From assembly GCF_001561955.1 (NCBI RefSeq), contig NZ_CP014223.1:1922001-1986000 (forward strand): a stretch of DNA of 64,000 bases. Reading direction: 5' to 3'. The notes below the pieces were generated by a model, which did not search any database, was not told the DNA's origin, and saw only the letters and a list, made by a program, of their open reading frames with translations. Positions 1 to 64,000 of this stretch are shown here, in pieces (the first letter of the stretch is position 1; every line of letters starts with the position of its first letter). Source of the DNA: Anaerotignum propionicum DSM 1682 (GTDB taxonomy: Bacteria; Bacillota; Clostridia; Lachnospirales; Anaerotignaceae). Both the position numbers and the translations under genes were made by a program.

Positions 1-436
1 GCTCACGAGCTTCCGAGGATGGGGCAGGGCCATTACCATCCTTACCTGTAGAAAATGAAGAAACTGGCCTGGGTGGTTTAAATGATAATAAATATTTACA
101 TTTCCAGTGTAAATACAAACAAGGCGTATTTACTGCTCCTTTCTTTTCATATGTCAAGCATTCCAAGAAGTAGGCTTGCTCATCTGGGGTCAAACTAGTG
201 AATTTACAACTAATACTAATTTCTCGAGAGATGTCCTCATTAAAAAAGTCATTTGTTTCTATACGAATCCAGCCGAAATCTGTTGTTCCAAGTACAATTC
301 TGATAGCGTCCATTATAGCCGATTTACCTGAGTCATTTTCTCCTACCAAAACAGTTAAACCTGGATTAAAATTAATGATGTGCCCATCATCATTAAAACA
401 CCGAAAATTTTTTATTTGTAATGAAGACAAATACAT
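1..436 (-). CDS. OLD-like ATPase, N-terminal part (cut by window edge)
   Basis: Reading leftward from an ATG at 436, the frame is open to the window edge. The visible 145 residues begin like an SMC/RecF/OLD-type ABC ATPase: LQIKNFRCF, a strand-rich segment, then the P-loop GENDSGKS (residues 32-39) and DAIRIVLG. A good ribosome binding site, GGAGGTG, lies just upstream of the ATG. Family knowledge: OLD proteins pair this ATPase with a C-terminal TOPRIM nuclease and act in phage defence (P2 Old, GajA of Gabija). The TOPRIM part would lie outside the window, so this assignment is inferred. It is the last visible gene of a co-directional run with the AlbA_2 and nuclease genes, 73 bases after the former. 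It could also be another RecF-type ATPase. Confidence 0.72.
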   Translation of the reverse strand, partial: MYLSSLQIKNFRCFNDDGHIINFNPGLTVLVGENDSGKSAIMDAIRIVLGTTDFGWIRIETNDFFNEDISREISISCKFTSLTPDEQAYFLECLTYEKKGAVNTPCLYLHWKCKYLLSFKPPRPVSSFSTGKDGNGPAPSSEARE

Positions 437-509
437 AGTTGCACCTCCCAGTTTTCTATATTCTGCATATACAAGCCATAATATAATCAAATAATTAAGG
501 ATCAATTCA

Positions 510-1652
510 TCAAAAAGTGGCCCTAAAGTCATCTAACATTTTTTTCAAAATAAGTGCATTTAAATAATCTTTTTTAAAAGCACTCATTACATATCCCTCT
601 ATATTGGGGAAATGTGGAAGCATACCTTCAAAATCATCAGCATTATAGTTAGCATAATTTTCTTTCACAAATTTATCAAATCTTACCTTCTCAATCTCTG
701 ATTCAAAGATAAGTATGCACTCTAAGAAACGTCTCCTTGATGTTTGTTCCTCATCCATGTCATCAGTAATATAAAATTTATGAACGATATACTCTATTGA
801 CTCTTTAATGAGATACTTGTAACTAATATCCCAATCCATTCTATTTCCGTCTAAAGATAGCCCTTCTATTTTAGGAGTAGCCGTGAAATATCGGCCTCCA
901 TCTAATGCTGCTCCTCCCAAAGAATCTAATAATGTTTGATGATAATAGAGATTGATATCATACCAGTGAGGACGACTATCATATTGCCCAAACAGATAGA
1001 ACTCATAACCGTCCCTGTCATCTGCAGCCGAGATCTGTTCTATTACAAATTCCGGTGCGTACTTATAATACCTTCTGGATTCATCAGCCGAGTCAACCCA
1101 ATCTGATGGACTTTGCAAATACAGAATGACACGTTCAAGTGCTGTCGCATCTATTCCAAAACGCTTCTTCCAAAGAGTTTCAATAATATTAATGTCAGCC
1201 GAAGAGTTTTTCGGCGTATTGGTATCCATAATGCGAACATATATGTTATTTGCATAAACTCCCTGATATTGTTCCGTCAAATAATACGGAGTATTGCGAT
1301 CACTATGTATGACTATTACATCAATAGATTTTTCAGATAAAAGAATTGATTGGACTGTAACAGTGGGTCTGATTCCACCGGCAAATCTCTTGTCACGCAA
1401 AAAAGATACTAAATCTTGTGTTTTCTTCTGGTTAGAATCATCTACCATTTCTTGTATCTCATAATCTCTTTCTTCATCAATACCGATAATAATCAAGCCG
1501 TCTTGGCTTGATAAATTATTTGCCATACAAATAATATCATGCAGAAGATCCGCCTTGTTGATATACCATTCCCGTTTAAAATCCCAATGGTCTCCTTCTT
1601 GTTTTAAGGAAATCAAATTGGCAACCTGCTCGGTTAAATCTTGTATATTCAT
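510..1652 (-). CDS. AlbA_2 (Schlafen-type) domain protein
   Basis: 380 residues. Residues about 10-150 match the AlbA_2 / divergent AAA_4 pattern: an ExxxxDFKREW start, a central helix with MANN, then the GLIIIGIDEE strand-turn. This fold is shared with Schlafen proteins and is often found in bacterial conflict loci, where it may bind or cleave nucleic acid. The C-terminal half (about 170-380) is not recognised and ends in charged helices. The start is supported by AAGGAG seven bases upstream of the ATG. The gene begins 11 bases after the nuclease gene upstream and is followed by the OLD-like ATPase gene, which suggests a three-gene operon. The domain call is fairly sure; the molecular role is not known. 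Confidence 0.7.
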   Translation of the reverse strand: MNIQDLTEQVANLISLKQEGDHWDFKREWYINKADLLHDIICMANNLSSQDGLIIIGIDEERDYEIQEMVDDSNQKKTQDLVSFLRDKRFAGGIRPTVTVQSILLSEKSIDVIVIHSDRNTPYYLTEQYQGVYANNIYVRIMDTNTPKNSSADINIIETLWKKRFGIDATALERVILYLQSPSDWVDSADESRRYYKYAPEFVIEQISAADDRDGYEFYLFGQYDSRPHWYDINLYYHQTLLDSLGGAALDGGRYFTATPKIEGLSLDGNRMDWDISYKYLIKESIEYIVHKFYITDDMDEEQTSRRRFLECILIFESEIEKVRFDKFVKENYANYNADDFEGMLPHFPNIEGYVMSAFKKDYLNALILKKMLDDFRATF

Positions 1653-1663
1653 AGACCATCTCC

Positions 1664-2560
1664 TTAAGTTTGCTTCCTCACTGCTCCGCGTGTCTTAACC
1701 TGAAATTCATCATATGTACTGTAATTTTTGATCCCCTGTGATTTCTGTTTCTTTCCCAATATGGTATTATCAATCTTTCTCTGTAAAAATTCACACAGAT
1801 CTTCAAAACGTTCATTAGGAGTTTCATCCCACTTAAAACCGATTTCTCTCTTTATCGCATTGTAAAGCAATGCATAATTCATTGGACTCCTGTCCATGTT
1901 TTCAGTGGCCTTCTTGAATTCATGATATCTATCAATTAAATGTTTCACATAATTTTTCATGTATGTATTACTGCCAATAGTGTCCTGAATCGGAGTTTTC
2001 TTGATATTTTGATTCTTAGATGTATTTATTGTAATGTTATTTCCTATGACAGAATCCTTTATATTTGCAGCGTGCACGGTAGTGCAGTTATTTGCTCTTC
2101 CTTTGTCCGGTGAAAGCTGAGGATAATGCTGAGCAAATACTTTTTCATCCGATACAATCAGTGCAATGATATCTTCCCAAAAAAGAATATCTATTGAAAA
2201 TAACCCTTTTTCAAAATGCTGTGAATTTAGAATATTCACTTTTTCCTGTAGCCGGGCATCTTTTTTCATAGAAGTAGCAATAATATAATTTGTCAACGTG
2301 GGAGTGAAATCCTTCGCTTTATCAATTTCCTTCTGAATTTGGGCATAAGTTAGTCTTTCTACTTTTTTGCATTGCACTCCAACAAAAGAGGCATTTTTAT
2401 CTCGCAAATAAACATCCACTCCATGCTGAGTTTGCCCGCCACTTCCAAATAAAGCAATCATGCAATTAGGCCATTTCATCCTTAAATAGCTTTCGACTAA
2501 TCGCTCAAAGTCCTGCCAATTTTGTGGTTTTGGTATTTCCATATTCTTTAATATTGGCAT
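1664..2560 (-). CDS. Mrr-like PD-(D/E)XK restriction-type endonuclease
   Basis: 298 residues. The N-terminal about 150 residues look like a restriction-endonuclease fold: an early helix with ERLVESYLRMKW, then QHGVDVY (acid D49) and VGVQCKK (Q63-x-K65). This is the D...Q-x-K version of the PD-(D/E)XK active site used by Mrr-like enzymes. A linker rich in N, I and T (about 170-185) is followed by a helical domain of about 100 residues with LYNAIKREIGFKW. That domain loosely resembles the C-terminal helices of phage antirepressors (ORF6C-like); this is a weak inference. The start has AGGAGGGG upstream. It is the first gene of the AlbA_2/OLD-like run, so a DNA-targeting defence role is plausible but unproven. 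Confidence 0.68.
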   Translation of the reverse strand: MPILKNMEIPKPQNWQDFERLVESYLRMKWPNCMIALFGSGGQTQHGVDVYLRDKNASFVGVQCKKVERLTYAQIQKEIDKAKDFTPTLTNYIIATSMKKDARLQEKVNILNSQHFEKGLFSIDILFWEDIIALIVSDEKVFAQHYPQLSPDKGRANNCTTVHAANIKDSVIGNNITINTSKNQNIKKTPIQDTIGSNTYMKNYVKHLIDRYHEFKKATENMDRSPMNYALLYNAIKREIGFKWDETPNERFEDLCEFLQRKIDNTILGKKQKSQGIKNYSTYDEFQVKTRGAVRKQT

Positions 2561-2646
2561 AAGACACCCCTCCTATATTACAAAACCAGTTGCTCAAAGT
2601 TATCTTGGTGTGGATTCTGAATTTATTCACTTCACAGGATGTAAAA

Positions 2647-3105
2647 TCAATCATGTATTCCATCCTTCTTTCCACCTAGTCCAAGATATTTTTCACGCAG
2701 ATAGCCGGCCTGTTCCTCTGTAATTATACCTGACCAAAGGTCAGCATTAATGGCTCCATATAATTCATCCGACAGACAATCAAGATGCAGAACCTGTTCT
2801 TTTTCACCTTGCAGGTAATCCTTGATTGCCTTTTGAATGCTGCTGGATAATCCGGTTTCCAGATATGTCTTATTATGGGGCTTACCATCCGGTGCGGTTT
2901 CTATAGGTTCAGATTCCAGTTCCAGCAGTCCCTCAATGGAAAGACCAAGAGCCTTGGATAACTTGGAAAGCGTTCCTGCTCCGCATCGGTCGAGATGTGT
3001 TTTTCCCGAATATATGTCTGCGAGAGTCGCCCATGGAATCCCGCTGATTTTTGATAAACGATAGCGGGACATATTCATGTCCTGCATAAGCTGTTGTATT
3101 GTCAT
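2647..3105 (-). CDS. XRE-family helix-turn-helix regulator
   Basis: About 152 residues. An N-terminal helix-turn-helix (MTIQQLMQDMNMSRYRLSKI, then SGIPWATLADIYSGK) is of the Cro/C1 type, followed by a linker and an acidic helical tail (SDELYGAINADLWSGIITEEQ). The frame also has a GTG at 3114 and an ATG at 3111. The ATG at 3105 is chosen because AGGTGA sits at normal spacing before it. Such XRE proteins often control a neighbouring toxin or mobile gene. Here the gene lies between the truncated recombinase and the nuclease operon, so it could regulate either. The partner gene, if any, is not visible. Confidence 0.72.
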   Translation of the reverse strand: MTIQQLMQDMNMSRYRLSKISGIPWATLADIYSGKTHLDRCGAGTLSKLSKALGLSIEGLLELESEPIETAPDGKPHNKTYLETGLSSSIQKAIKDYLQGEKEQVLHLDCLSDELYGAINADLWSGIITEEQAGYLREKYLGLGGKKDGIHD

Positions 3106-3269
3106 TTTCATCACCTATTTCCATTATATCGGTGTTCCGATACGCTGTCAAGGTACGATAGAATAGCGCTGCCAACAATAAAACCCTCAGCCCACTGTCT
3201 GAGGATTTTATTCTTAACAGTACTTTATATGCTGGCAGGAACCGCTAGTCTTTCGGCTCCTGCCGTCAT

Positions 3270-4181
3270 TTAATCATCACACAGGACATCTTGTCGGATT
3301 ACGATGCCCGATTGAAATTGAATTTCTATTTTGCACTCACTGATAACTCGGATTGTTTGAAGCAGTCTGCGGACAAGGTCATCGTCAAACTCTCGTTTTA
3401 AGTAGTTGATTTTTTTCGTGTAGCTATTCATCTCCTGCAGACGCTGTTCATAGGCTTCTGCCAGGTGTCGTTCTTGAAGCACCTTTGTCTTTTTCTTCCT
3501 TAGCTCCTTGATTTCATCTGCGATAATGCGGTATTTTTTATCAAATGTATCATCTGCACACTCGGTTTTGGCGCTTTCCTCGATAAGTTTCATCATTCCC
3601 TGTTGAAGCTGTTCGATTTGCTCATCGTATTCCGTAGGCTCTGCCTGTGCTGAGTAGTTTCCGATGATACGGATGACATTTTCTCGAAATGCCTGCACAA
3701 ATTCTCCCTGATCCTCTACCACGTTATTAATTGCGGTCATAATGGCTTCATGGAGGCTGTCTTCTTTCAGGGTGGGGGAATGCTTGCATCTCTTAGAACC
3801 GTGCTTGAGGCGGTTGTCACAGCGCCACACGGCTTTTTTCACACCATACTTCGACCATACCTGCCTGCGGTAGGGCTGACCGCATTCTGCACATACCATA
3901 ATGTCGGACAGCACATATTTGGCGCTGTACTTACCTTTGACAGAAGGTGCATCTGCTTTTTTAGATGCAGGTCGGTAGATCGCACCCCTTCGTGCCTTTT
4001 CCTCTTGTACTCGGTGGTACAACTCCTTTGGGATAATCGCTTCATGGTTATCCTCTATGTAGTACTGCGGTTCGATACTTTTATTTATCACTTTTTTCTT
4101 CGTCAGAAAATCCACTGTATAGGTTTTCTGCATCAGGGCATCACCCATATATTTTTCGTTAGCTTGTGTCAAGACATACAT
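3270..4181 (-). pseudogene. 3' half of a large serine recombinase
   Basis: The 303 residues match only the C-terminal half of a large serine recombinase: the end of the recombinase domain (EKYMGDALMQKTYTVDFLTK, HEAIIPKELYHRVQEE), the zinc ribbon (CAECG ... CDNRLKHGSKRCKH), then a long coiled coil with charged heptads. The N-terminal resolvase domain with its catalytic serine is absent. The break falls at the left end of the ICE recombinase block, 11 bases from its last stop codon. This points to the ICE having integrated inside this older recombinase gene. The missing 5' half should lie at the other ICE end, outside the window. The protein should be inactive as a recombinase. Confidence 0.8.
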
Positions 4182-4195
4182 AAAAAAATAACTTA
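4165..4195. other. Probable left attachment junction of the ICE
   Basis: Coding similarity of the host-side recombinase stops near the EKYMGDA segment, and within about 30 bases the stop codon of the first ICE recombinase (4193-4195) is reached. The junction must lie in this interval. The core dinucleotide cannot be named without the other end or an empty site. Confidence 0.5.
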
Positions 4196-5731
4196 ATCTT
4201 TTATACAGTCTTTAAAGTTCCAAACAATTTCAAGGCTATTATCGGGAAAAACCTTTATTGTTTGAATCAACTCTGCTACAAGCTGTTGGGTAAGTTCCTG
4301 CACTCCTGCATATTTGCCTAAATGTTTTGCTGCATTATCCTTAACTACGTAAGTATCATTTAGTTTTTGAAGTAACGCTGTTTTCTCATGTTCAAAATCT
4401 GTTTTCTTTTGAGATAACTCCGCCGTTTTTTCTTTGAAATCTTCTTTTAACAACTTGCCATCTGCCAAACTCTCAAAGAGTAAAGTCTTTTTACAATCAA
4501 GCTGTCTTATCTGTTTTTCTATGCATTCAATTTCAACTTGAAAACTGCTTTTATCGGATTTACCATTCTTAATATCCTCAAAAATAAATAATCTAATTTT
4601 CCTTTGCATTTCAGACAGAACAAAATCCTTTAGCTGTTGTTCATTGATACGAACATCTTTACACTCACAAAAAGTAACAAACCTTCTTGTTGCGCAACGA
4701 TAACAAGGTTCTTTTATGTTTTTGAAAAAAGTAAGCGTTCGCCCACAATGCTCACATTTTAATAATCCTTTAAACAGGTTATAGTCTGCGATTGTATATG
4801 GCTTAGGCCTATATGGTTTCATGACCAGCTGTGCTTGCTTCCATACATCTCTTGAAACAATTGGCTCATGAGCATCTTCACAGATTATCCATTCACTTCT
4901 GGGAAGAAGCATAGTTTTCTTTGTGTTAATATCAATCTTCGTACGTTTGCGACTTATTTGTTTACCTGTATATCGCTCATCGCTAAGGTAACGATGAACA
5001 ATGGCATTCGTCCAAATAGTGTTTTCGCTGCTTAATTTCCACCCTCTCATTTTGTCTGTACCTTTTTCTTTATGGTACATATAAGGAGAAGGCACACCTT
5101 CGGTATTAAAAATCACAGCAATTTGCGTTGGTGTTTTCCCTTCACAAGCAAGCTCAAATATTCGTTTCACAATAGGCGCGGTTTCGGGACTTGGTATTAA
5201 CTTGTTTTTCTCGATTTCCGAACGCATATAACCATACAATGGCAAAGTACAAAGATATTCACCTTTTTGAAACTTAGATTTCTGCACTGCTCGTATTTTC
5301 TGGGAAATATCTCGGCTATACATTTCATAAATCAAAGCCTTTAGCCCTACATCAATGCTTGCGGTACTACCTTTATAGTCTTTACTGTCGTAATCTTCAT
5401 TGACTGCAATAAATCGCACGCCTAAAAAGGGAAATACTTGATCAATATAATTTCCAACTTCAATAAGGTTTCTACCAAATCTGGAAAAGTCTTTGACCAT
5501 TACGACATCAATTGTTTTACCAGTCAACTTTAGCAGTTTATTCAGTGCAGGGCGGTCAAAAGTTGCTCCGCTATATCCATCATCAATAAACTCCAAAACT
5601 TCATAGTCTTGTAGGTCTTTATTTGTGGAAATGTAGTTTATAAGCAAATCCCTTTGATTAGAAATGCTGTTACTTTCCCCTTCATTTATATCTTCATTTG
5701 ATAGTCTGAGATATATCGCAATGGTTTTCAT
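4193..5731 (-). CDS. Large serine recombinase A (ICE integrase)
   Basis: 512 residues. The resolvase domain begins YLRLSNED with the catalytic serine at S11, followed by the FSRFGRN arginine motif. A recombinase domain follows (LPLYGYMRSE ... LSDERYTGK), then a zinc ribbon (CEHCG ... CYRCATRR) and a coiled coil of about 130 residues. The length is normal for TnpX/TndX-type enzymes. Its ATG overlaps the stop of the upstream recombinase gene (TAATG), so translation is coupled. It is the last of three such genes and lies next to the presumed attachment junction. Triplets of serine integrases are known in some Firmicute ICEs. Which member does integration and which excision cannot be told. Confidence 0.93.
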   Translation of the reverse strand: MKTIAIYLRLSNEDINEGESNSISNQRDLLINYISTNKDLQDYEVLEFIDDGYSGATFDRPALNKLLKLTGKTIDVVMVKDFSRFGRNLIEVGNYIDQVFPFLGVRFIAVNEDYDSKDYKGSTASIDVGLKALIYEMYSRDISQKIRAVQKSKFQKGEYLCTLPLYGYMRSEIEKNKLIPSPETAPIVKRIFELACEGKTPTQIAVIFNTEGVPSPYMYHKEKGTDKMRGWKLSSENTIWTNAIVHRYLSDERYTGKQISRKRTKIDINTKKTMLLPRSEWIICEDAHEPIVSRDVWKQAQLVMKPYRPKPYTIADYNLFKGLLKCEHCGRTLTFFKNIKEPCYRCATRRFVTFCECKDVRINEQQLKDFVLSEMQRKIRLFIFEDIKNGKSDKSSFQVEIECIEKQIRQLDCKKTLLFESLADGKLLKEDFKEKTAELSQKKTDFEHEKTALLQKLNDTYVVKDNAAKHLGKYAGVQELTQQLVAELIQTIKVFPDNSLEIVWNFKDCIKD

Positions 5732-7410
5732 TATGCAGCACCTCCCACAAACTCAGTGAGAATCGCTAATTCATCAGCGAATTTCCATACAATTTCTACA
5801 TCGTTATATCCACTAACAATGATTTTATCAATCATCAGCTCAATAAATTCACGACTTAATACTGTGGTATCTTTTTGCCCTCTAAAAGCCTTGATCCACT
5901 CATTTTGTGGGGATAATATTTTTCCATCTAAAACTTGTGCTTTTAGCAATCTGTTTTTGGCTTCTTCCAGTTCCTCAGCCTGTTTTAGATAATCGGACTT
6001 CAAGCGATTGTACTCTACTAGTTGTATGGTCCCGTCAGTGTAATTTTCAAAAAGTGCTGTACATAACAGCAAGTTCTTAGTAATCAGCTTTTCCGTATTT
6101 ACTAAATCGGTTTTGATTTTTTTCTGTTTTGCTATGTATTTTTTTGTACTTTTCAGCTTTTTCAATTTATCTTCCAATGAAAAAGTCAACTCTACTTGTG
6201 CTCTCAAACTTAAAAGAATGGCATTGATAAGCTCTGGCTCACCCAAGCATTTTTTGCTGCATTTAGATAGCTGTAAATTGTGTGCGTATTGATTACAAAG
6301 AAAGACATAGCGTGTCTTAGCAGATTTTTTTGCATTTTTATAGCGTATCATTTTTTGCCCACACTCATCGCAAAACACCTTGCCTTTAAAAATATTTTCT
6401 GTAAAAGGATATTTCTCGCTGTTCGCCTTCCGCTTTTTGGCAACCTCATCAATCGTATTTCCTAATCTGCGAAAAGTTGCTTCATCAATAATCGCCTCGT
6501 GCGTACCATACACCACTATATACTGTTTTTTATCTTTCTTGGTAAGGGGTAACCCGTTGCAAAGGGATTCCACTGTTTTTCCCTGCGTCACATTTCCTGT
6601 ATAAGTAAAGTTATTTATAATTTGCTTTACCATTTGTCCTTGCCACATTGTAGCTTTTCCCGTTGGAATTTTCTTTGCCTTGTATCTAGAGTTTTGGTAA
6701 TTATATACCGATGGCGAGGGAATACCCATTTCATTTAGTTTTCTTGCAATTAAAATATAACCAATGCCTTCAATTTTCCACTTGAAAATTTCCTTTACGA
6801 TAGGCGCTGTTACAGGATCAATCATTAAATGGTTTTTCTTATCTGGATTTTTCATATAACCATAGGGAGCAAAGGCTCCGATATATTCGCCATTTTGCTG
6901 TTTCTGGTGAAGAACAGTGGCCGACTTATGAGATATATCCTTTGCTACTAAGCTATTGACGATATTTTTAAGGGAGGCAACCATATCATCACTGCTACTA
7001 TTTTTCAGGGTATCATAATTATCGGTGATAGCAACAAAGCGTACATTTAAAAACGGAAATATCTTTTCAAGATAATAGCCTGTTTCAATGTAGTTTCTAC
7101 CAAAACGGGATAAATCCTTTACTACGATACAATCTATCTTTCGATCTCTCACATCGTCCATCATCTGCTCAAAGGCTGGTCTTTGAAAGTTTGTGCCTGT
7201 AAAACCGTTATCTTGGTAAAGTGAATACAGTTTCATATCCTTTTGAGCATTAACAAACTGCTCCACCATATATTGCTGTGTTTCAATGGTTTCACTGCTG
7301 TTTGTGCCACTATCCTCTATAGAAAGACGGATATAAATTGCTGTATTGTAAACGTGTTCTATTGGTTCCAAGATCGCCTGAGCCTTGTTTTTTCTGCTTA
7401 CTCTTGCCAT
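5731..7410 (-). CDS. Large serine recombinase B
   Basis: 559 residues. The nucleophile is S30 in AIYIRLSIED, with the active-site arginine motif LSRFGRNYIE downstream. The recombinase domain (FAPYGYMKNPDKK ... NNFTYTGNV) is followed by a cysteine pair FCDECG with later cysteines (CNQY ... KCSKKC), and a long coiled coil to about residue 480. The gene starts two bases after the stop of recombinase C and overlaps the start of recombinase A by one base, so the three form one translationally coupled unit. All catalytic residues that can be judged by eye are present. Sequence divergence from A and C is high, so this is an old triplication, not a recent copy. Confidence 0.93.
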   Translation of the reverse strand: MARVSRKNKAQAILEPIEHVYNTAIYIRLSIEDSGTNSSETIETQQYMVEQFVNAQKDMKLYSLYQDNGFTGTNFQRPAFEQMMDDVRDRKIDCIVVKDLSRFGRNYIETGYYLEKIFPFLNVRFVAITDNYDTLKNSSSDDMVASLKNIVNSLVAKDISHKSATVLHQKQQNGEYIGAFAPYGYMKNPDKKNHLMIDPVTAPIVKEIFKWKIEGIGYILIARKLNEMGIPSPSVYNYQNSRYKAKKIPTGKATMWQGQMVKQIINNFTYTGNVTQGKTVESLCNGLPLTKKDKKQYIVVYGTHEAIIDEATFRRLGNTIDEVAKKRKANSEKYPFTENIFKGKVFCDECGQKMIRYKNAKKSAKTRYVFLCNQYAHNLQLSKCSKKCLGEPELINAILLSLRAQVELTFSLEDKLKKLKSTKKYIAKQKKIKTDLVNTEKLITKNLLLCTALFENYTDGTIQLVEYNRLKSDYLKQAEELEEAKNRLLKAQVLDGKILSPQNEWIKAFRGQKDTTVLSREFIELMIDKIIVSGYNDVEIVWKFADELAILTEFVGGAA

Positions 7411-7412
7411 TA

Positions 7413-9074
7413 TTATACCGCCTCCTTCACTTTATTTCGGGGCGATATTTCTTTTTCCATACTTTGAATGAAAGAAAGAGCAAGGTCAAAATTGTACTGG
7501 TATTTAAAGCTGATTTCAAGCCTTTTATCGTCATAAACCGTAATTTTGTTAATGAGATTGACCGCTATTTTTCGGTCAATGGTGTCAATATTTTGGTAGA
7601 GCTTGAATTTTTCTATCCACAAGGTTTCCTCGGTACGATTTTTTATCAGTTTATCAATTTCTTGCTTTAAATTTGTAATTGCCAATTCTGCGGATTGTTG
7701 CTTTTCATCATAAACATACTTCAAACGAAGATACTCATTTTTATCCAGGATACTGTCAGAAAGATTTTCAAAAAGTGCTGTTTTTAAATGCTCATATCGT
7801 TTTACCTCATCTTCCTTGCTGATAATTTGAACATTTAGTTTCTTTACATTGGTACTTTTATATGGAAGGGTGTCAATGTATTTCAGTATGCGTTCCATCT
7901 CCACAATATTTGCAATGTGTTGTCTTAACGCAACCAAAATACCATCGGTAATGGCTGTATCACTGATGCGATGGCTAGTACACTTCTTTGTAATTCTATT
8001 TTTACCACACATATAGTAAAAATAGGTTTTCCCATTCCTGCATACACTGCTGCGAACAAGCTGATTGCCACAATCTGCACAGTAGAGAAGTCCCGAAAAG
8101 GTATAAACCTCTGTTTTGTGTGGAGCAACCCTTGTATCACTGTTTAAGAGTTCATTGACAATGGCAAATTCCTCGTTTGTGATAATAGGTTCATGATTAT
8201 TTTCAATCCTTATCCATTCATCACTTGGCTTCGTTACCGTCTTTTTCACCTTATGATTTGGGGTCGTGCGTTTCCCTTGCACCAAAGTCCCCACGTAAAA
8301 TTCATTTTTGAGTATACGCCCAATAGCCACGGCCGACCATTTTGCTTTTGCATTGGTTTGGAAACTTGTTTGATATTCCATCCCACAGAATTTTTTATAT
8401 TCCATAGGGGACAGAATATCAAGCTCATTCAGCTTGTCGGCTATTCTCTGCTGACTTTGCCCCTCGATTTTCCATTTGAAAATATCTCGGACAATATCAG
8501 CAGCATAGTCATCTATCACAAGTTTATGTCTATTTTCGGGGTGCTTAAAATACCCATAAACAGCAAAAGAGCCAATGAAATCGCCCTTTTTGCGTTTGAT
8601 TTCCAACTGGCTCCGAACCTTTATCGAAATATCACGCAAGTAAGCATCGTTAATCAAACTGAGAAACGGCAGTAAAATATTATCACTTTGACTTCGACCA
8701 TTGATACTATCAAAGTTTTCATTGATAGATATCACTCTGATACTCAAAGCAGGAAACACTTGATCTATGTATTTTCCCACTTCCACAAAGTTACGACCAA
8801 AGCGTGATAAATCCTTTACCACAATGCAGTTGATAACACCATTCTCTGCATCTTCAATCATTTTCTTTACAGCCGGCCTGTCAAAGTTGACACCACTGTA
8901 TCCATCATCAATTCGTTCCGAAACAACCTCGATGTCCGGCTTGTCCTTTAGAAAATGATGAATCAAATCTCTTTGATTGCCGATACTGTCGCTTTCTGAT
9001 TTATCCCCATCTTCTTTCGAAAGACGGAGATAGATACTTGCACGATATTTTGTATCTGTATTTAATTTGTCCAT
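7413..9074 (-). CDS. Large serine recombinase C
   Basis: 553 residues from the ATG at 9074, chosen because GGAGG lies upstream; the longer frame to 9194 has no ribosome site. Nucleophile S19 lies in SIYLRLSKED, and LSRFGRN follows. The recombinase domain (FAVYGYFKHPENR ... NEFYVGTLVQGKR), a zinc ribbon (CADCG ... YMCGKNRITKKC) and a coiled coil complete the usual layout. It is the promoter-proximal member of the recombinase operon. A leader of about 140 bases separates it from the promoter at 9216-9244, and that leader holds a 7-bp hairpin (arms 9111-9117 and 9121-9127). Confidence 0.93.
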   Translation of the reverse strand: MDKLNTDTKYRASIYLRLSKEDGDKSESDSIGNQRDLIHHFLKDKPDIEVVSERIDDGYSGVNFDRPAVKKMIEDAENGVINCIVVKDLSRFGRNFVEVGKYIDQVFPALSIRVISINENFDSINGRSQSDNILLPFLSLINDAYLRDISIKVRSQLEIKRKKGDFIGSFAVYGYFKHPENRHKLVIDDYAADIVRDIFKWKIEGQSQQRIADKLNELDILSPMEYKKFCGMEYQTSFQTNAKAKWSAVAIGRILKNEFYVGTLVQGKRTTPNHKVKKTVTKPSDEWIRIENNHEPIITNEEFAIVNELLNSDTRVAPHKTEVYTFSGLLYCADCGNQLVRSSVCRNGKTYFYYMCGKNRITKKCTSHRISDTAITDGILVALRQHIANIVEMERILKYIDTLPYKSTNVKKLNVQIISKEDEVKRYEHLKTALFENLSDSILDKNEYLRLKYVYDEKQQSAELAITNLKQEIDKLIKNRTEETLWIEKFKLYQNIDTIDRKIAVNLINKITVYDDKRLEISFKYQYNFDLALSFIQSMEKEISPRNKVKEAV

Positions 9075-9215
9075 TTTGAAACCTCCATTATGTACCCGAA
9101 AAGATCGGAACGATTGCATCGCAATCGGCATTTTCAAAAAGAAAATGTACTGAGTAAATGTAATTCCCCAAAAACATTCACAATGGATTTTCAAAGGTTT
9201 GCTTATTTGGTTTTA

Positions 9216-9244
9216 AAGATATCACTTTAAAGCACTAAAGTCAA
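9216..9244 (-). promoter_or_regulatory. Promoter of the recombinase operon with embedded palindrome
   Basis: On the minus strand TTGACT (9239-9244) and TATCTT (9216-9221) are separated by exactly 17 bases. The spacer region carries CTTTA-N6-TAAAG. The same arrangement with nearly the same bases occurs at 42870-42898 before the mobilization genes, which supports a shared regulator. Confidence 0.65.
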
Positions 9245-9268
9245 CACTGTTCCATTGCATTTAAAAAA

Positions 9269-9520
9269 TCACATTGTCGAAAGGTAATGCTCCAATCTAT
9301 CCTCTAAAGTTGCCGATGTATTTTCGGCAAAAGATACCTTTACTACCAAATCACCACATTTGTAGCAATATGGGTTGCCTATCTGCTCAATAAAGCTACG
9401 AAGTCGTTCCTCTTTGGGAAGTGCTATATCTACAACAACATCGTTAATATCTTTGAGTGTGGAACGGTTAACGGTTCTCACATCTACCTTTTTCATTGCT
9501 TCAAAATCAATACCATTCAT
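9269..9520 (-). CDS. Small ICE protein, DUF6870-like
   Basis: 83 residues from the ATG at 9520, which has GGAGG eight bases upstream; two earlier in-frame ATGs fit the ribosome site less well. The protein reads MNGIDFEAMKKVDVRTVNRS at its start and contains a CYKCGD cysteine pair, then VKVSFAENTSATLEDRLEHY. I recall this as a small family (DUF6870) that sits next to recombinase or regulator genes in Firmicute conjugative elements. Its function is unknown; the cysteine pair may bind metal. It lies just upstream of the recombinase promoter and downstream of the structured non-coding region. Confidence 0.7.
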   Translation of the reverse strand: MNGIDFEAMKKVDVRTVNRSTLKDINDVVVDIALPKEERLRSFIEQIGNPYCYKCGDLVVKVSFAENTSATLEDRLEHYLSTM

Positions 9521-9554
9521 ATTCATAACCTCCAAATCTTTTTTCATTTCTTAA

Positions 9555-10210
9555 TCAAATACAACACCATGCCCCACAAGAAGTTATTACCTTGTGGGGA
9601 CAAGTCTTGCATCTCACCAGATACAAGAGGACAGAGAATTTGTGTTTATTCAAAAATAAACTATCTGCCCTTTGTAATCGTTCTTTATATGAAGCTGTAT
9701 CGTATTTTCGGATAATGGGTATCTGAAAGAAGTCAGACCACCGAAGGTGGCTTTTGCAAAGCAAAAGTACTGAAGGATTATCCTACTGCTCGCCCCCGAT
9801 ACGGGAGTATAGAAGTTAGCTTACAGGTTTATTCATCACAAGTGATGATGCAGGCTGCATTATTCCGCCGATAGGTGTTATGACAGGTGACTAAGCTGTC
9901 CACCATATTCGCAGAATATCCCTTTTACCGTTGGACACGGATTGATGTTTTGCTTTACTTGTTGTCTTGGCATATTACACAGAACCACTGTTTTTAGAAG
10001 TCCATAGACTGATCGCTCGTACCCTTTGAAATTATCTTTTTACAAGGTGAAACACCTTGCAGGGGGTCTTGACGGTCTTACTTCGGTGCTCACACAAGTA
10101 AAGCAAAAACTTCTATACCGATATTCAATTTTCAAGCTGCAACGAGGGAATAAACCTTAGTAAATTTACCCCTCTACTATATAGGACAGAAGTAGGGCCG
10201 TTTTGAAGTA
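9555..10210 (-). other. Structured non-coding region, candidate RNA or leader
   Basis: About 650 bases without a convincing gene between the sigma-like gene and the DUF6870-like gene. It holds many short perfect inverted repeats. Arms are 9572-9580/9591-9599 (CCCCACAAG/CTTGTGGGG), 9833-9839/9842-9848 (TCATCAC/GTGATGA), 9906-9911/9915-9920 (ATATTC/GAATAT) and 10043-10049/10053-10059 (CAAGGTG/CACCTTG), plus a CCACC-TTC-GGTGG hairpin near 9738-9750. An ATG frame at 9555-9764 has no ribosome site or recognisable domain and is not called. A regulatory RNA, a long leader, or a replication/transfer origin are all possible; the sequence does not decide. Confidence 0.45.
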
Positions 10211-10214
10211 TGTT

Positions 10215-10625
10215 TTATAAAGAATTTTTTAATTCCTCTAGTTTTTTGATTACAGTATCAACTGAATACTTTACTGCTCTTTCCGAGCAATGTTCTTTTG
10301 CTGCAATTTCAGTAAAGGAATAGCCTAAAATACGATTGAGATAAAATCTTCTTTGCTGAACAGGTGTGCAGCTTTTAATCACATCAACAGCGGATTTTAA
10401 TTCTTGCCTTTGCATAGCTCTTTCTTCCAAGGATGTTGTGCGAAGGCTATGTAAATATCCAGCAATATCACTTTCCACATCTTCATCAAAAGCGTGTCTT
10501 TCTTTCTCTTTGCGCAAACGCGCAATCTCTTTTCGTTCTTCTTCAAAAAGTTCAAATATTTCAACTGAAACCTTAACTTTAATTTCTTCGCCTTGCAAAT
10601 TTGTTATTGTTACATAAAATGGCAT
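10215..10625 (-). CDS. Sigma-70 region 4-like regulator
   Basis: 136 residues from the ATG at 10625, with GGAGG eight bases upstream; the longer frame to 10694 lacks a ribosome site. The N-terminus (FYVTITNLQGEEIKVKVSVE) precedes an acidic linker. The C-terminal 60 residues form a helix-turn-helix (TPVQQRRFYLNRILGYSFTE, then IAAKEHCSERAVKYSVD) typical of sigma region 4 or YlxM-like proteins. Genes of this kind sit near the integrase end of many Tn916/Tn1549-type elements and are thought to regulate element genes. No region 2 is visible, so it is probably not a complete sigma factor. Confidence 0.8.
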   Translation of the reverse strand: MPFYVTITNLQGEEIKVKVSVEIFELFEEERKEIARLRKEKERHAFDEDVESDIAGYLHSLRTTSLEERAMQRQELKSAVDVIKSCTPVQQRRFYLNRILGYSFTEIAAKEHCSERAVKYSVDTVIKKLEELKNSL

Positions 10626-10715
10626 TATATTTTCCTCCATTATTTTGAATTTATTTTTATGGACAAATTCAAACAGGAGGAGAACGACAACCATGTGCTA
10701 CTTTTTTAAAACTGC

Positions 10716-10765
10716 AAACAGAAAACAGTGCTATACCTTTAGGGTAAAAAGGCATAACACTGTTT
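10716..10765 (-). terminator. Hairpin upstream of the sigma-like gene
   Basis: Long inverted repeat with outer arms AAACAGTG (10723-10730) and CACTGTTT (10758-10765), continued by CTATACCTTT and AAAAGGCATAA. On the minus strand it ends in GTTTTCTGTTT. It lies about 90 bases before the sigma-like start and could work as a terminator or attenuator. Confidence 0.5.
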
Positions 10766-10912
10766 AATTTAAAATTATCAGTTGTTATAATAACATTATT
10801 CGACAAAATGTAGATGTATGGCACAATAACACCTCTTGGAGGAGCTATTCTTGCCCTTGTGGTCATCCTAAGATGGCTATCATAATTCCTCAGTTGCAAC
10901 ATATAATGGCAT

Positions 10913-10954
10913 AAAAAAAACAGTGTCAGGAGCTTCTTTCAAGCGCCAGCACTG
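10913..10954 (-). terminator. Rho-independent terminator
   Basis: On the minus strand an imperfect stem CAGTGCTGGCGC / GCTCCTGACACTG is followed by eight Ts (A tract 10913-10920 on the plus strand). It terminates transcription from the copper-amine-oxidase-type gene. Confidence 0.7.
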
Positions 10955-11930
10955 CATTCTTGTTTTTATAATTTATTTACAGGATATCCCGTATAATTTC
11001 TTTATTTTAAAATGGCTTTATTTTAAAATCACATATGGACGATATGGCACAATCCTAACTCAAACCCAAACATATATCTGTACACTGTCTTAATTGTCTT
11101 GCAGAAATAAAAGAATACCATTTGGTAGGCCTGAATGCTTATTAATAGTTATATCCCTTAATAGCCATGATCGAAATGCTTCCATTGTCCACCCCGATCT
11201 CTTACCAATATCCATTTCCAGTCTGAATAAGTGCTATTGGGAGTCAATGAGCCATCGCCTCCAGAAGAATCAACATCAAACGATGACACAAGAACAATTA
11301 CCTCATCTGCATTATATTGAGAAGCTAGATATGCAAATTCTTGTTTGTCATCTCCAGCATAGACTATTTCTGTAAGCGTACAGCCCGAAAATTCTGCTTT
11401 AAAATATGCGATTACGGTATTGATGGCAGACTCTATGTCATTCTCGGAAAAGATATTTGATTTGACTGATTTTATCTCTACATTTTTTACATTACCACCA
11501 AAAACGTTAAGATTACTTTCTATTGTCGTATCTATATAGAAAGTACGAGTTGAACCGTCCCAATCTACATCTGCACCTGTCGCCTCAGCCACGAACCTTG
11601 CAGGAACAACAGTTCTGTTGTCGATAACTGTTGCCGGTACATCTAGCATCATGGCTTTATCATTTACTTTTGCTTCCTTATTATCTATTTGTAGTGTGAT
11701 AACTAAACCATCTTTAGTACCTATAATTGTTCCTGTACTTTCGTCCCATCCAACACCTAGCCCAAGTGCTTCAAAAATTGTTCTTACAGGTAACATCGTT
11801 CTTCCATTTATAACTGTAGGCTCTACATCAAACTCAAGTTTTTTTCCACATAATACTATGATGTTAGTATGATTTAGTGGACATCAAAAGTGTGACACAG
11901 TAAAATCTTATTGAAAGGATGTGTGTTCAC

Positions 11931-12212
11931 ATGACCCACAAATCAGGTAACAGGTACCCAGAAGAATTCAAACAACAAATCGTTGATCTTTATCATGCCG
12001 GCACATCAGTTACAAAGCTTGCAAGTGAATATGGCTTAATCGAGCAGACTATTTACAAATGGATTAAACTTTATTCTCCAATTGTCGAGGACGATAATGG
12101 AGCCACAGTTTCTATGAAAAAGTATAAAGAACTCCAGAAAAAGATGGCTCAACTTGAAATGGAGAATGAAATATTAAAAAAAGCTACAGCCATATTCGCA
12201 AAAAAACTATAG
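11931..12212 (+). CDS. IS3-family OrfA
   Basis: 93 residues from the ATG at 11931; an ATG at 11919 is too close to the GAAAGG ribosome site. It carries a helix-turn-helix of the transposase type (YPEEFKQQIVDLYHAGTSVT ... TIYKWIKLY) and a leucine-rich helix (YKELQKKMAQLEMENEILKK) for dimerisation. The frame ends in a run of seven As followed by a stop. That is where OrfA is expected to slip into the orfB frame to make the OrfAB transposase. Confidence 0.9.
   Translation: MTHKSGNRYPEEFKQQIVDLYHAGTSVTKLASEYGLIEQTIYKWIKLYSPIVEDDNGATVSMKKYKELQKKMAQLEMENEILKKATAIFAKKL
12200..12206 (+). promoter_or_regulatory. Probable -1 programmed frameshift site
   Basis: Seven As in a row at the end of orfA. 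A one-base backward slip here changes the frame from AKKL-stop to one reading KKTIDEIVAFIKEHQ, which runs into orfB without a stop. This is the standard IS3-family arrangement. Confidence 0.7.
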
Positions 12213-12265
12213 ACGAAATTGTTGCCTTCATAAAAGAACATCAAACTCAGTATCCTATCAATGTC

Positions 12266-13081
12266 ATGTGTAAGGTGCTTAAGATTTGTCGCAGCACTTA
12301 TTACAAACGCTTGCGTTGGGTACCATCCCTACGAGAACTGGACTGTCAGAAACTCGATAAAGAAATCCAAACAATATACTATGATAGTAAAAAACGTTAT
12401 GGCGCACCTAAAATTCAAAAGGTACTGATTTCTAATGGCAACCGTGTCAGTTTAAAACGTGTACAAAGACACATGACAGTTCTTGGATTGCGTTCTATTG
12501 TGGTTAAGAAATACCGTCATTATCCCAGCAACCAGCAAGTTATTGAACGAGAAAATATATTAAAGCAGGACTTTTCAAGCACTGGTATCAATCAAAAGTG
12601 GTGTACGGATATCACATATATCCACACATTAAAGGATGGTTGGACTTATTTGGCCTCCGTTATGGACTTCTATAGTAAAAAAATAATTGGTTGGGCATAT
12701 GGAACTTCTATGACCGCTGAGCTGGCATTGAGAGCAGTTGAAAATGCCTGCATGAATACATCAAAGCCAACAGGAATTATTCTTCACAGTGATCTCGGAA
12801 CTCAATATACAAGTGATCTGTTTGAAAAGTACCTTCTCAAGCATGGGATTCGGCATTCATTTAGCCGGAAGGGGTGTCCATACGACAATGCCTGTATTGA
12901 ATCATTTCATTCACTGCTCAAGAAAGAAGAAGTCCATCAAAAAACATATATTGATTCAAAAGATGCATTTACTGCAATCTTTGAATATATAGAATCATGG
13001 TATAACCGTAAAAGAATTCACAGCAGTTTAAATTATCAGACACCTGATGCAGTTTATCAGGCTGCCATAGGCATGGTATAA
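12266..13081 (+). CDS. IS3-family transposase OrfB (DDE)
   Basis: 271 residues from the first ATG, but the frame is open back to about 12207 and is probably expressed as a frameshift fusion with OrfA. The N-terminal HTH_21-type part (CRSTYYKR ... KRYGAPKIQKVL) precedes the rve integrase core. The three acidic residues are in WCTDITYIH, LHSDLGTQYTS and ACIESFHSLLKKEE. All catalytic residues and the usual length are present, so the element is probably still mobile. Confidence 0.93.
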   Translation: MCKVLKICRSTYYKRLRWVPSLRELDCQKLDKEIQTIYYDSKKRYGAPKIQKVLISNGNRVSLKRVQRHMTVLGLRSIVVKKYRHYPSNQQVIERENILKQDFSSTGINQKWCTDITYIHTLKDGWTYLASVMDFYSKKIIGWAYGTSMTAELALRAVENACMNTSKPTGIILHSDLGTQYTSDLFEKYLLKHGIRHSFSRKGCPYDNACIESFHSLLKKEEVHQKTYIDSKDAFTAIFEYIESWYNRKRIHSSLNYQTPDAVYQAAIGMV

Positions 13082-13202
13082 AGTCGCACTTTTGGTGTCC
13101 ACTTTATTGACATAGGTTCACTACATTAATGGAGTCATCAGCATAGGCAAAACAATTTAAAAGTAACACGAATGTTATAAATAAAAATGTTAGCTTTTTC
13201 AT

Positions 13203-13767
13203 TTTCTTTAATCCTCCTCTAATTTTATAACATTAATTAATGTCCCAGCGATACTCTTTTTCCACATATATAATAACAAATTTTGCCTAATATTTCAATA
13301 AATGTATGTAGATAGTTTAATCTTAAGTTTTGATAACCAACCGCTTTAACCAATTTAATATGGATATGCTCTTTTGAATCCCCGTTAGCCCTATCTCCTC
13401 AACCTGCCCCAAAGTTATCCTGTCAACTCCTCCTACGGCTTCCATCCAAGAAACTCACTCATCCTTATCTCACCAGCAAAAAAATCCGAGAGTCAGGGAT
13501 GCCCTCCCATCTCTCGGATTTCTCTTGTTTCAAAGTTTTTTCACGCCCCTACTTGTCCACCCTTGTCATTAACGCTATCGTCTCAACGTGGGGTGAGAGT
13601 AGCCATCAGCTATAATTTTCCTGCAAATTTTATAGTAACTGCCACGTTTCCAAGGTAGGGTGAAAGGAAAGCCCCTTCCATTTTATATCTCATAAAATCG
13701 AAAAGTTATTATATTGCGAGGTGACATCTTAAATTTCTGTGTGTAGAACATCATTTTCTTTTCCATA
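13203..13767 (-). other. Intergenic region with gene debris and a terminator
   Basis: No intact gene is seen. A short minus-strand frame near 13334-13470 (VSWMEAVGGVDRITLGQVEE and onward) looks like a degraded gene end of unknown family. A palindromic motif CGTCTCAACGTGGGGTGAG is at 13579-13597, with a looser relative near 13650. The terminator of the TIR operon is listed separately. Confidence 0.4.
13475..13521 (-). terminator. Terminator downstream of the TIR/RyR pair
   Basis: Perfect 11-bp stem AAATCCGAGAG (13482-13492) / CTCTCGGATTT (13511-13521). On the minus strand it is followed by a run of seven Ts, so it serves the operon ending at 13768. Confidence 0.8.
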
Positions 13768-15594
13768 TTATCTACCAAAAAACTCACTCCAATCAATGCG
13801 ACCTTCAGTCTTATCAGAAGTTTTTTCCTCAATTTGAAATCCTTCAGCCGCCTGCTTATCCAATCGAGAAAAATCCAGCCCCATAGAATCTTCGTTGTTT
13901 CGTCTCTGGAATTCTTTGCGAAGCAACTCTCCAATATTACTAAGTTCCTCCTGCGGTAATCTTACTCGTAAACTTGGAGGTAACTGGACAAAAACAGCCA
14001 ATCTCTGAATTAGAGGCTGCCCAAAAGGATATTCTTCTATTGACAACTGAGAGCATTCAAACTCTAGCTTGTTCGCATATTCTGATACAAAATCGCCCAA
14101 CAACCCACCATAATTCTTACTATAGATATACTCTATCTCAAAGCAAATATCATTTGATTTTTTTGCGAGCAGGTGCAATACCCGCCACTCTTCATCCATT
14201 AGACACAATAATCGATCCCATAGTTGTTTGTCCATTGTAATACCACAAGGAATATTATTTTCAATTTGAATACTCTGTCCATTTTCAACCAAATAGCCAG
14301 AGGCTTTTTTTCCGTTACTCCATTTACCGATATACTTACTTCCATCGCTATAGGTAAACTCTCCGTGTCCCGAAAAAACCCCATCAAAACGACTCTCATC
14401 CTCACTAAAAAAAACACGTCTAAAATTTTGATCACCTATTTTTTTGATTTTAACCTCCATAGGAAATCCTCTTTTGCAACCAGTTTTTTTTCCTTTACTA
14501 AAACCCCCACTATACCAGATTTCACTACCAAGATGTTTATAAATTAAAGTTCCATTTCCATATGGACTTCCTTCCATCCAGTCTCCCTCATAAGATCCAC
14601 CTTCAGCATAAAGCATGCGCCCAAATCCATCCGGCTTATTATTTCTAAACTTCCCTGCAAAGGCATCCCCGTTGCTATAACGCATATCGCCTGTTAAAGG
14701 CTTATTATTCTTGTACCATCCCCGAAACGTGGTACCATCCTCAAAAATTTCTTCACCATATAGTGCTTTCTCACCTTCAATCAGACATCCATGATAAATG
14801 CAATCGCCTTTTTCATTATATATCTTTCCGTCATTATCATGATATTGCAGCTTAAGCCAACTTCCCTGATATACTAACTTGCGTTGATCATTTTGTTCTA
14901 AATAAACCTGACCTTCCCCTAAAAACATATCACTACCGTCCCATGTACCTTCATATACTTTAACTGCAAAAGGATTTGCTGCATCTATTAAAACACCTTC
15001 TTGATAAGGAAGAAAATTTTTTTCCCAGGATGAATAGCGAGAAGTACCGTGATATTCATACTGTTTACCATTAATAGTAAACTTCAAGCAAGTGTCTTTT
15101 TCTTTTTTAGATATTTGTCGGATAGCATCAAACTTCTTACGTACTTCAAACTCTAGAGTTTCTAAAATTTTATCATTCATTTTTTTAATTGAATCACTTT
15201 TCGATGTAAAGGGTATAATATTTTGCCTGCTTAGCCAAACGATAAACTCATCTTCTGCATAGACAGTCATCTGATCATATAGCTGACTTTGCTCAAAATT
15301 ATTAGTCAGCCACAGAAAAAGTATAGCCTTTTGTGCTTCTCTTGCTGTTTCCAATTCTAGACGAACCATATCGTTCTGAGTCTCTACCATTCGTTTAATG
15401 CTTTGACATGTCAATATTGAAACAACCAGCTCAGATTCTTGAATGGCCGTTTTTATTTCTTGAGTGAAATCACCAGACAGCAAAGATTGAGTATCATAAA
15501 AAACACGATGTTTCTGATCACTCAAATCATTGTAAAAAAAATCCACAACTTGTTTATCTTCTCTTCTGTAACTTAAGAATAACTCATAATTCAT
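13768..15594 (-). CDS. TIR domain - MORN repeat protein
   Basis: 608 residues from the ATG at 15594 (GAGAGGTGG upstream); the longer frame to 15642 has no better site. Residues 1 to about 140 are a TIR domain: box 1 ELFLSYRREDK, then HRVFYDTQSLLSGDFTQEIK, and a helix NDMVRLELETAREAQ carrying the likely catalytic glutamate of NAD-cleaving TIRs. Residues about 210-450 hold eight or nine MORN-type repeats (YEGTWDGSDMFLGEGQVY, FAGKFRNNKPDGFGRMLY, YEGDWMEGSPYGNGTL, YIGKWSNGKK). A C-terminal helical domain of about 150 residues is unknown. It lies 54 bases after the membrane RyR gene in one operon. Inference: TIR makes or breaks an NAD-derived signal and MORN gives membrane or partner contact. No named defence system with this pairing is known to me. 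Confidence 0.82.
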   Translation of the reverse strand: MNYELFLSYRREDKQVVDFFYNDLSDQKHRVFYDTQSLLSGDFTQEIKTAIQESELVVSILTCQSIKRMVETQNDMVRLELETAREAQKAILFLWLTNNFEQSQLYDQMTVYAEDEFIVWLSRQNIIPFTSKSDSIKKMNDKILETLEFEVRKKFDAIRQISKKEKDTCLKFTINGKQYEYHGTSRYSSWEKNFLPYQEGVLIDAANPFAVKVYEGTWDGSDMFLGEGQVYLEQNDQRKLVYQGSWLKLQYHDNDGKIYNEKGDCIYHGCLIEGEKALYGEEIFEDGTTFRGWYKNNKPLTGDMRYSNGDAFAGKFRNNKPDGFGRMLYAEGGSYEGDWMEGSPYGNGTLIYKHLGSEIWYSGGFSKGKKTGCKRGFPMEVKIKKIGDQNFRRVFFSEDESRFDGVFSGHGEFTYSDGSKYIGKWSNGKKASGYLVENGQSIQIENNIPCGITMDKQLWDRLLCLMDEEWRVLHLLAKKSNDICFEIEYIYSKNYGGLLGDFVSEYANKLEFECSQLSIEEYPFGQPLIQRLAVFVQLPPSLRVRLPQEELSNIGELLRKEFQRRNNEDSMGLDFSRLDKQAAEGFQIEEKTSDKTEGRIDWSEFFGR

Positions 15595-15648
15595 ATAATT
15601 CCACCTCTCAACTTTTATTTTATTGTAAAAATTATTAAGCAATCAATT

Positions 15649-17067
15649 TCAATGACTGAGTGCCTGCCAATCCTTAATTCTCGCCTCATGGCTCAAATCC
15701 TTATATAACTGCAAATCACAGTGCGTCTGATGAATAGAATCTTTCTTTCCCGGTCGGTAACTCCAATTATGTAAATAATGATAACGACACCAACGAATAT
15801 GTTCTAATTCCGACAGACGTTCTAATAATTCAATGTCATTTAGTGTCCTTGATTCTGCTTTGATTAAAGGTACATTACATTTTTCAAAAGAAGTACTAGA
15901 AATATTTGAATTTCTAGTAAAGGGATCTAGTTCTTCCCATGCTGGAATATTGCTTTCTGGGTGCGCTTGCATATAAGCTTTGTGCTGAAGGCGAGCGTCT
16001 TCGATTAGTTGTTCTTGTAGGATAAATTCCTGACAACATAATTTGTTATAGCTGCCAAAGAGTGTTATCTGCGAGGGGAGAAACTTATCTTGCAGTATAC
16101 CGTCATCCCCAAGCCGAAGGCTAAATTTACATTTAGGTAAAATAGCGTTTATTCTCTGTGCAATATGCAGATTAACTTGCTGGTCATCTTCACACAGAAT
16201 TAGCATATCCATGTCACATAGATGATTTGCCCATTGATACCATGCCTCAGAATGAAAAACAACTCGATCGCCAGGAGAAGCAATGTTGTCCCAATTAAAA
16301 TGCAATGCCTGATATTCAGACCAATCTCCAAACAAATGATATTCAATAGACTGATCCCTAGTATATATGTTGCTAAGCAAACCAAAATAAAGCATTTTTT
16401 CTCCATACAAACCAGCACCAATCAAACAGATCTTAACAGAGCCCGTCTCATAGCATTTGCTACATATCCATTCAGACTGCTTTCTCCAGTACAGTTGCGC
16501 TGTCAAATCAGACAAACTAAACGGATAAAGAGCTAAGCCACTATAATTTAGGACATGCGGACTGAAGTCCTCAAGTTGGATATATACACAATCGCCTGCA
16601 CGGAAACGTTCTAAATTTTCTGAAAAAAAATGCATTGCCTCATCATCATTTTCCAGCATTATAACATGGGTATGCGCTGGTACAAAAACGTTTGTAGAGA
16701 TGACTTTTCGGCGAATCTTCTTTTGGCTAATATCCTCCAGTAAATAATGGGCTGCGCTACCTGTTCCATATATGGCAACAGTATCTGGATATAACAGTTT
16801 CCATTTGATTACAATAGCATTGGAAATTGACTTAATGGTTAAAAAAAGAGTCGTAAATGTCGCAAGAAGAGCCGTCCACCTTGCGACCTCCAAAACTGGA
16901 GTAATATGCTCTAAATCATATTCCATGCCATATAATCGTAGCGAAAAATAGACTGCATTCAGATACTCCTGCGGATATTCCTTTAAGAATCCTACCATAC
17001 CTAATATCAGTGGTACCAAAAGCAACCCACGCAAAAAACAATTTCGTAAAAATGTATTTCTCTTCAT
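15649..17067 (-). CDS. Membrane protein with NAD-binding (TrkA-N-like) and RyR domains
   Basis: 472 residues; GGAGG precedes the ATG. Two membrane segments lie near the N-terminus (about 10-27, LLLVPLILGMVGFL, and about 65-80, ALLATFTTLFLTI). A Rossmann/TrkA-N-like part follows (DTVAIYGTGSAAHYLLEDI at about 94-113 and a second VKICLIGAGLYGEKML). The C-terminus is a RyR-type domain (LSELEHIRWCRYHYLHNWSY, then KKDSIHQTHCDL and YKDLSHEARIKD). Proteins with TM, TrkA-N and RyR parts have been described in predicted nucleotide-signalling conflict systems, where RyR or Rossmann modules may sense ligands. It is the first gene of a two-gene operon with the TIR-MORN gene and is the likely membrane effector or sensor. 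Confidence 0.78.
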   Translation of the reverse strand: MKRNTFLRNCFLRGLLLVPLILGMVGFLKEYPQEYLNAVYFSLRLYGMEYDLEHITPVLEVARWTALLATFTTLFLTIKSISNAIVIKWKLLYPDTVAIYGTGSAAHYLLEDISQKKIRRKVISTNVFVPAHTHVIMLENDDEAMHFFSENLERFRAGDCVYIQLEDFSPHVLNYSGLALYPFSLSDLTAQLYWRKQSEWICSKCYETGSVKICLIGAGLYGEKMLYFGLLSNIYTRDQSIEYHLFGDWSEYQALHFNWDNIASPGDRVVFHSEAWYQWANHLCDMDMLILCEDDQQVNLHIAQRINAILPKCKFSLRLGDDGILQDKFLPSQITLFGSYNKLCCQEFILQEQLIEDARLQHKAYMQAHPESNIPAWEELDPFTRNSNISSTSFEKCNVPLIKAESRTLNDIELLERLSELEHIRWCRYHYLHNWSYRPGKKDSIHQTHCDLQLYKDLSHEARIKDWQALSH

Positions 17068-17398
17068 AAATTTCCTCCAAAATCATACTTCTTGCACAGG
17101 CTAAACAATGCTATTAATTTATGGAAAAACTAGATACTTCTTTTTAATTCTCTTTACGAAAATTACTTCGAATTAAAAAAATACTTCAATTTATGTAAAT
17201 ATTTTAGGCGCGCTCCAACTGAGTATCAATGACTTTTCGAAAAATAAGGCTGAAACCAGAATTTCTCCACACCACAGCCTCTACCTTTAGTAGTCATCCC
17301 TTATTTCTTCACCTTCTCCAACTCCGCCTCAAACTCTAATCCATCCTCAAATTCATTTAAACCAATCAACGATCTATCGATATCCCCTTTCACATATT
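17068..17398 (-). other. Non-coding gap with a stranded gene end
   Basis: Upstream of the RyR gene. At 17299-17398 the minus strand reads an open frame ending ...GLNEFEDGLEFEAELEKVKK-stop that continues from no recognisable gene. Its last part is almost the same as the gene end at 20646-20760. A possible hairpin (AGGCTG...CAGCCT followed by ATTTTT on the minus strand) lies just beyond the stop, as expected of a real gene end. Confidence 0.45.
17320..17352. repeat. 33-bp near-direct repeat, left copy
   Basis: Matches 20670-20702 at 30 of 33 positions by eye. Both copies encode FEDGLE-[FL]-EAEL on the minus strand and bracket the GHKL ATPase/nuclease gene. Confidence 0.7.
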
Positions 17399-18871
17399 TT
17401 ATGATACTTGCAATTTTGAATTTAACATTTCATTGACACTAGGACAAAATAACTTATCAAATAATATTTGATTTCTTTGAGCTGCATCCCTTACCATTTT
17501 ATCATAAGAAATCACTTCGATATATGCCCCTCTCGGTTGATTGTACCCGTAATAACCTTCCCCGTCTGGTGTTAAGGTTAAACTTGCATTTTCCGCATCT
17601 AATTTCAGTGACTCGGTCATATCCGCTATGACATAGCAATAAAAAGCAGTATTTTTAACGTTCCCAAAATCTCTGCCATTTGCTTTTTTTACTTTCCCAT
17701 TGCGAATATCATTAACATATCCCAAGACCTGATTAATAGGATTTTTATCATCATCTTTCAAGTCATTTCTATTAGGTTTTTTAAGTTCAATAATGGATAT
17801 GGAGTTAAATCTATCTTTTTCAGCTGAAAATGATATAGCTTGATCAAATACAGCTATGTCCATTCTTTTATCAACATCTGTTTCTAATACAGGCAAGGAT
17901 TTCATTTGTTTATCTGAGGCTAAGAACTGATGATATGATAATCTATCATCAATAAGCCACAAATTCATTTCTTCAAACGCAATATCATCCGAAGTATGTC
18001 TCATCGGACATATAATAGAATGTATACTTGCTTCAGAATTATATTTATTATCATCTCTACGTTCTAACGATTTTTCAAGTAATTCCAAAATAGCTTTTCT
18101 ACGTATAACATATTCGGATAAACTTGCTTTACTAATATCCGATACCGAACTACAATACTCATTAAATATTTTATCAAAATCTTCTTGATTAAAATCCCCA
18201 GACTTAACTTTCTTATCGATTTCTTTGGCTTGTTTGTGAATTTCCGCTTCCCATTCTTGAGCAGCTTTATGAAGTTCTAATTCCAGTTTATCCTTCGATA
18301 AGTTTGCTGGTATCATCTTATACAATTCCGGCTTTTTATTTAACAAATATCTGTACTGTGGCTTTTCCTTTTTTACAAAAGAGTTAATGTATTCGCATTT
18401 TTCTTGATTGACTTTTTCCAAATCAGCCCCAAGATATGCCATAATGTATTCTTTCGAAGATTCTACCAGTTCTTTGCCTGATATTGTGTTGAGCAAATCT
18501 GTATCTTCTTCCTCGAATTCAAAAGAAGTTCTATTCATATTAATTTTGCCATCTAAATACGCTCCTATTAAGTAACCAACGTAATAGAAACTTTTTTCAT
18601 CCTCCAAAATAATTTTTCGTTGTAGATCAGGAATATATTTATGTAACTCATAAGATTTTACTTCTCGATTATTTGCACATAGATGTAGTTCATGCTTATT
18701 TATACCTTCTTGCATTTGAATATGATATAGTACAAATTTTTCCCCGTTAATAACAAACTGATCTTGATGTATAGAATCTTTTATATTCCTTTCAAAATAA
18801 TCGTTAAGATTAATTTTTTCATTAAAATTATCCTCTAATATGATTTTGGGACATTTTTCATTGAGATGAAT
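17399..18871 (-). pseudogene. GHKL ATPase - nuclease protein, 3' part
   Basis: About 490 residues continuing the frame of 19922-20515 after the IS30-family element. Joining GAT (19922-19924) to ATT (18869-18871) gives an uninterrupted frame. The middle is helical and charged (LELHKAAQEWEAEIHKQAKE). The C-terminal third has a PD-(D/E)XK-like pattern: RMDIAVFD with an acidic residue, then SIIELKKPNRND (E-x-K), QVLGYVNDI and FYCYVIADMT. A GHKL ATPase fused to such a nuclease fits DNA-processing defence proteins; GHKL ATPases related to MutL and MORC have been reported in restriction-modification operons. A GTG at 18934 inside the insertion sequence could give a short-start product, but that is doubtful. 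Confidence 0.7.
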
Positions 18872-19921
18872 TGTCAAGACAAGTGCGCCACTTCGTGAAG
18901 AAAGACTTGAATGGGGGATTTCCAACCCAAACACTTACGGGGTCTGGAGTTGATGAGAAACAGGTTGTGTGTTAATTCTTCTTGGCAGACCAAAGCAAGG
19001 TTTGTTTTCTTAGGATAAAACTCCCGTAGTAGCCCGTTGGAATTCTCGTTGCTTCCACGTTGCCATGAAGAATAGGCATCGGCAAAATAGAGTGTTAAGC
19101 CTAATTGATCTTGAATGGCGGTACAGCAAGCAAACTCTTTACCACGGTCTGTTGTTCCAGTTTGAAAAGCACCCTTTGGGAGGATATTGTAAAGTGCAGT
19201 AATGGCTGTTTGCATAGAAGAAGCAGTTCGGTCTGGTGTCTTGAAAGCAGTGTACAGACGACTTTTCCTTTCTACAAAGGTAGCAAAGCACCCTTTGCTT
19301 TCTCCACGGCTGGAAACCATACTGTCTAGTTCCCAGTGGCCAAAAACTTCTCTGCTTTTGACCTCGTGTGGTCGCTCAGAGATGGGGATTCCCATAGAAA
19401 ACTTACCACGCTTTTCAGTCTTTCTGCGCCTACCCTTTTGCCGTAGGTTCCGCACGGTAACTGCTGAAAGAACACCAGAATAAAGCCAATTGTATATGGT
19501 TTTAAAACTGACGATTCCTAACGTTACTGTGTTGGCTATTTGTTCCGGTGACCAAGTTGCCCACAGCTTTTCTGTGATGGTAGTAACCAAATCATCTGTG
19601 CGCTTTCCCTTGGGTTTAGAATGTTTGCGTCGAGTACTGTATGCAACCTGTGCATGCTCACCGCCATAGCCTTCACTGGTCGCATTGCGGTGAATCTCAC
19701 GGTCAATACTCGAACGATGGCGACCTAGCCTTTCCGCTATTTTTCTGTGCGAGTAACCTAGTGACAATAATTCTTCTATCCTGCCGCGCTCATATGTGGT
19801 AAAATGGTGGTAGCTCATACTGTTGCCTCCGTTTGAATGTTGTCTAGACAACTCCATTCTACACGTAGTTTTCAGTATGGGCTATTTTTTACCCTATATC
19901 TCTGGCGCACTTCATTTTACA
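18872..19921 (-). mobile_element. IS30-family insertion sequence
   Basis: 1050 bp with terminal inverted repeats: plus strand at the left TGTCAAGACAAGTGCGCCA, minus strand at the right TGTAAAATGAAGTGCGCCA. The dinucleotide AT flanks both ends (18870-18871 and 19922-19923), a possible 2-base target duplication. It splits the GHKL ATPase gene. Simple excision without removing AT keeps the host gene in frame, so either the duplication or the ancestral frame needs checking. Confidence 0.82.
18874..19818 (-). CDS. IS30-family transposase
   Basis: 314 residues from the ATG at 19818 (GGAGG nine bases upstream). The N-terminus is the IS30 helix-turn-helix (YHHFTTYERGRIEELLSLGY, RKIAERLGRHRSSIDREIHR). 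The DDE core has D in FGHWELDSMVSS, D in GTTDRGKEFACC and E in RGSNENSNGLLREF. Full length and apparently intact. It is in the same orientation as the gene it interrupts. Confidence 0.93.
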   Translation of the reverse strand: MSYHHFTTYERGRIEELLSLGYSHRKIAERLGRHRSSIDREIHRNATSEGYGGEHAQVAYSTRRKHSKPKGKRTDDLVTTITEKLWATWSPEQIANTVTLGIVSFKTIYNWLYSGVLSAVTVRNLRQKGRRRKTEKRGKFSMGIPISERPHEVKSREVFGHWELDSMVSSRGESKGCFATFVERKSRLYTAFKTPDRTASSMQTAITALYNILPKGAFQTGTTDRGKEFACCTAIQDQLGLTLYFADAYSSWQRGSNENSNGLLREFYPKKTNLALVCQEELTHNLFLINSRPRKCLGWKSPIQVFLHEVAHLS

Positions 19922-20515
19922 ATCTATCTTGAGAAAATAAAGTAAGCAATGTTCTATAATTTTTCTCCCCAGAAGTTCCAAGGAAATTGGTGCTTTTGTT
20001 TTATATTTATAAGCAAAGTTAGTTAACTTGACTCTCGTCAGGAAATTTCTTTCATCTGTTATTGCAGTGTTATTTTCTGGCTCTATCCCTTTATCAGCAG
20101 TAAAATCGAATTCTCTTTTATACCATTCATTCTTTAGTTTAAATACACTTTTTATATGAACGCTGGAAAAAGCCTTAAGCCATAAAAATCTGCCAATGCC
20201 TTTGCAACCTTTTTCAATTTTCAAGCTTGAATAAGCTTCCAAAAAAGAATCATAATTTGTATCATTAGATCCATTCCCATTATCAATTACTTCAAATTCA
20301 TAAAATGGCGTTATTTCTTCTTTGCCTTTAAGATCAAGCTGTCTTTCCGAAGTGCGATTTGCAATGATGGTTATCTCTCCATTTTCTGCATTAAATGAAT
20401 CTTCTAATGATTGAATTGAATTAACTATTGTCTCAAAAAGCGGCCATAGCGCTTTATAAGCTGGCAAACTAACAGTATTTACTTGCCCTTTAATATTAAT
20501 TTTAAAATTATTCAA
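19922..20515 (-). pseudogene. GHKL ATPase - nuclease protein, 5' part
   Basis: Reads from a TTG at 20515 (AGAGGGGG upstream) as MNNFKINIKGQVNTVSLPAY; the longer ATG frame to 20554 lacks a site. Histidine-kinase-like ATPase motifs are clear: N-box KALWPLFETIVNSIQS, G1 box EVIDNGNGSND, and G2-type KGCKGIGRFLWLKAF. This is the HSP90/MutL/MORC type of ATP lid. The reading frame enters the IS30-family element and stops at 19889 within it. With the 3' part the protein would be about 690-700 residues. It follows the type III restriction operon by about 350 bases and may once have worked with it. Confidence 0.75.
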
Positions 20516-20603
20516 ATCATTACCCCCTCTCCAATTCATTACATTATAATCCATTTTTATAATAATTTCTATGATTTCCCACTACTATATTCATAAAAAT
20601 ATA

Positions 20604-20627
20604 AGCCCTCGGTTTTACACCGAAGGC
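20604..20627 (-). terminator. Hairpin after a stranded gene end
   Basis: Imperfect stem GCCCTCGGT (20604-20612) / ACCGAAGGC (20619-20627). On the minus strand it is followed by a T-rich run. It lies about 20 bases beyond the stop of the gene remnant at 20646-20760. Confidence 0.55.
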
Positions 20628-20645
20628 ACTGTTTTTGCTATCTTT

Positions 20646-20760
20646 AATTACTATTCTTTCCCCTGCCCCAATTCCGCCTCCAACTCCAATCCATCCTCAA
20701 ATAAAAGCCCCACATGCTTGGCGTGCTTGACCAACACCTTCTCCCCCAATGTCCCAATAA
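20646..20760 (-). pseudogene. Stranded 3' end of an unknown gene
   Basis: The minus strand reads GTLGEKVLVKHAKHVGLLFE, then DGLELEAELGQGKE and a stop, with no start and no upstream body. Its end matches the tail near 17299-17398, so the same gene end occurs on both sides of the GHKL gene. The family is not recognised. Confidence 0.5.
20670..20702. repeat. 33-bp near-direct repeat, right copy
   Basis: Partner of 17320-17352, with three differences. See the left copy. Confidence 0.7.
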
Positions 20761-20863
20761 TTAATCATCAAATTCATGCAAAGGCTCCTTATTCTCACAA
20801 TAACACCCGATGTTTACAAAACACTATATACTTCGCTTATAACTGAAATAATACAAAGCATTT

Positions 20864-21109
20864 CTACAGTTTAATACCCAACGTTACCTTTTCAATTTGC
20901 CGTCCTTCTAATTCTCTTCTTAAACTTTTTGCTTTTTCCTCAAGGTAAGTAATTCCGTCCTCTATGGACATTTTATTAACTAATTCCTTTTCTTTTTCAC
21001 GTTCTTCTTTTCCCTTTTTATTCACCTGAAACTCCCTATTAATTATTTCAATTTTATCAATTTTTTCATCCAAACATTCCTTAATAATCAATGCCACTTT
21101 CCATCCCAT
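20864..21109 (-). CDS. Small coiled-coil protein, unknown
   Basis: 81 residues. The start (MGWKVALIIKECLDEKIDKI) overlaps the end of the PC4-like gene by 29 bases in another frame, a sign of translational coupling. The body is very rich in K and E (KKGKEEREKEKELVNKM ... YLEEKAKSLRRELEGR) and should form a coiled coil. No family is recognised. By position it is the last gene of the type III restriction operon. It may be an accessory subunit or a chance frame; coupling and a coding-like composition favour a real gene. Confidence 0.5.
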   Translation of the reverse strand: MGWKVALIIKECLDEKIDKIEIINREFQVNKKGKEEREKEKELVNKMSIEDGITYLEEKAKSLRRELEGRQIEKVTLGIKL

Positions 21110-21314
21110 TCAGCAAATCTTTTAATTTTTTCAATTCCTCGGCAGTAATAGTTACTCCCTTTCCCATCTTTTCATGTTCAGGTGACCATTCTCGGATGTC
21201 ATATTTGGGGTCTCTTTCGTTCCAAGAGATTAGGTTCAGTTCTTTCGTCCAACCTTTTGCATTCTCAGATAATACTCCAATTTCTTTTACTATGTCATAT
21301 TTAATGTCTGCCAT
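21081..21314 (-). CDS. YdbC/PC4-like single-strand nucleic-acid-binding protein
   Basis: 77 residues from the ATG at 21314 with AGGGGG upstream; the longer frame to 21344 has no site. The sequence ADIKYDIVKEIGVLSENAKG, WTKELNLISWNERDPKYDIR, and EWSPEHEKMGKGVTIT followed by an LKKLKDLL helix matches the YdbC family. These are bacterial relatives of the transcription coactivator PC4 that bind single-stranded DNA or RNA as dimers. It directly follows the Res gene (31 bases), so it may help the restriction complex handle unwound DNA; that role is inferred from position only. Confidence 0.82.
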   Translation of the reverse strand: MADIKYDIVKEIGVLSENAKGWTKELNLISWNERDPKYDIREWSPEHEKMGKGVTITAEELKKLKDLLNGMESGIDY

Positions 21315-21345
21315 GTAATTTCCCCCTGCTCCACACTCTTTCAAA

Positions 21346-24300
21346 TCAAATTGTGTCTTTCACGCCAAACTTTTTTCTAAAATCCTCATAAGAATTGACC
21401 CAATCAAATTTAACCAAGTCTGATACTGCCTGAAAATGCAATTCACCACAATGGATTTTATTTATTTCAACATCGGTTAAGTCTTTCTCAGCCTTATCAG
21501 CCTTTGTTTCAACAATAAAGTAAATCCCTACAGCACCTTCTTCCAATCCTTCTTTTCTGCAAACAATCGCCCAGTCTGGAGAGTAATTGCCATAAGGAGT
21601 ATCTATTACAAAGCCACCTTTTTTCAATTTTGTAAACAAAACAATATTTTCATTTGCTTCCAACTTTTCTGCAAATGCTTTTTCGCCTTTGCTATCCATT
21701 TTATAGTACTCATTTAAAGCATTTTTCCTGTTTGGACTTGATTTAAAAACTCGCCATTCTTCATTAAAATCCTCTTCGTTAATAGTATCTATAGCAAAGA
21801 TTTGCCCTTCTTCCAGCTCATAACCATCAATTACTTCATAAGAAGAAATGTTTGCTGCTTTTGCATTATTTAATCCCACTAAAATCTTTTGTGTTATTTT
21901 GTCTAGGATATCTTGAAAGTTAAGAGCTTCTCTTTTTTCTATGCCATGTAATATTTTAAAGATGGCAAGTCGTGGCAACATTGTATGATACATAATATAG
22001 TTCACAATTTCAAAATCACTCTTAGGCGCAACTTTAATCCCCACCTCAAGATCAAATGTCTTGTCTCCGGACTTCTCCATTGCAAACATTTGAGCATCAT
22101 TAAATCCAGCTTTGCCTGTAACAATATTCACTGCTTTGTTAATTTTAAAAAATTGTAAATACGTGTTTATTTCTTTAATGCAACCTTCAATAAATTTTTC
22201 TTTATCCACCTTACACTTATAAAGAGTACGCTTTTTCAAACTATTAAATAAGCCAAAATAGATTTTCTGGAACTCATATTCAGATACAAACGCACGAATT
22301 GTATTCACATACGGCTCATTATCACCATTTTTAATTTCGATACGATGTGAGCCTTTTTGCACCATAAGCTTTGCGAAATATTCTTTTAAATTTATAGCGT
22401 GTTCTTTCAGAATTTCATCTTCAAAAACAATGTCGGCAAGAAGTTTCGTTGTTTGTTCTATATTTTTATTCAAAATATTGTTACTGTCAAAAATCCCTTT
22501 ACGAATAAGCTCCTGCTTAAAAGTATCAACCAGTTCAGCAGTTATTTTTTCTTCTGGAACACCTGCTTTTTCAAGCGTAACGGTTAAAATATCCGCTGTC
22601 ACTTCATTCTGATTAAAGTTCATACTCTGATTAAAGTCTTCTTGTAGTACTCTTGAAAAATTCTCATAGCTGTCATTTGCTATAACGGTCAATTCGTTTA
22701 CCTCTGCATCTAAGCAACGATTGCCCGTAATATCCACCGGCAGTCTTAAACCTCTACCAATTTCCTGTTTCTTTGCAATATCAGAGCTTCCATTTTTTAG
22801 TGTGCAAAGCGTAAATACATTAGGATTATCCCAACCTTCACGCAGTGCTGAATGTGAGAAAATAAAACCAAGTGGTTCCTCAAAAGAAATAAGCTCGTCT
22901 TTTTTTTCAAGAATCAAGCTAATCCCACGATCAATATCTTCTTGTGACTTAGCCTTTATCTCCATCTCGCCTTTGCTATCGTCCCAGTCCTCAATTTCCA
23001 CTTCATTCTTCTTTTTATCAAGCGCAAAATACCCCTCCCGAACCTTTAAAACATCTTGATATTCAGGGAAATATTCTTTATATTTCTCTATTTGATTTTC
23101 GTATGTTTTTATTGCCTCTGCATATTCCTCGTCAAAAATCCGTAGATATTCCCCTCTGCCATCAGGACGGCTATGATCTCTAACTTTGCGTACAGCATCA
23201 ACAAAGAATAGGGTCAAGGCTTTCATTCTCTTGCCACTTTTTAAAATAGACAACTGTTTTTCAAAATGATTTTTAATTGCAAGTCTAATTTGAATACGAG
23301 TTGCCTCGCTATCTTCAAGCCCATTATTGCTTTCTCCCAGTTCAAGGGTAATCATACCCTCTGTTGTTGAAATTTTTAAAGGCTTTTGCTTATGAGGTTC
23401 TTCCGCCACACGCATATTTCTATATTGCACCAGGCCACCCGATAACTCCTCAAGAGAAGTGTTAGCTGAAACATCAAAGCTTTTAAAGCGAATAGAATCC
23501 CCTTGCTTTTGGGAAAACATCTCGATTCTTGCTTTTAAATCCTTCGTAAAAGCAACATATCGAATGTAGGGATAATCTTTTTCTATAATCCCATTGACAG
23601 TCTTGACCTGTATTTTCTTAACCAAATCATCTTTATACGCAGTATAGGAATCCAGCTTATAAATTTGATTATACAACTGTTTATGCGTCGCTGAATACCG
23701 CAATACAAACAAAGGCTCAATATCTTCAATGGCTTGTAAGGACTTAGATTTCTTACCTTTTTGACCCTCAATTTTTTGTGGTTCATCTATAATAACAATG
23801 GGTTTTATGTACTTGATATCCTCCCACAAGATCTGTCCGTATTCATCTTCGGTACGAATTTTATTGGTATCCTTATTAAAGACTTGAATATTCATTACAC
23901 AAATGCTCAAATCATTGGTTTCAATAAGGCTTGAACTAATCTTTTTCGGGATATTGCTATCATAAATAAAGCTATGTTTCGATAAATCCACATCATAAAG
24001 CCTTTTAAAATGGTCTTTTAGCTGTTCAATGGATTTTTCCACGCCTTTTCGGATTGCAATACTTGGAACGACAATCATAAACTTTTTAAAGTCATATTCC
24101 TTGTAAAGCTCCAATATGGTACGAAGATACACATAGGTTTTGCCTGTGCCAGTTTCCATTTCAATGGTAAAGTTATTATTGGCAAGGGCATTATCCGCAA
24201 ACAGCTTATTTTCAAGCTGTACTTCTCTTAGGTTTTGCAGCAATCTACTGCCTGTTACAATGCTTTGATTTCTTACAGGATCACCCTCACCGACTTTTTT

Positions 24301-24429
24301 GGTACGGTTTGTTCGATAAATACCATCTGTTTGACGAGGAAGTCCCTGAAACAATTTCACAGTAGACTTAATTGCTTGTAATTGATAGTCCAATTCATCA
24401 TCAAATTGGAACGCAATTCTTTTTGCCAC
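21346..24429 (-). CDS. res: Type III restriction enzyme, Res subunit
   Basis: About 1027 residues from a GTG at 24429 (GGGGG eight bases upstream; the GTG at 24435 is too close). It is a superfamily 2 helicase: Walker A METGTGKTYVY near residue 95-100, VVIDEP-type motif II (VIIDEPQKIEG), SATH motif III, and motif VI EIGRGLRLPVD. The C-terminus has the endonuclease pattern SPDWAIVCRKEG ... FIVETKADK (D...E-x-K). Length and order are those of type III Res proteins, which translocate after Mod binds a site and cleave unmodified DNA. It begins 13 bases after the Mod stop. No broken motif is seen, so it is probably active. Confidence 0.92.
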   Translation of the reverse strand: MAKRIAFQFDDELDYQLQAIKSTVKLFQGLPRQTDGIYRTNRTKKVGEGDPVRNQSIVTGSRLLQNLREVQLENKLFADNALANNNFTIEMETGTGKTYVYLRTILELYKEYDFKKFMIVVPSIAIRKGVEKSIEQLKDHFKRLYDVDLSKHSFIYDSNIPKKISSSLIETNDLSICVMNIQVFNKDTNKIRTEDEYGQILWEDIKYIKPIVIIDEPQKIEGQKGKKSKSLQAIEDIEPLFVLRYSATHKQLYNQIYKLDSYTAYKDDLVKKIQVKTVNGIIEKDYPYIRYVAFTKDLKARIEMFSQKQGDSIRFKSFDVSANTSLEELSGGLVQYRNMRVAEEPHKQKPLKISTTEGMITLELGESNNGLEDSEATRIQIRLAIKNHFEKQLSILKSGKRMKALTLFFVDAVRKVRDHSRPDGRGEYLRIFDEEYAEAIKTYENQIEKYKEYFPEYQDVLKVREGYFALDKKKNEVEIEDWDDSKGEMEIKAKSQEDIDRGISLILEKKDELISFEEPLGFIFSHSALREGWDNPNVFTLCTLKNGSSDIAKKQEIGRGLRLPVDITGNRCLDAEVNELTVIANDSYENFSRVLQEDFNQSMNFNQNEVTADILTVTLEKAGVPEEKITAELVDTFKQELIRKGIFDSNNILNKNIEQTTKLLADIVFEDEILKEHAINLKEYFAKLMVQKGSHRIEIKNGDNEPYVNTIRAFVSEYEFQKIYFGLFNSLKKRTLYKCKVDKEKFIEGCIKEINTYLQFFKINKAVNIVTGKAGFNDAQMFAMEKSGDKTFDLEVGIKVAPKSDFEIVNYIMYHTMLPRLAIFKILHGIEKREALNFQDILDKITQKILVGLNNAKAANISSYEVIDGYELEEGQIFAIDTINEEDFNEEWRVFKSSPNRKNALNEYYKMDSKGEKAFAEKLEANENIVLFTKLKKGGFVIDTPYGNYSPDWAIVCRKEGLEEGAVGIYFIVETKADKAEKDLTDVEINKIHCGELHFQAVSDLVKFDWVNSYEDFRKKFGVKDTI

Positions 24430-24442
24430 AGTCACTTCCCCC

Positions 24443-26362
24443 TTATATAAACTCTACGGTATAAGTTTTTTTCGTGAGCCCTGAATTTCTTTCAACAAGA
24501 TTTTTTAGTCGTCTAAAGGTTTCATCCTTTAGGTTAATATCATCTTTAAAAGAGGAATCTCTAAAGATAAACTTAATGGGCAATGGGTCAAGTGCTGCCA
24601 GCTTATCAATCAAATCCACTGTAATTTCTGTTTCAAGGCAAACCAAATAAGCACTGCCATACAAATAGGTTCTGCCGCCAATATCCATTAATGTTTCCAA
24701 GGTTGCAGAAAGCGGTACGTCTTTTTGACGAAGCATTACTTCATACACAACATCTACATCCTTCACCCCATGGAAAAAGTCCATCAAATCAATATTGGGA
24801 GATTCTGCTGTATCCAAATTGATTTCCGCAGTTGAATTTCTAATGTTCCATTTAATGTTGGTGTCTGCTGTACGGAATACTTTAAAACCGATGTCAGGCA
24901 CTTGCTTTGGTTCTTCACCAAGTTTAAGCTGTGCATTGGCAGTTTCAATTTCTTCTTTGAGTTTTTCGCCAGCACGGCGAATACGTTCTTTGCCTATTTC
25001 GCATATATTTTTAAACCCTGTATTAGATGCCTCGCTATTTTTATCAGTTTCTTCTGCTACTTGCACCATTATAAATTTACGGTTTCCACCATCTTCTGCG
25101 TTTAACTGCATAACTGCGTGGGCAGTTGTGGCTGAACCTGAGAAAAAGTCTAGAATAATATCTTTATTATTAGTCCCATGGTAAGTTAATCGTCTAATAA
25201 TTTCAATTGGCTTAACTGTTTCAAATCCATGGGTTCCTAATAATGATGTCAATTCTTTTTTCGCACTTTCTGCTGTTCCTAATTCTTTAGTAAACATTCC
25301 CCAAAAAGGTTCTGTCTTTTCATTCCGTTCATATGACGGCCGCATCTTTATAATTACTTTATCATCACGAATAAATAAATCACCTGCATTTTTATAAATT
25401 GAAACCTGTTCTTGACCGATTTGCCACTGTTTCCCCTCTGGAAGTGAAACTGTGGCAACACCATCGCTAATATCAAAAATCATAGTTTCCCTGCCACGGA
25501 TACCGTTAGCGTTCATTACCTCTAGAATATGTTCACGATACACACCATTTTTATCATTTAATGGATATTTTTTTTCTCCACTTTTAATTAAATTAAATCG
25601 TCTTTTCTCTTTTTTTGAATATACAAATATCATTTCAGCTTTGGGCTGCAATTTATTAAAAGATGTTTCTGTATTTTGCGATTTTGTTTTCGACTCCCAA
25701 TATATTTCACCAATAAAGGCATCTCTTCCAAATATTTCATCCATTATAGCTCGAAGATTAAAGTTTTCGTTGTAATCAATTGAAATGAATATAACACCAT
25801 CATCCTTCAATAGATCTTTTGAAAGTTTTAAAACTGGATATATTTCATCAAGCCATTTAGCATGGAACAAATTAGAGGATTTCTGATTTTTCACCATTAA
25901 ACTACTCGCATCATCTCTTATATCTTCTAAAATATCGCTTTGTATTCTATTCATTCTACGTTTATCATTATAAATATAGTCATCACCAGTATTATACGGT
26001 GGGTCAATGTAAATCATTTTGATTGCACCATAGTAGTTTTGACGAAGAAGTTTTAACACCTCAAGGTTATCACCCTCGATATATAGGTTTTCGGTAGTTT
26101 CAGGGTTTTTGCTATCCGCTTCAATATATTTTAGGGTTCTGTTATAAACATCTTCTTGTGCTTTTTTCTTCGCATTTTGCTTGCCAGCCCAAGTAAGCTC
26201 GTATTTTTCTTTGCCAACTTCCTCAAATTGACCTAGCTCATCTTTCAAAGCCTCAAAGTCAACTTGTCCATCTTTCACAGCAGAAGGAAATAGCTGTGCT
26301 AGTAGTTTTACATTATCACCGACAACGTTATTTATCTCTTGTGGTACTTTTGTGTAGTCCAT
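24443..26362 (-). CDS. mod: Type III modification methyltransferase, Mod subunit
   Basis: 639 residues; GGAGG six bases before the ATG. The adenine-methylase motifs are in type III order: catalytic DPPYNTGDDY at 120-129, then the target-recognition region of about 250 residues, then the AdoMet pocket LDFFSGSATTAHAVMQLN. The C-terminal part (VEFI end) matches the Res-contact region of Mod proteins. It lies between the DUF4391 and Res genes in one operon with spacings of 7-18 bases. It should methylate a non-palindromic site and direct Res. The recognition sequence cannot be read from the protein. Confidence 0.93.
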   Translation of the reverse strand: MDYTKVPQEINNVVGDNVKLLAQLFPSAVKDGQVDFEALKDELGQFEEVGKEKYELTWAGKQNAKKKAQEDVYNRTLKYIEADSKNPETTENLYIEGDNLEVLKLLRQNYYGAIKMIYIDPPYNTGDDYIYNDKRRMNRIQSDILEDIRDDASSLMVKNQKSSNLFHAKWLDEIYPVLKLSKDLLKDDGVIFISIDYNENFNLRAIMDEIFGRDAFIGEIYWESKTKSQNTETSFNKLQPKAEMIFVYSKKEKRRFNLIKSGEKKYPLNDKNGVYREHILEVMNANGIRGRETMIFDISDGVATVSLPEGKQWQIGQEQVSIYKNAGDLFIRDDKVIIKMRPSYERNEKTEPFWGMFTKELGTAESAKKELTSLLGTHGFETVKPIEIIRRLTYHGTNNKDIILDFFSGSATTAHAVMQLNAEDGGNRKFIMVQVAEETDKNSEASNTGFKNICEIGKERIRRAGEKLKEEIETANAQLKLGEEPKQVPDIGFKVFRTADTNIKWNIRNSTAEINLDTAESPNIDLMDFFHGVKDVDVVYEVMLRQKDVPLSATLETLMDIGGRTYLYGSAYLVCLETEITVDLIDKLAALDPLPIKFIFRDSSFKDDINLKDETFRRLKNLVERNSGLTKKTYTVEFI

Positions 26363-26379
26363 TTTTTTCCTCCATAAAC

Positions 26380-27096
26380 TTATATTTTATCTAATTCGGA
26401 AATGAATTGCCTAATTTCCTGATTTAACTGCATTTTCTCCCTATTGGATATGGATTTTTGCACATTTTCTTTATTGACTGCAATTTGATACAGCAATTTA
26501 TATACCTCTATTACTGTACGTTCATTATACCATATTGGCTTTGATAGAAAAGACTTTATATTTGCATACAATTTATCATTCATAAGAATATAGGCTCGTA
26601 CATAAATTTCTAAATAAAACGCTACTTTGTTGGTTTTGTTTTTGATATTGTCAAAGGAAAGCTCATTTTGCAAGGTGTTTTTCTCAAAACTAGGCATTGC
26701 TATGGGGTATCCCCCAGTAAGCAGCTTATCTGTAACCACAATCTGCGTTTTATCATTCTGATTCAGTCGTTTCAGTGCAAAAGAATATACTTCATTCCTG
26801 CTGTCATATAATCGAAGCACACAGGGAGACTTTATGATTTCTTGATAGAGATTGGCTACAAAAGCAGCTTTTTTTATATCCGCAAGCTCAAAATCATAAA
26901 ACTGAATCACTTGACAGTTATATTCTTCATTTGCCAAAGAATGAATATCCTCCCCCATAACTTGATCGGCAAGGACAACGCTCTTTACGATATCTTTTAT
27001 CTTCTTTTTTAATTCGGGTTTGAAATCCTTTGGAATAAAGTCCTTCATTGGTATTTTTTTGCCCACTTTATATTGATTCGGTAAATTAAACATCAC
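26380..27096 (-). CDS. DUF4391 family protein
   Basis: 238 residues starting MMFNLPNQYKVGKKIPMKDF. The start overlaps the helicase stop by four bases, so the two are coupled. Features such as FIPKDFKPELKKKIKDIVKS, LANEEYNCQVIQFYDFEL and NKVAFYLEIYVRAYILMN fit DUF4391. This family is regularly found between an SNF2-type helicase and a type III Mod gene. Function unknown; it may be an adaptor between helicase and methylase. Confidence 0.82.
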   Translation of the reverse strand: MMFNLPNQYKVGKKIPMKDFIPKDFKPELKKKIKDIVKSVVLADQVMGEDIHSLANEEYNCQVIQFYDFELADIKKAAFVANLYQEIIKSPCVLRLYDSRNEVYSFALKRLNQNDKTQIVVTDKLLTGGYPIAMPSFEKNTLQNELSFDNIKNKTNKVAFYLEIYVRAYILMNDKLYANIKSFLSKPIWYNERTVIEVYKLLYQIAVNKENVQKSISNREKMQLNQEIRQFISELDKI

Positions 27097-30000
27097 TCCA
27101 CCACCAAAAATGAAATCAACTCAAAGTCATCCGCTGTTTCTTCCCCAAAGGCATTATTAAATCCCCCGAAATCAAAGGTTGTTTGAATTGCTTTTTCTTC
27201 CTCTTTGCCTTTGATGGAGTTTACTGCTTTATTAATAAGCTCAGAGTAAATTTTCATATCTCTTGTATTATTTGTTCTGCTAAAAAATTGGTTAACCAGT
27301 TGTGCAACAGGCTCCCTTTTCCCATAGCAAAGCTTTCTAAAAATCTTAACCACTTCTCGAGCCTTTCCATTCCCATAAAGCACCTCACCGTTATTATCAA
27401 GGTAAATTAAATAATATGGATACAGGGAACTATCAGACTTTGGCCTATCCTGAAGATTACTATGCTTGAAGCAGAATAAAACACCTTGCCTTTCGCCATC
27501 CGTTACAGAATACACGCCCCTTGGCACTTTTTTTATTTCCGGCGTTCTACTTACATAATCTGATAATTCATACAAATATTCATTCATATTAAGGTCGGTA
27601 AGAGATATATTTTCATTGGCATCTTCAATATCAATGACTTCTTTTTGCAGACGTTCCAACTGCCTTTTCCTAAAATTAAAATCATTCATTTCAGGAGTAA
27701 GATCATCCTCATCCCCTGTGGACACTAAGTTCAAGACCGTCATTTTCCCTTTCACCCGTTGCTCCAGCCCTAAATATTCATTCAATTCTACATTTGGGAA
27801 AAAATTAATCATTTGAATTTTCTCATTGGTGCTACCAATACGGTCAATTCGTCCAAAACGTTGAATCAAGGATACAGGATTCCATTGAATGTCAAAGTTG
27901 ATAACGGTGTCGCAATCTTGTAAATTCTGTCCTTCGGAAATACAATCAGTGCCAATTAAAATATCTATTTGCTCCTCTTGTGGAATTTCCTTTTTCATTT
28001 TGGATTTTGGAGAAAAAGCACATAATACATCATTAAAATCAGCTTCCACATTTCGATTATTCACCTTTATATTTGAACCGCTGATACTGGCTGTATATAA
28101 TCCGCTCTTTAATAACTCTTTATTTATTTTGTTGTAGATGTAGTTGATGGTATCAGCAAAAGCTGAAAAAATCAAAATCTTTCTATTCCCCAGGTTATAG
28201 GGTGTTTCTGTCACTTTCTTTGCAATGACATCTTCTAGAACCTTTATTTTTTTATCCCTATCATAATCAAGAATTGTTTTTGCATCCTCATATATTAGCT
28301 GCAATACTTCTCTGTCGTTTTCAAGATCATATAAATAGTCATTCACTCTTAAATGCTTGACATCTATTTCATATTTGCCGTCAAGGAATATATCTTCTCC
28401 ATTTTCATCGTCTACATCATATTCCTCAACTCGACCGCCGCTTTCCAAAATTGCAACCGTCCTGTCAATGCGATCAAGAAGTCTATGTAATGTTTCTGCA
28501 AAAGAATAAACAGAACTTTCCAATCTCTTAAAAAGGTTAAATCTATGAAGCACAATCATTCCTTTTGCCTGTGTTGTGAAATCCATATTACCGCCACGTT
28601 TGCCCTTGGCATTGTATTTTTTTGCATACATAGGAACAAACTCGCTCTTAATATACTTCGTTGGTGTGTATACACTAAGATTCAACTGCTCTAATATGTC
28701 ATTTGCTTCTTTAAATTTCAATAATTGATTCTCTGAATCAATTTCGGGGGAGTAGGTAAGCGGAACATTTTTGTCAGGAAATTTACCCACTTTATTATCA
28801 CCATAGTAATTTGTAATATGTTTCCTACTTCTAGATATGGTCATCATTTCCAAGAGTTTATAAAATTCTGATGGCAAACTGTCCAACAACTCGTCTTTTT
28901 TATGATTTCTATTTTTCTCCCAAGTATTGATTACAGCAGAAGATTTTCTCATTAAATTATCCACGCTTTGGACTCCATATTCTTCAAATGCAAAATCATG
29001 GTCAGCCGTAATAATACTAATTTGATTCTTTAAGTCAACCAAACTATTATTGACGGGTGTTGCAGAAAGCAAAAGTACCTTTGTATTATTTTTACCTTTT
29101 AGAATTACTTCCTGAAGAAGTCTTGCATACCTTGTCATAATTAGCTGGTCATTTTCGTCATATCTATCATTGCGATTTCTGAAATTATGGGATTCATCAA
29201 TAACCACTAAATCATAATTACCCCAATTAAACCGTTTTAAATCTTCACCTGAAGTTGACATTCCTTTATATCTTGACAAGTCGGTATGAAACATAATTTT
29301 ATAATTAAAGGATTCTTTCAAAAAACTATCTTTATAAGTTCCTCTGAAGGATTTCCAGTTATCATAAAGCTTGGCAGGTGTAAGCACCAATACATTATCC
29401 ATTTTTATTTCAAAATACTTTATAATTGCAAGGGCTTCAAAGGTTTTACCCAAGCCAACAGAATCAGCAATGATACAACCTCTGTATTTTTGCAACTTTT
29501 GAATTGCCGAAACTACACAATCTTTTTGGAAGTCATAAAGAGAATTCCATATTTCAGTTTTTTTGAATTTATCACTGTCCCGTTCAAATCTTTCCACGCC
29601 ACTATCAAGTTGATACCCAAACAATTCGTTTAAAGTAAAATAATATAAAAATTCTGGTGCATGTTCCTTGTATACATACTCAAGACTTTGCAATAATTCT
29701 TCTTTATAATCAGACGATACCTGTTCATTAAACCAAATTTGATTGAAAAGATTTAATGCTGAAAGTATCTGTTCTTTATCCATTGTACCATTTAACATAG
29801 TATCAAAGTTTATATTCCTAAATGAATTATACTGTTTTTTAGGGGATACCTCCAAAGAAGATGACCCTTGTATCATAAAATCATCATCTATAATTATTAC
29901 ATTCCCACCAATTTTAATTTTAGGATTTACCTTTTTAACATTCACATTTTTCTTTATAAAATCGTGCATGGATTTTGCCTTCGCAAAATGTTTCAACTTA

Positions 30001-30269
30001 TTTTTTTCTACGATATCATAAGAGTTATAAAGAATATCATTTGGCGTCATTTCAAACTCATGCGTTATTTCAGTTTGATTTGGAACAAATTTTGTATCAC
30101 GAATTACAAAGTTAATCTCTTTAACATTTTTTAAATTTTGCTCCAACAAAGCAAAAACAGATATTGTTAATTTATCATTTACAATATTGATAACTGCATT
30201 TTTTTTGTTTTTCAGAATTTCATTTATTTTATCTATCATCTGCTCATTTGAACCAATGACATTCCCCAT
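27093..30269 (-). CDS. SNF2-type helicase of the type III restriction island
   Basis: About 1058 residues from the ATG at 30269 (GGAG eight bases upstream). An N-terminal part of about 240 residues includes an FMIQGSSSLEVS segment that may be phospholipase-D-like. The SF2 core follows: ADSVGLGKTFEALAI, DESHNFRNR, LLLSATPVNNS, IGTDCISEGQNLQDCD and QRFGRIDRIGS. These are SNF2/RapA-like motifs. The C-terminal 200 residues are unknown. It is the first gene of the operon with DUF4391, Mod and Res and has its own promoter at 30319-30347. A remodelling or clearing role before restriction is inferred. Confidence 0.88.
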   Translation of the reverse strand: MGNVIGSNEQMIDKINEILKNKKNAVINIVNDKLTISVFALLEQNLKNVKEINFVIRDTKFVPNQTEITHEFEMTPNDILYNSYDIVEKNKLKHFAKAKSMHDFIKKNVNVKKVNPKIKIGGNVIIIDDDFMIQGSSSLEVSPKKQYNSFRNINFDTMLNGTMDKEQILSALNLFNQIWFNEQVSSDYKEELLQSLEYVYKEHAPEFLYYFTLNELFGYQLDSGVERFERDSDKFKKTEIWNSLYDFQKDCVVSAIQKLQKYRGCIIADSVGLGKTFEALAIIKYFEIKMDNVLVLTPAKLYDNWKSFRGTYKDSFLKESFNYKIMFHTDLSRYKGMSTSGEDLKRFNWGNYDLVVIDESHNFRNRNDRYDENDQLIMTRYARLLQEVILKGKNNTKVLLLSATPVNNSLVDLKNQISIITADHDFAFEEYGVQSVDNLMRKSSAVINTWEKNRNHKKDELLDSLPSEFYKLLEMMTISRSRKHITNYYGDNKVGKFPDKNVPLTYSPEIDSENQLLKFKEANDILEQLNLSVYTPTKYIKSEFVPMYAKKYNAKGKRGGNMDFTTQAKGMIVLHRFNLFKRLESSVYSFAETLHRLLDRIDRTVAILESGGRVEEYDVDDENGEDIFLDGKYEIDVKHLRVNDYLYDLENDREVLQLIYEDAKTILDYDRDKKIKVLEDVIAKKVTETPYNLGNRKILIFSAFADTINYIYNKINKELLKSGLYTASISGSNIKVNNRNVEADFNDVLCAFSPKSKMKKEIPQEEQIDILIGTDCISEGQNLQDCDTVINFDIQWNPVSLIQRFGRIDRIGSTNEKIQMINFFPNVELNEYLGLEQRVKGKMTVLNLVSTGDEDDLTPEMNDFNFRKRQLERLQKEVIDIEDANENISLTDLNMNEYLYELSDYVSRTPEIKKVPRGVYSVTDGERQGVLFCFKHSNLQDRPKSDSSLYPYYLIYLDNNGEVLYGNGKAREVVKIFRKLCYGKREPVAQLVNQFFSRTNNTRDMKIYSELINKAVNSIKGKEEEKAIQTTFDFGGFNNAFGEETADDFELISFLVVE

Positions 30270-30318
30270 ACAAAAAACTCCAATCCTATGCAATTTTTTA
30301 CAAAAATCAACCCTTTAT

Positions 30319-30347
30319 ATTGTATACCCAAATGTAAAAAATTTCAA
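30319..30347 (-). promoter_or_regulatory. Promoter of the type III restriction operon
   Basis: Minus strand TTGAAA (30342-30347) and TACAAT (30319-30324) separated by 17 bases, about 50 bases before the helicase start. Confidence 0.6.
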
Positions 30348-30370
30348 ATGGCTTTATAACTTATCCAAAT

Positions 30371-30406
30371 AAAAAACACACCCATCTACAAGTAAAATGA
30401 GTGCGT
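30371..30406 (-). terminator. Terminator after the metallophosphoesterase gene
   Basis: Stem arms CACACCCAT (30377-30385) and ATGAGTGCG (30398-30406), with one GU-type pair. On the minus strand it is followed by six Ts (30371-30376). Confidence 0.6.
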
Positions 30407-30409
30407 ATA

Positions 30410-30708
30410 TCTATTACCTGTTTAGTTCTTGCATCACCTTATATGGTCTACAGCACACCCACATCCCTTAATCAGGTCAACGATACCCTGTTTCTCATGT
30501 CTACCTTCTCAACGGTGAGACCTTTTCCTGTATGGGTAACCATATTTTATAACCTTAAGAATCCAGTAAATTCAATGGGTCTAACGTTCATATAGCAGTC
30601 AACTCGTCTCAACGTGGATTGAGAGAATAAGATTGATGTTTTATGCCTTTGCTTGTTGAAGGGAACTGGTCAACAGTAATTTTTTGTTTGCTGGAACATA
30701 TCTATCAT
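30410..30708. other. Gap with palindromic motifs
   Basis: No gene seen. It holds TTCTCAACGGTGAGA (30516-30530) and CGTCTCAACGTGGATTGAG (30605-30623). The latter matches the motif at 13579 closely. Confidence 0.4.
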
Positions 30709-31580
30709 CTACTTACCATTAATTTCTACAATGAGTGTATCGTCAATCATGTCCTCAATTCTGTTAGCGGCCTTGATACGATTAATAAAATCACTATTTA
30801 GTAATTCCTCATTCCATATACGAACAATACTTTTTTCAGCAACATATTGAAGGCTTTTAATAATTCTTGAAATCTTATATAGATAGCTGCCTTCATCATA
30901 CATAGAACTTTCATATCCCCATTCCTCCAACTGGCTAGAGTACTGTAGGGCAGGCATATTTAAACTCAGTTCCTTTTCGCGTCTTTTGTAATTATCTTGC
31001 AATAATTTACAAGACTTCTGTGATTTCAATAATGCTTTGAAATCATTGTAAACAATTCTGGATGAAACATCATAAGCAAAGTAAGGTGTGATCCTTCCAT
31101 CTATCGGATTAACAAACAAGTGGCAATAAGAATATGATTCGAAAATTCCCGGTTTATCTACATCTACTATGCAACCATGAATCTTTCCAGATCCTCCAAG
31201 ACCTTTTACAAAATCAGAAATTTTCTTCTGACCACCCGTATATCTGTCTAACAGCAGGCGAACATTTTCCGTATAGTTTTCTATAGTATCATAATAATAA
31301 AATTTTAAATCTCCCAATCTATTCTGTAGAATTTTTTTCAACTTACCTCCATTCAAAAGGTAAAGATATTTATTTTTTGATTGCTTGGAATAAAAGCAGT
31401 AGAGAAAAAACATATAATATCCGTTCTTCTTTATCACGTAAATCTGACCATCTTCTCTTCCAAATGTCATCTGCACTAGCTTTCCCTTATTGAAATCTAA
31501 ATACTGACTCTTTGTTATTTCATGAATTCCATCATCTAAATACGTAAAAATATCATATTCATTATCAATATAGAAGTTTT
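30709..31580 (-). pseudogene. Metallophosphoesterase gene, 3' part after a frameshift
   Basis: The frame ending at 30709 is open back to about 31580 (FYIDNEYDIFTYLDDGIHEI...), far beyond its first GTG at 31476. It picks up where the upstream frame loses sense. About 290 residues: a region with KKNGYYMFFLYCFYSKQSK, LLDRYTGGQKKISDFVKGLG, GSGKIHGCIVDVDKPG and RITPYFAYDVSS. No known domain is recognised. It is best read as the C-terminal domain of the DUF4116-metallophosphoesterase, separated by one missing base in a run of four As (plus-strand T run 31577-31580). Confidence 0.7.
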
Positions 31581-33410
31581 CAGTCCAATCGTTTCTGTAT
31601 TATATCCAATTTGATTATCTGCATAAACCGCTTTTTTACCGCTGATATTAAAGTAATTTTTATGGTTATGTCCATTTACGTAAATCCAGTTTGGATTATG
31701 TAAGTCTGCATTCCAGTCACATTTCTGCATATGTGTAAGCACTATGACCTTATTATTAGGAAGATCCTGTAGCAATTTTCGATATATGGTATCAAATCTA
31801 CGAGTTTCAGAAACATCCTTTTTCAGTGCCTCTTCTATAGATTCCAATTCCTCAAAAGATTTTCCATAGCGCATATTCGCCGCATTATATTTATCATTTA
31901 ATCCGCTAAACCCAATGCCTCCAAGGACTATTATAGAACACTCCTGTGCCAATTTTCTTAATCGGCCTTGGCTAAGTTCAATGATTTTATCCTCACTAAG
32001 TATTAATTGGTGAATTCGGTCCTTCACTAATAGTAAGTCATTTTGCAAAAAATTGATCCCCAGTCTTTTAAAGTATTCACGATATACCTGAATATTGTTT
32101 TCCATTTCATCCCTTGGATCCCAAAGTTCGTGATTTCCATGGATAACTACAATATCGTGGGGATTCCACAAACACACTAATTCATCATAAAACATTTTTG
32201 CCATCTCAAATTCAGAAGCAGTATCCCCTGCAATTAAGAGATAGCTGCCATAAGGCACCGTTCCTCTCGATGCTAGCATTTTATGCACCAGAATTTTAAT
32301 ATATGATCTAATTTCTTCCTTTGTTGCTCTCAGTATAAACTTATGTGCAACCCTATGGCCGAGATGGATGTCACTCACATAGAAAAATGGTATGTGGTTA
32401 TTATCGAATCTTTCATATTCATTATCATCAACTGGTTTCGGATAATTGAATCCTACATGAAGACAAATTTCGTCTTTCTCGACATTAGTTAAATCAATAC
32501 ACTCTATGCGTTTCTTCAGTACTTCAAAATAACTACCGTCAAATAGTCCTTGCTCTGCCAAAACGTCTTGATGAATCACTGCTCCTTCAATGTTATATTG
32601 CTTTAGGTCAATGCCTTCGAATTTGTATTCCCATAATTCAGCATCATATAAATTGCCATCCAAAAACCTGTAAAATTCATCAAAGTTCTGGAATTCCAGC
32701 TCAATAGTATACAAATCATCAATCAGTCTACAATTATCTAAAGTGGAAGATCTTTTGTCATAAACCACCCTTATATTCGTCATAAATAAATCAGTTTCCG
32801 AATTGTATAGTTTACTAAGAATATCGATTTTTCCTTCAGATTTTTGATAATCTAAAATCTCTTGATTCTGCTTTATTCCCACAGGCAAATGTTGCGAGTT
32901 AGAGAAGTCTTTCTTTATATACGCCAAGCAAATATCAATACCCTTTCGACAAACAGGCATATATATTAGCCAGTTTATGTTAAATTCAACTATATTTTCA
33001 AGAAGTTCTACTGGGGTTTCTTCATTCAATATCTCACATCTTATTTCATGGGGTATATGTGACAAAACCTCTGCTTTCTTTGTTAGCGCAACCAAATATA
33101 TTGCCTTCGTTCTCCATTCAACAGGAACACTATAAAGCAAATTCGGATCCGCCTGAACAGCCAACAAACACATTTTCTTGGTAATAAACTGATTCGGAAC
33201 ACATTTAAATACATTTCCATCCTTCTTAACCGCGTTTAAACAAATTTTTGCATCAATACATTTTCTGGATGCATACTGTAGTGCCTTGGGATTTTGACTG
33301 ATAGCTACCTTGCACATTTCTAGGGTTTGTTCCTTTTTAGATATCTTTTTCAGCAAACGTCCATCGTTTTTTAGGTTTTTCAAAATTTCATCCACCCAAG
33401 TCACCCCCAT
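31536..33410 (-). pseudogene. DUF4116-like repeat / metallophosphoesterase, 5' part with frameshift
   Basis: The frame starts at the ATG at 33410 (AGGAG upstream). Residues about 30-190 are DUF4116-like repeats (MCKVAISQNPKALQYAS, ICLNAVKKDGNVFKCVP, MCLLAVQADPNLLYSVP). A calcineurin-like phosphoesterase follows: YVSDIHLGHR, LIAGDTASEF, VIHGNHELWDP, VIVLTHMQKC and YVNGHNHKNYF, all metal ligands present. After ETIGLK the frame runs into nonsense and stops at 31536. Adding one A would give GLKNFYIDNEYD and join the 3' part into a protein of about 900 residues. The break may be real or a homopolymer sequencing error. Substrate unknown; a defence role is inferred from the neighbours. Confidence 0.8.
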
Positions 33411-33570
33411 GATTTATTACTCCTGCCCGCATAATTCTATTTGTTCGTTCAATGTAATTTACATTACCCGATAAGGTGGTCTATTGGGATAAAACTATAG
33501 AAGTTCTTAAAATCATTCTTGAGCAGACAACCTCTTTTATATGAATAAGCTTCGTGTACAATAAATAAGT

Positions 33571-33930
33571 TTACTCACTAGTTCTATTAGCCTTCTTTTC
33601 TTTCTTTTCTTTCTTTTCATCGTTTACCTTATTATAACATATTTTTTCATAAATTATTTCTGCTTTCATAATTCTCATTTTTGCTTTCTGATATTTTTTA
33701 ATGAGTTTTTTTTCAAAATCATTTAAATCTTGAGAATTCAATTTCGATAATATAATCAGCACTTTAATATTATCTTTTTTAATTTGGTTTGGAAATTCTT
33801 TGGTTAATTCGCATTTATCAATAAAATTAACTAACTGTTTATCACTTTCAACTTTTGTACGCCATTTTGCTTCCTTGTTGATCTTTTTGTTAATCTTTTT
33901 GTTATTCTCTTTCTTGCTCATTTGTATCAC
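33571..33930 (-). CDS. Small lysine-rich protein, unknown
   Basis: 119 residues (GTG at 33930, or ATG at 33921; AGGAGGAG and AGGTGA are both nearby). Almost one third K or E with many N, predicted helical (KKENNKKINKKINKEAKWRT; DLNDFEKKLIKKYQKAKMRI). No family is recognised. It lies alone between the metallophosphoesterase gene and the zinc-ribbon gene. Confidence 0.5.
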   Translation of the reverse strand: MIQMSKKENNKKINKKINKEAKWRTKVESDKQLVNFIDKCELTKEFPNQIKKDNIKVLIILSKLNSQDLNDFEKKLIKKYQKAKMRIMKAEIIYEKICYNKVNDEKKEKKEKKANRTSE

Positions 33931-34139
33931 CTACTCCTCCTAATAAATCCATCAGAATTTTCCATCCATTCTACAATTCTAAAAAAGTCTTGTTTCATAT
34001 TTTTTTCATTTTTTCCCATAAGCCTATAAATACACTATTTTTATGGACAATTCATATTTGAAAAAATGCCCTGCAGGAATTAACCTTTATCCCAAAATAA
34101 GTCAAATCATATATTCCATTGGATGGTATATAAAAAAAC

Positions 34140-36773
34140 CTAATCACCCATTCTATATATTTCGATAATTTTTTCAATCATATCAACCATAATATCAATA
34201 TTTCTATTTCCTGCCATAGCAATGCCTAACTTTATATTGTTGTTTATAAGAATATATGGGCTAATAAGCTTTTTAACAGCTGTGACACTTTCTATTAGAT
34301 TTAACTCAATAGTTTTTACTCCTTCAAAAACATAATAATAATAAATCCTTTTTGAAGTCACCAAAAATCCTTCATTACCTGATTTTGATAGTGTATCGTC
34401 ATATAATAAGACTGGTTTTTCGCAATCACCCATTGGATCTATGCGACATTTTTCTAAGACACAATGTACGCGTTTACTATCATTAAGCGATGGTTTTTTA
34501 ATTTCGTCTAATAAACAAATATAGTTTTTCAATTCTTTTTTTTCACTTAATTCTACTTCAAAAAACTTAGCCAATTCAGACTCTTGTATAAAAGTCCCTG
34601 ACTCAACTGGTTTGCTAACGTTCTCAGATAATTTTATTGTGTCAACAATACTATCTGTTTCTAAATCGGAACCCATTATTGTAGTTATTTTACTTATTAG
34701 TTTATCAATCAAATCCGTAACACATTCAATATTTGTTGTTGCATTACATGCTCTAACTTTGATTTCCTCATTAATAACAATATGCGGAGATACTACATTA
34801 CACACAGGTACGCATGAATATATTGATTTTAATGGAATTCTGCCTTCCGCCGGATTTTGAAATAACTGGTAATAAAAATAGATAATGCTTTGATTTGTAA
34901 CAATAAAACCTGCAGGACTATTTATTGAAGCCGAATCATCAAAACATAATAACGGCATCTCATTATTTATTCTATACTTATCCCCATAAAAATCTATTGC
35001 ATTTTTAAATCTAATAAAATCAAAATTTGTATACTCACTTAAAGCATCCGCAGTAAAACAGTATTTTTTTAGTTCTGTTGGCAGATTTTTGTATAAACCT
35101 GCTACAACTCTCATAATTGAATCGTAATTTTGATTTCTATTTACCCATGCGTTTTCCATTGAAGGGATAAATAAATCAGTAGTGTCAATATTAAGAATCC
35201 TTAAAATATCATCTTTAATTAGCTCGCTTCTACCATCTACATTACAGTTTATAAAAAACATAAGATAAACAAGAAAATTTATTATCTCCTGGAAATGAAT
35301 ATTTCGGCGTTCTATTTCTGTATTAGATATATGTATCCGTATCGATTCATTAAATACAATGGAATTTTCTGAAGATTGGTCAGAGCCACATTCTATTGTA
35401 CAGTTTTCAAAATCATAAAAAGAAATTTTATTTACTATTTTTATTTTCTTAGTCTGAATATATAATTTTTCATTCGTTATTACAAAACCTTCTCTGCAGT
35501 CACCATAAATTGCTAATGGACGTTCACCTTTTGAGAAACAAGCAAAAATGTTACCAAATTTTTCCACATCTCTAGAATGTTTTTTCTTGTTTTCGTTTGA
35601 AAGAATAATGATTTTTTTAAAATAATGTAATTCTAAAAAATTAGATATAAATGACAAATTATCATCCATGCTATATGTCATACAATTAGATAGTTTTTTA
35701 TACAAACTATTTGCACATAGGCATTCAGCAGCTAACTTTATATTTTCTTCTTGCTTATTCAAATTTGTTGTCAAGTCAATTTTAAATACGGCGGAAATTA
35801 CATTAATTTTATCTATTTCTGCCGGAAAGCTTTTTGCTGCCAATTCATAAAAATTACTTTCCAACGGAAATAATGTAATCATTTCACAAATTGCCTGCTC
35901 AATTTTTTCGCCCTTTATATTTCCATTTGATAATGCATCATATATATTATATGCTTTTTCTTGCATTTTTTCAGAATACATTGAAACCTTAATTCCATTT
36001 AATCCTAATAACTCTATTAAAACAACATGTGCATTAAGCACATCATAATATATAGATTCATATAAACTCTCTCTAATGTTTCTATCGTAAAAGATTTTTT
36101 CCTTTTGTTTCCTGGCATTATACTCCGTGTTCCCATTAGATAATGAATTCGAAACTGAATGTAGCATTCCTGTTGCCATATTAAAAGTTCCAGCCATAGC
36201 TATCCCCTTAATAGCCCCGCCGATACCAAAACCACCGCCAATAAGTTTTCCTCTTGAGTTCTTTTTTGCCTCTCTATAAATTTTAGTATTTGAGACACTC
36301 TCCTCAATTCTATCATTTGTCTCTATAATTTCAGCTAGTACCAAATCAAACCTTCTCGTTACTTCATAAAGATGTTTTGAAATATCATCTTTACTGTACC
36401 CTAAAACACCACTATTAATTAGTTCATTAAATATTAAATTCTCTAATTCTATATCTACATCACAAATATCAACGTCAAGATCATCAACAATATTATTTAA
36501 ACCTTTATATTCATTTTCTATTAAATCTTTAACATAGGTTATTGCCCATTCAGCTTTTTCCTTAAATTCCAAATAAATTCTTACATAATTAGTTATATCA
36601 TTTGGGAACGTAACAAATTTATCAAAAATTGGATACCTCCGCTTTTCTTCTTTTAGAACTTTCTTATTATTTTTAGATTTTATTTGTTCAAAATTGTTGT
36701 CAAGTTTTGCACCACAATTAGAGCAAAACTTTGCCTCATTTGGCAGTTCAACCCCACACTGTATACAATACAT
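34140..36773 (-). CDS. Zinc-ribbon protein with repeated PH-like domains
   Basis: 877 residues from the ATG at 36773. An N-terminal zinc ribbon, MYCIQCGVELPNEAKFCSNC, is followed by a helical region and a glycine-rich hydrophobic stretch (GGGFGIGGAIKGIAMAGTFN, about 180-200) that could touch a membrane. Later come three related units with a strand pattern of bacterial PH-like domains: RPLAIYGDCREGFVITNEKL, PAGFIVTNQSIIYFYYQLF and NEGFLVTSKRIYYYYVFEG, each followed by SPHIVINEEIKV-type strands. The architecture suggests a membrane-associated sensor or scaffold. No enzymatic motif is seen. It is in the cargo next to nuclease genes. Confidence 0.65.
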   Translation of the reverse strand: MYCIQCGVELPNEAKFCSNCGAKLDNNFEQIKSKNNKKVLKEEKRRYPIFDKFVTFPNDITNYVRIYLEFKEKAEWAITYVKDLIENEYKGLNNIVDDLDVDICDVDIELENLIFNELINSGVLGYSKDDISKHLYEVTRRFDLVLAEIIETNDRIEESVSNTKIYREAKKNSRGKLIGGGFGIGGAIKGIAMAGTFNMATGMLHSVSNSLSNGNTEYNARKQKEKIFYDRNIRESLYESIYYDVLNAHVVLIELLGLNGIKVSMYSEKMQEKAYNIYDALSNGNIKGEKIEQAICEMITLFPLESNFYELAAKSFPAEIDKINVISAVFKIDLTTNLNKQEENIKLAAECLCANSLYKKLSNCMTYSMDDNLSFISNFLELHYFKKIIILSNENKKKHSRDVEKFGNIFACFSKGERPLAIYGDCREGFVITNEKLYIQTKKIKIVNKISFYDFENCTIECGSDQSSENSIVFNESIRIHISNTEIERRNIHFQEIINFLVYLMFFINCNVDGRSELIKDDILRILNIDTTDLFIPSMENAWVNRNQNYDSIMRVVAGLYKNLPTELKKYCFTADALSEYTNFDFIRFKNAIDFYGDKYRINNEMPLLCFDDSASINSPAGFIVTNQSIIYFYYQLFQNPAEGRIPLKSIYSCVPVCNVVSPHIVINEEIKVRACNATTNIECVTDLIDKLISKITTIMGSDLETDSIVDTIKLSENVSKPVESGTFIQESELAKFFEVELSEKKELKNYICLLDEIKKPSLNDSKRVHCVLEKCRIDPMGDCEKPVLLYDDTLSKSGNEGFLVTSKRIYYYYVFEGVKTIELNLIESVTAVKKLISPYILINNNIKLGIAMAGNRNIDIMVDMIEKIIEIYRMGD

Positions 36774-36822
36774 TCTTACCACTCCTTATCCGTACTACTA
36801 ATAAATTATAAAACACAATAAG

Positions 36823-36954
36823 TTAATGAAGTATTTTTGCTAAAACAAAAATCGCCCACCCAACGTATGCGATCCATTTATTCTCACTTTCTCTCAAAGA
36901 AAGTATTAATATGACTAAAAAAATGGCTATAATACCTTGTAATATGCCCCACAT
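36823..36954 (-). CDS. 43-residue membrane protein
   Basis: Short frame with a ribosome site (CGGGG seven bases before the ATG). It reads MWGILQGIIAIFLVILILSL, a charged RESENKW loop, then IAYVGWAIFVLAKILH and a stop. Two hydrophobic helices with a short polar turn are clear. It sits between the zinc-ribbon gene and the NERD-nuclease gene, which are both probably membrane-linked. Too short for standard gene calling; no family recognised. Confidence 0.5.
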   Translation of the reverse strand: MWGILQGIIAIFLVILILSLRESENKWIAYVGWAIFVLAKILH

Positions 36955-37112
36955 AATTTACCCCGCATAACAATTGCTGTTTCTTCTGTAATTAAACATC
37001 CTTTTAGGAATTAATTACTACAGACTACTGATACTACCATTAATTTATTTACACCAAAGTCACAATCCCCTTTTCATTTAATAAATATAATATATTAAAG
37101 AACACCGACGCC

Positions 37113-38606
37113 TTATTGAAGCTCCAAAAATATTTTTTCATAACGCACATCAGGTGGATATGTGGCAACTTTTGCATATCCATCTACAATTAATTTTGCG
37201 TTTGCCATTTTATCTCTAACCTGTTCTATATCTCTGCTATCCGGCAAATCTAACCAGACATATCGTAAGGCTCTCCCATATTTATCAACTTCAGATGTAT
37301 CCTTTTCCAAAAATACTGTTTTATCAAATAAAATTTTCTCAGTGTATTGAGACGCTTGTTCTCCAGATTCATCAACACTGCCTAATTCTGGGCAATCCAT
37401 ACCAATTAATCGAACTTTTATCTCCACACCATTATCATCTAGGACATATATTGTATCGCCATCAATAATTTTTGTAACCACAACTGGAAAGAAGTTATTT
37501 TGCTGAATTAGAATTATATCCTCTGTTTTTTGAGGATGAATTTGTATTGTTCCGTTATAATCTACAATCTCCCCAGTAAATTTATATTCTGAATCTAATA
37601 CAAATTGATTCTGATTAATCCCTATATCCTTTCCAATATAAACTTCCCAACTTTCCAAACCATTGTTTATATTTAATCGGACAGCACCGTTATCAAACTT
37701 TTCAATGCACTCTATATAACCTTCAAAACTAGTGAACTTTTCATTGCTCGTTGAAGAATTATTATTGAAAAATTCAGAATTAACTTCTGAAACTCTATCA
37801 GCACCAATGACTTTGAAAATACTCAGTATTAAAATTAAGCAAACTACTAAAATCACATAAGATTTCTTTTTCAAAGTAATACCATGAGCCTTTTTTTTAC
37901 CATCAGAGAAACCATCCTTAGTCAAGGTATCACCCATCAACATTGAATTTACTTCTCTTTCCTCTTTTACTTTGCATACGCTTTCTTTATTAACAGCTTC
38001 AAAATCTAGTTGCCCATTTAATATTCTTTTAATCTCATCCATTTGATTTTTGCTTAAAGGAGAAAAATCAAACCTTGTGGGAAACATTCTTCTTAACCTT
38101 TCCTCCAGTAATACTACATCATTTTCAATAGCATATAAACCTTCTTTATATATTACAAAATCATCGTCAAACACGTTGCCAAATTTCATAATAAAAGAGT
38201 CCCTGCTTAAATTGCAAAGTATTGCTCCATGCCCATATGTAAATAACAAGTTACCACTATATTTACCGCTTTGCTGCACAAGAGCTTGAGATTTCTTGAA
38301 TTCATTTATTAGAATAAGCGTATATTCTCTAGCTTGCTCTATCGGATTCTTCTTAGCTTCATTTGAAGTTGTATAAAACAAATTCTTATCAGCTTTACTA
38401 ACAGAATTAAGCTCCCAGTCTTTTACCTCTAAAACAACAATTCCTAGTTCAGCTTCCATAATGATGAAATCTGGGTATCTATTATTAATTCTGGCATTGA
38501 ACCAGACATAATAACTATCGGGTAATGCTGTTTTTAAAATATTAAATACCCTTTTCTCACCAACTGTTGCATCACTAGTAATAACTTTTGGATACATAAT
38601 TGCCAT
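37113..38606 (-). CDS. NERD - transmembrane - staphylococcal-nuclease fusion protein
   Basis: 497 residues, GGAGG seven bases before the ATG. Residues about 10-130 are a NERD (nuclease-related) domain: VGEKRVFNILKTALPDSYYV, RINNRYPDFIIMEAELGIVV and LEVKDWEL (acid and E-x-K). One membrane helix lies at about 250-267 (SYVILVVCLILILSIF). The C-terminus is a thermonuclease (SNase) domain: TKIIDGDTIYVLDDNGVEIK, VRLIGMDCPELG and DKYGRALRYVWL, with the catalytic arginines, aspartate and glutamate in place. The usual last helix is short; the protein stops at FLELQ. Two different nuclease folds on either side of one membrane helix is unusual. Confidence 0.85.
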   Translation of the reverse strand: MAIMYPKVITSDATVGEKRVFNILKTALPDSYYVWFNARINNRYPDFIIMEAELGIVVLEVKDWELNSVSKADKNLFYTTSNEAKKNPIEQAREYTLILINEFKKSQALVQQSGKYSGNLLFTYGHGAILCNLSRDSFIMKFGNVFDDDFVIYKEGLYAIENDVVLLEERLRRMFPTRFDFSPLSKNQMDEIKRILNGQLDFEAVNKESVCKVKEEREVNSMLMGDTLTKDGFSDGKKKAHGITLKKKSYVILVVCLILILSIFKVIGADRVSEVNSEFFNNNSSTSNEKFTSFEGYIECIEKFDNGAVRLNINNGLESWEVYIGKDIGINQNQFVLDSEYKFTGEIVDYNGTIQIHPQKTEDIILIQQNNFFPVVVTKIIDGDTIYVLDDNGVEIKVRLIGMDCPELGSVDESGEQASQYTEKILFDKTVFLEKDTSEVDKYGRALRYVWLDLPDSRDIEQVRDKMANAKLIVDGYAKVATYPPDVRYEKIFLELQ

Positions 38607-38665
38607 GTAGTTGCCTCCAATTTTAAAAAACTATCTGCCTATTCCAAAATCAGCAATTCTTTATA

Positions 38666-38872
38666 TCACTCATGTTTAGCTTGAGCTTTTAACTTAGTCT
38701 TATCGTCAGGTAAATTAAGCACATGCATTTTCCTATGGCAGTTTGGACATAACGCTACTGTATTATCAATTGTTTCGCTTCCACCCTCTGAAATCCATTC
38801 TATATGATGACACTCCAAATATGGTTTTCCTTCTTTATTATAAAAGGGGCTTCCTGACCACACAGCTGACAT
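38666..38872 (-). pseudogene. SRA-like/HNH endonuclease gene, 3' part after frameshift
   Basis: Supplies the end of the HNH domain: FYNKEGKPYLECHHIEWISE then GGSETIDNTVALCPNCHRKM. The HH pair and the second C-x2-C are the metal and catalytic residues of the HNH fold. The first C-x2-C (CQLCGQ) is in the upstream frame. One missing base in the A run 38842-38845 (minus-strand TTTT) separates them. Confidence 0.75.
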
Positions 38873-39485
38873 ATGCCGTGAGCTCTACGTTTCGCATATT
38901 CACCTACAAACGGATCTCTAATAAAAACATTACTTATAACTTTACGACTACTAACTCTATCGCTTTCATTTTGTGCAGCACGTTTTTTCAGATCAGCTAG
39001 AGATAATTTAACTGCCGCTTTTTCCTTTTCTTTAATGTATGTATCTAATGAATCTTCAGGAACAGTTTGGGAGCCTATTTGCAACTTTAACGGCAACATC
39101 CATACTTTTCTTTGAACTCCATCATCGCCTTTTTGTTTTTCCTGATAAGGTTTGCCCGCCAGAGATACAATACCACGATATATGTATTCAGTCGGCACCA
39201 GCACTTCAAATAAATGAACTTCAACGCCATTTATATCAGACTGGGCTAGTGTTTTATTCTGCATAAACATTAGATCTTGGTCTCCACTTTTCCCCATGCC
39301 TGTATAATGGAGAATGTCCCCAAAACACTTATCCTCATACAAGCCTTTTGTATGATCAGAGATTATTATTAAAGAGTTTGTTGCTTTTGACCTACGCATT
39401 CACCCATATTCCCACATTGAAATTCCCCAATGATATCTGTATGAGATACAGTTTGTCCAATTTCAAATTTGCAAAAACCAGCCAC
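38800..39485 (-). pseudogene. SRA-like/HNH type IV restriction-type gene, 5' part with frameshifts
   Basis: The natural start is a GTG at 39485 behind GGGAGGG, reading MAGFCKFEIGQTVSHTDIIG then EFQCGNMG. One base seems lost near 39400-39402, after which the frame continues as MRRSKATNSLIIISDHTKGL (ATG at 39399). LYEDKCFGDILHYTGMGKSG, QNKTLAQSDINGVEVHLFEV and a KPYQEKQKGDDG loop resemble the SRA-like domain of ScoMcrA-type HNH enzymes that read modified cytosine or phosphorothioate DNA. RRAHGICQLCGQEAPF then starts the HNH domain before a second frameshift at 38842-38845. As it stands the gene cannot make a full protein. The SRA identification is by memory of the family. Confidence 0.7.
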
Positions 39486-40063
39486 TTAAACCCTCCCTTA
39501 ACTTTTTACTTATTAGAATATCCATTGATAACAAGTGTATTTGTCAGAACTTTAATACCTTGAACACTCAAATCTAAATCACTGAAATATCTATAATAAT
39601 TTTATCATATTTTGGTATGAATTCCCATCAAATCGTTACATTTTTTAGTTTGTTTACGTTTTTATATTTTCAACCATCCCAGACTTAAATTCCATTTTCT
39701 CTGCTACAACTTCTTTCAAAATCCATAATACGTCATCAAATTCTTTCCTCTTGTAATAAAAAAATCCCGCCAAAGAAATGGCGGGTACGTAAGTTGTTAT
39801 TAAGTGTGTATTTAAACGATTCCACATCAAGGTTGAACCATTTGTCGTTATCGTGTGTTACTTATACTAGCTACTTTCCCTACTTAACGGATTTTTGTAA
39901 TTATCTATGTATAATAAGTGCTGGGGATTTCTCCTTGGCTTCTCAATTTAATTCGTATACATAATAAATGCATCTCTATCATGTATTGGGAATTTATTTT
40001 ATTCTTTTTTTAGATAAAAACACTACTTGATTAAGAACTCTATCTAAAGCAATTATAACTGAT
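39486..40063. other. Gap with gene debris and a terminator
   Basis: No intact gene. The minus strand at 39654-39757 reads YKRKEFDDVLWILKEVVAEK then MEFKSGMVENIKT-stop, apparently a stranded gene end. A strong terminator stands just upstream of it at 39758-39785. The rest shows nothing recognisable. Confidence 0.4.
39758..39785 (-). terminator. Rho-independent terminator
   Basis: Perfect stem CCCGCCA (39766-39772) / TGGCGGG (39779-39785). On the minus strand it is followed by A and seven Ts. Confidence 0.75.
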
Positions 40064-40087
40064 ATGATAGTTGCATTTGTAACAACT

Positions 40088-40345
40088 AATCATCCGCATT
40101 TGCTTCGCCACAGCCGGGCGATGCACCTGTACCAACACGGAATGGATTTGACGCTGATCCAGCAATGGCTAGGCCACGCGCAGCTCGAAACAACCTATGT
40201 CTATGCCTACGCTGATACCGAACACAAGCGCAAGGCTATGGAAAAATCCACGGCAGCAGGCAATCCGCTTCGCGGGAAACGCAGTTCCGAACGCTTTTGT
40301 GTCACCGACGAAGAAACCTTAAAGCATCTATATGGGTTAGCTTAG
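40088..40345 (+). pseudogene. Tyrosine recombinase, C-terminal remnant
   Basis: About 85 residues on the plus strand, opposite to the neighbours. HPHLLRHSRAMHLYQHGMDL, then TLIQQWLGHAQLETT and VYAYADTEHKRKA hold the H-x-x-R, the LGH histidine and the likely nucleophilic tyrosine of the XerC/D-type catalytic end. Everything before HPHLLRH is missing; the upstream sequence is AT-rich and unrelated. Base composition jumps to clearly GC-rich from about 40088, a sign of separate origin. The fragment sits at the right border of the cargo. Confidence 0.8.
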
Positions 40346-40349
40346 TTTT

Positions 40350-40590
40350 CGCGGAGTAATCATCATTTTTTTGAGCATGAATAGAACGCGATGACCGCAG
40401 CCCGATTGTAATCATTACCTTTGCCCCCCGCCGCATTTTCAAGGTGGGCGGCAATTGGCGCTTTAAAGGAAAAGTAATCAGCACCTTTCCCCTTAAAACC
40501 TCCGTGTTTCTGGCTTTATTCGGCAAAGTGCTGATTACTCAAATGTACTGATTACCAGATTAATCAGTAAGTGATGATTATCTTGGCAAG
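40350..40590. repeat. Array of GTAATCA / TGATTAC repeats
   Basis: GTAATCA at 40356-40362, 40408-40414 and 40474-40480; the inverse TGATTAC at 40532-40538 and 40549-40555, with looser copies to about 40580. AGTAATCAGCAC (40473-40484) and GTGCTGATTACT (40528-40539) form a perfect 12-bp inverted repeat. It lies just after the tyrosine recombinase remnant, as expected for recombinase-binding sites or an element end. Confidence 0.6.
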
Positions 40591-40723
40591 CAATGACTGC
40601 CAGTACACACTGGCAGGCGCTTGTTGGAGAAGTATCCCCAATCCCCACTAAAACACAATCAGTCTCTGATGTGTTTTTAATACTCTCATTTTGAGAGTAG
40701 CAGCACCTTGCTTCGCTTGCGGT
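40591..40723 (-). other. Short gap after the relaxase gene
   Basis: Contains small inverted repeats (GCCAGTACACACTGGC near 40600; TACTCTCATTTTGAGAGTA near 40680). The second may serve as a weak terminator for the relaxase gene. Confidence 0.35.
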
Positions 40724-42106
40724 TTATAAGGACTGCTCAGCTTTTTTCTTTTGCTGGTGTTCCTCTTTTTCATCAAACTCAAGGAGCTGCTCTACATTGG
40801 CTTTCGCATTCAAAATTTCCTGCATTTCTTTTTTCAAAGAATTATATTTAGAGTATGCCTTTTTCTTCTCGGTAAAGAGAGTAGCATACTCTATTTTTAG
40901 GTCTGCCATCTTTGGGAGCTTGCTTAAACCCACCTCTTTAAAATAATTTTTAGCGGCTTGGTGGAGCAGAATTTCAGTAATATTTTCTTCTTTGAATTTA
41001 GAAGAATATCCAGATTTTTTGTAATCCTCATAAACAGCCTTTGTTTTTGCAAAGTCGATAATATTTTTCTGCAAAATAGATATTTCTGCCATCTGTTTTT
41101 CAGCAGATTTTAAGCTGTCAGAAACGCGGGAAAACTCGTTTATAATGACCTCGGCTTTTGCCCTTAAATCTTCATAATTTAGCAAGTTGTTTTCGGTTAG
41201 ATAGTTCATCGTTTTTGCAAGCTGTTTAAGATTGAAAGTCTTTGCCCAACGCTCATATCCGGCGCCTTTTTTCTGACTGATTTTAGACTGCAAATCAATG
41301 ACAAGATTAACTTTTTTATCGTTATATTTACGAACTCTTTTTTGTGGCTTATGCTCCTTTTTACCCTCGATAACTTCTCTTAAATTATTCTCTTGATAAC
41401 TTTTTCCAAGTGACCGTAAACGTATAAATTTCCTTTGTCCAGCACCCTTAAAGGCGAGATTTATTCCTGTCTTAATTTCAAAGCCTTTAGACTTCATTTT
41501 GCTAAAAAACTCATCTAAGTTTTCCGGTTTTTCCGCTAAGACTTCATCAATGGCAAGCCGCAATTTATCAGAGAAATTAAGTGGCTTTTCCTCCTCTAGC
41601 CAACTGCCATAATTTTTTGATTTTCCCCTTGGATTTTCTATAATAGACAGACCATTTTGCAAGCAAAGTAAGTCATTTGTTTTTTGAATTGCTTTGGTAG
41701 AATTCCAAAAGTTTCTAAACTTCTTCTTGCAGTTTAGATTAGTAGAGTTCCAAATGATGTGATTATGAATATGGGACTTATCTATATGGGTAGCTACAAT
41801 AAATGCGTGGTTACCCTTTGTTACTTTTTCTGCTAATTGGTAGCCAATTTGATTGGCAAGCTCCGGAGAGATTTCCCCTGGCTTAAAAGACTGCCTAAGC
41901 TGATAAGCGATTACATCATTCTTTTGTATTCTGCCTGTTTTTTGTAGGTAAATTTGCTTGGATAAGAGAAACTGACTATCCACTAAATCAGCATCACACA
42001 TAAAGCTACTGACTAATTCTCCACTATTGGTTTTGTCAGGGTTTTTAGCATAATCGGTTCTATCTGCAAGGCACTGGGTAAGGGTTTTACCCTTGTTGAT
42101 GTGCAT
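40724..42106 (-). CDS. Relaxase, MOBP type (MobA/MobL-like)
   Basis: 460 residues from the first ATG at 42106. Relaxase signatures are YAKNPDKTN near the N-terminus (candidate tyrosine) and the metal-binding triad HIDKSHIHNHIIWNS. A long helical C-terminus follows. The family normally begins M-ATTRIIP-MHINKGKT. Here the bases coding ATTRIIP are present upstream of 42106, but the expected start codon (42128-42130) reads ATC behind AGGAG. Translation may begin at ATC inefficiently or at 42106, with loss of eight residues. It nicks oriT and leads the DNA. It follows MobC in the same operon. Confidence 0.88.
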   Translation of the reverse strand: MHINKGKTLTQCLADRTDYAKNPDKTNSGELVSSFMCDADLVDSQFLLSKQIYLQKTGRIQKNDVIAYQLRQSFKPGEISPELANQIGYQLAEKVTKGNHAFIVATHIDKSHIHNHIIWNSTNLNCKKKFRNFWNSTKAIQKTNDLLCLQNGLSIIENPRGKSKNYGSWLEEEKPLNFSDKLRLAIDEVLAEKPENLDEFFSKMKSKGFEIKTGINLAFKGAGQRKFIRLRSLGKSYQENNLREVIEGKKEHKPQKRVRKYNDKKVNLVIDLQSKISQKKGAGYERWAKTFNLKQLAKTMNYLTENNLLNYEDLRAKAEVIINEFSRVSDSLKSAEKQMAEISILQKNIIDFAKTKAVYEDYKKSGYSSKFKEENITEILLHQAAKNYFKEVGLSKLPKMADLKIEYATLFTEKKKAYSKYNSLKKEMQEILNAKANVEQLLEFDEKEEHQQKKKAEQSL

Positions 42107-42141
42107 TGGAATAATTCGTGTCGTGGCGATAAAATCATCTC

Positions 42142-42483
42142 CTATTTTTCATCAGCAAAAAGATCATTTATAAAGCTGCGAATACCCTCTTTAATTGCCT
42201 TTATATCACCGCTCAAGACCTCAATATCATCAATATAAATATTGCCTGTTTCGTTGGCTCTTTTGGTAAGCTGATTAAGGTTGTTGCCTATGCGTGAAAG
42301 CTCCACGGTGAGCCTATTTAATGGCTCCATATCCAGTTCTATCATATAACCGTAAATAGCCATACGGCGAAGATATGCACCTAAATTATTGGTGCCGATT
42401 AACTCCATTTTTGCATCTATGATTTTGCGTTCCTGCTCATCAACCATAAAATGCAGCTGTATTTTTCGTGTTCTATTTGCCAT
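42142..42483 (-). CDS. mobC: Relaxosome protein MobC
   Basis: 113 residues. An N-terminal ribbon-type start, NRTRKIQLHFMVDEQERKII, is followed by GAYLRRMAIYGYMIELDME, LSRIGNNLNQLTKRANETG and a final helix. This is the bacterial mobilisation protein MobC pattern that helps the relaxase bind and melt oriT. It lies upstream of the relaxase gene with a gap of 11-35 bases depending on which relaxase start is used. oriT is probably near this pair, but I did not find a site I could support. Confidence 0.88.
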   Translation of the reverse strand: MANRTRKIQLHFMVDEQERKIIDAKMELIGTNNLGAYLRRMAIYGYMIELDMEPLNRLTVELSRIGNNLNQLTKRANETGNIYIDDIEVLSGDIKAIKEGIRSFINDLFADEK

Positions 42484-42545
42484 AAATCCTCCCTAAAAAA
42501 TAAGGCTACCTCCGAAGAAGTAGCCTATAATATGATGATTAACTT

Positions 42546-42833
42546 TTAAACTTGTCGTAGCTTTCTTGTAACGCAATCTACACCATTTAGAAGGAGGTTT
42601 GCCAAGCCAAACAGTCCGATTTCACTGAATACAAGGCAGAGAAGCAACAATCCTTTTGCCTGTTCCCACTGGGCAAACCCCATAGCCAAACATACAAGGG
42701 TAAATAGAAACAGTAGTGAAGAAATTGTACCAATAATTGTTCCGCTGACTACGGTTATCAATCGACAACCTAAGCTTAATACGGTTAAAATTGCGATGAT
42801 GGGAAATAGCAATATTTTAAATAAAGTCCTCAT
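42546..42833 (-). CDS. CD1845-like small membrane protein
   Basis: 95 residues with three hydrophobic segments (ILLFPIIAILTVLSLG, IIGTISSLLFLFTLVCLAMG, LLLLCLVFSEIGLFGLANLL) and a basic tail. Matches the small membrane protein regularly found before MobC in Tn1549-like elements (called CD1845 family). First gene behind the promoter at 42870-42898. Function unknown. Confidence 0.8.
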   Translation of the reverse strand: MRTLFKILLFPIIAILTVLSLGCRLITVVSGTIIGTISSLLFLFTLVCLAMGFAQWEQAKGLLLLCLVFSEIGLFGLANLLLNGVDCVTRKLRQV

Positions 42834-42869
42834 TTTTTCGACCTCCTTGACGTTTGCTTTTCTATCTTC

Positions 42870-42898
42870 ATTCTATCGCTTTAGAGCATTAAAGTCAA
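42870..42898 (-). promoter_or_regulatory. Promoter of the mobilization operon with embedded palindrome
   Basis: Minus strand TTGACT (42893-42898), 17 bases, TAGAAT (42870-42875), with CTTTA-N6-TAAAG in the -35/spacer region. Nearly the same as 9216-9244. Confidence 0.7.
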
Positions 42899-42994
42899 TA
42901 TGGAAGCATAAATATTCTGATAAAAAAATAAAGGAATGGTCTGCAAAAAACAAACCATTCCTTGTTTGATTTTGCAGTCTACATGAAGGGATAG

Positions 42995-45900
42995 TTATCT
43001 TTCTTCATAAGACTTTTTTTGGCTTTCGGTTGTGCCGTCATCGGCTCGGATTTCTTCTTTGAAATCCTTGAGTATCTTTAGAACAGATGGCTTTTTCTCC
43101 TGTTCGGTTTCGGTATGATCGGCTTCTTCTTCCTCCTTTTCTGCATTGTCAAGCTCGATATTAAGCTGTGTAAGCCGTGTCTGTTTTTCCTTATATTCCT
43201 GCTCTTTGGGAAAAGGGGTATCCACCTCAGACTGTGCTGCTGCCTGCTCGGCATTTAGGTTTTCTAAACGGTTTTTGAGGTTGTCAATGGTTTTAGGCAT
43301 ATTTTCAAGAGCATTGTTAATACGCACAATATTACCTGTAATATTGTTCTCCAGTTCTGCTATATGTGTGATATTGTTTTTCATTGCAATCCTAAATGTG
43401 CCATTGTCAATATACAGGGTCATTGAAAACCCTCTAAACTCACCAAGTTTCACTCTATCCTCGGGGTTTAGGATAGCCTTACAAGCCTGTAAAACAGCTT
43501 CCCCGGCAGCTTTTCTTTCAGTATATAGTTTGCCTTTAACGGTCATAGAAAAGCTATCTTCAGCTATGGGGTGAGCCTGTACCAACTTGTAATCCTTGGT
43601 TAGTCCATCTATGCGTTCCACAGTCTTTTTAATCTCCTGTGGGTAGTATTTGATGAGCCTATCCTCCATATCGTATTTCTGACTTTGGTGGTTAGAACGC
43701 AATAGCTTGAGCTTTGCAACAGCAATATCGAGATCCATCTTTTCCTTAATTCTTGGGTCACCGGTGGCGAGTGCTTTAACCTCAGCATAAGAAAGCGCCG
43801 TAGCATCAATATCATCTGCACTACGGGCAGGCGATTTACTGGTGAAGATCTGACCGATAAACCTTTGTTTATTTTCGATCAGCGACCAGTTGTAGGCATC
43901 AAAAGTATTTTCTGTGACATACTTGAAGATTTTAACCTCTTTATTCTCATTACCTTGCCTTATAATTCTTCCCTCACGCTGCTCCAAATCCGCCGGACGC
44001 CACGGGCAGTCTGTGTGATGAAGTGCCACTAATTTCCGCTGGACATTCGTGCCGGCACCCATTTTTTGTGTTGAACCAATCAGCACACGAACATCACCAC
44101 TTCGCACCTTTGCGAAAAGCTCAGCCTTTTGTTGCTCGGTGTTGGCATCGTGAATAAACTTGATTTCTTCCGGTGGGACACCTTTTTCCATCAGCTTGTT
44201 TTTAATATCATCATACACATTAAAAGTACCGTCATAATGGGGAGTGGAGAGGTCGCAAAAGATTAGCTGTGCTCCTCTGGTATCGATACTTTGCTCCCAA
44301 ATGTCGAATACATTGTTTACACAGGTATTGATTTTACTGTTTTCATCATCGGAGAGCAGATCATTTTGTAGCCTTTGGTCAAGTGCCAGCTTTCTACCAT
44401 CAGAAGTAATCCGCAGCATATTATCCACATTAGGCTCTACCTCTTTTTTTCGAACGCTATTTGTTCTGTCTGCAAGGTCTTTTACCATTTCCCTTTGAAA
44501 CTCGGAGGGCTTGGTTACAACGGTTGTGTGATGTGCTATGGGGACAGGTAGGTTTAGCATATCAGCGGTTTGAATATCTGCTGCACCTTTCCAAATGTTA
44601 ATCAGCTCTGGAAGATTGAAAAATTTTGCAAAGCGTGTCTTAGCACGAAAACCCGTGCCCTCCGGAGCAAGTTCAATAGCGGTGACCTTTTCACCAAAGT
44701 TGGCAGCCCAGCTATCAAAATGGGTTAAATCAAGCCTTTGAAGGGTTCCATATTGTAAATATCTCATCATTGTGTAGAGTTCCGTCATTGAGTTACTCAC
44801 GGGGGTTCCAGTGGCAAAAACAACACCTTTACCGCCTGTCAACTCGTCCATATAACGGCACTTAGTAAACATATCGGTAGATTTTTGTGCTTCACTTTGT
44901 CCGATACCGGCAACATTACGCATTTTTGTTTGAAGAAACAAATTTTTAAAAAGGTGTCCCTCATCTACATAGAGCTTATCTACCCCCAATTCTTCAAAGG
45001 TTACTACGCTGTCCTTGCGTTCTTGCGAGGACAATTTTTCAAGCCTTGTTTCAAGACTTTTCTTCGTTTTCTCAAGCTGTTTTACGGTATAGCGTTCACC
45101 ATTTTGACTTTTTGCATCCTGTATTGCAAAGAGAATTTCATCAATTTGTGTCTTTAGGATTTCCTCCTGCCTTGCTACCGATAGAGGAATTTTCTCGAAT
45201 TGAGAATGCCCGATAACCACAATATCAAAATCGCCTGTGGCAATACGAGAGCAGAATTTCTTGCGGTTCGCAGGCTCAAAGTCCTTCTTTGTGGCAATAA
45301 GGACATTTGCACCAGGATATAAGGTAAGAATATCTCCACCCATCTGTTCAGTTAGATGATTGGGCACAACAAATAGAGACTTCTGTTGCAAACCAAGTCT
45401 TTTACCCTCCATGGCACTTGCCACCATGGTAAAACTTTTCCCAGCGCCAACCACATGAGCAAGGAGGGTGTTACCACCGTAAAGGGTACGAGCTACGGCG
45501 TTACTTTGGTGTGAATTTAGCTTAATGATTGGGTTCATACCATCAAATTTAATATGCTGACCATCAAACTCACGAGGACGGATAGAGTTGTAAATTTCAT
45601 TGTATTTCTTTGCCAAAACATCTCGACGCTGTGGGTCTTTCCATATCCATTCCTTAAAGGCTTCACCGATGGCTTCCTGCTTTTGCTGTGCTAGGGTGGT
45701 TTCTTTACCATTTAGCACTCGTTTTTCCTTGCCGTCATCATCAATGACGGTATCAAAAACACGCACATCACGAAGATTTAAGCTATCCTCTATAATCTGA
45801 TAGGCATTTTTGCGTTTTGTGCCATAGGTGGCAAGGGCACGAGGGTTTGCCCTATCCTCCATTTTCCCCTTAACATTCCACTCGCTTGTATGCTTTGAAT

Positions 45901-47220
45901 ACATAACATCAATCCTGCTACTATGCATATAACGTGGAGTGCCTAAAACTTCAAACATAAACTGCTTATAGTATTCTGGGTCTACCCAAGTCGCACCAAT
46001 GCGAACATCAATCTCAGCTGCGGATAAATCCTTTGGCTGTATTTTTGTAAGCATATCTAAGTTGACTTGATACTGCGGATTATCTGAAACAGATAGCCTT
46101 GCAATGGCAAGCTTTTCACGGACATTGCCTGATAGATATTCATCAGCTGTTTGCCAGCCAATAAGGTTATTGTCTGCATCACTTAAAGGGTCTTTGAAGA
46201 TAATCCCTTTTAAATCCTCAATGATAACAGGTATGTTATCCTCTCCACCTAAAAGCTGTGCCATAAAACCAATATCCACACGGGCTTTTTCAGAAATAGA
46301 TACTGCCAGCGCTTCCGTAGGAGTATCAACAGCGGTAACCTTAACCGATTGTTTTATGGTGCGTTTGGTGAACATATCAGCTTTGGCTTTTAGATTGCCA
46401 TTCTCGTCCAATTGCTCCAAAGAGCAAAGGAGCGGATAGGAAACATCATCTGCAAAGGCTTGCTTATTAGCTTTGCTGTTAATCAGCCCAAATTTCTTAT
46501 TAAAATCGTCATAAATTATATTTAATGTTAGCTGTGCCTTTTGCAACTCTTCGTCAGAACATTCCTCCAACTGCATTTCAATGATCTCTCTGGTTTTATC
46601 ACGAATGCTAAGTAAGGCACTTACTCGCTTTTCTGCTGTATCAGACAGAGAAACAGGCTTCATTCTGCTATTTTCTCTATAATATAGCTTGTCATCAATA
46701 AACGCATAGCTGAAATTTCGCACATCGGGAGTGGCTTCAATAGTGGTAACTTCTTTTTCTCCATCTATAACGGTAACAGGGTCTTTTAGCAGTGCTTTAT
46801 CGGGTGATAGAATGTGGAGTATTGCTTGTTCAAGCTGTTGTGTAAGGGGAATTTCATGGTTTGGAACACAGGTGGCTTCCATTCCAAAAGGACCCGATAC
46901 CATTTTCATGCTGCCCATAATCATTTGAGGGTTTTCCTCAAAGTATTTATTGACTGTAATACCGTCCTCAGTTTCGCCAAGCTCTACCCAAGAAGGTAAA
47001 CGCTCCGGTGCGTGGTCACGCTTTTGGAGGAAAATAATATCACTGGTGACTTCCGTTCCTGCGTTGGCTTTAAAGGCTGTGTTAGGCAGTCTGATAGCCC
47101 CCAGCAGGTCGGCTCTCCCAGCAAGGTGTTTTCTCACTTCACTGCTTGCTTTATCAAGCGTGCCTTTAGAAGTAATAAAGGCCACTACACCGCCACTTCT
47201 AACCTTATCAAGGGATTTTC
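42995..47220 (-). CDS. Giant ICE methylase-helicase, second exon (SNF2 helicase part)
   Basis: 1408 codons including the stop. The frame continues from exon 1 after removal of the group II intron, giving FFG-KSLDKVRSGGVVAFITSK across the junction. The combined coding length is exactly divisible by three (8859 bases, 2952 residues). SNF2/SF2 motifs are LLAHVVGAGKSFTMVASAM, KLYVDEGHLFKN, VVFATGTPVSNSMTELY, IGSTQKMGAGTNVQRKL and QREGRIIRQGNENKEV. The C-terminus is coiled coil and charged. Such 2500-3000-residue proteins are a hallmark of Tn1549-type elements and are thought to protect or process incoming DNA. Without splicing this half has no start of its own except internal ATGs. Confidence 0.9.
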
Positions 47221-49935
47221 ATAGTGATAGGTAATTCTTTGAAGTTATCTCCGAATTTTCCCCCACTCCACACCGTGCGTGCGACTTTCACCGCACACGG
47301 CGTTCCACCGTTTATGAATTGGTTTTAACTAAAGTAAACTTACAATATTCGAGCAGTAATTAACTCATATATTTAGATTTTTTCAAGTTTTGCTAACAAT
47401 CGCAGTTTGTTGAGTTTTTCTTTTTGTTTTGGAGTTAGTTTTAATTGTGAAAGATGATTTTTAACTGTTTCATCTGTTGTAGCGTGTAAAAGTCGGTGTG
47501 CATCTTTGTGTAAAATGATTAAATTTTCATATCTATCATTCCCACCTTGACTAACTGGAATTTTATGATGACAGTGTATTTCATCAATATATAAGACTTT
47601 TCCTGTAATGGCACATTTACCATTTTGTGCTACATATAATGAAATGCGATTATCCATATATTCAACGGTTCTGCTGACTTCTTTTGCTCTCATAAGTAAA
47701 ATCATCGTCTTTGTGTCTACCGCTAAATTTTTATGGATTTCCTTTCTGCCCTCGGACGTGAATTTACATACCGACTTTCGTTTCCACATAGGGCTTTTAT
47801 GTGTTACATAAGACACAGGAGCTAAAGGTTTACCGCTTACAAATCGAATTTGTTTGCTTTTTCCATATCTTCGTTCAATGTATAATGCCCCTCTGTATTC
47901 ACCTTTTGTGGATAACGCTTTTCTTTTAATTTGGCTCATTCTCACAACATCAACTTTTCGCCCTATATCTCGAAAATCCGCACTCACCGCTGTTGCAATT
48001 TGATAGTAGTTGTGCATACCCATAATCTTTGAGTTATACTCATTGATTAAGGTTGCCCTCTCCCTATCATCTTTTGGGTGAGCAATTTTCTTGATTTGTT
48101 GTATCAAATTTTCTGTTTCTCGCTTTTTGGCTTTGTCACACATACTTGATTTAACAACATAGGACTTTGCTTTTTCCATAACGGTAATTTTGAAACCTAA
48201 AAATTCAGAATGTCCTTTTCTAAGATTTACAATTTTGGACTTTTCCTCACTGACCTCTAATTTCAACCTATCATATAGCCATTGTTTTGTAGCATTAAAT
48301 GCTCTAACGGCTTCGTCATAAGTTTTACAGAAGATTTTGAAGTCATCAGCATATCTCACAAGTTGCATTTCTTTTAAATTTGATTTTCTAAAAGCTTCAT
48401 AGGCTCTGCCACGATGTATTGCACCTGTTTTTGTTATATGTTCTTTAATATTATGCGCAGGGTGCTTTTCCCATTGACTCGATAGCCACCAATCCAATTC
48501 ATTTAAAACAATATTGGATAGCAATGGTGACAATATGCCGCCTTGTGGTGTGCCTTTTGTGGGCATTATCATTTCACCGTTTGGCATAACAATAGGTGCT
48601 TTCAGCATTTCTTTAATTACGCATAGCAACTTTTTATCTTGTATCCCCAATTTCCACATCTGCTTTATCAGCTTTGAGTGGTTGACATTATCAAAGAAAC
48701 CTTTAATATCAATATCAACTACGAAATGCAGATGTGATTTTTGTATGAATGTGTAGGCTTGTGCCATAGCGTGTTCCGCTGACCTGTTAGGTCGGAAACC
48801 ATTGCTTTTATCATGGAATTTTGCCTCACATATAGGTTCAAGGATTTGTAAAATACACTGTTGGACTATTCTGTCCCACATAGTGGGAATACCGAGTGGT
48901 CGCATTTTTCCGTTGGGTTTTGGTATCTCTACTCGCCTTACTGCTTTTGGTTTGTACCATTGGAGCTTCTTTCGCACAATCGATACAAATTTTTCTTCGG
49001 GTATCTTTTCAATATCTCGAATTGTAATTTTGTCTATACCGCTTGTGCTACTACCTGAATTTCGCTTAATACTTCTATATGCAAGTCGTATGTTTTCATC
49101 TTGTGTGATGAGTGACACCAGGTTTGTGAAAATCTTTCCGTCATCACTGTCTGCATATAATTTATCTAAAGTTTCTTGTAGGTTGTAATACTCCAAATGG
49201 CGTAATTTTGAGTTCTTTTTCTGCTTCTCATTTGTCACAGGCATCTCCTCCTCTCGGATTTGATTTTCTTTGTCATACTCGAAGCTGTGAATGTTTACTT
49301 TGTTATTATTTAATATCATAAACGGCTAATGGCTGTTCCTCCGCTTCCATTACAGAAACATCAAGGGTCGTGCCATCGCTCTCGCAGAGAACTCACACAG
49401 TTATGAATTCCTGTGCTAACTAATATTTTATTAGCTTCTCTACTTTCCTCGTTCCAATAATTCTATCTTTACATATACCCTTAGGTGTCCTCTCTGAGCC
49501 TGTGTGCTTGATACCGCCTGTAACGGCATAAAGTATTTCATATCTTCGATTTTTACTTTACTTCACACACTATCCTTTTTAGATAACTGTACATTTCTGT
49601 ACAGCCCACTTTTAGACCCTTACATTCAAGGCTTCGTCAGACTTTTTAAGTCATTCTCACCATAGGTACTTTATAGACCTCCGGCATATAGGTTACACCA
49701 TTCACCGCTGAACAGCTTTCGTTGTACTTTTATAGCACAATACGGTAACTCTCTGCCGACTTCACCGAGCTTCTGAACATCTACCTTTTGAGTAGAGCCA
49801 GTCGGAGTATCAAGGTTGGCGTTTCGGGGCGTTACTCCGTCATTCCACCAATCGAATTATCAGTTTGCAAATATTATGTTTTCACCGTCCTTTCTAAATT
49901 TGCACCTAAGCTTTTCACTTAGGAACGAGTCGCAC
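47221..49935 (-). mobile_element. Group II intron
   Basis: 2715 bp. The 5' end is GTGCGACTCGTT at 49935, the 3' end is ...CCTATCACTAT at 47221, and the exons join in frame. Domain V is recognisable near 47270-47304 (minus strand CGCCGTGTGCGGTGAAAGTC... pairing with GCACGG). Domain VI lies between it and the 3' end. The intron carries its own reverse transcriptase. It is in the sense orientation of the host gene, so splicing can restore the message. Confidence 0.88.
47373..49319 (-). CDS. ltrA: Group II intron reverse transcriptase/maturase with HNH domain
   Basis: 648 residues (or 623 from the ATG at 49244 behind AGGAGG). Reverse transcriptase motifs: IPKPNGKMRPLGIPTMWDRI, HFVVDIDIKGFFDNVNHSKL, GTPQGGILSPLLSNIVLNEL and the catalytic VRYADDFKIF. 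A maturase domain X follows (YQIATAVSADFRDIG, YGKSKQIRF). The C-terminus is an HNH endonuclease: CAITGKVLYIDEIHCHHKIP, VSQGGNDRYENLIILHKDAH. All parts needed for retrohoming look intact. Confidence 0.95.
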   Translation of the reverse strand: MILNNNKVNIHSFEYDKENQIREEEMPVTNEKQKKNSKLRHLEYYNLQETLDKLYADSDDGKIFTNLVSLITQDENIRLAYRSIKRNSGSSTSGIDKITIRDIEKIPEEKFVSIVRKKLQWYKPKAVRRVEIPKPNGKMRPLGIPTMWDRIVQQCILQILEPICEAKFHDKSNGFRPNRSAEHAMAQAYTFIQKSHLHFVVDIDIKGFFDNVNHSKLIKQMWKLGIQDKKLLCVIKEMLKAPIVMPNGEMIMPTKGTPQGGILSPLLSNIVLNELDWWLSSQWEKHPAHNIKEHITKTGAIHRGRAYEAFRKSNLKEMQLVRYADDFKIFCKTYDEAVRAFNATKQWLYDRLKLEVSEEKSKIVNLRKGHSEFLGFKITVMEKAKSYVVKSSMCDKAKKRETENLIQQIKKIAHPKDDRERATLINEYNSKIMGMHNYYQIATAVSADFRDIGRKVDVVRMSQIKRKALSTKGEYRGALYIERRYGKSKQIRFVSGKPLAPVSYVTHKSPMWKRKSVCKFTSEGRKEIHKNLAVDTKTMILLMRAKEVSRTVEYMDNRISLYVAQNGKCAITGKVLYIDEIHCHHKIPVSQGGNDRYENLIILHKDAHRLLHATTDETVKNHLSQLKLTPKQKEKLNKLRLLAKLEKI

Positions 49936-52900
49936 CAAAAAAGTAATCATGTATCAGGAAACCCAGCTTATCATACTTTTTGTCATTGAGCTTGTAGTTA
50001 CCAAAAGGCACATTACCCACTGCCATATCAAAAAAGTTATTGGAAAAATCAGTTTTCTCAAAGCCTTTCATTTGAATATTTGCCTTCTGATAAAGCTGCT
50101 TTGCTATTCTTCCGGTTAGACTATCCAATTCCACACCGTAGAGCTTTGAGGCTTGCATACTCTGTGGCAGCATCCCGAAAAAGTTACCACTGCCCATTGC
50201 AGGTTCTAAAATGTTGCCATTTGGAATATCCATATTTTCCAGCGCCTTATATATCGCACGAATAACAGTGGGTGAGGTATAGTGGGCATTAAGGGTACTG
50301 GCTCTTGCCATTTCGTATTCATCGGGTGTGAGTATGGCTTTTAGCTCGGTATACTCACTTCGCCAATTATCCTTGTTTTCGTCAAAAGCATCGGCAAGAC
50401 CGCCCCAACCGACATACTGTGATAAGATTTCTTGCTCTTCAGCATTGGCTCGTCTTTTTTCCGTTTCAAGCTGTTTCAGGGTTTGAATGGCAAGAATGTT
50501 ATGGGCATATTTTTCTTTGGCTGTACCGACACCTAAATCATCATTGGTAATTGCGTAATTGATTTTAGGTGAAGTATCCGTAATTTCTTTTTCTACTTGT
50601 TTAGTGAAAGGGGCAAAAGGTGTATCCTCTAAACTGCCACCGCCAAAATCAAAATTGATCATTGTTTGGTGCTCTGGCTGCTTTTCATCAGTAACAATAG
50701 AGATATTTTGCTCTTGCAGCTGTGCCTGCTTTTGCTCCACAAAATAGCGGATATAATCCACAGTTTCACTGCGAAAGATAGGAAAGCCAGTGCCATTTTG
50801 GAAGGTTGTATCCCGCAAGGAAACCTTGTCAAAGTCATAATTTACGCTGTCAATAACAAAATCTCTACCACCGATTGTAAGCTCCATACCAATAGGAATA
50901 TAATCCTTTGCATAATGCTCAGTAATGGTGTGGTACTCGCCGTTTTCTTCTCCAATGAAACAGAAGTTAATTCCTTTATCTTTAAGGTTTTTTGTTGCCA
51001 CTTGCCAATCCGCCACATAACCGCCAGTTACTTTGGTATTACCGATAAGTGATATGTCTCGCTCAATTACCTTGCGACCAAGAATAGGTGCAGTTATCTC
51101 GGCATCATCACCATAAAACAAAAGCAGACTACCCGATTGTATGCCTACAATCTGATGTGGGTGGTCTGTTTTTTGGTTTAAATATTCGGTTATGGTTTTT
51201 TCGTCGCTAACAAGCTCTTCCATTCGCTCACGGGAGCGCTTTTCGCCAATTTCTTCTACAATGGCTGTTTCGACTACCTCATCAAAATCACCAAGATTTT
51301 CATCAAAAGCTGTAACTACTTGTAGCTCCTCAGCTGCTTGTGTTTCTGTTTGCTCTAAAAGGTAGTTGTAGGCGATCTCTTTTGCATTGTCCCTGTCAGT
51401 AAGTGCAGAAATACCCTCTACCAAATCATCTTCACAAATCCGGTTAATGACTTGCTCCATAGAAATAGATGGATCATCATAAACGCCACCATTAATAAGG
51501 TGGAAGTTTTCATCAAAGATAGAATAATCGTAGCCTTCGGCAACTTCCTGGATAGAGAAGTAAAGGTTGCCCACTTGATATGCAAGTTGAGCAGGCTCGG
51601 TCATTCTGCTTTCTTCCTTAATAATTTCTTCTACCTTGGCAACTATATTTTCATTTGTGGGGTTTTCAAGGCTTTCTGTAGCAAAGTCGATAAGTTCGTC
51701 GGAAACCATAAGCCCCCTATCTTCTAAGATGGATGATACGGAACTGCCTACTAAATCAAGGGTGAGCTGTTCACTGTCTGTTTCTTTGTGGGTGGATTTT
51801 CGTTTGCGTTCCAGTTTTTTGGCGATATTGGTAATATCGTCGATACTGTCCTCGTCCAGTTCCTCAAGGTCTTTTTCCACCCGCTTTATGGCGTATTCTT
51901 GGCTTTTGAAAACAGAGTAATCACCGGTTTGAAAATCCTTTAAATTCGCAAAAGCCTTCTGCATATAGTCAAACCCACGCGCATCAGAGAGGGTATGTCC
52001 TAACACATATTCCATCTGTCCAATAAGATTATCTACAAACTCGCTATCCTCAAGCTGCTCCGCAACCTCTTTTACAGCCCTATCCATATAGCTGTAATCA
52101 CTGATTGGCGCAGTAAAAGGTTTTTCTATATCCGATGGAGCGTAACTGTAAAAGTGAACGATACCTCTTGCAATTTTTTCTTTCTCATAAGTGGGAATGT
52201 AGGCAAGCTCAGCACTGCTAAGATAGCGATTTTCAGCAATCAAGCGGTCAATTCGCTTTGTTACCTGTCCCCAGTTTTCCATCACGGTTGCGTAGGGCTT
52301 AAAATCAATTTCCCTTGCGTATATAGTACCCTTTGCGGAATGGTTTAAGCTAATACCCCAGTGTCCACTGCCACTCCAGCCATAATGATTTTTTAGAAAG
52401 TCGGATTTCTCTTTCTCTGTATGCCCTTGTTTGAAAAAGGCATAGGTATCAATGCGAGAAGTATTAAAATGCCTTGTGCGGTTATCAGTTGCATAGATGG
52501 CATTTAGTTCGTCTTGGGTAATAAAAGACGGAGTAATTGGAGCAAATTCCTCTTTGGAGGGGAAAATAACAGGCTCATTTTGAAAATTCTTTGCCATGCC
52601 GATAATTTCAGTTGGTGTATGAAAGGTAATTCGCATAGTTGCATCTTTATCTGCAATAAAATCCTGCTCCATTTGCTTTAATCCAATCATTAAAGTAGAC
52701 AACTTTTCTTTATCCGTCAAATGAGTACAAATTTCCTCTGTGCAATCAGGATATACAAATTTCGTTACAATAGGATCAAGTTTTTCATTGGTGTAATCCT
52801 CGGCTTTGTCCCGATACATAAAGGAAAAATATTCAGCCACATATTTTTGATAAACTTCTTTTGACTGTTCCAGTTTATCGGCAGTGAGATATTCGCCCTT

Positions 52901-54568
52901 TTCCAGTAGATTTCTAATCCTTTCGGCAGTCTGCACCCAAGAAAGATTTATTTTGTTCTGTGCGTGATAGGTCTGATTTCCCCTTGCAATGGAAATTCCG
53001 CCTTCATCATACCAAAAAGAGTATTTTACTCCATCAATCTCAAAGCCCTTGCCACCTCTACCATAATGATTTTTTAGATAATCTGCATTTTCAAAAAGAT
53101 CAGTATTAAATGCCATATATCCAGCGATAAGGGAAGTGCTGTTTTTTTCTTCGCCACCTGTTGCTAAAATCTTATCCACCACTTCAAAGGAAATAGATTC
53201 AGCATCAAATAGGCTGTTTTGGGCAAAAGAAAAAGCAGCAAACGTGACGCTTAACCCATTTGGGACTTCGTCGCTTACTGCTTTACTTTCTGCAATAGAC
53301 TCAATTTGTTCATGGATAGTAGGAAATAAAGATACTTGATTGCCACTTACCTTGCGTAAATCAAGTCCTTCATCACCACTTCTTCGGATTGTAGCTTGAT
53401 GTTTGTTGTCATCTGCACCCAAAGAAGTTGATCTTTGGCTTTCAGCGCCTCGGTTACTCCCTGTGCTTTCATCATTTCTTCTGTCATCTGTTCTACTTGA
53501 CTGTGAGCTGTCCTGTCCACCTCCACCAAATGCGGCCACAGACTCCCGTCTTGCAGCATTCGGCTGTAGGTTCCCCTGCGGTTCTCCTTGAGATGCGTTT
53601 CTCTCATCATTCCATACTTGCCCACTGTATCGGGAAGATTCTCCAAATCCTCCATCTGTAAATCCGGTATCCGATAGTCTCCGTTCTGAATATAATTCAC
53701 CTTTTCTGCCATTGTCATTTTCCCCCTTTATATTTTTACTTTCACGCTTTAGAGTGCTAAATTCTATATTGTCAGTATAATCTACTTTCCGCTTATTATC
53801 AATAGATTTTGCAAGTAAATTTCGCTCACTTTCTCTTATCACTGCACCGATGGTGAGGAGCATTTCATTTGATACCAAGTTAATGGCATTGCCCAAATGA
53901 GAGAAGACAGCAGGGGTATTGAAGTCCGTAATTCCTCTGAAATCGTCCTCGTCAAGATATTCTCTTGCATCAATGCCACACCGTGTAAGCACCATATACT
54001 GAACGCTAGTAGTAACAGCATTTCTAAAGGCAACATCCATATTTAGCTCGTCAATTCCCTCTAAAAAGCTATCCTCAAGATCATAGTTTAAATCGTGCAA
54101 AAACTCTCGGTAATGCTCACCCACGGCTCGCTCAGTAAGCTCCATAAGGTTACTAGCAAAATCATCTTTTTTAATCTCGCCATAAGACCCTGTGAGCTGC
54201 TTTAGCACATCCTCGTGATAGTTTGGTTGCATTTCCCACAGATACGGCGTTTTTGCTCCTCGTACCTCATTGGTATCGGAAACCTCAAAAACATATTCAA
54301 TACGAGGTTTTCCACCTTGATTTTGACGGATAAGGGCAATGCCTTTGCTACCTCGTTTCACCCAGCGGTTCATCTTCTTGTTCCAAATTTCGATATTGGC
54401 ACAAGCGGTGGCATCGGGACGTTGTGCGTAAATCATAATCTGGTCATCAAAACTGTACTTATAGAGTTTGCTTGCGGTAGTAAGATAGTCTTGCCAGTTA
54501 CTGATATTTTTCAAGACATCTTCTTTGGTATCGGCAAATAGCTTTGAAACTTCGTTTATTCTGCTCAT
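49936..54568 (-). CDS. Giant ICE methylase-helicase, first exon (LtrC/ArdC-like and DNA methylase parts)
   Basis: Starts at the ATG at 54568 with AAGGAGGAG upstream; the frame to 54613 runs into a terminator hairpin and is not the start. The N-terminus (NWQDYLTTASKLYKYSFDDQ, IYAQRPDATACANIEIWNKK, RWVKRGSKGIALIRQ) is like the single-strand-binding domain of ArdC/LtrC antirestriction proteins. Repeated FxNHYGxxGxG units follow (LKNHYGRGGKGFEIDG; LKNHYGWSGSGHWGIS). Near the end lies an N6-adenine methylase: HYTSPTVIRAIYKALE, the AdoMet motif NILEPAMGSGNFFG and a catalytic-type AVGNVPFGNYKL. The last exon base is G at 49936. Confidence 0.9.
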
Positions 54569-54598
54569 TCGCTCCTCCTTAAATTTGATTTTGGACAT

Positions 54599-54640
54599 AA
54601 AAAATCCCGACACAAAGAGGTTTGCCCTTGTATTGGGATT
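54599..54640 (-). terminator. Terminator/attenuator hairpin just before the giant gene
   Basis: Arms AATCCCGACACAA (54603-54615) and TTGTATTGGGATT (54628-54640). On the minus strand it is followed by six Ts, about 30 bases upstream of the ribosome site of the giant gene. One of three related palindromes (also 54897-54926 and 55461-55498). Confidence 0.65.
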
Positions 54641-54649
54641 GATTTTCTG

Positions 54650-54725
54650 TTATTTGATTGCTTTTATCTTGTTGACAGCATATTTTATAAATTCTTCCGG
54701 GTGCGGGGACTTCTCCCTTACGACA
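54650..54725 (-). pseudogene. Duplicated tail of the Spo0A-C-like gene
   Basis: The minus strand reads EKSPHPEEFIKYAVNKIKAI then K-stop without a gene body. Positions 54671-54697 are identical over 27 bases to 54946-54972 in the intact gene at 54908-55144. A partial tandem duplication is likely. Confidence 0.65.
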
Positions 54726-54740
54726 TATACGTGTACTTAA

Positions 54741-54907
54741 GTGCTCCTACCACTTATAAAATTTTGAGTAATTCATGAGATGTATTTGGGCTTAGAAATA
54801 GGTCTTATAGAATTTTTCACATTGCCGTTATTTGATGAAAATATGATTAAAAGCTGCACATGTAATCCAACATGTCCAGCTTTTAATTGTTTCCCAATCC
54901 TAAGAGG
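54741..54907 (-). other. Gap with a large hairpin
   Basis: The stem ATTAAAAGCTG-ACATG / CATGT-CAGCTTTTAAT spans 54846-54887, followed on the minus strand by a moderately T-rich run. A second, imperfect hairpin (54897-54926) overlaps the end of the next gene. Together they probably end transcription of the Spo0A-C-like gene. Confidence 0.5.
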
Positions 54908-55144
54908 TTAGTCCTTATATCGGGATTGAATTTTTGATATTTGATTGTTGACAGCATATTTTATAAATTCTTCGGGTGTGGGGACTTCTCCCCTGCGGGG
55001 AACCTGCTCCTGATAGGCTTTTATAATACTATCGTCATTCGATGTAAAAGCGTATTCAAGTGCTGTCTGCATCTCGGTTTTGACTTCTTTCATGCTCATA
55101 CCATTTTGCTTTGCTATTTTTCTATAAATACTTCGATTGCTCAA
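54908..55144 (-). CDS. Small regulator, Spo0A C-terminal-like
   Basis: 78 residues. IYRKIAKQNGMSMKEVKTEM, QTALEYAFTSNDDSI, then GEVPTPEEFIKYAVNNQISK. This matches short ICE proteins annotated as Spo0A C-terminal-domain-like, with a helix-turn-helix and a PTPEEFI tail. AGGAGG lies upstream. Divergent from the ribbon-helix-helix gene at 55254; two operator-like repeats lie between them. Probably a DNA-binding regulator of the element. Confidence 0.7.
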   Translation of the reverse strand: MSNRSIYRKIAKQNGMSMKEVKTEMQTALEYAFTSNDDSIIKAYQEQVPRRGEVPTPEEFIKYAVNNQISKIQSRYKD

Positions 55145-55166
55145 ATTTAATCCTCCTTACATTTTA

Positions 55167-55236
55167 TAAACACATAGTATATCTATATTCCAAATTATAA
55201 CACGGATTATATGTAAAATAAATACACAATATATCT
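55167..55236. promoter_or_regulatory. Two direct-repeat operator candidates
   Basis: TAAACACATAGTATATCT (55167-55184) and TAAATACACAATATATCT (55219-55236) agree at 15 of 18 positions. They lie between the divergent regulators and are plausible sites for the ribbon-helix-helix protein. Confidence 0.55.
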
Positions 55237-55253
55237 AAAAGAGGTGCTTGTTT

Positions 55254-55457
55254 ATGTCTATCAAAAGTGTATCCATACGTATCGAAGAAGAAATGCTTGA
55301 AAAAATTGCTTTTGTTGCTGATTATGAGGGACGTTCTGTTAATAGCCACATTCTCGTGTTAATTCGCAACAATATCAAAGAATACGAAAATGAGCATGGC
55401 AAAATAATCGGGGATATAAACCCCGAAGTGAACGTAAAACCAGCAAGGAAAAAATAA
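55254..55457 (+). CDS. Ribbon-helix-helix DNA-binding protein
   Basis: 67 residues from the ATG at 55254 (AGAGGTG upstream). The strand SIKSVSIRIEEEMLEKIAFV and helix EGRSVNSHILVLIRNNIKEY are the Arc/CopG ribbon-helix-helix pattern. One of very few real plus-strand genes here. It faces the Spo0A-C-like gene across an operator-like spacer and ends at a bidirectional terminator. Confidence 0.8.
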   Translation: MSIKSVSIRIEEEMLEKIAFVADYEGRSVNSHILVLIRNNIKEYENEHGKIIGDINPEVNVKPARKK

Positions 55458-55460
55458 ATA

Positions 55461-55498
55461 AATCCCGATACAAAGAGGTCCATCCTTGTATCGGGATT
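55461..55498. terminator. Bidirectional terminator between convergent genes
   Basis: Perfect 13-bp stem AATCCCGATACAA (55461-55473) / TTGTATCGGGATT (55486-55498), followed by T-rich runs on both sides. It serves the ribbon-helix-helix gene from one side and the toxin-antitoxin pair from the other. Confidence 0.8.
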
Positions 55499-55506
55499 GC
55501 TTTTCA

Positions 55507-55806
55507 TTATTTTACGACAATTTCTTGTTTTGGAATAAACTCAAGTTTCAACTGCATATCCATTCCTTCAGCAAGCCTTTGTAAAAGGGAAAGAGTAGGA
55601 TTTGCATTGCCATTTTCAAGTTTGCTGATGTCTGCTTGGTTAATGCCTGTTTTTTGTGCAAGCTCCTTTTGTGTAAGGTGACTATTTTTTCTAGCATCTA
55701 TCATTGCTTGAATGATATTAAACTCTGGCTCAAGAACATTCCATTCTTTTTGAAATTCAGGATTTTTCAATTCTTCTTCTAAAAGTCTATCAAAATCATC
55801 ACGCAT
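55507..55806 (-). CDS. XRE-family antitoxin (HigA-like)
   Basis: 99 residues. The helix-turn-helix HLTQKELAQKTGINQADISK then LENGNANPTLSLLQRLAEGM is in the C-terminal half, after an acidic helix DDFDRLLEEELKNPEFQKEW that may wrap the toxin. It starts two bases after the toxin stop, so it is expressed from the same message. Toxin-first order is typical of HigBA-type pairs. Likely autorepressor at 56211-56239. Confidence 0.87.
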   Translation of the reverse strand: MRDDFDRLLEEELKNPEFQKEWNVLEPEFNIIQAMIDARKNSHLTQKELAQKTGINQADISKLENGNANPTLSLLQRLAEGMDMQLKLEFIPKQEIVVK

Positions 55807-55808
55807 AA

Positions 55809-56168
55809 TTACAACTCCTTTCCATTTTTTTCTAAATAATCCTTGCGATACTTTTCAGCAAGGTCAATTTCTTTAGGTGGTGTTTTCGGCGTTTTTTTGA
55901 TAAAACCGTTTGTTAGTACTATTTTTCTCCCAATTACGAAAAAATATAACACCCTTGAAATATCACTACCTTGTTTTGCTCTAAGTTCAAATATGCCATT
56001 ACCTAAAGGCTTTGTATATGGCTCTCGTAAATCATTTCCGTTCTTCCTTAAAATTTCAATGCACCGCAACATCTTGGCTCTCATTTTTGTATCAAGAGAA
56101 AGGACAAAATCTTTAACTGGAACATCTCCATTTTGATTTTTATAAAATTCGATTTCAAAATCTGTCAT
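55809..56168 (-). CDS. RelE/HigB-family toxin
   Basis: 119 residues. FEIEFYKNQNGDVPVKDFVL, MRAKMLRCIEILRKNGNDLR, EPYTKPLGNGIFELRAKQGS, RVLYFFVIGRKIVLTNGFIK and KKTPKTPPKEIDLAEKYRKD are the full RelE/ParE-type (phage Gp49-like) pattern, a ribosome-dependent mRNA cleaver in known members. First gene of the pair, with a consensus promoter upstream. It probably stabilises the ICE. Confidence 0.9.
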   Translation of the reverse strand: MTDFEIEFYKNQNGDVPVKDFVLSLDTKMRAKMLRCIEILRKNGNDLREPYTKPLGNGIFELRAKQGSDISRVLYFFVIGRKIVLTNGFIKKTPKTPPKEIDLAEKYRKDYLEKNGKEL

Positions 56169-56210
56169 TTGTAATCCACCTTTATAGGATATGTGTTTAT
56201 CCTCATTAAT

Positions 56211-56239
56211 ATTATATGGGATTTATCCCATATTGTCAA
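56211..56239 (-). promoter_or_regulatory. Promoter and operator of the toxin-antitoxin pair
   Basis: Minus strand TTGACA (56234-56239) and TATAAT (56211-56216) with a 17-base spacer, both perfect consensus. The palindrome ATATGGGAT-TT-ATCCCATAT (56214-56233) fills the spacer and overlaps the -10 element, ideal for autorepression. Confidence 0.85.
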
Positions 56240-56245
56240 CAGGTA

Positions 56246-57352
56246 TTATCGCTCAAAGTTTTTATTTTTATGAATTGCACCTTCGCTTTGGTTTTCCAGT
56301 TCTTTAAAGGCTTTTAGCTTTGTGGTAACTGAGTGGCTTTTCGTAGCCACTTCTTCCAAAGCACCTTTGATGCGTTCCTTAAAATCGGAAACAGCCTTGT
56401 CTTTGTCACTGAAATAATGCCCCCAAAACCAGTTATCGCCATCAGCTCGTTCTTCATCGTTTTTAATATTCCTTTGCCAAGAGCCATAAGGTGAGGGAGC
56501 CTTTTCATTTTCGCCAAAGGCAAACTCATAATTGCTAACAATATGACTTTCGGTAACAGCATATCCACCAATGGTGCGAGGGAGCTCGTTGTTGATAATA
56601 CCATCAATTTGATTATAATTTTGCTCGCTGCTCATCTCAGCGGTCTTTAAGTAGTTTTCGCTTTCCTTTGCAAGAGTAATTAGAGCTTCCATTGTGTTTT
56701 CCGAAATGCCGGAAAGAGTATGGCTACCACTTAAAAAAGTTGCCCGCCTAGCAACAAATTCATCGGTATCAATATCGCCCAGTTCTTGTTTTGCTCTGCT
56801 TTCTAACTGGTCATAGAAAAAATCCTGTGGATTACTTGTAATTTTAGCAACCTCTAAAATCTGTTCATAGGACAGCATATTCTGCACAAATTGTCCACCT
56901 GCAATGCTATCGGGATTGTAGTATAGCCAAGTCAGTGTACCATTTTCTTTGTCAAAGAAAAGCCGATCATCGGTATTTTCTAATGCAGTCAGTACAGCTT
57001 TATACAGCGCATCGGTATTATCATCACAAAGGGCATCAATAAACTCTCTGAGAGGAATGAGGGAAAGAGAAGAAACATCAATCATATTGTGGTTGATTGC
57101 CTTTGCTGCAAAATACTGAATATCCCCTATGGCATAATCTTCTGACTTTAACCAAATATTCTTTGTGTAATCGTAAATCATACTTAGCTCCTCAAAACTG
57201 TGGGGAGTATCCAAGTCCCGCCCAATATCGCACATATTTACAAGCTTTTTCACTCTATCCCTCAAATTCTGATCGTTGGTTAGAGCAAACAAAACCTCTT
57301 TTGGATTTTGATTGACCAAATCCATGAAATCTTTTACTTGATAATCACTCAT
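56246..57352 (-). CDS. Conserved ICE protein, unknown function
   Basis: 368 residues. Acidic and mostly helical: DYQVKDFMDLVNQNPKEVLF, DALCDDNTDALYKAVLTALE, and YYNPDSIAGGQFVQNMLSYE. The last 110 residues (TIGGYAVTESHIVSNYEFAF; WFWGHYFSDKDKAVSDFKER) resemble small domains repeated in large Tn1549-type proteins. It follows TopB by three bases. No catalytic motif is seen. I recognise the context, not the function. Confidence 0.65.
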   Translation of the reverse strand: MSDYQVKDFMDLVNQNPKEVLFALTNDQNLRDRVKKLVNMCDIGRDLDTPHSFEELSMIYDYTKNIWLKSEDYAIGDIQYFAAKAINHNMIDVSSLSLIPLREFIDALCDDNTDALYKAVLTALENTDDRLFFDKENGTLTWLYYNPDSIAGGQFVQNMLSYEQILEVAKITSNPQDFFYDQLESRAKQELGDIDTDEFVARRATFLSGSHTLSGISENTMEALITLAKESENYLKTAEMSSEQNYNQIDGIINNELPRTIGGYAVTESHIVSNYEFAFGENEKAPSPYGSWQRNIKNDEERADGDNWFWGHYFSDKDKAVSDFKERIKGALEEVATKSHSVTTKLKAFKELENQSEGAIHKNKNFER

Positions 57353-57355
57353 CTC

Positions 57356-59431
57356 TTACTTCCCCCTTTTTTCAAATTCTAAAACGAAGTTGACATATTT
57401 ACCGCCTGTATCATCAAAGGAAACAGTAGCATTGTAGGTTTTACCTGTTTTTTCTGAATAACAGCCTGTTAACTTGCATTTGCCTGTGGTTAAAAGGTCT
57501 TTTACTAATTTTCCGGTTAAGGTTTTCTTTTTGGAAGTAAAAAACTTATTTCCTTTCCAGAGGGCAAAACCGCAGGTTCTGTTTTCACAGCAAAATCCTT
57601 TTTTGTTCTCAATTACATTACTACCACACCTTGGGCATTTTCCAATCACCTTGTTTTGTGAGGGAAAAAGCTGTTCACTTCCTTTTACCACATCATAGGT
57701 CCTGACAAGATTCTCGGTCGTTTTAGAAATTTCCGATAGAAATTCATTTGCGGACAAATCGCCTGTTTCTATGGATTTTAGCTTTTCTTCCCATTCAGCC
57801 GTAGTCAGTGGGGATTGGATACTTTCGGGCAAAATAGTGATGAGGGCATTGCCCTTATCTGTCGGCAGAAGATACTTTGTTTTCCTATCTCCCTTGCGTT
57901 CCAAAAAATTAACACTAATGAGTTTTTCAATAATGCCTGCACGCGTAGCAGGGGTTCCAATACCACAAAACTCTTTTTCGATATTTTCGTCTTTACCCGT
58001 TGTCTCCATAGCCAAAAGCAAGGTATCCTCGGTAAATTGCTTAGGTGGAGAAGTCTTTCCTTCCTTCATTTCTGCGTTACAATTTTCAATGACTTCGCCT
58101 TCAGCCATAAGAGGAAGTGATTTTTCGTCCTGTTTCTCGACCATGTTAAGGAGCACTTCGTATTCCTTAAAGCCATTTTGCAAAATAGTTTTGCCTTTGG
58201 TTGTAAAAACAGCATCGCCACAGCCTGCCGTTACCACCGTTTCACTATATTTGTGGTTATCCCCTAAAGCAGAAAGCAGCCTTAACATGATGAGTGTCAA
58301 GACTGCTTTTTCTCCGTATGGAAGCTGTTCTATATCATAGTTTGCTAGGCTCTTGGTGGGGATAATGGCGTGGTGGTCGGTAACCTTGCTACTGTCAATC
58401 ACAAGCTGAGCATTGCAAGGTACATCAAATTCTTCATCCCTTGGAAATGGCAAAGTTGTCAAAGCATATAGTGACAGCTCCGGTAAGATATCTGCCATAT
58501 CCTCGGTTAAAAATCGACTGTCGGTTCTTGGATAGGTACATAGCTTCTTTTCATAAAGGCTTTGGGTATATTCCAATGTTTGATTGGCGGTAAAGCCTAA
58601 TTTACGATTGGCTTCTCGCTGCAAGGTGGTAAGGTCGTACAGTTTTGGCGGTTTTTCTGCCTTTTCCTTATTTTCAATGCTTGTAACTACTAAATGCTGA
58701 TTTTTGCACCTTTTAAGAAGTTCCTCCGCCTGTGCCTTTCCCTCCGTTTTTTCAGAGGTAAAGACCACTGCACCGTTATAAAGGACAATAGTATAAAAGG
58801 GTGCGGGACGAAAGGCTTTGATGCCTGCATTACGTTCCACAATCATAGAAAGCGTGGGAGACATCACTCTGCCTACATTTAACTGCTGATTGTAGAGCAG
58901 TGAAAACAACCTTGTAGCATTGATGCCTACAATCCAATCGGCTTTTTGTCTGCAAGCAGCACTTTCATAAAGCAGATCAAAACTAGTTCCGTTTTTTAGA
59001 TTTTCAAAGCCTTTTTGTATGGCACTATCCTCCATAGAAGAGATCCAAAGCCTTTTCATCGCCTTTTGACACTTGGCAAATTGATACACCAGGCGAAAGA
59101 TAAGCTCGCCCTCACGCCCGGCATCACAGGCATTGATTACTGCATCTACTTTAGGGTCATTTAACAGCATGCAAAGGATTTTAAGCTGTTTTTCCTTGCC
59201 CTTTGATACCTCGTATTCAAAGCTCTGTGGAATAATAGGCAAATCCTTTAAATCCCACATTTTATAACTTTCATTATATTGATCGGTGCCGGCAAGACCT
59301 ACCAAATGCCCAACGCACCACGATACGAAATATCCATTGCCCTCAAGGTATCCATCTTTTTTATCGGTAGCACCCAGCACCTTTGCAATACTCTGTGCCA
59401 CCGAGGGCTTTTCTGCAATGACTAGTCTCAA
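57356..59431 (-). CDS. topB: DNA topoisomerase III
   Basis: 691 residues. The TOPRIM part MRLVIAEKPSVAQSIAKVLG ... NACDAGREGELIFRLVYQF is complete (E and D-x-D-type ligands). The catalytic tyrosine is in KKLCTYPRTDSRFL. A C-terminal zinc-ribbon region (CPRCGSNVIENKKGFCCENR) and a final basic domain follow. The type IA enzyme is a constant part of Tn1549-like elements, probably resolving transfer or replication intermediates. Closely packed between the DUF4366 gene and the unknown protein gene. Confidence 0.95.
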   Translation of the reverse strand: MRLVIAEKPSVAQSIAKVLGATDKKDGYLEGNGYFVSWCVGHLVGLAGTDQYNESYKMWDLKDLPIIPQSFEYEVSKGKEKQLKILCMLLNDPKVDAVINACDAGREGELIFRLVYQFAKCQKAMKRLWISSMEDSAIQKGFENLKNGTSFDLLYESAACRQKADWIVGINATRLFSLLYNQQLNVGRVMSPTLSMIVERNAGIKAFRPAPFYTIVLYNGAVVFTSEKTEGKAQAEELLKRCKNQHLVVTSIENKEKAEKPPKLYDLTTLQREANRKLGFTANQTLEYTQSLYEKKLCTYPRTDSRFLTEDMADILPELSLYALTTLPFPRDEEFDVPCNAQLVIDSSKVTDHHAIIPTKSLANYDIEQLPYGEKAVLTLIMLRLLSALGDNHKYSETVVTAGCGDAVFTTKGKTILQNGFKEYEVLLNMVEKQDEKSLPLMAEGEVIENCNAEMKEGKTSPPKQFTEDTLLLAMETTGKDENIEKEFCGIGTPATRAGIIEKLISVNFLERKGDRKTKYLLPTDKGNALITILPESIQSPLTTAEWEEKLKSIETGDLSANEFLSEISKTTENLVRTYDVVKGSEQLFPSQNKVIGKCPRCGSNVIENKKGFCCENRTCGFALWKGNKFFTSKKKTLTGKLVKDLLTTGKCKLTGCYSEKTGKTYNATVSFDDTGGKYVNFVLEFEKRGK

Positions 59432-59434
59432 TTT

Positions 59435-60091
59435 TTATTCCTCCCTGTAATCTGTGTTTTCATCATCTGCTAAATAGCTATCATCCTGGTCAAGCTCGTA
59501 TTCTTCCTCATCATCGGAATATTCATCGTCGCTGAGTTCATTCAAATTTGTAGAGCCTTTATGAGTATTTTTGCCCTTAACGAACTTCAGATAATAAAAA
59601 GCACCTCCGCCGCACATAGCCAATACAAGCACTAACAGCGGCAAGGTGTTACTTTTGGTTTCATCTGTTTTATCATCTGTGGGCTCTTCTGTTGGCTCTG
59701 CGGAAGTAGGAACGGGTTCTTGGATTGTTGGCTTCTCCTCAATCTTGGCAGTTTTACCCTCCATCAATGACATTAAATCGGCCTCATCAATCATATTAAG
59801 TAGGTATACATTATCACTATCTCCTGCACGGTCAATGACTAGGTAAAAATAGTTGCCATTTTTTGAAACTGCGGTGATAAACTGCTTGTCTGTTTCGGAA
59901 GTGGTGGTAATATCATCAACAAGGGTCAAATTCCCCTCTGGCGTAAGGGGTGTGGTTTCCTCCTTTGGTGTCACAGCCACAGGCGGGGTTTCGTCGTATT
60001 CAAAACCGCCACCTGCAAAGGCTACGGTTGACATTGCGCAAAATAGTAAGCTCATCACCAGCATTGTAGTAAACATTTTAAATCTTTTCAT
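59435..60091 (-). CDS. DUF4366 (CD1107-type) surface/membrane protein
   Basis: 218 residues. A signal peptide (MFTTMLVMSLLFCAMSTVAFA) and an extracellular domain with YFYLVIDRAGDSDNVYLLNM are followed by a proline/threonine/glutamate-rich stretch and a membrane helix (TLPLLVLVLAMCGGGAFYYL). The cytoplasmic tail is very acidic (DDEYSDDEEEYELDQDDSYL). This is the CD1107 family of mobile-element proteins, part of the mating apparatus by position. It overlaps the DUF4315 gene by 14 bases. Confidence 0.87.
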   Translation of the reverse strand: MKRFKMFTTMLVMSLLFCAMSTVAFAGGGFEYDETPPVAVTPKEETTPLTPEGNLTLVDDITTTSETDKQFITAVSKNGNYFYLVIDRAGDSDNVYLLNMIDEADLMSLMEGKTAKIEEKPTIQEPVPTSAEPTEEPTDDKTDETKSNTLPLLVLVLAMCGGGAFYYLKFVKGKNTHKGSTNLNELSDDEYSDDEEEYELDQDDSYLADDENTDYREE

Positions 60092-60335
60092 TTTGTTGTT
60101 CCTCCGTATTGTTTATTTTAAGTGGTACACTTGAACCTTTTTCCTCCTCAAAAATCTGCAATATTGTAGGCAAATCGTTATGATTTACCTTGTGTTTTCT
60201 AAGAACATCAATCATCATCAGATTTTCAAGGTCTGTCTTTTCCTTTTGTAAGAATTTTAGTTTGTTTTGGTATTCAGTGATTTTTTCTTCTGTTCTCTGA
60301 ATATCCTTTTTGATTTTAGTTAACTTGTTTTGCAA
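60078..60335 (-). CDS. DUF4315 coiled-coil protein
   Basis: 85 residues from a TTG at 60335 behind AAGGAGG. The longer frame to 60398 runs back through a terminator hairpin. LQNKLTKIKKDIQRTEEKIT and EYQNKLKFLQKEKTDLENLM form a coiled coil, followed by VNHNDLPTILQIFEE. Small constant partner of the DUF4366 gene in this module; function unknown. Confidence 0.8.
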   Translation of the reverse strand: MQNKLTKIKKDIQRTEEKITEYQNKLKFLQKEKTDLENLMMIDVLRKHKVNHNDLPTILQIFEEEKGSSVPLKINNTEEQQNEKI

Positions 60336-60357
60336 TGAAAATTCCTCCTTTTGGACG

Positions 60358-60386
60358 CAAAAAAGACGAGATTTCTCCCGTCTTTC
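60358..60386 (-). terminator. Hairpin before the DUF4315 gene
   Basis: Stem AAAGACG-GAG / CTC-CGTCTTT (60362-60385), followed on the minus strand by six Ts. It ends the message of the membrane protein gene at 60475-60870. Confidence 0.7.
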
Positions 60387-60474
60387 TTGATTTCGCATAA
60401 TTTAATTATTTAGATTTAATTCGATTTTTGCTATTTTGGTTCTTTACAATGATGGGCTCATAATAGACAGTGCC

Positions 60475-60870
60475 TTAATTTATTTTTCGGCTATATAAAT
60501 AATAAGTAAGAGTATAGATTAACGGCAATATAACGAGAAAAGATACTATATTGGCTATGGTAAAGTTCACGCTATTAGACACCTCACCAAATTCAATTAA
60601 ATATCTGCAAATCATTCCTATCAACAAACTAATAAATGAAACACTATATGCTTTTATAGCCTCGCCCTTACCAAGTAAAGCAACAAGCATTAATGGTGTT
60701 ATATACACTGCATTTGCTAAGTGTAAAATTATATTTGAATAGCCTGTATATTGGGGGAATATTGGAAAAGCTGCACAACCAACGAATATTGCAATATAAG
60801 TTATAATGATTGTCCAAAATAGTTTCCTGTTTTTATTCACAACCTTACTTAAATTGTTTATCTGTTCCAT
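60475..60870 (-). CDS. Four-helix membrane protein, unknown
   Basis: 131 residues, four predicted membrane helices: LFWTIIITYIAIFVGCAAFP, YITPLMLVALLGKG, AYSVSFISLLIGMICRYLIE and FTIANIVSFLVILPLIYTLT. No family recognised. It has its own terminator and sits in the conjugation module, where other Tn1549-like elements do not regularly have a gene. It could be an accessory insertion, for instance an immunity or transport-type protein. Confidence 0.65.
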   Translation of the reverse strand: MEQINNLSKVVNKNRKLFWTIIITYIAIFVGCAAFPIFPQYTGYSNIILHLANAVYITPLMLVALLGKGEAIKAYSVSFISLLIGMICRYLIEFGEVSNSVNFTIANIVSFLVILPLIYTLTYYLYSRKIN

Positions 60871-60984
60871 CTTACCACCCCCCTATTATATAAATTTCTC
60901 TCAAAAAGCTTTATTTCAAAGACTGCTTAATTATCAAAATAATCTTACATATAAGTATACCTCCTTTGAAACAAAAAATCCACT

Positions 60985-62700
60985 CTATGGTTGTATTCTT
61001 CCATAAGCATAGAAATGGTCTTGCCAGTATCCGCTATTTACATTCGCGTAACCAATGGGATTTCCGCAATGGATCATCATTCCATCACCTACATAAATCC
61101 CAACATGAGAAACTGCTCCTGCACTGTCATAAGTACCCTCAAAGAAGATTATATCTCCCGGCTTTGCTTCGCTTTTGGGAATTGGTGTTGTTTGATTATA
61201 TATCCCTGTTGCCGTGGTGCGAGGGATGTTGCCCACACCCGATTGATTGATTACCCAGCATACAAAACCACTGCAATCAAAAGAGGTGGAAGGACTGCTA
61301 CCTCCCCAAACATATGGGTAACCTATGTATTTTTCAGCTTCCTTGAGCATTTTACCAAACTCCTCATCAGTGAGGTTATGGGCAGGCACTTGATATCCTA
61401 AATCTTGATTGCTATCGGTTTCGCTGTATTTGTCCCCAAAAACATTAGGCTTATTGCCTTTGGTTTCAAGGTAAACTCTAAATAATTCAAATTGCTCAGC
61501 AGTTAGCAAATCCTCAGCCACGTTATTGATAGGTGTATTGATAAGAGTGATTTTTAAAATATAGTACTTATAAGGTACTTTTACCTTATAAGAATTCCCC
61601 TCGCTGTCCGTTCTCGTTTTAGTACGGTAACGAATTTCTACCACTCGTTCCAATTTCAACTTATACTGTAAATCAAAAATCTGTTGCAGTTCGCCTTGTA
61701 CCTCATTTGGCTTATAATATTTCAATAAGGCTGTAAGATAAGACGCAAGTTCGTGGGCATTATGACCGATCTCATCAAGGTTATAACGATACTCATCGTA
61801 ACCAGGATAATCACTTTCGATGTTGTCAATTTTATCCTTCAACTCTTTTTCAAGGTTTTTGTAATCGTTGTCAACCTCTACAATATCCTCATCCTCAGAG
61901 TTATAGGAAGTACCCACAATGGAGTTGAAACCACCTTGGAGCATCACAGAGCAAGAGGAAAACAAAGCACCGCAAATGATGATTATTAGCAGAAAGCACC
62001 CGCAGATAATTAAAATCCTAGGGTTTTTCACAGTATTAGCTGCAATCGCAGCAACTGTATCAACACCTTTTTTAACAATATCTTTAATGGTAGTGGCTGT
62101 GTTACGGGTAGCAGTACCGGCTTTGCGAGCATTGGCATATTGCTTTTTGATATTTTGCTTTTGATGCCACTTGGAAAATGGACTGCTACCTAACTGTGGG
62201 TTTTCAGCCATAGCCCTGTTGTAGGTGTAATTAACCTGTGATTTTTGCAGCTTCTTTTCCGCTTTTGCAAGGGTTTTATAGGGCTTTAATTTCTGATGCT
62301 CGTATGCTGATTTCAATTTTCTACCCATAAATTCAGCAGACTGCTCGCTGCCGTGGGTGGCTTTAACACCCACATTATCATCTTCACTTTCGGAAATTTC
62401 TTTATGGATATTGCTGGCAACTGCCTTTTGTGGTGCGTTCTTGAATTTTCGCACCATGGTGGATTGTGGTTTAACTATATCCACCAAGCTATCAGATGAT
62501 TTTGGTTTGTCTGTTAGCTTATCAGAAGGTTTTGACTTGTTTTCGCCAAAATCCAGCTTTGACTTTGGCTTTTCTTTCTCATAGAACTTTCTTTGCATTT
62601 TGAGTTGTTTCTTATTCTTGAGTCCCTTTTCCAGTGCTTTATCTCGTTCCAACTCAGCTTTTTCAAGTTTTAAACGAGATTTATTTAATTTATCCTCCAT
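60985..62700 (-). CDS. NlpC/P60 cell-wall hydrolase of the mating apparatus
   Basis: 571 residues. The cytoplasmic N-terminus (about 230 residues, K-rich, coiled coil) precedes one membrane helix (ILIICGCFLLIIIICGALFS). The extracellular part has a helical domain and a C-terminal NlpC/P60 peptidase: SFDCSGFVCWVINQSG (catalytic cysteine), SHVGIYVGDGMMIHCG (histidines) and a final YAYGRIQP. Tn916 Orf14/Tn1549-like role: opening peptidoglycan for the transfer channel. It starts one base after the VirB4 stop, so the two are coupled. Confidence 0.92.
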   Translation of the reverse strand: MEDKLNKSRLKLEKAELERDKALEKGLKNKKQLKMQRKFYEKEKPKSKLDFGENKSKPSDKLTDKPKSSDSLVDIVKPQSTMVRKFKNAPQKAVASNIHKEISESEDDNVGVKATHGSEQSAEFMGRKLKSAYEHQKLKPYKTLAKAEKKLQKSQVNYTYNRAMAENPQLGSSPFSKWHQKQNIKKQYANARKAGTATRNTATTIKDIVKKGVDTVAAIAANTVKNPRILIICGCFLLIIIICGALFSSCSVMLQGGFNSIVGTSYNSEDEDIVEVDNDYKNLEKELKDKIDNIESDYPGYDEYRYNLDEIGHNAHELASYLTALLKYYKPNEVQGELQQIFDLQYKLKLERVVEIRYRTKTRTDSEGNSYKVKVPYKYYILKITLINTPINNVAEDLLTAEQFELFRVYLETKGNKPNVFGDKYSETDSNQDLGYQVPAHNLTDEEFGKMLKEAEKYIGYPYVWGGSSPSTSFDCSGFVCWVINQSGVGNIPRTTATGIYNQTTPIPKSEAKPGDIIFFEGTYDSAGAVSHVGIYVGDGMMIHCGNPIGYANVNSGYWQDHFYAYGRIQP

Positions 62701-62701
62701 C

Positions 62702-64000
62702 TTACACTTCCTCTAGCTTTGTAGTCATTATCTTGTAAAGCTCCGTATCTTTTGGGAAGTGATCAATAAACGGAATAATGATACTACCGTAAATCAAAAG
62801 TCCCTCACCAGCTCCCGAATTGGTAACATAGGATAGCTGATGTGGGGAGATGTTAAGCTGTTTGGAGAGGATTTCTCTATCACCACCTGCTTGGTTCAGT
62901 AGATACACAAAGTCCGAGTTTTCAAAGATGTTTGCCACCTGTGGAGAACAAAGAAAGTCTTTTACATTCTGCGTTAAGCCTGTGGGAATACCTCCCCATT
63001 TACGAAAGCGTTTCCAAATCTCTACCGTATAATTGGCGGTTTGCTCCTTGCCCAAAAGCAGATGCATTTCATCAATATAATAACGTGTAGATTTTTTATC
63101 ATTTCTGTTTCTACTGACTCTGCCCCAAATCTGGTCTTGCACCACAAGCATACCAAACTCTTTTAGAGCGTTACCCAGCTCCTTGGTATCAAAGCACACC
63201 ACACGATTGCTAATATCCACATTGGTGCGATGATTAAACACATTCAATGAGCCCGTGACATAAATCGCCATACAATCGGCAATGTGCTTTGCCTGTGGGC
63301 TGTTTCGCTCTAAAATCGTGTTATACAAATCCTTTAAAATTGGCATTTGAGTATTTTTGGGGTCTACAAAATACGGCATATAAACCTGTTGCAAGCAGCT
63401 GTCGATGATACTTCTTTCATCAGCTTGTACCTTGCCCATCATCACCTCAAAGAGGGATAGGATAAAATCACTCTTTAAGATAAGTGGATTTTCTTCCTCC
63501 ATATTATCAAGGCTAATATCCATTGGATTGATAAACTGTTTGGAAAGTGGAGAGATTTTAATGACCTGACCGTTCAGCTTTTGCACCAGGGGTGCGTACT
63601 CGGCTTCTGGGTCTAATATTGCAATATCATCATCAGTAATAAGAAACACATTGACGATTTCTCTCTTGGCTGAGAAAGATTTTCCCGAACCCGGTGTGCC
63701 TAAAATCAGTCCATTAGGGTTTTTAAGCAATTTCCTGTCAGCCATTAATAGGTTGCTCGACAAGGCATTGATACCATAATAGAGGGCATTGCCGTTTTGG
63801 AACAGTTCACAAGTGGTAAAAGGTACAAATCCCGCCGTTGCTGTGGTGGTCATACACCTTCTGATGTCAATTAAGTTTTTCCCCAGTGGCAAGCAGCTCA
63901 TAAATCCCTGCTCTTGCTGGTAGTCAAGCCTATGGAGAATACAGTTATGCTTTCCGGCAAGGCTTGTTGCTCCAAAAACGATATTATCTAGTTTATCTTT
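62702..64000 (-). CDS. VirB4/TraE-type conjugation ATPase (cut by window edge)
   Basis: 433 visible residues. The frame is open to the right edge, past the first ATG at 63901; upstream sense such as NIVFGATSLAGKHNCILHRL shows that this ATG is internal. Walker A LILGTPGSGKSFSAKREIVN, Walker B RYYIDEMHLLLG, and the final ATPase motifs (GIPTGLTQNVKDFL; IFENSDFVYLLNQ) are of the VirB4 family that powers type IV secretion. Only the N-terminal third is missing. It is the first visible gene of the run with NlpC/P60. Confidence 0.93.
   Translation of the reverse strand, partial: KDKLDNIVFGATSLAGKHNCILHRLDYQQEQGFMSCLPLGKNLIDIRRCMTTTATAGFVPFTTCELFQNGNALYYGINALSSNLLMADRKLLKNPNGLILGTPGSGKSFSAKREIVNVFLITDDDIAILDPEAEYAPLVQKLNGQVIKISPLSKQFINPMDISLDNMEEENPLILKSDFILSLFEVMMGKVQADERSIIDSCLQQVYMPYFVDPKNTQMPILKDLYNTILERNSPQAKHIADCMAIYVTGSLNVFNHRTNVDISNRVVCFDTKELGNALKEFGMLVVQDQIWGRVSRNRNDKKSTRYYIDEMHLLLGKEQTANYTVEIWKRFRKWGGIPTGLTQNVKDFLCSPQVANIFENSDFVYLLNQAGGDREILSKQLNISPHQLSYVTNSGAGEGLLIYGSIIIPFIDHFPKDTELYKIMTTKLEEV

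Follow-up and report, generated by a model that had tools for sequence, protein, structure and literature searches.

Within the window, that is, the whole 64,000-nucleotide stretch of the Anaerotignum propionicum DSM 1682 genome analysed here, five genes were borne out on the minus strand between positions 30293 and 21081, and family matches and motifs upheld the names given to them in the original prediction. The first gene of the cassette (27093–30293) encodes an SNF2/DrmD-like SF2 helicase with SNF2-rel_dom and Helicase_C domains and the motifs GLGKT and DESH. It overlaps by 4 nt the gene of a DUF4391 protein (26380–27096, E 2e-43), which occupies the same place in the relatives. Mod (24443–26362), a type III DNA methyltransferase, carries an N6_N4_Mtase domain and a DPPY motif and matched PADLOC MTase_III (4e-155). 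Its gene lies directly beside that of the restriction subunit Res (21346–24435), which matched ResIII, RE_endonuc (1.3e-24) and PADLOC REase_III (2e-190), and the two thus constitute a type III restriction–modification (R-M) pair. The motifs GTGKT (residue 96), DEPQ (217), PDWA (953) and ETK (976) of Res identify an SF2 ATPase motor and a PD-ExK nuclease domain. The last gene (21081–21314) encodes a protein that was assigned to the PC4/YdbC family by its PF02229 match (1.5e-12) and its similarity to the solved YdbC proteins 3pm7, 2ltd and 2l3a, and that is predicted by family to bind ssDNA. Its listed ORF starts at 21344, but the ATG at 21314, located 31 nt past the stop codon of Res, is the likelier start. 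Judged from these sequence features, the core of the locus is an extended type III R-M cassette composed of helicase, DUF4391, Mod and Res.

The helicase–DUF4391 pair and the possible cassette boundary

The helicase–DUF4391 pair had been counted towards a multi-protein machine, but it is nothing special to this locus and usually accompanies type III systems of this family: it was found upstream of Mod at 17 of the 23 Res loci of the class sample that had upstream DNA available (11 of the 34 were ended by contig ends). The order helicase–DUF4391–Mod–Res was also detected on three plasmids, from E. coli, E. faecium and Acinetobacter, and such an identical gene order in unrelated hosts argues for a true extended cassette. 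Of 27 DUF4391 rows, 20 loci were examined, the row of the window itself and six that were weak or fragmentary being set aside; two of the 20 had no visible helicase, Mod or Res, namely L036 and L035, the latter lying at a contig start. DUF4391 itself had a single mention in the literature searched, in a line of an enrichment table, and no description of the pair, which often accompanies type III systems, was found there. The structure model of the DUF4391 protein had a mean pLDDT of 57.8 and was built from 3 sequences.

The helicase matched PADLOC C3a139 "HKD+Snf2" (E 3e-211). The HxK motif, on the other hand, was absent from the aligned N-terminal PLD-like stretch of the window protein and of 31 aligned relatives, thus the assignment as an HKD (PLD) nuclease was dropped. 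Although the helicase core resembles those of DISARM DrmD, HmaA and the PLD-helicases, membership in DISARM was also discarded, since the helicase showed likeness to DrmA only (1.2e-18), scored 139.8 bits against DrmD, for which the NCBIfam cut-off is 610, and no DrmB or DrmC matches were found in the block.

The remaining features lie on the same strand. A small ORF of 81 aa (20864–21109) overlaps the end of the PC4 gene. It had no family match, was present in 0 of the 144 other relatives and had no relative outside this genome among the sequences searched, so this orphan was dropped as the machine component that it had been taken for; it may not belong to the system as a gene at all. It is separated from the next gene piece by 309 nt and a terminator-like hairpin with a T-rich tail (20605–20627), which is a consensus match only, one of 12 such in the region compared with 7.9 in shuffles, and represents a possible end of the cassette transcription unit.

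The GHKL ATPase gene beyond this hairpin, possibly of the paraMORC3 kind, is not intact. Its N-terminal part (19930–20554; the listed ORF, 19889–20554, ends inside the IS) and its C-terminal part with a D...ExK nuclease motif (17399–18863; listed ORF 17399–18934) are parted by an IS30-family element (18864–19929, ends approximate), which contains a transposase gene (18874–19857) and imperfect terminal inverted repeats of 27 bases (18864–18890 and 19903–19929, 78% complementary). The motifs DNGEG, KGIGR and RMD...ELKK were recognised by eye in the homologues at L040 and L041, and variants of them in the window pieces; Pfam HATPase_c_3 matched L041 at 0.0024 only, and the structure model (pLDDT 42.9, built from 2 sequences) was too poor for fold reading. 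The GHKL protein was matched in 8 and DUF4391 in 22 of the 295 genomes of the order, and they co-occurred only in the window's genome and in G221, where they lie on different contigs. Near the seven GHKL homologues examined (G005 and G118 being outside this set), no type III genes were matched. Considering the IS30 insertion, the hairpin in between and the homologues without type III neighbours, we concluded that the GHKL gene is not part of the system, and its proposed function as a further layer was abandoned. The notion of a locus exceeding a plain Mod–Res pair therefore survived for the added helicase, DUF4391 and PC4 genes, but not for the orphan ORF and the unrelated, broken GHKL gene.

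The cassette is probably the cargo of an integrative conjugative element. A near-identity search of the block among plasmids gave no match. The window also includes a relaxase gene.

PC4/YdbC genes behind restriction subunit genes

The PC4 gene had rightly been pointed out as the odd item of the locus. PC4/YdbC genes were found directly 3′ of an R-subunit gene, on the same strand and at a stop-to-start distance of −1 to 85 nt, in 13 loci, which represent about ten distinct arrangements. They follow type III Res in the window, L030, L048, L049 (where PC4 is cut by the contig end) and L190, and type I HsdR in L083, L082 (HsdR broken), L107, L129, L187, L188, L191 and L196. L082, L107, L187 and L188 form one close group, thus 13 pairs do not mean 13 events. 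PC4 fragments (L037, L186) and broken cases (L192, L207) were kept outside these pairs, and L189, which begins at its PC4, was left out of judgement.

In the class sample (391 genomes), PC4 occurred within 2 kb at 4 of the 34 Res loci (3 of 33 without the window) compared with about 0.02 expected, and, among the 150 HSDR_N rows listed, at most 2 kb downstream of four, where the expectation was also about 0.02; two of the latter cases are direct, one is at 1.5 kb and one lies past a 236-aa gene and has a broken PC4 frame. The chance figures assumed genomes of 2.6 Mb on average, which is an estimate, and 156 PC4 matches, the HsdR figure being calculated with n = 155, which differs immaterially from the 150 rows listed. 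PC4 thus lies beside restriction genes far above chance, and the linkage of PC4 with R genes was clearly observed. As it recurs in other systems of types I and III, each time following the gene of the cutting subunit, it looks like a shared accessory.

PC4 is an optional part of such systems: it was missing within 2 kb at 30 of the 34 class Res loci (some of them cut by contig ends), as well as from L184, whose Res (87%) was the nearest relative detected. On the side of the linkage, decayed Res–PC4 junctions were seen at L042 in the same genome, L037 and L186, and genome G536 harbours two sister PC4s (62 of 69 residues), one behind Res and the other behind HsdR. Most PC4 genes examined lie away from R-M genes: in stretches of up to 14 kb, an R-M gene of the kinds searched was present at 7 of the 76 class PC4 loci; beyond these seven, L163 forms the opposite end of the type III locus in G661. 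These 76 were recognised by the profile among 80 fetched loci, while L087, L101, L112 and L124 were left out of the context counts. Other settings included two Listeria records with a PC4 copy beside a hydrolase gene. The R-M-linked PC4s did not form a single clade and this idea was dropped, as they were spread over the tree with at least 12 changes for 18 rows in which the link was direct or spanned no more than about 2 kb; the tree (69 columns, L049 left out as too short) was poorly resolved, with unsettled bootstrap and no shuffled control.

Possible roles of the PC4 protein

For type I and type III restriction, the R, M and S or Mod subunits are usually taken to be all that is needed. The explanation that we consider rather probable is an extended type III cassette to which PC4/YdbC is added as an accessory of ATP-driven restriction nucleases that is optional and shuffled horizontally. 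Following general type III knowledge, Mod would methylate the host sites and Mod–Res would cut unmodified incoming DNA, while the helicase and DUF4391 may form a second ATP-driven module and PC4 a cistron added behind Res. The nucleases that the PC4 protein would assist are Res of type III, HsdR of type I and a helicase that bears an MTES_1575 nuclease domain. Most likely, it would bind single strands exposed on the target DNA by the motors and nucleases, or by follow-on host nucleases, whereby it could promote destruction of the target or limit its repair. This role as an ssDNA-binding partner is proposed tentatively, at less than even chances; the window protein is close to YdbC and SP_0782, the structures of which are solved.

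Alternatively, PC4 could act as a brake or protector, which binds ssDNA or nicks or relaxes DNA and tempers restriction of the replicating host DNA or of the incoming element, similarly to restriction alleviation or anti-restriction. We regard this as rather unlikely, even though two reports describe examples in its favour: AcrIIA22, which has a PC4-like fold and comes from mobile regions of clostridia, introduces nicks into supercoiled plasmids and interferes with Cas9 (PMC8545432), and HsdRMS is overcome by ArdC, which binds ssDNA and is plasmid-encoded (PMC7213743). The likeness to AcrIIA22 is by description, and this 7 kDa nickase has no C-terminal helix (PMC8545432), whereas the PC4 protein of the window is of the YdbC type and full-length.

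It is less likely still that PC4 serves the conjugative element by binding the transferred single strand and adjoins R-M genes since both are cargo. Conjugation genes do occur around the window cassette (relaxase) and at L030 (a VirB4-like gene recognised by eye), and two plasmids carry a PC4 copy in conjugation operons. Random cargo, however, would be expected on either side and strand, while PC4 lies downstream on the same strand in all 13 direct pairs, with −1 to 85 nt between it and the R gene, and the linkage recurs with different R families; reverse placements were not a search target as such, and at L084 PC4 is ahead of HsdM.

Controllers are common in R-M systems and plasmid records annotate PC4 with a transcription-regulation term, yet its position at the operon end and the ssDNA binding of its solved relatives YdbC and SP_0782 make regulation of R-M operon transcription an improbable function. 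Finally, the idea of a single multi-protein machine to which the small ORF and the GHKL-nuclease would also belong hardly deserves credence, despite the adjacency of the genes, the defence-looking surroundings of L040 and L041 (by eye) and the frequent link of MORC/paraMORC-kind GHKL proteins to R-M operons described by Iyer et al. 2008 (PMC2292703), given the split GHKL gene, the intervening hairpin, the separate distribution of GHKL and DUF4391, the GHKL homologues away from type III genes and the orphan state of the ORF.

Comparison with known systems

In a wider and even more speculative reading, which we consider doubtful, PC4/YdbC would handle ssDNA quite generally for the defence nucleases of Bacillota and Fusobacteriota that are driven by helicases or translocases, as a plug-in gene passed among type I, type III and helicase–MTES_1575 systems, where restriction would act on single-stranded intermediates and not solely by double-strand cutting. 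An accessory common to type I and type III R genes would offer a handle on the fate of DNA after ATP-driven cutting and on how hosts avoid self-damage at single-stranded regions, and the YdbC family, for which several structures have been solved, gains a testable context. Among the matches listed, a search at the level of titles and abstract beginnings, with most subscription journals outside its scope, found no report linking PC4/YdbC with restriction, and nothing on SP_0782 together with PC4.

The PC4 protein belongs to the same family as YdbC (2ltd/2ltt), SP_0782 (2l3a/5zkl) and 3pm7 over nearly its whole length (E 5e-27 to 2e-19); no R-M role for those proteins appeared in anything found, whereas here the gene is directly behind Res. 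The GHKL pieces may be akin to paraMORC3, going by variants of the GHKL ATPase motifs and the C-terminal D...ExK and by the published description (PMC2292703), according to which some of these GHKL-nucleases are standalone, while the window copy is split by IS30.

The hallmark of type III enzymes is that they use ATP to cut between two unmodified sites in inverse orientation and that they methylate one strand. They are tabulated as R2M2 in a review (PMC3874151), the accessible sections of which contained no mention of a third subunit or accessory. The system described here resembles the EcoP15I/EcoP1I kind in having a Mod with an N6/N4-methyltransferase domain and a Res with an SF2 motor and a PD-ExK domain, but differs from it by two added upstream genes, encoding the helicase and the DUF4391 protein, and by the PC4 gene behind Res.

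The helicase–DUF4391–Mod–Res cassette and its setting

The window occupies positions 1922001–1986000 of a complete chromosome of 3.12 Mb. The cassette lies on the minus strand, where the order of transcription runs from the SNF2-type helicase gene (HEL, 27093–30293) through DUF4391 (26380–27096), Mod (24443–26362) and Res (21346–24435) to a PC4/YdbC-family gene (PC4, 21081–21344, the ATG at 21314 being the likelier start) and an ORF of 81 aa (20864–21109). With 4 nt shared between HEL and DUF4391 and 7 nt separating Mod from Res, the run reads as a single operon; the expected motifs were found in Mod, Res and the helicase. The cassette is surrounded by conjugative-element genes, namely a relaxase (40724–42106, PF03432) and, recognised by eye, serine recombinases (3270–9194) and a VirB4-like ATPase (62702–63901), and an integrative conjugative element therefore probably carries the cassette. 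Two large ORFs (42995–47185 and 49919–54613), which resemble pieces of a conjugative-element polyvalent protein gene (a single gene by eye), flank a group II intron at 47221–49868 that carries a reverse transcriptase/HNH maturase. Two adjoining genes possibly form a further defence pair: one encodes a TIR-domain protein matching MORN weakly (13768–15642), the other a protein, membrane-bound by eye, whose match to RyR is weak (15649–17067).

The four-gene block is common. DUF4391 was found in 22 of the 295 order-sample genomes (27 matches), and 15 of the 20 stretches fetched contained Res, always with adjoining Mod; L029, L032 and L038 were cut, yet their helicase was visible, and L035 (at a contig start) and L036 had DUF4391 without helicase, Mod or Res. 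Any Res match occurred in 65 of the 391 class-sample genomes; 34 loci with E < 1e-70 were counted, and all 33 outside the window were fetched. HEL and DUF4391 lay upstream of Mod in 17 of the 34 (window included) and were absent there in six (L053, L060, L066, L068, L072 and L073), four of which had a weakly similar helicase, while contig ends cut 11 loci, so that their upstream genes were out of sight. The cassette order recurred on plasmids from E. coli, E. faecium and Acinetobacter (annotated helicase, DUF4391, methyltransferase, helicase), and the Aeromonas and Rhizobium plasmids examined carried different genes at this position.

The original prediction had proposed the 81-aa ORF and a GHKL-nuclease gene as further members of the system. 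Two open pieces of the GHKL gene match the N- and C-terminal portions of intact 680–689 aa proteins from Eubacterium uniforme and a Lachnospiraceae MAG (57–59% for the C part); they are separated by an IS30-family transposase (NF033563, 2e-79) enclosed by 27-base arms, an element present in a single copy in the genome except for a 77% fragment. The motifs are consistent with paraMORC3, that is, GHKL plus a C-terminal RE-fold nuclease, which Iyer et al. (PMC2292703) place with R-M systems and, in part, in standalone genes. GHKL matches occurred in 8 of the 295 order genomes, together with DUF4391 only in the window's genome and in G221, there on different contigs. Type III proteins had no match in the seven homologue neighbourhoods examined (L208–L212, L040 and L041; the last two resemble defence islands by eye), and the 81-aa ORF had none, either in viral contigs or among 144 other relatives. 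With its IS30-split frame and these surroundings, the GHKL gene was rejected as a further layer, and the unmatched small ORF as a partner; of the proposed machine exceeding a simple type III enzyme, the linkage of HEL, DUF4391 and PC4 stood.

PC4 genes behind Res and HsdR

PC4 in a restriction operon had been called unexpected, and the neighbour survey showed that it recurs near R genes far above chance. Within the 391-genome class sample, 142 genomes had PF02229 (about 156 matches, counted by us), and PC4 lay within 2 kb of Res in 4 of the 34 class loci. Even with the window excluded, 3 of 33 Res loci remained against about 0.02 expected, which speaks against a chance neighbourhood, and PC4 followed within 2 kb downstream in 4 of the 150 HSDR_N rows among the matches listed, against about 0.02 expected, both expectations presupposing a certain mean genome size and an even spread of PC4. 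From the PC4 side, R-M-linked loci are a minority: among 80 class PC4 loci fetched (hand-chosen, about one per genus; 76 recognised), at least 7 of the 76 had searched R-M genes in the stretch, a lower bound as the references cover few R-M families, and L163, from the type III locus of G661 (its opposite end), is additional. Among 12 viral-contig PC4 relatives, five stood directly behind HsdR or Res, one was one gene away, one contig began at PC4 itself, and five had none of the searched genes. Fourteen of the 38 plasmid records with PC4 were examined: PC4 was beside type I genes in three, beside an MTES_1575-type helicase in two and within conjugation operons in two; four were unresolved or other, and three were Listeria records filed as plasmids, two of them annotated, with PC4 beside a hydrolase gene.

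Res was followed directly by PC4 in the window, L030, L048, L049 (where the contig ends within PC4) and L190 (from viral contigs), the similarity to the window's Res being 77%, 34%, 32% and 59% in the latter four; PC4 lay 1.7 kb behind Res in L046, and decayed fragments followed Res in L037, L186 and L042. L042 (G000:C1, about 1903061–1903276) is a second, decayed Res–PC4 junction in the window's genome, ~40 kb from the cassette; two more intact PC4 genes reside elsewhere in this genome in other settings. In L213 (G138:C1:1372000–1386000), Res–PC4 is followed by a helicase-MTES_1575-like gene and five more genes, by eye a WYL regulator plus four genes of a Wadjet-like set, the whole appearing by eye as a stacked defence island adjoining conjugation genes.

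HsdR was followed directly by PC4 in L083 (a Niallia plasmid, from annotation), L107, L129, L187, L188, L191 and L196. PC4 also stood behind a broken HsdR (L082), one gene further from HsdR with a broken frame (L192 and L207, which are nearly identical), 1.5 kb behind HsdR (L099), behind HsdS (L108) and ahead of HsdM (L084). The linked HsdR subfamilies differ (HindI-like C-terminus in L187 and L082, EcoR124_C in L196). The third kind of partner, a helicase whose nuclease domain is MTES_1575 (PADLOC PDC-S37), adjoins PC4 in L085, where the domain was shown, and in L030/L213 and L204, where BLAST matched the gene to that of L085; a fourth, in L127, is a PLD-helicase plus an Eco57I-type methylase. 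The 13 direct R–PC4 pairs all share strand, with gaps of −1 to 85 nt, and represent about ten distinct arrangements rather than 13 independent events, because L082, L107, L187 and L188 cluster closely together.

Further proteins were noted beside PC4. A nuclease-like protein follows HsdR–PC4 in the closely related L107 (3946–4878; weak RAMA/SduA_C/NucS) and L187 (6134–7045; PADLOC PDC-S11) and, by eye, PC4 in L108. A family of 173–180 aa (kinship by eye) occurs in L046:13101–13640, L163:252–773 and L194:245–763, in two of the three places alongside a type III Res; Pfam and PADLOC scans of the L046 and L194 members gave no match. Two viral-contig loci, L190 (3312–6878) and L193 (1251–4835), have PC4 followed by proteins of ~1190 aa that resemble each other by eye, the L190 protein being without a PADLOC match or a Pfam match above cut-off.

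Spread and possible role of PC4

In the PC4 tree of 102 rows, based on few columns, with many open forks and without a shuffled control, at least 12 changes were needed for the 18 linked rows. In genome G536, L048 (type III) and L129 (type I) carry sister PC4s that are alike at 62 of 69 residues. PC4 has therefore probably joined R genes on several occasions and moved between types. Nearest to the window's PC4 in the tree was the type I remnant of G007, also its closest relative by similarity (89%), which is fused to an HsdS end (HsdS by eye).

Mod–Res pairs combine methylation with DNA cutting. HEL–DUF4391 may provide a second motor module, and PC4 could bind ssDNA made by ATP-driven nucleases or by resection after the cut. 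The recurrent PC4 partners are helicase- or translocase-type proteins, most of them with a nuclease domain, which makes a role as ssDNA partner likelier for PC4 than that of a plain regulator. The main rival is that PC4 serves as a brake on self-restriction, for which AcrIIA22, described in PMC8545432 as a nickase of the PC4 fold, is a precedent. Speaking against an obligate function, L184, whose Res is the closest found to that of the window (87%), lacks PC4.

The literature search, among the matches listed, returned no description of the four-gene block and, in titles and abstract openings, no report of PC4 linkage with type I and III systems. The four-gene block itself is of an already known kind.
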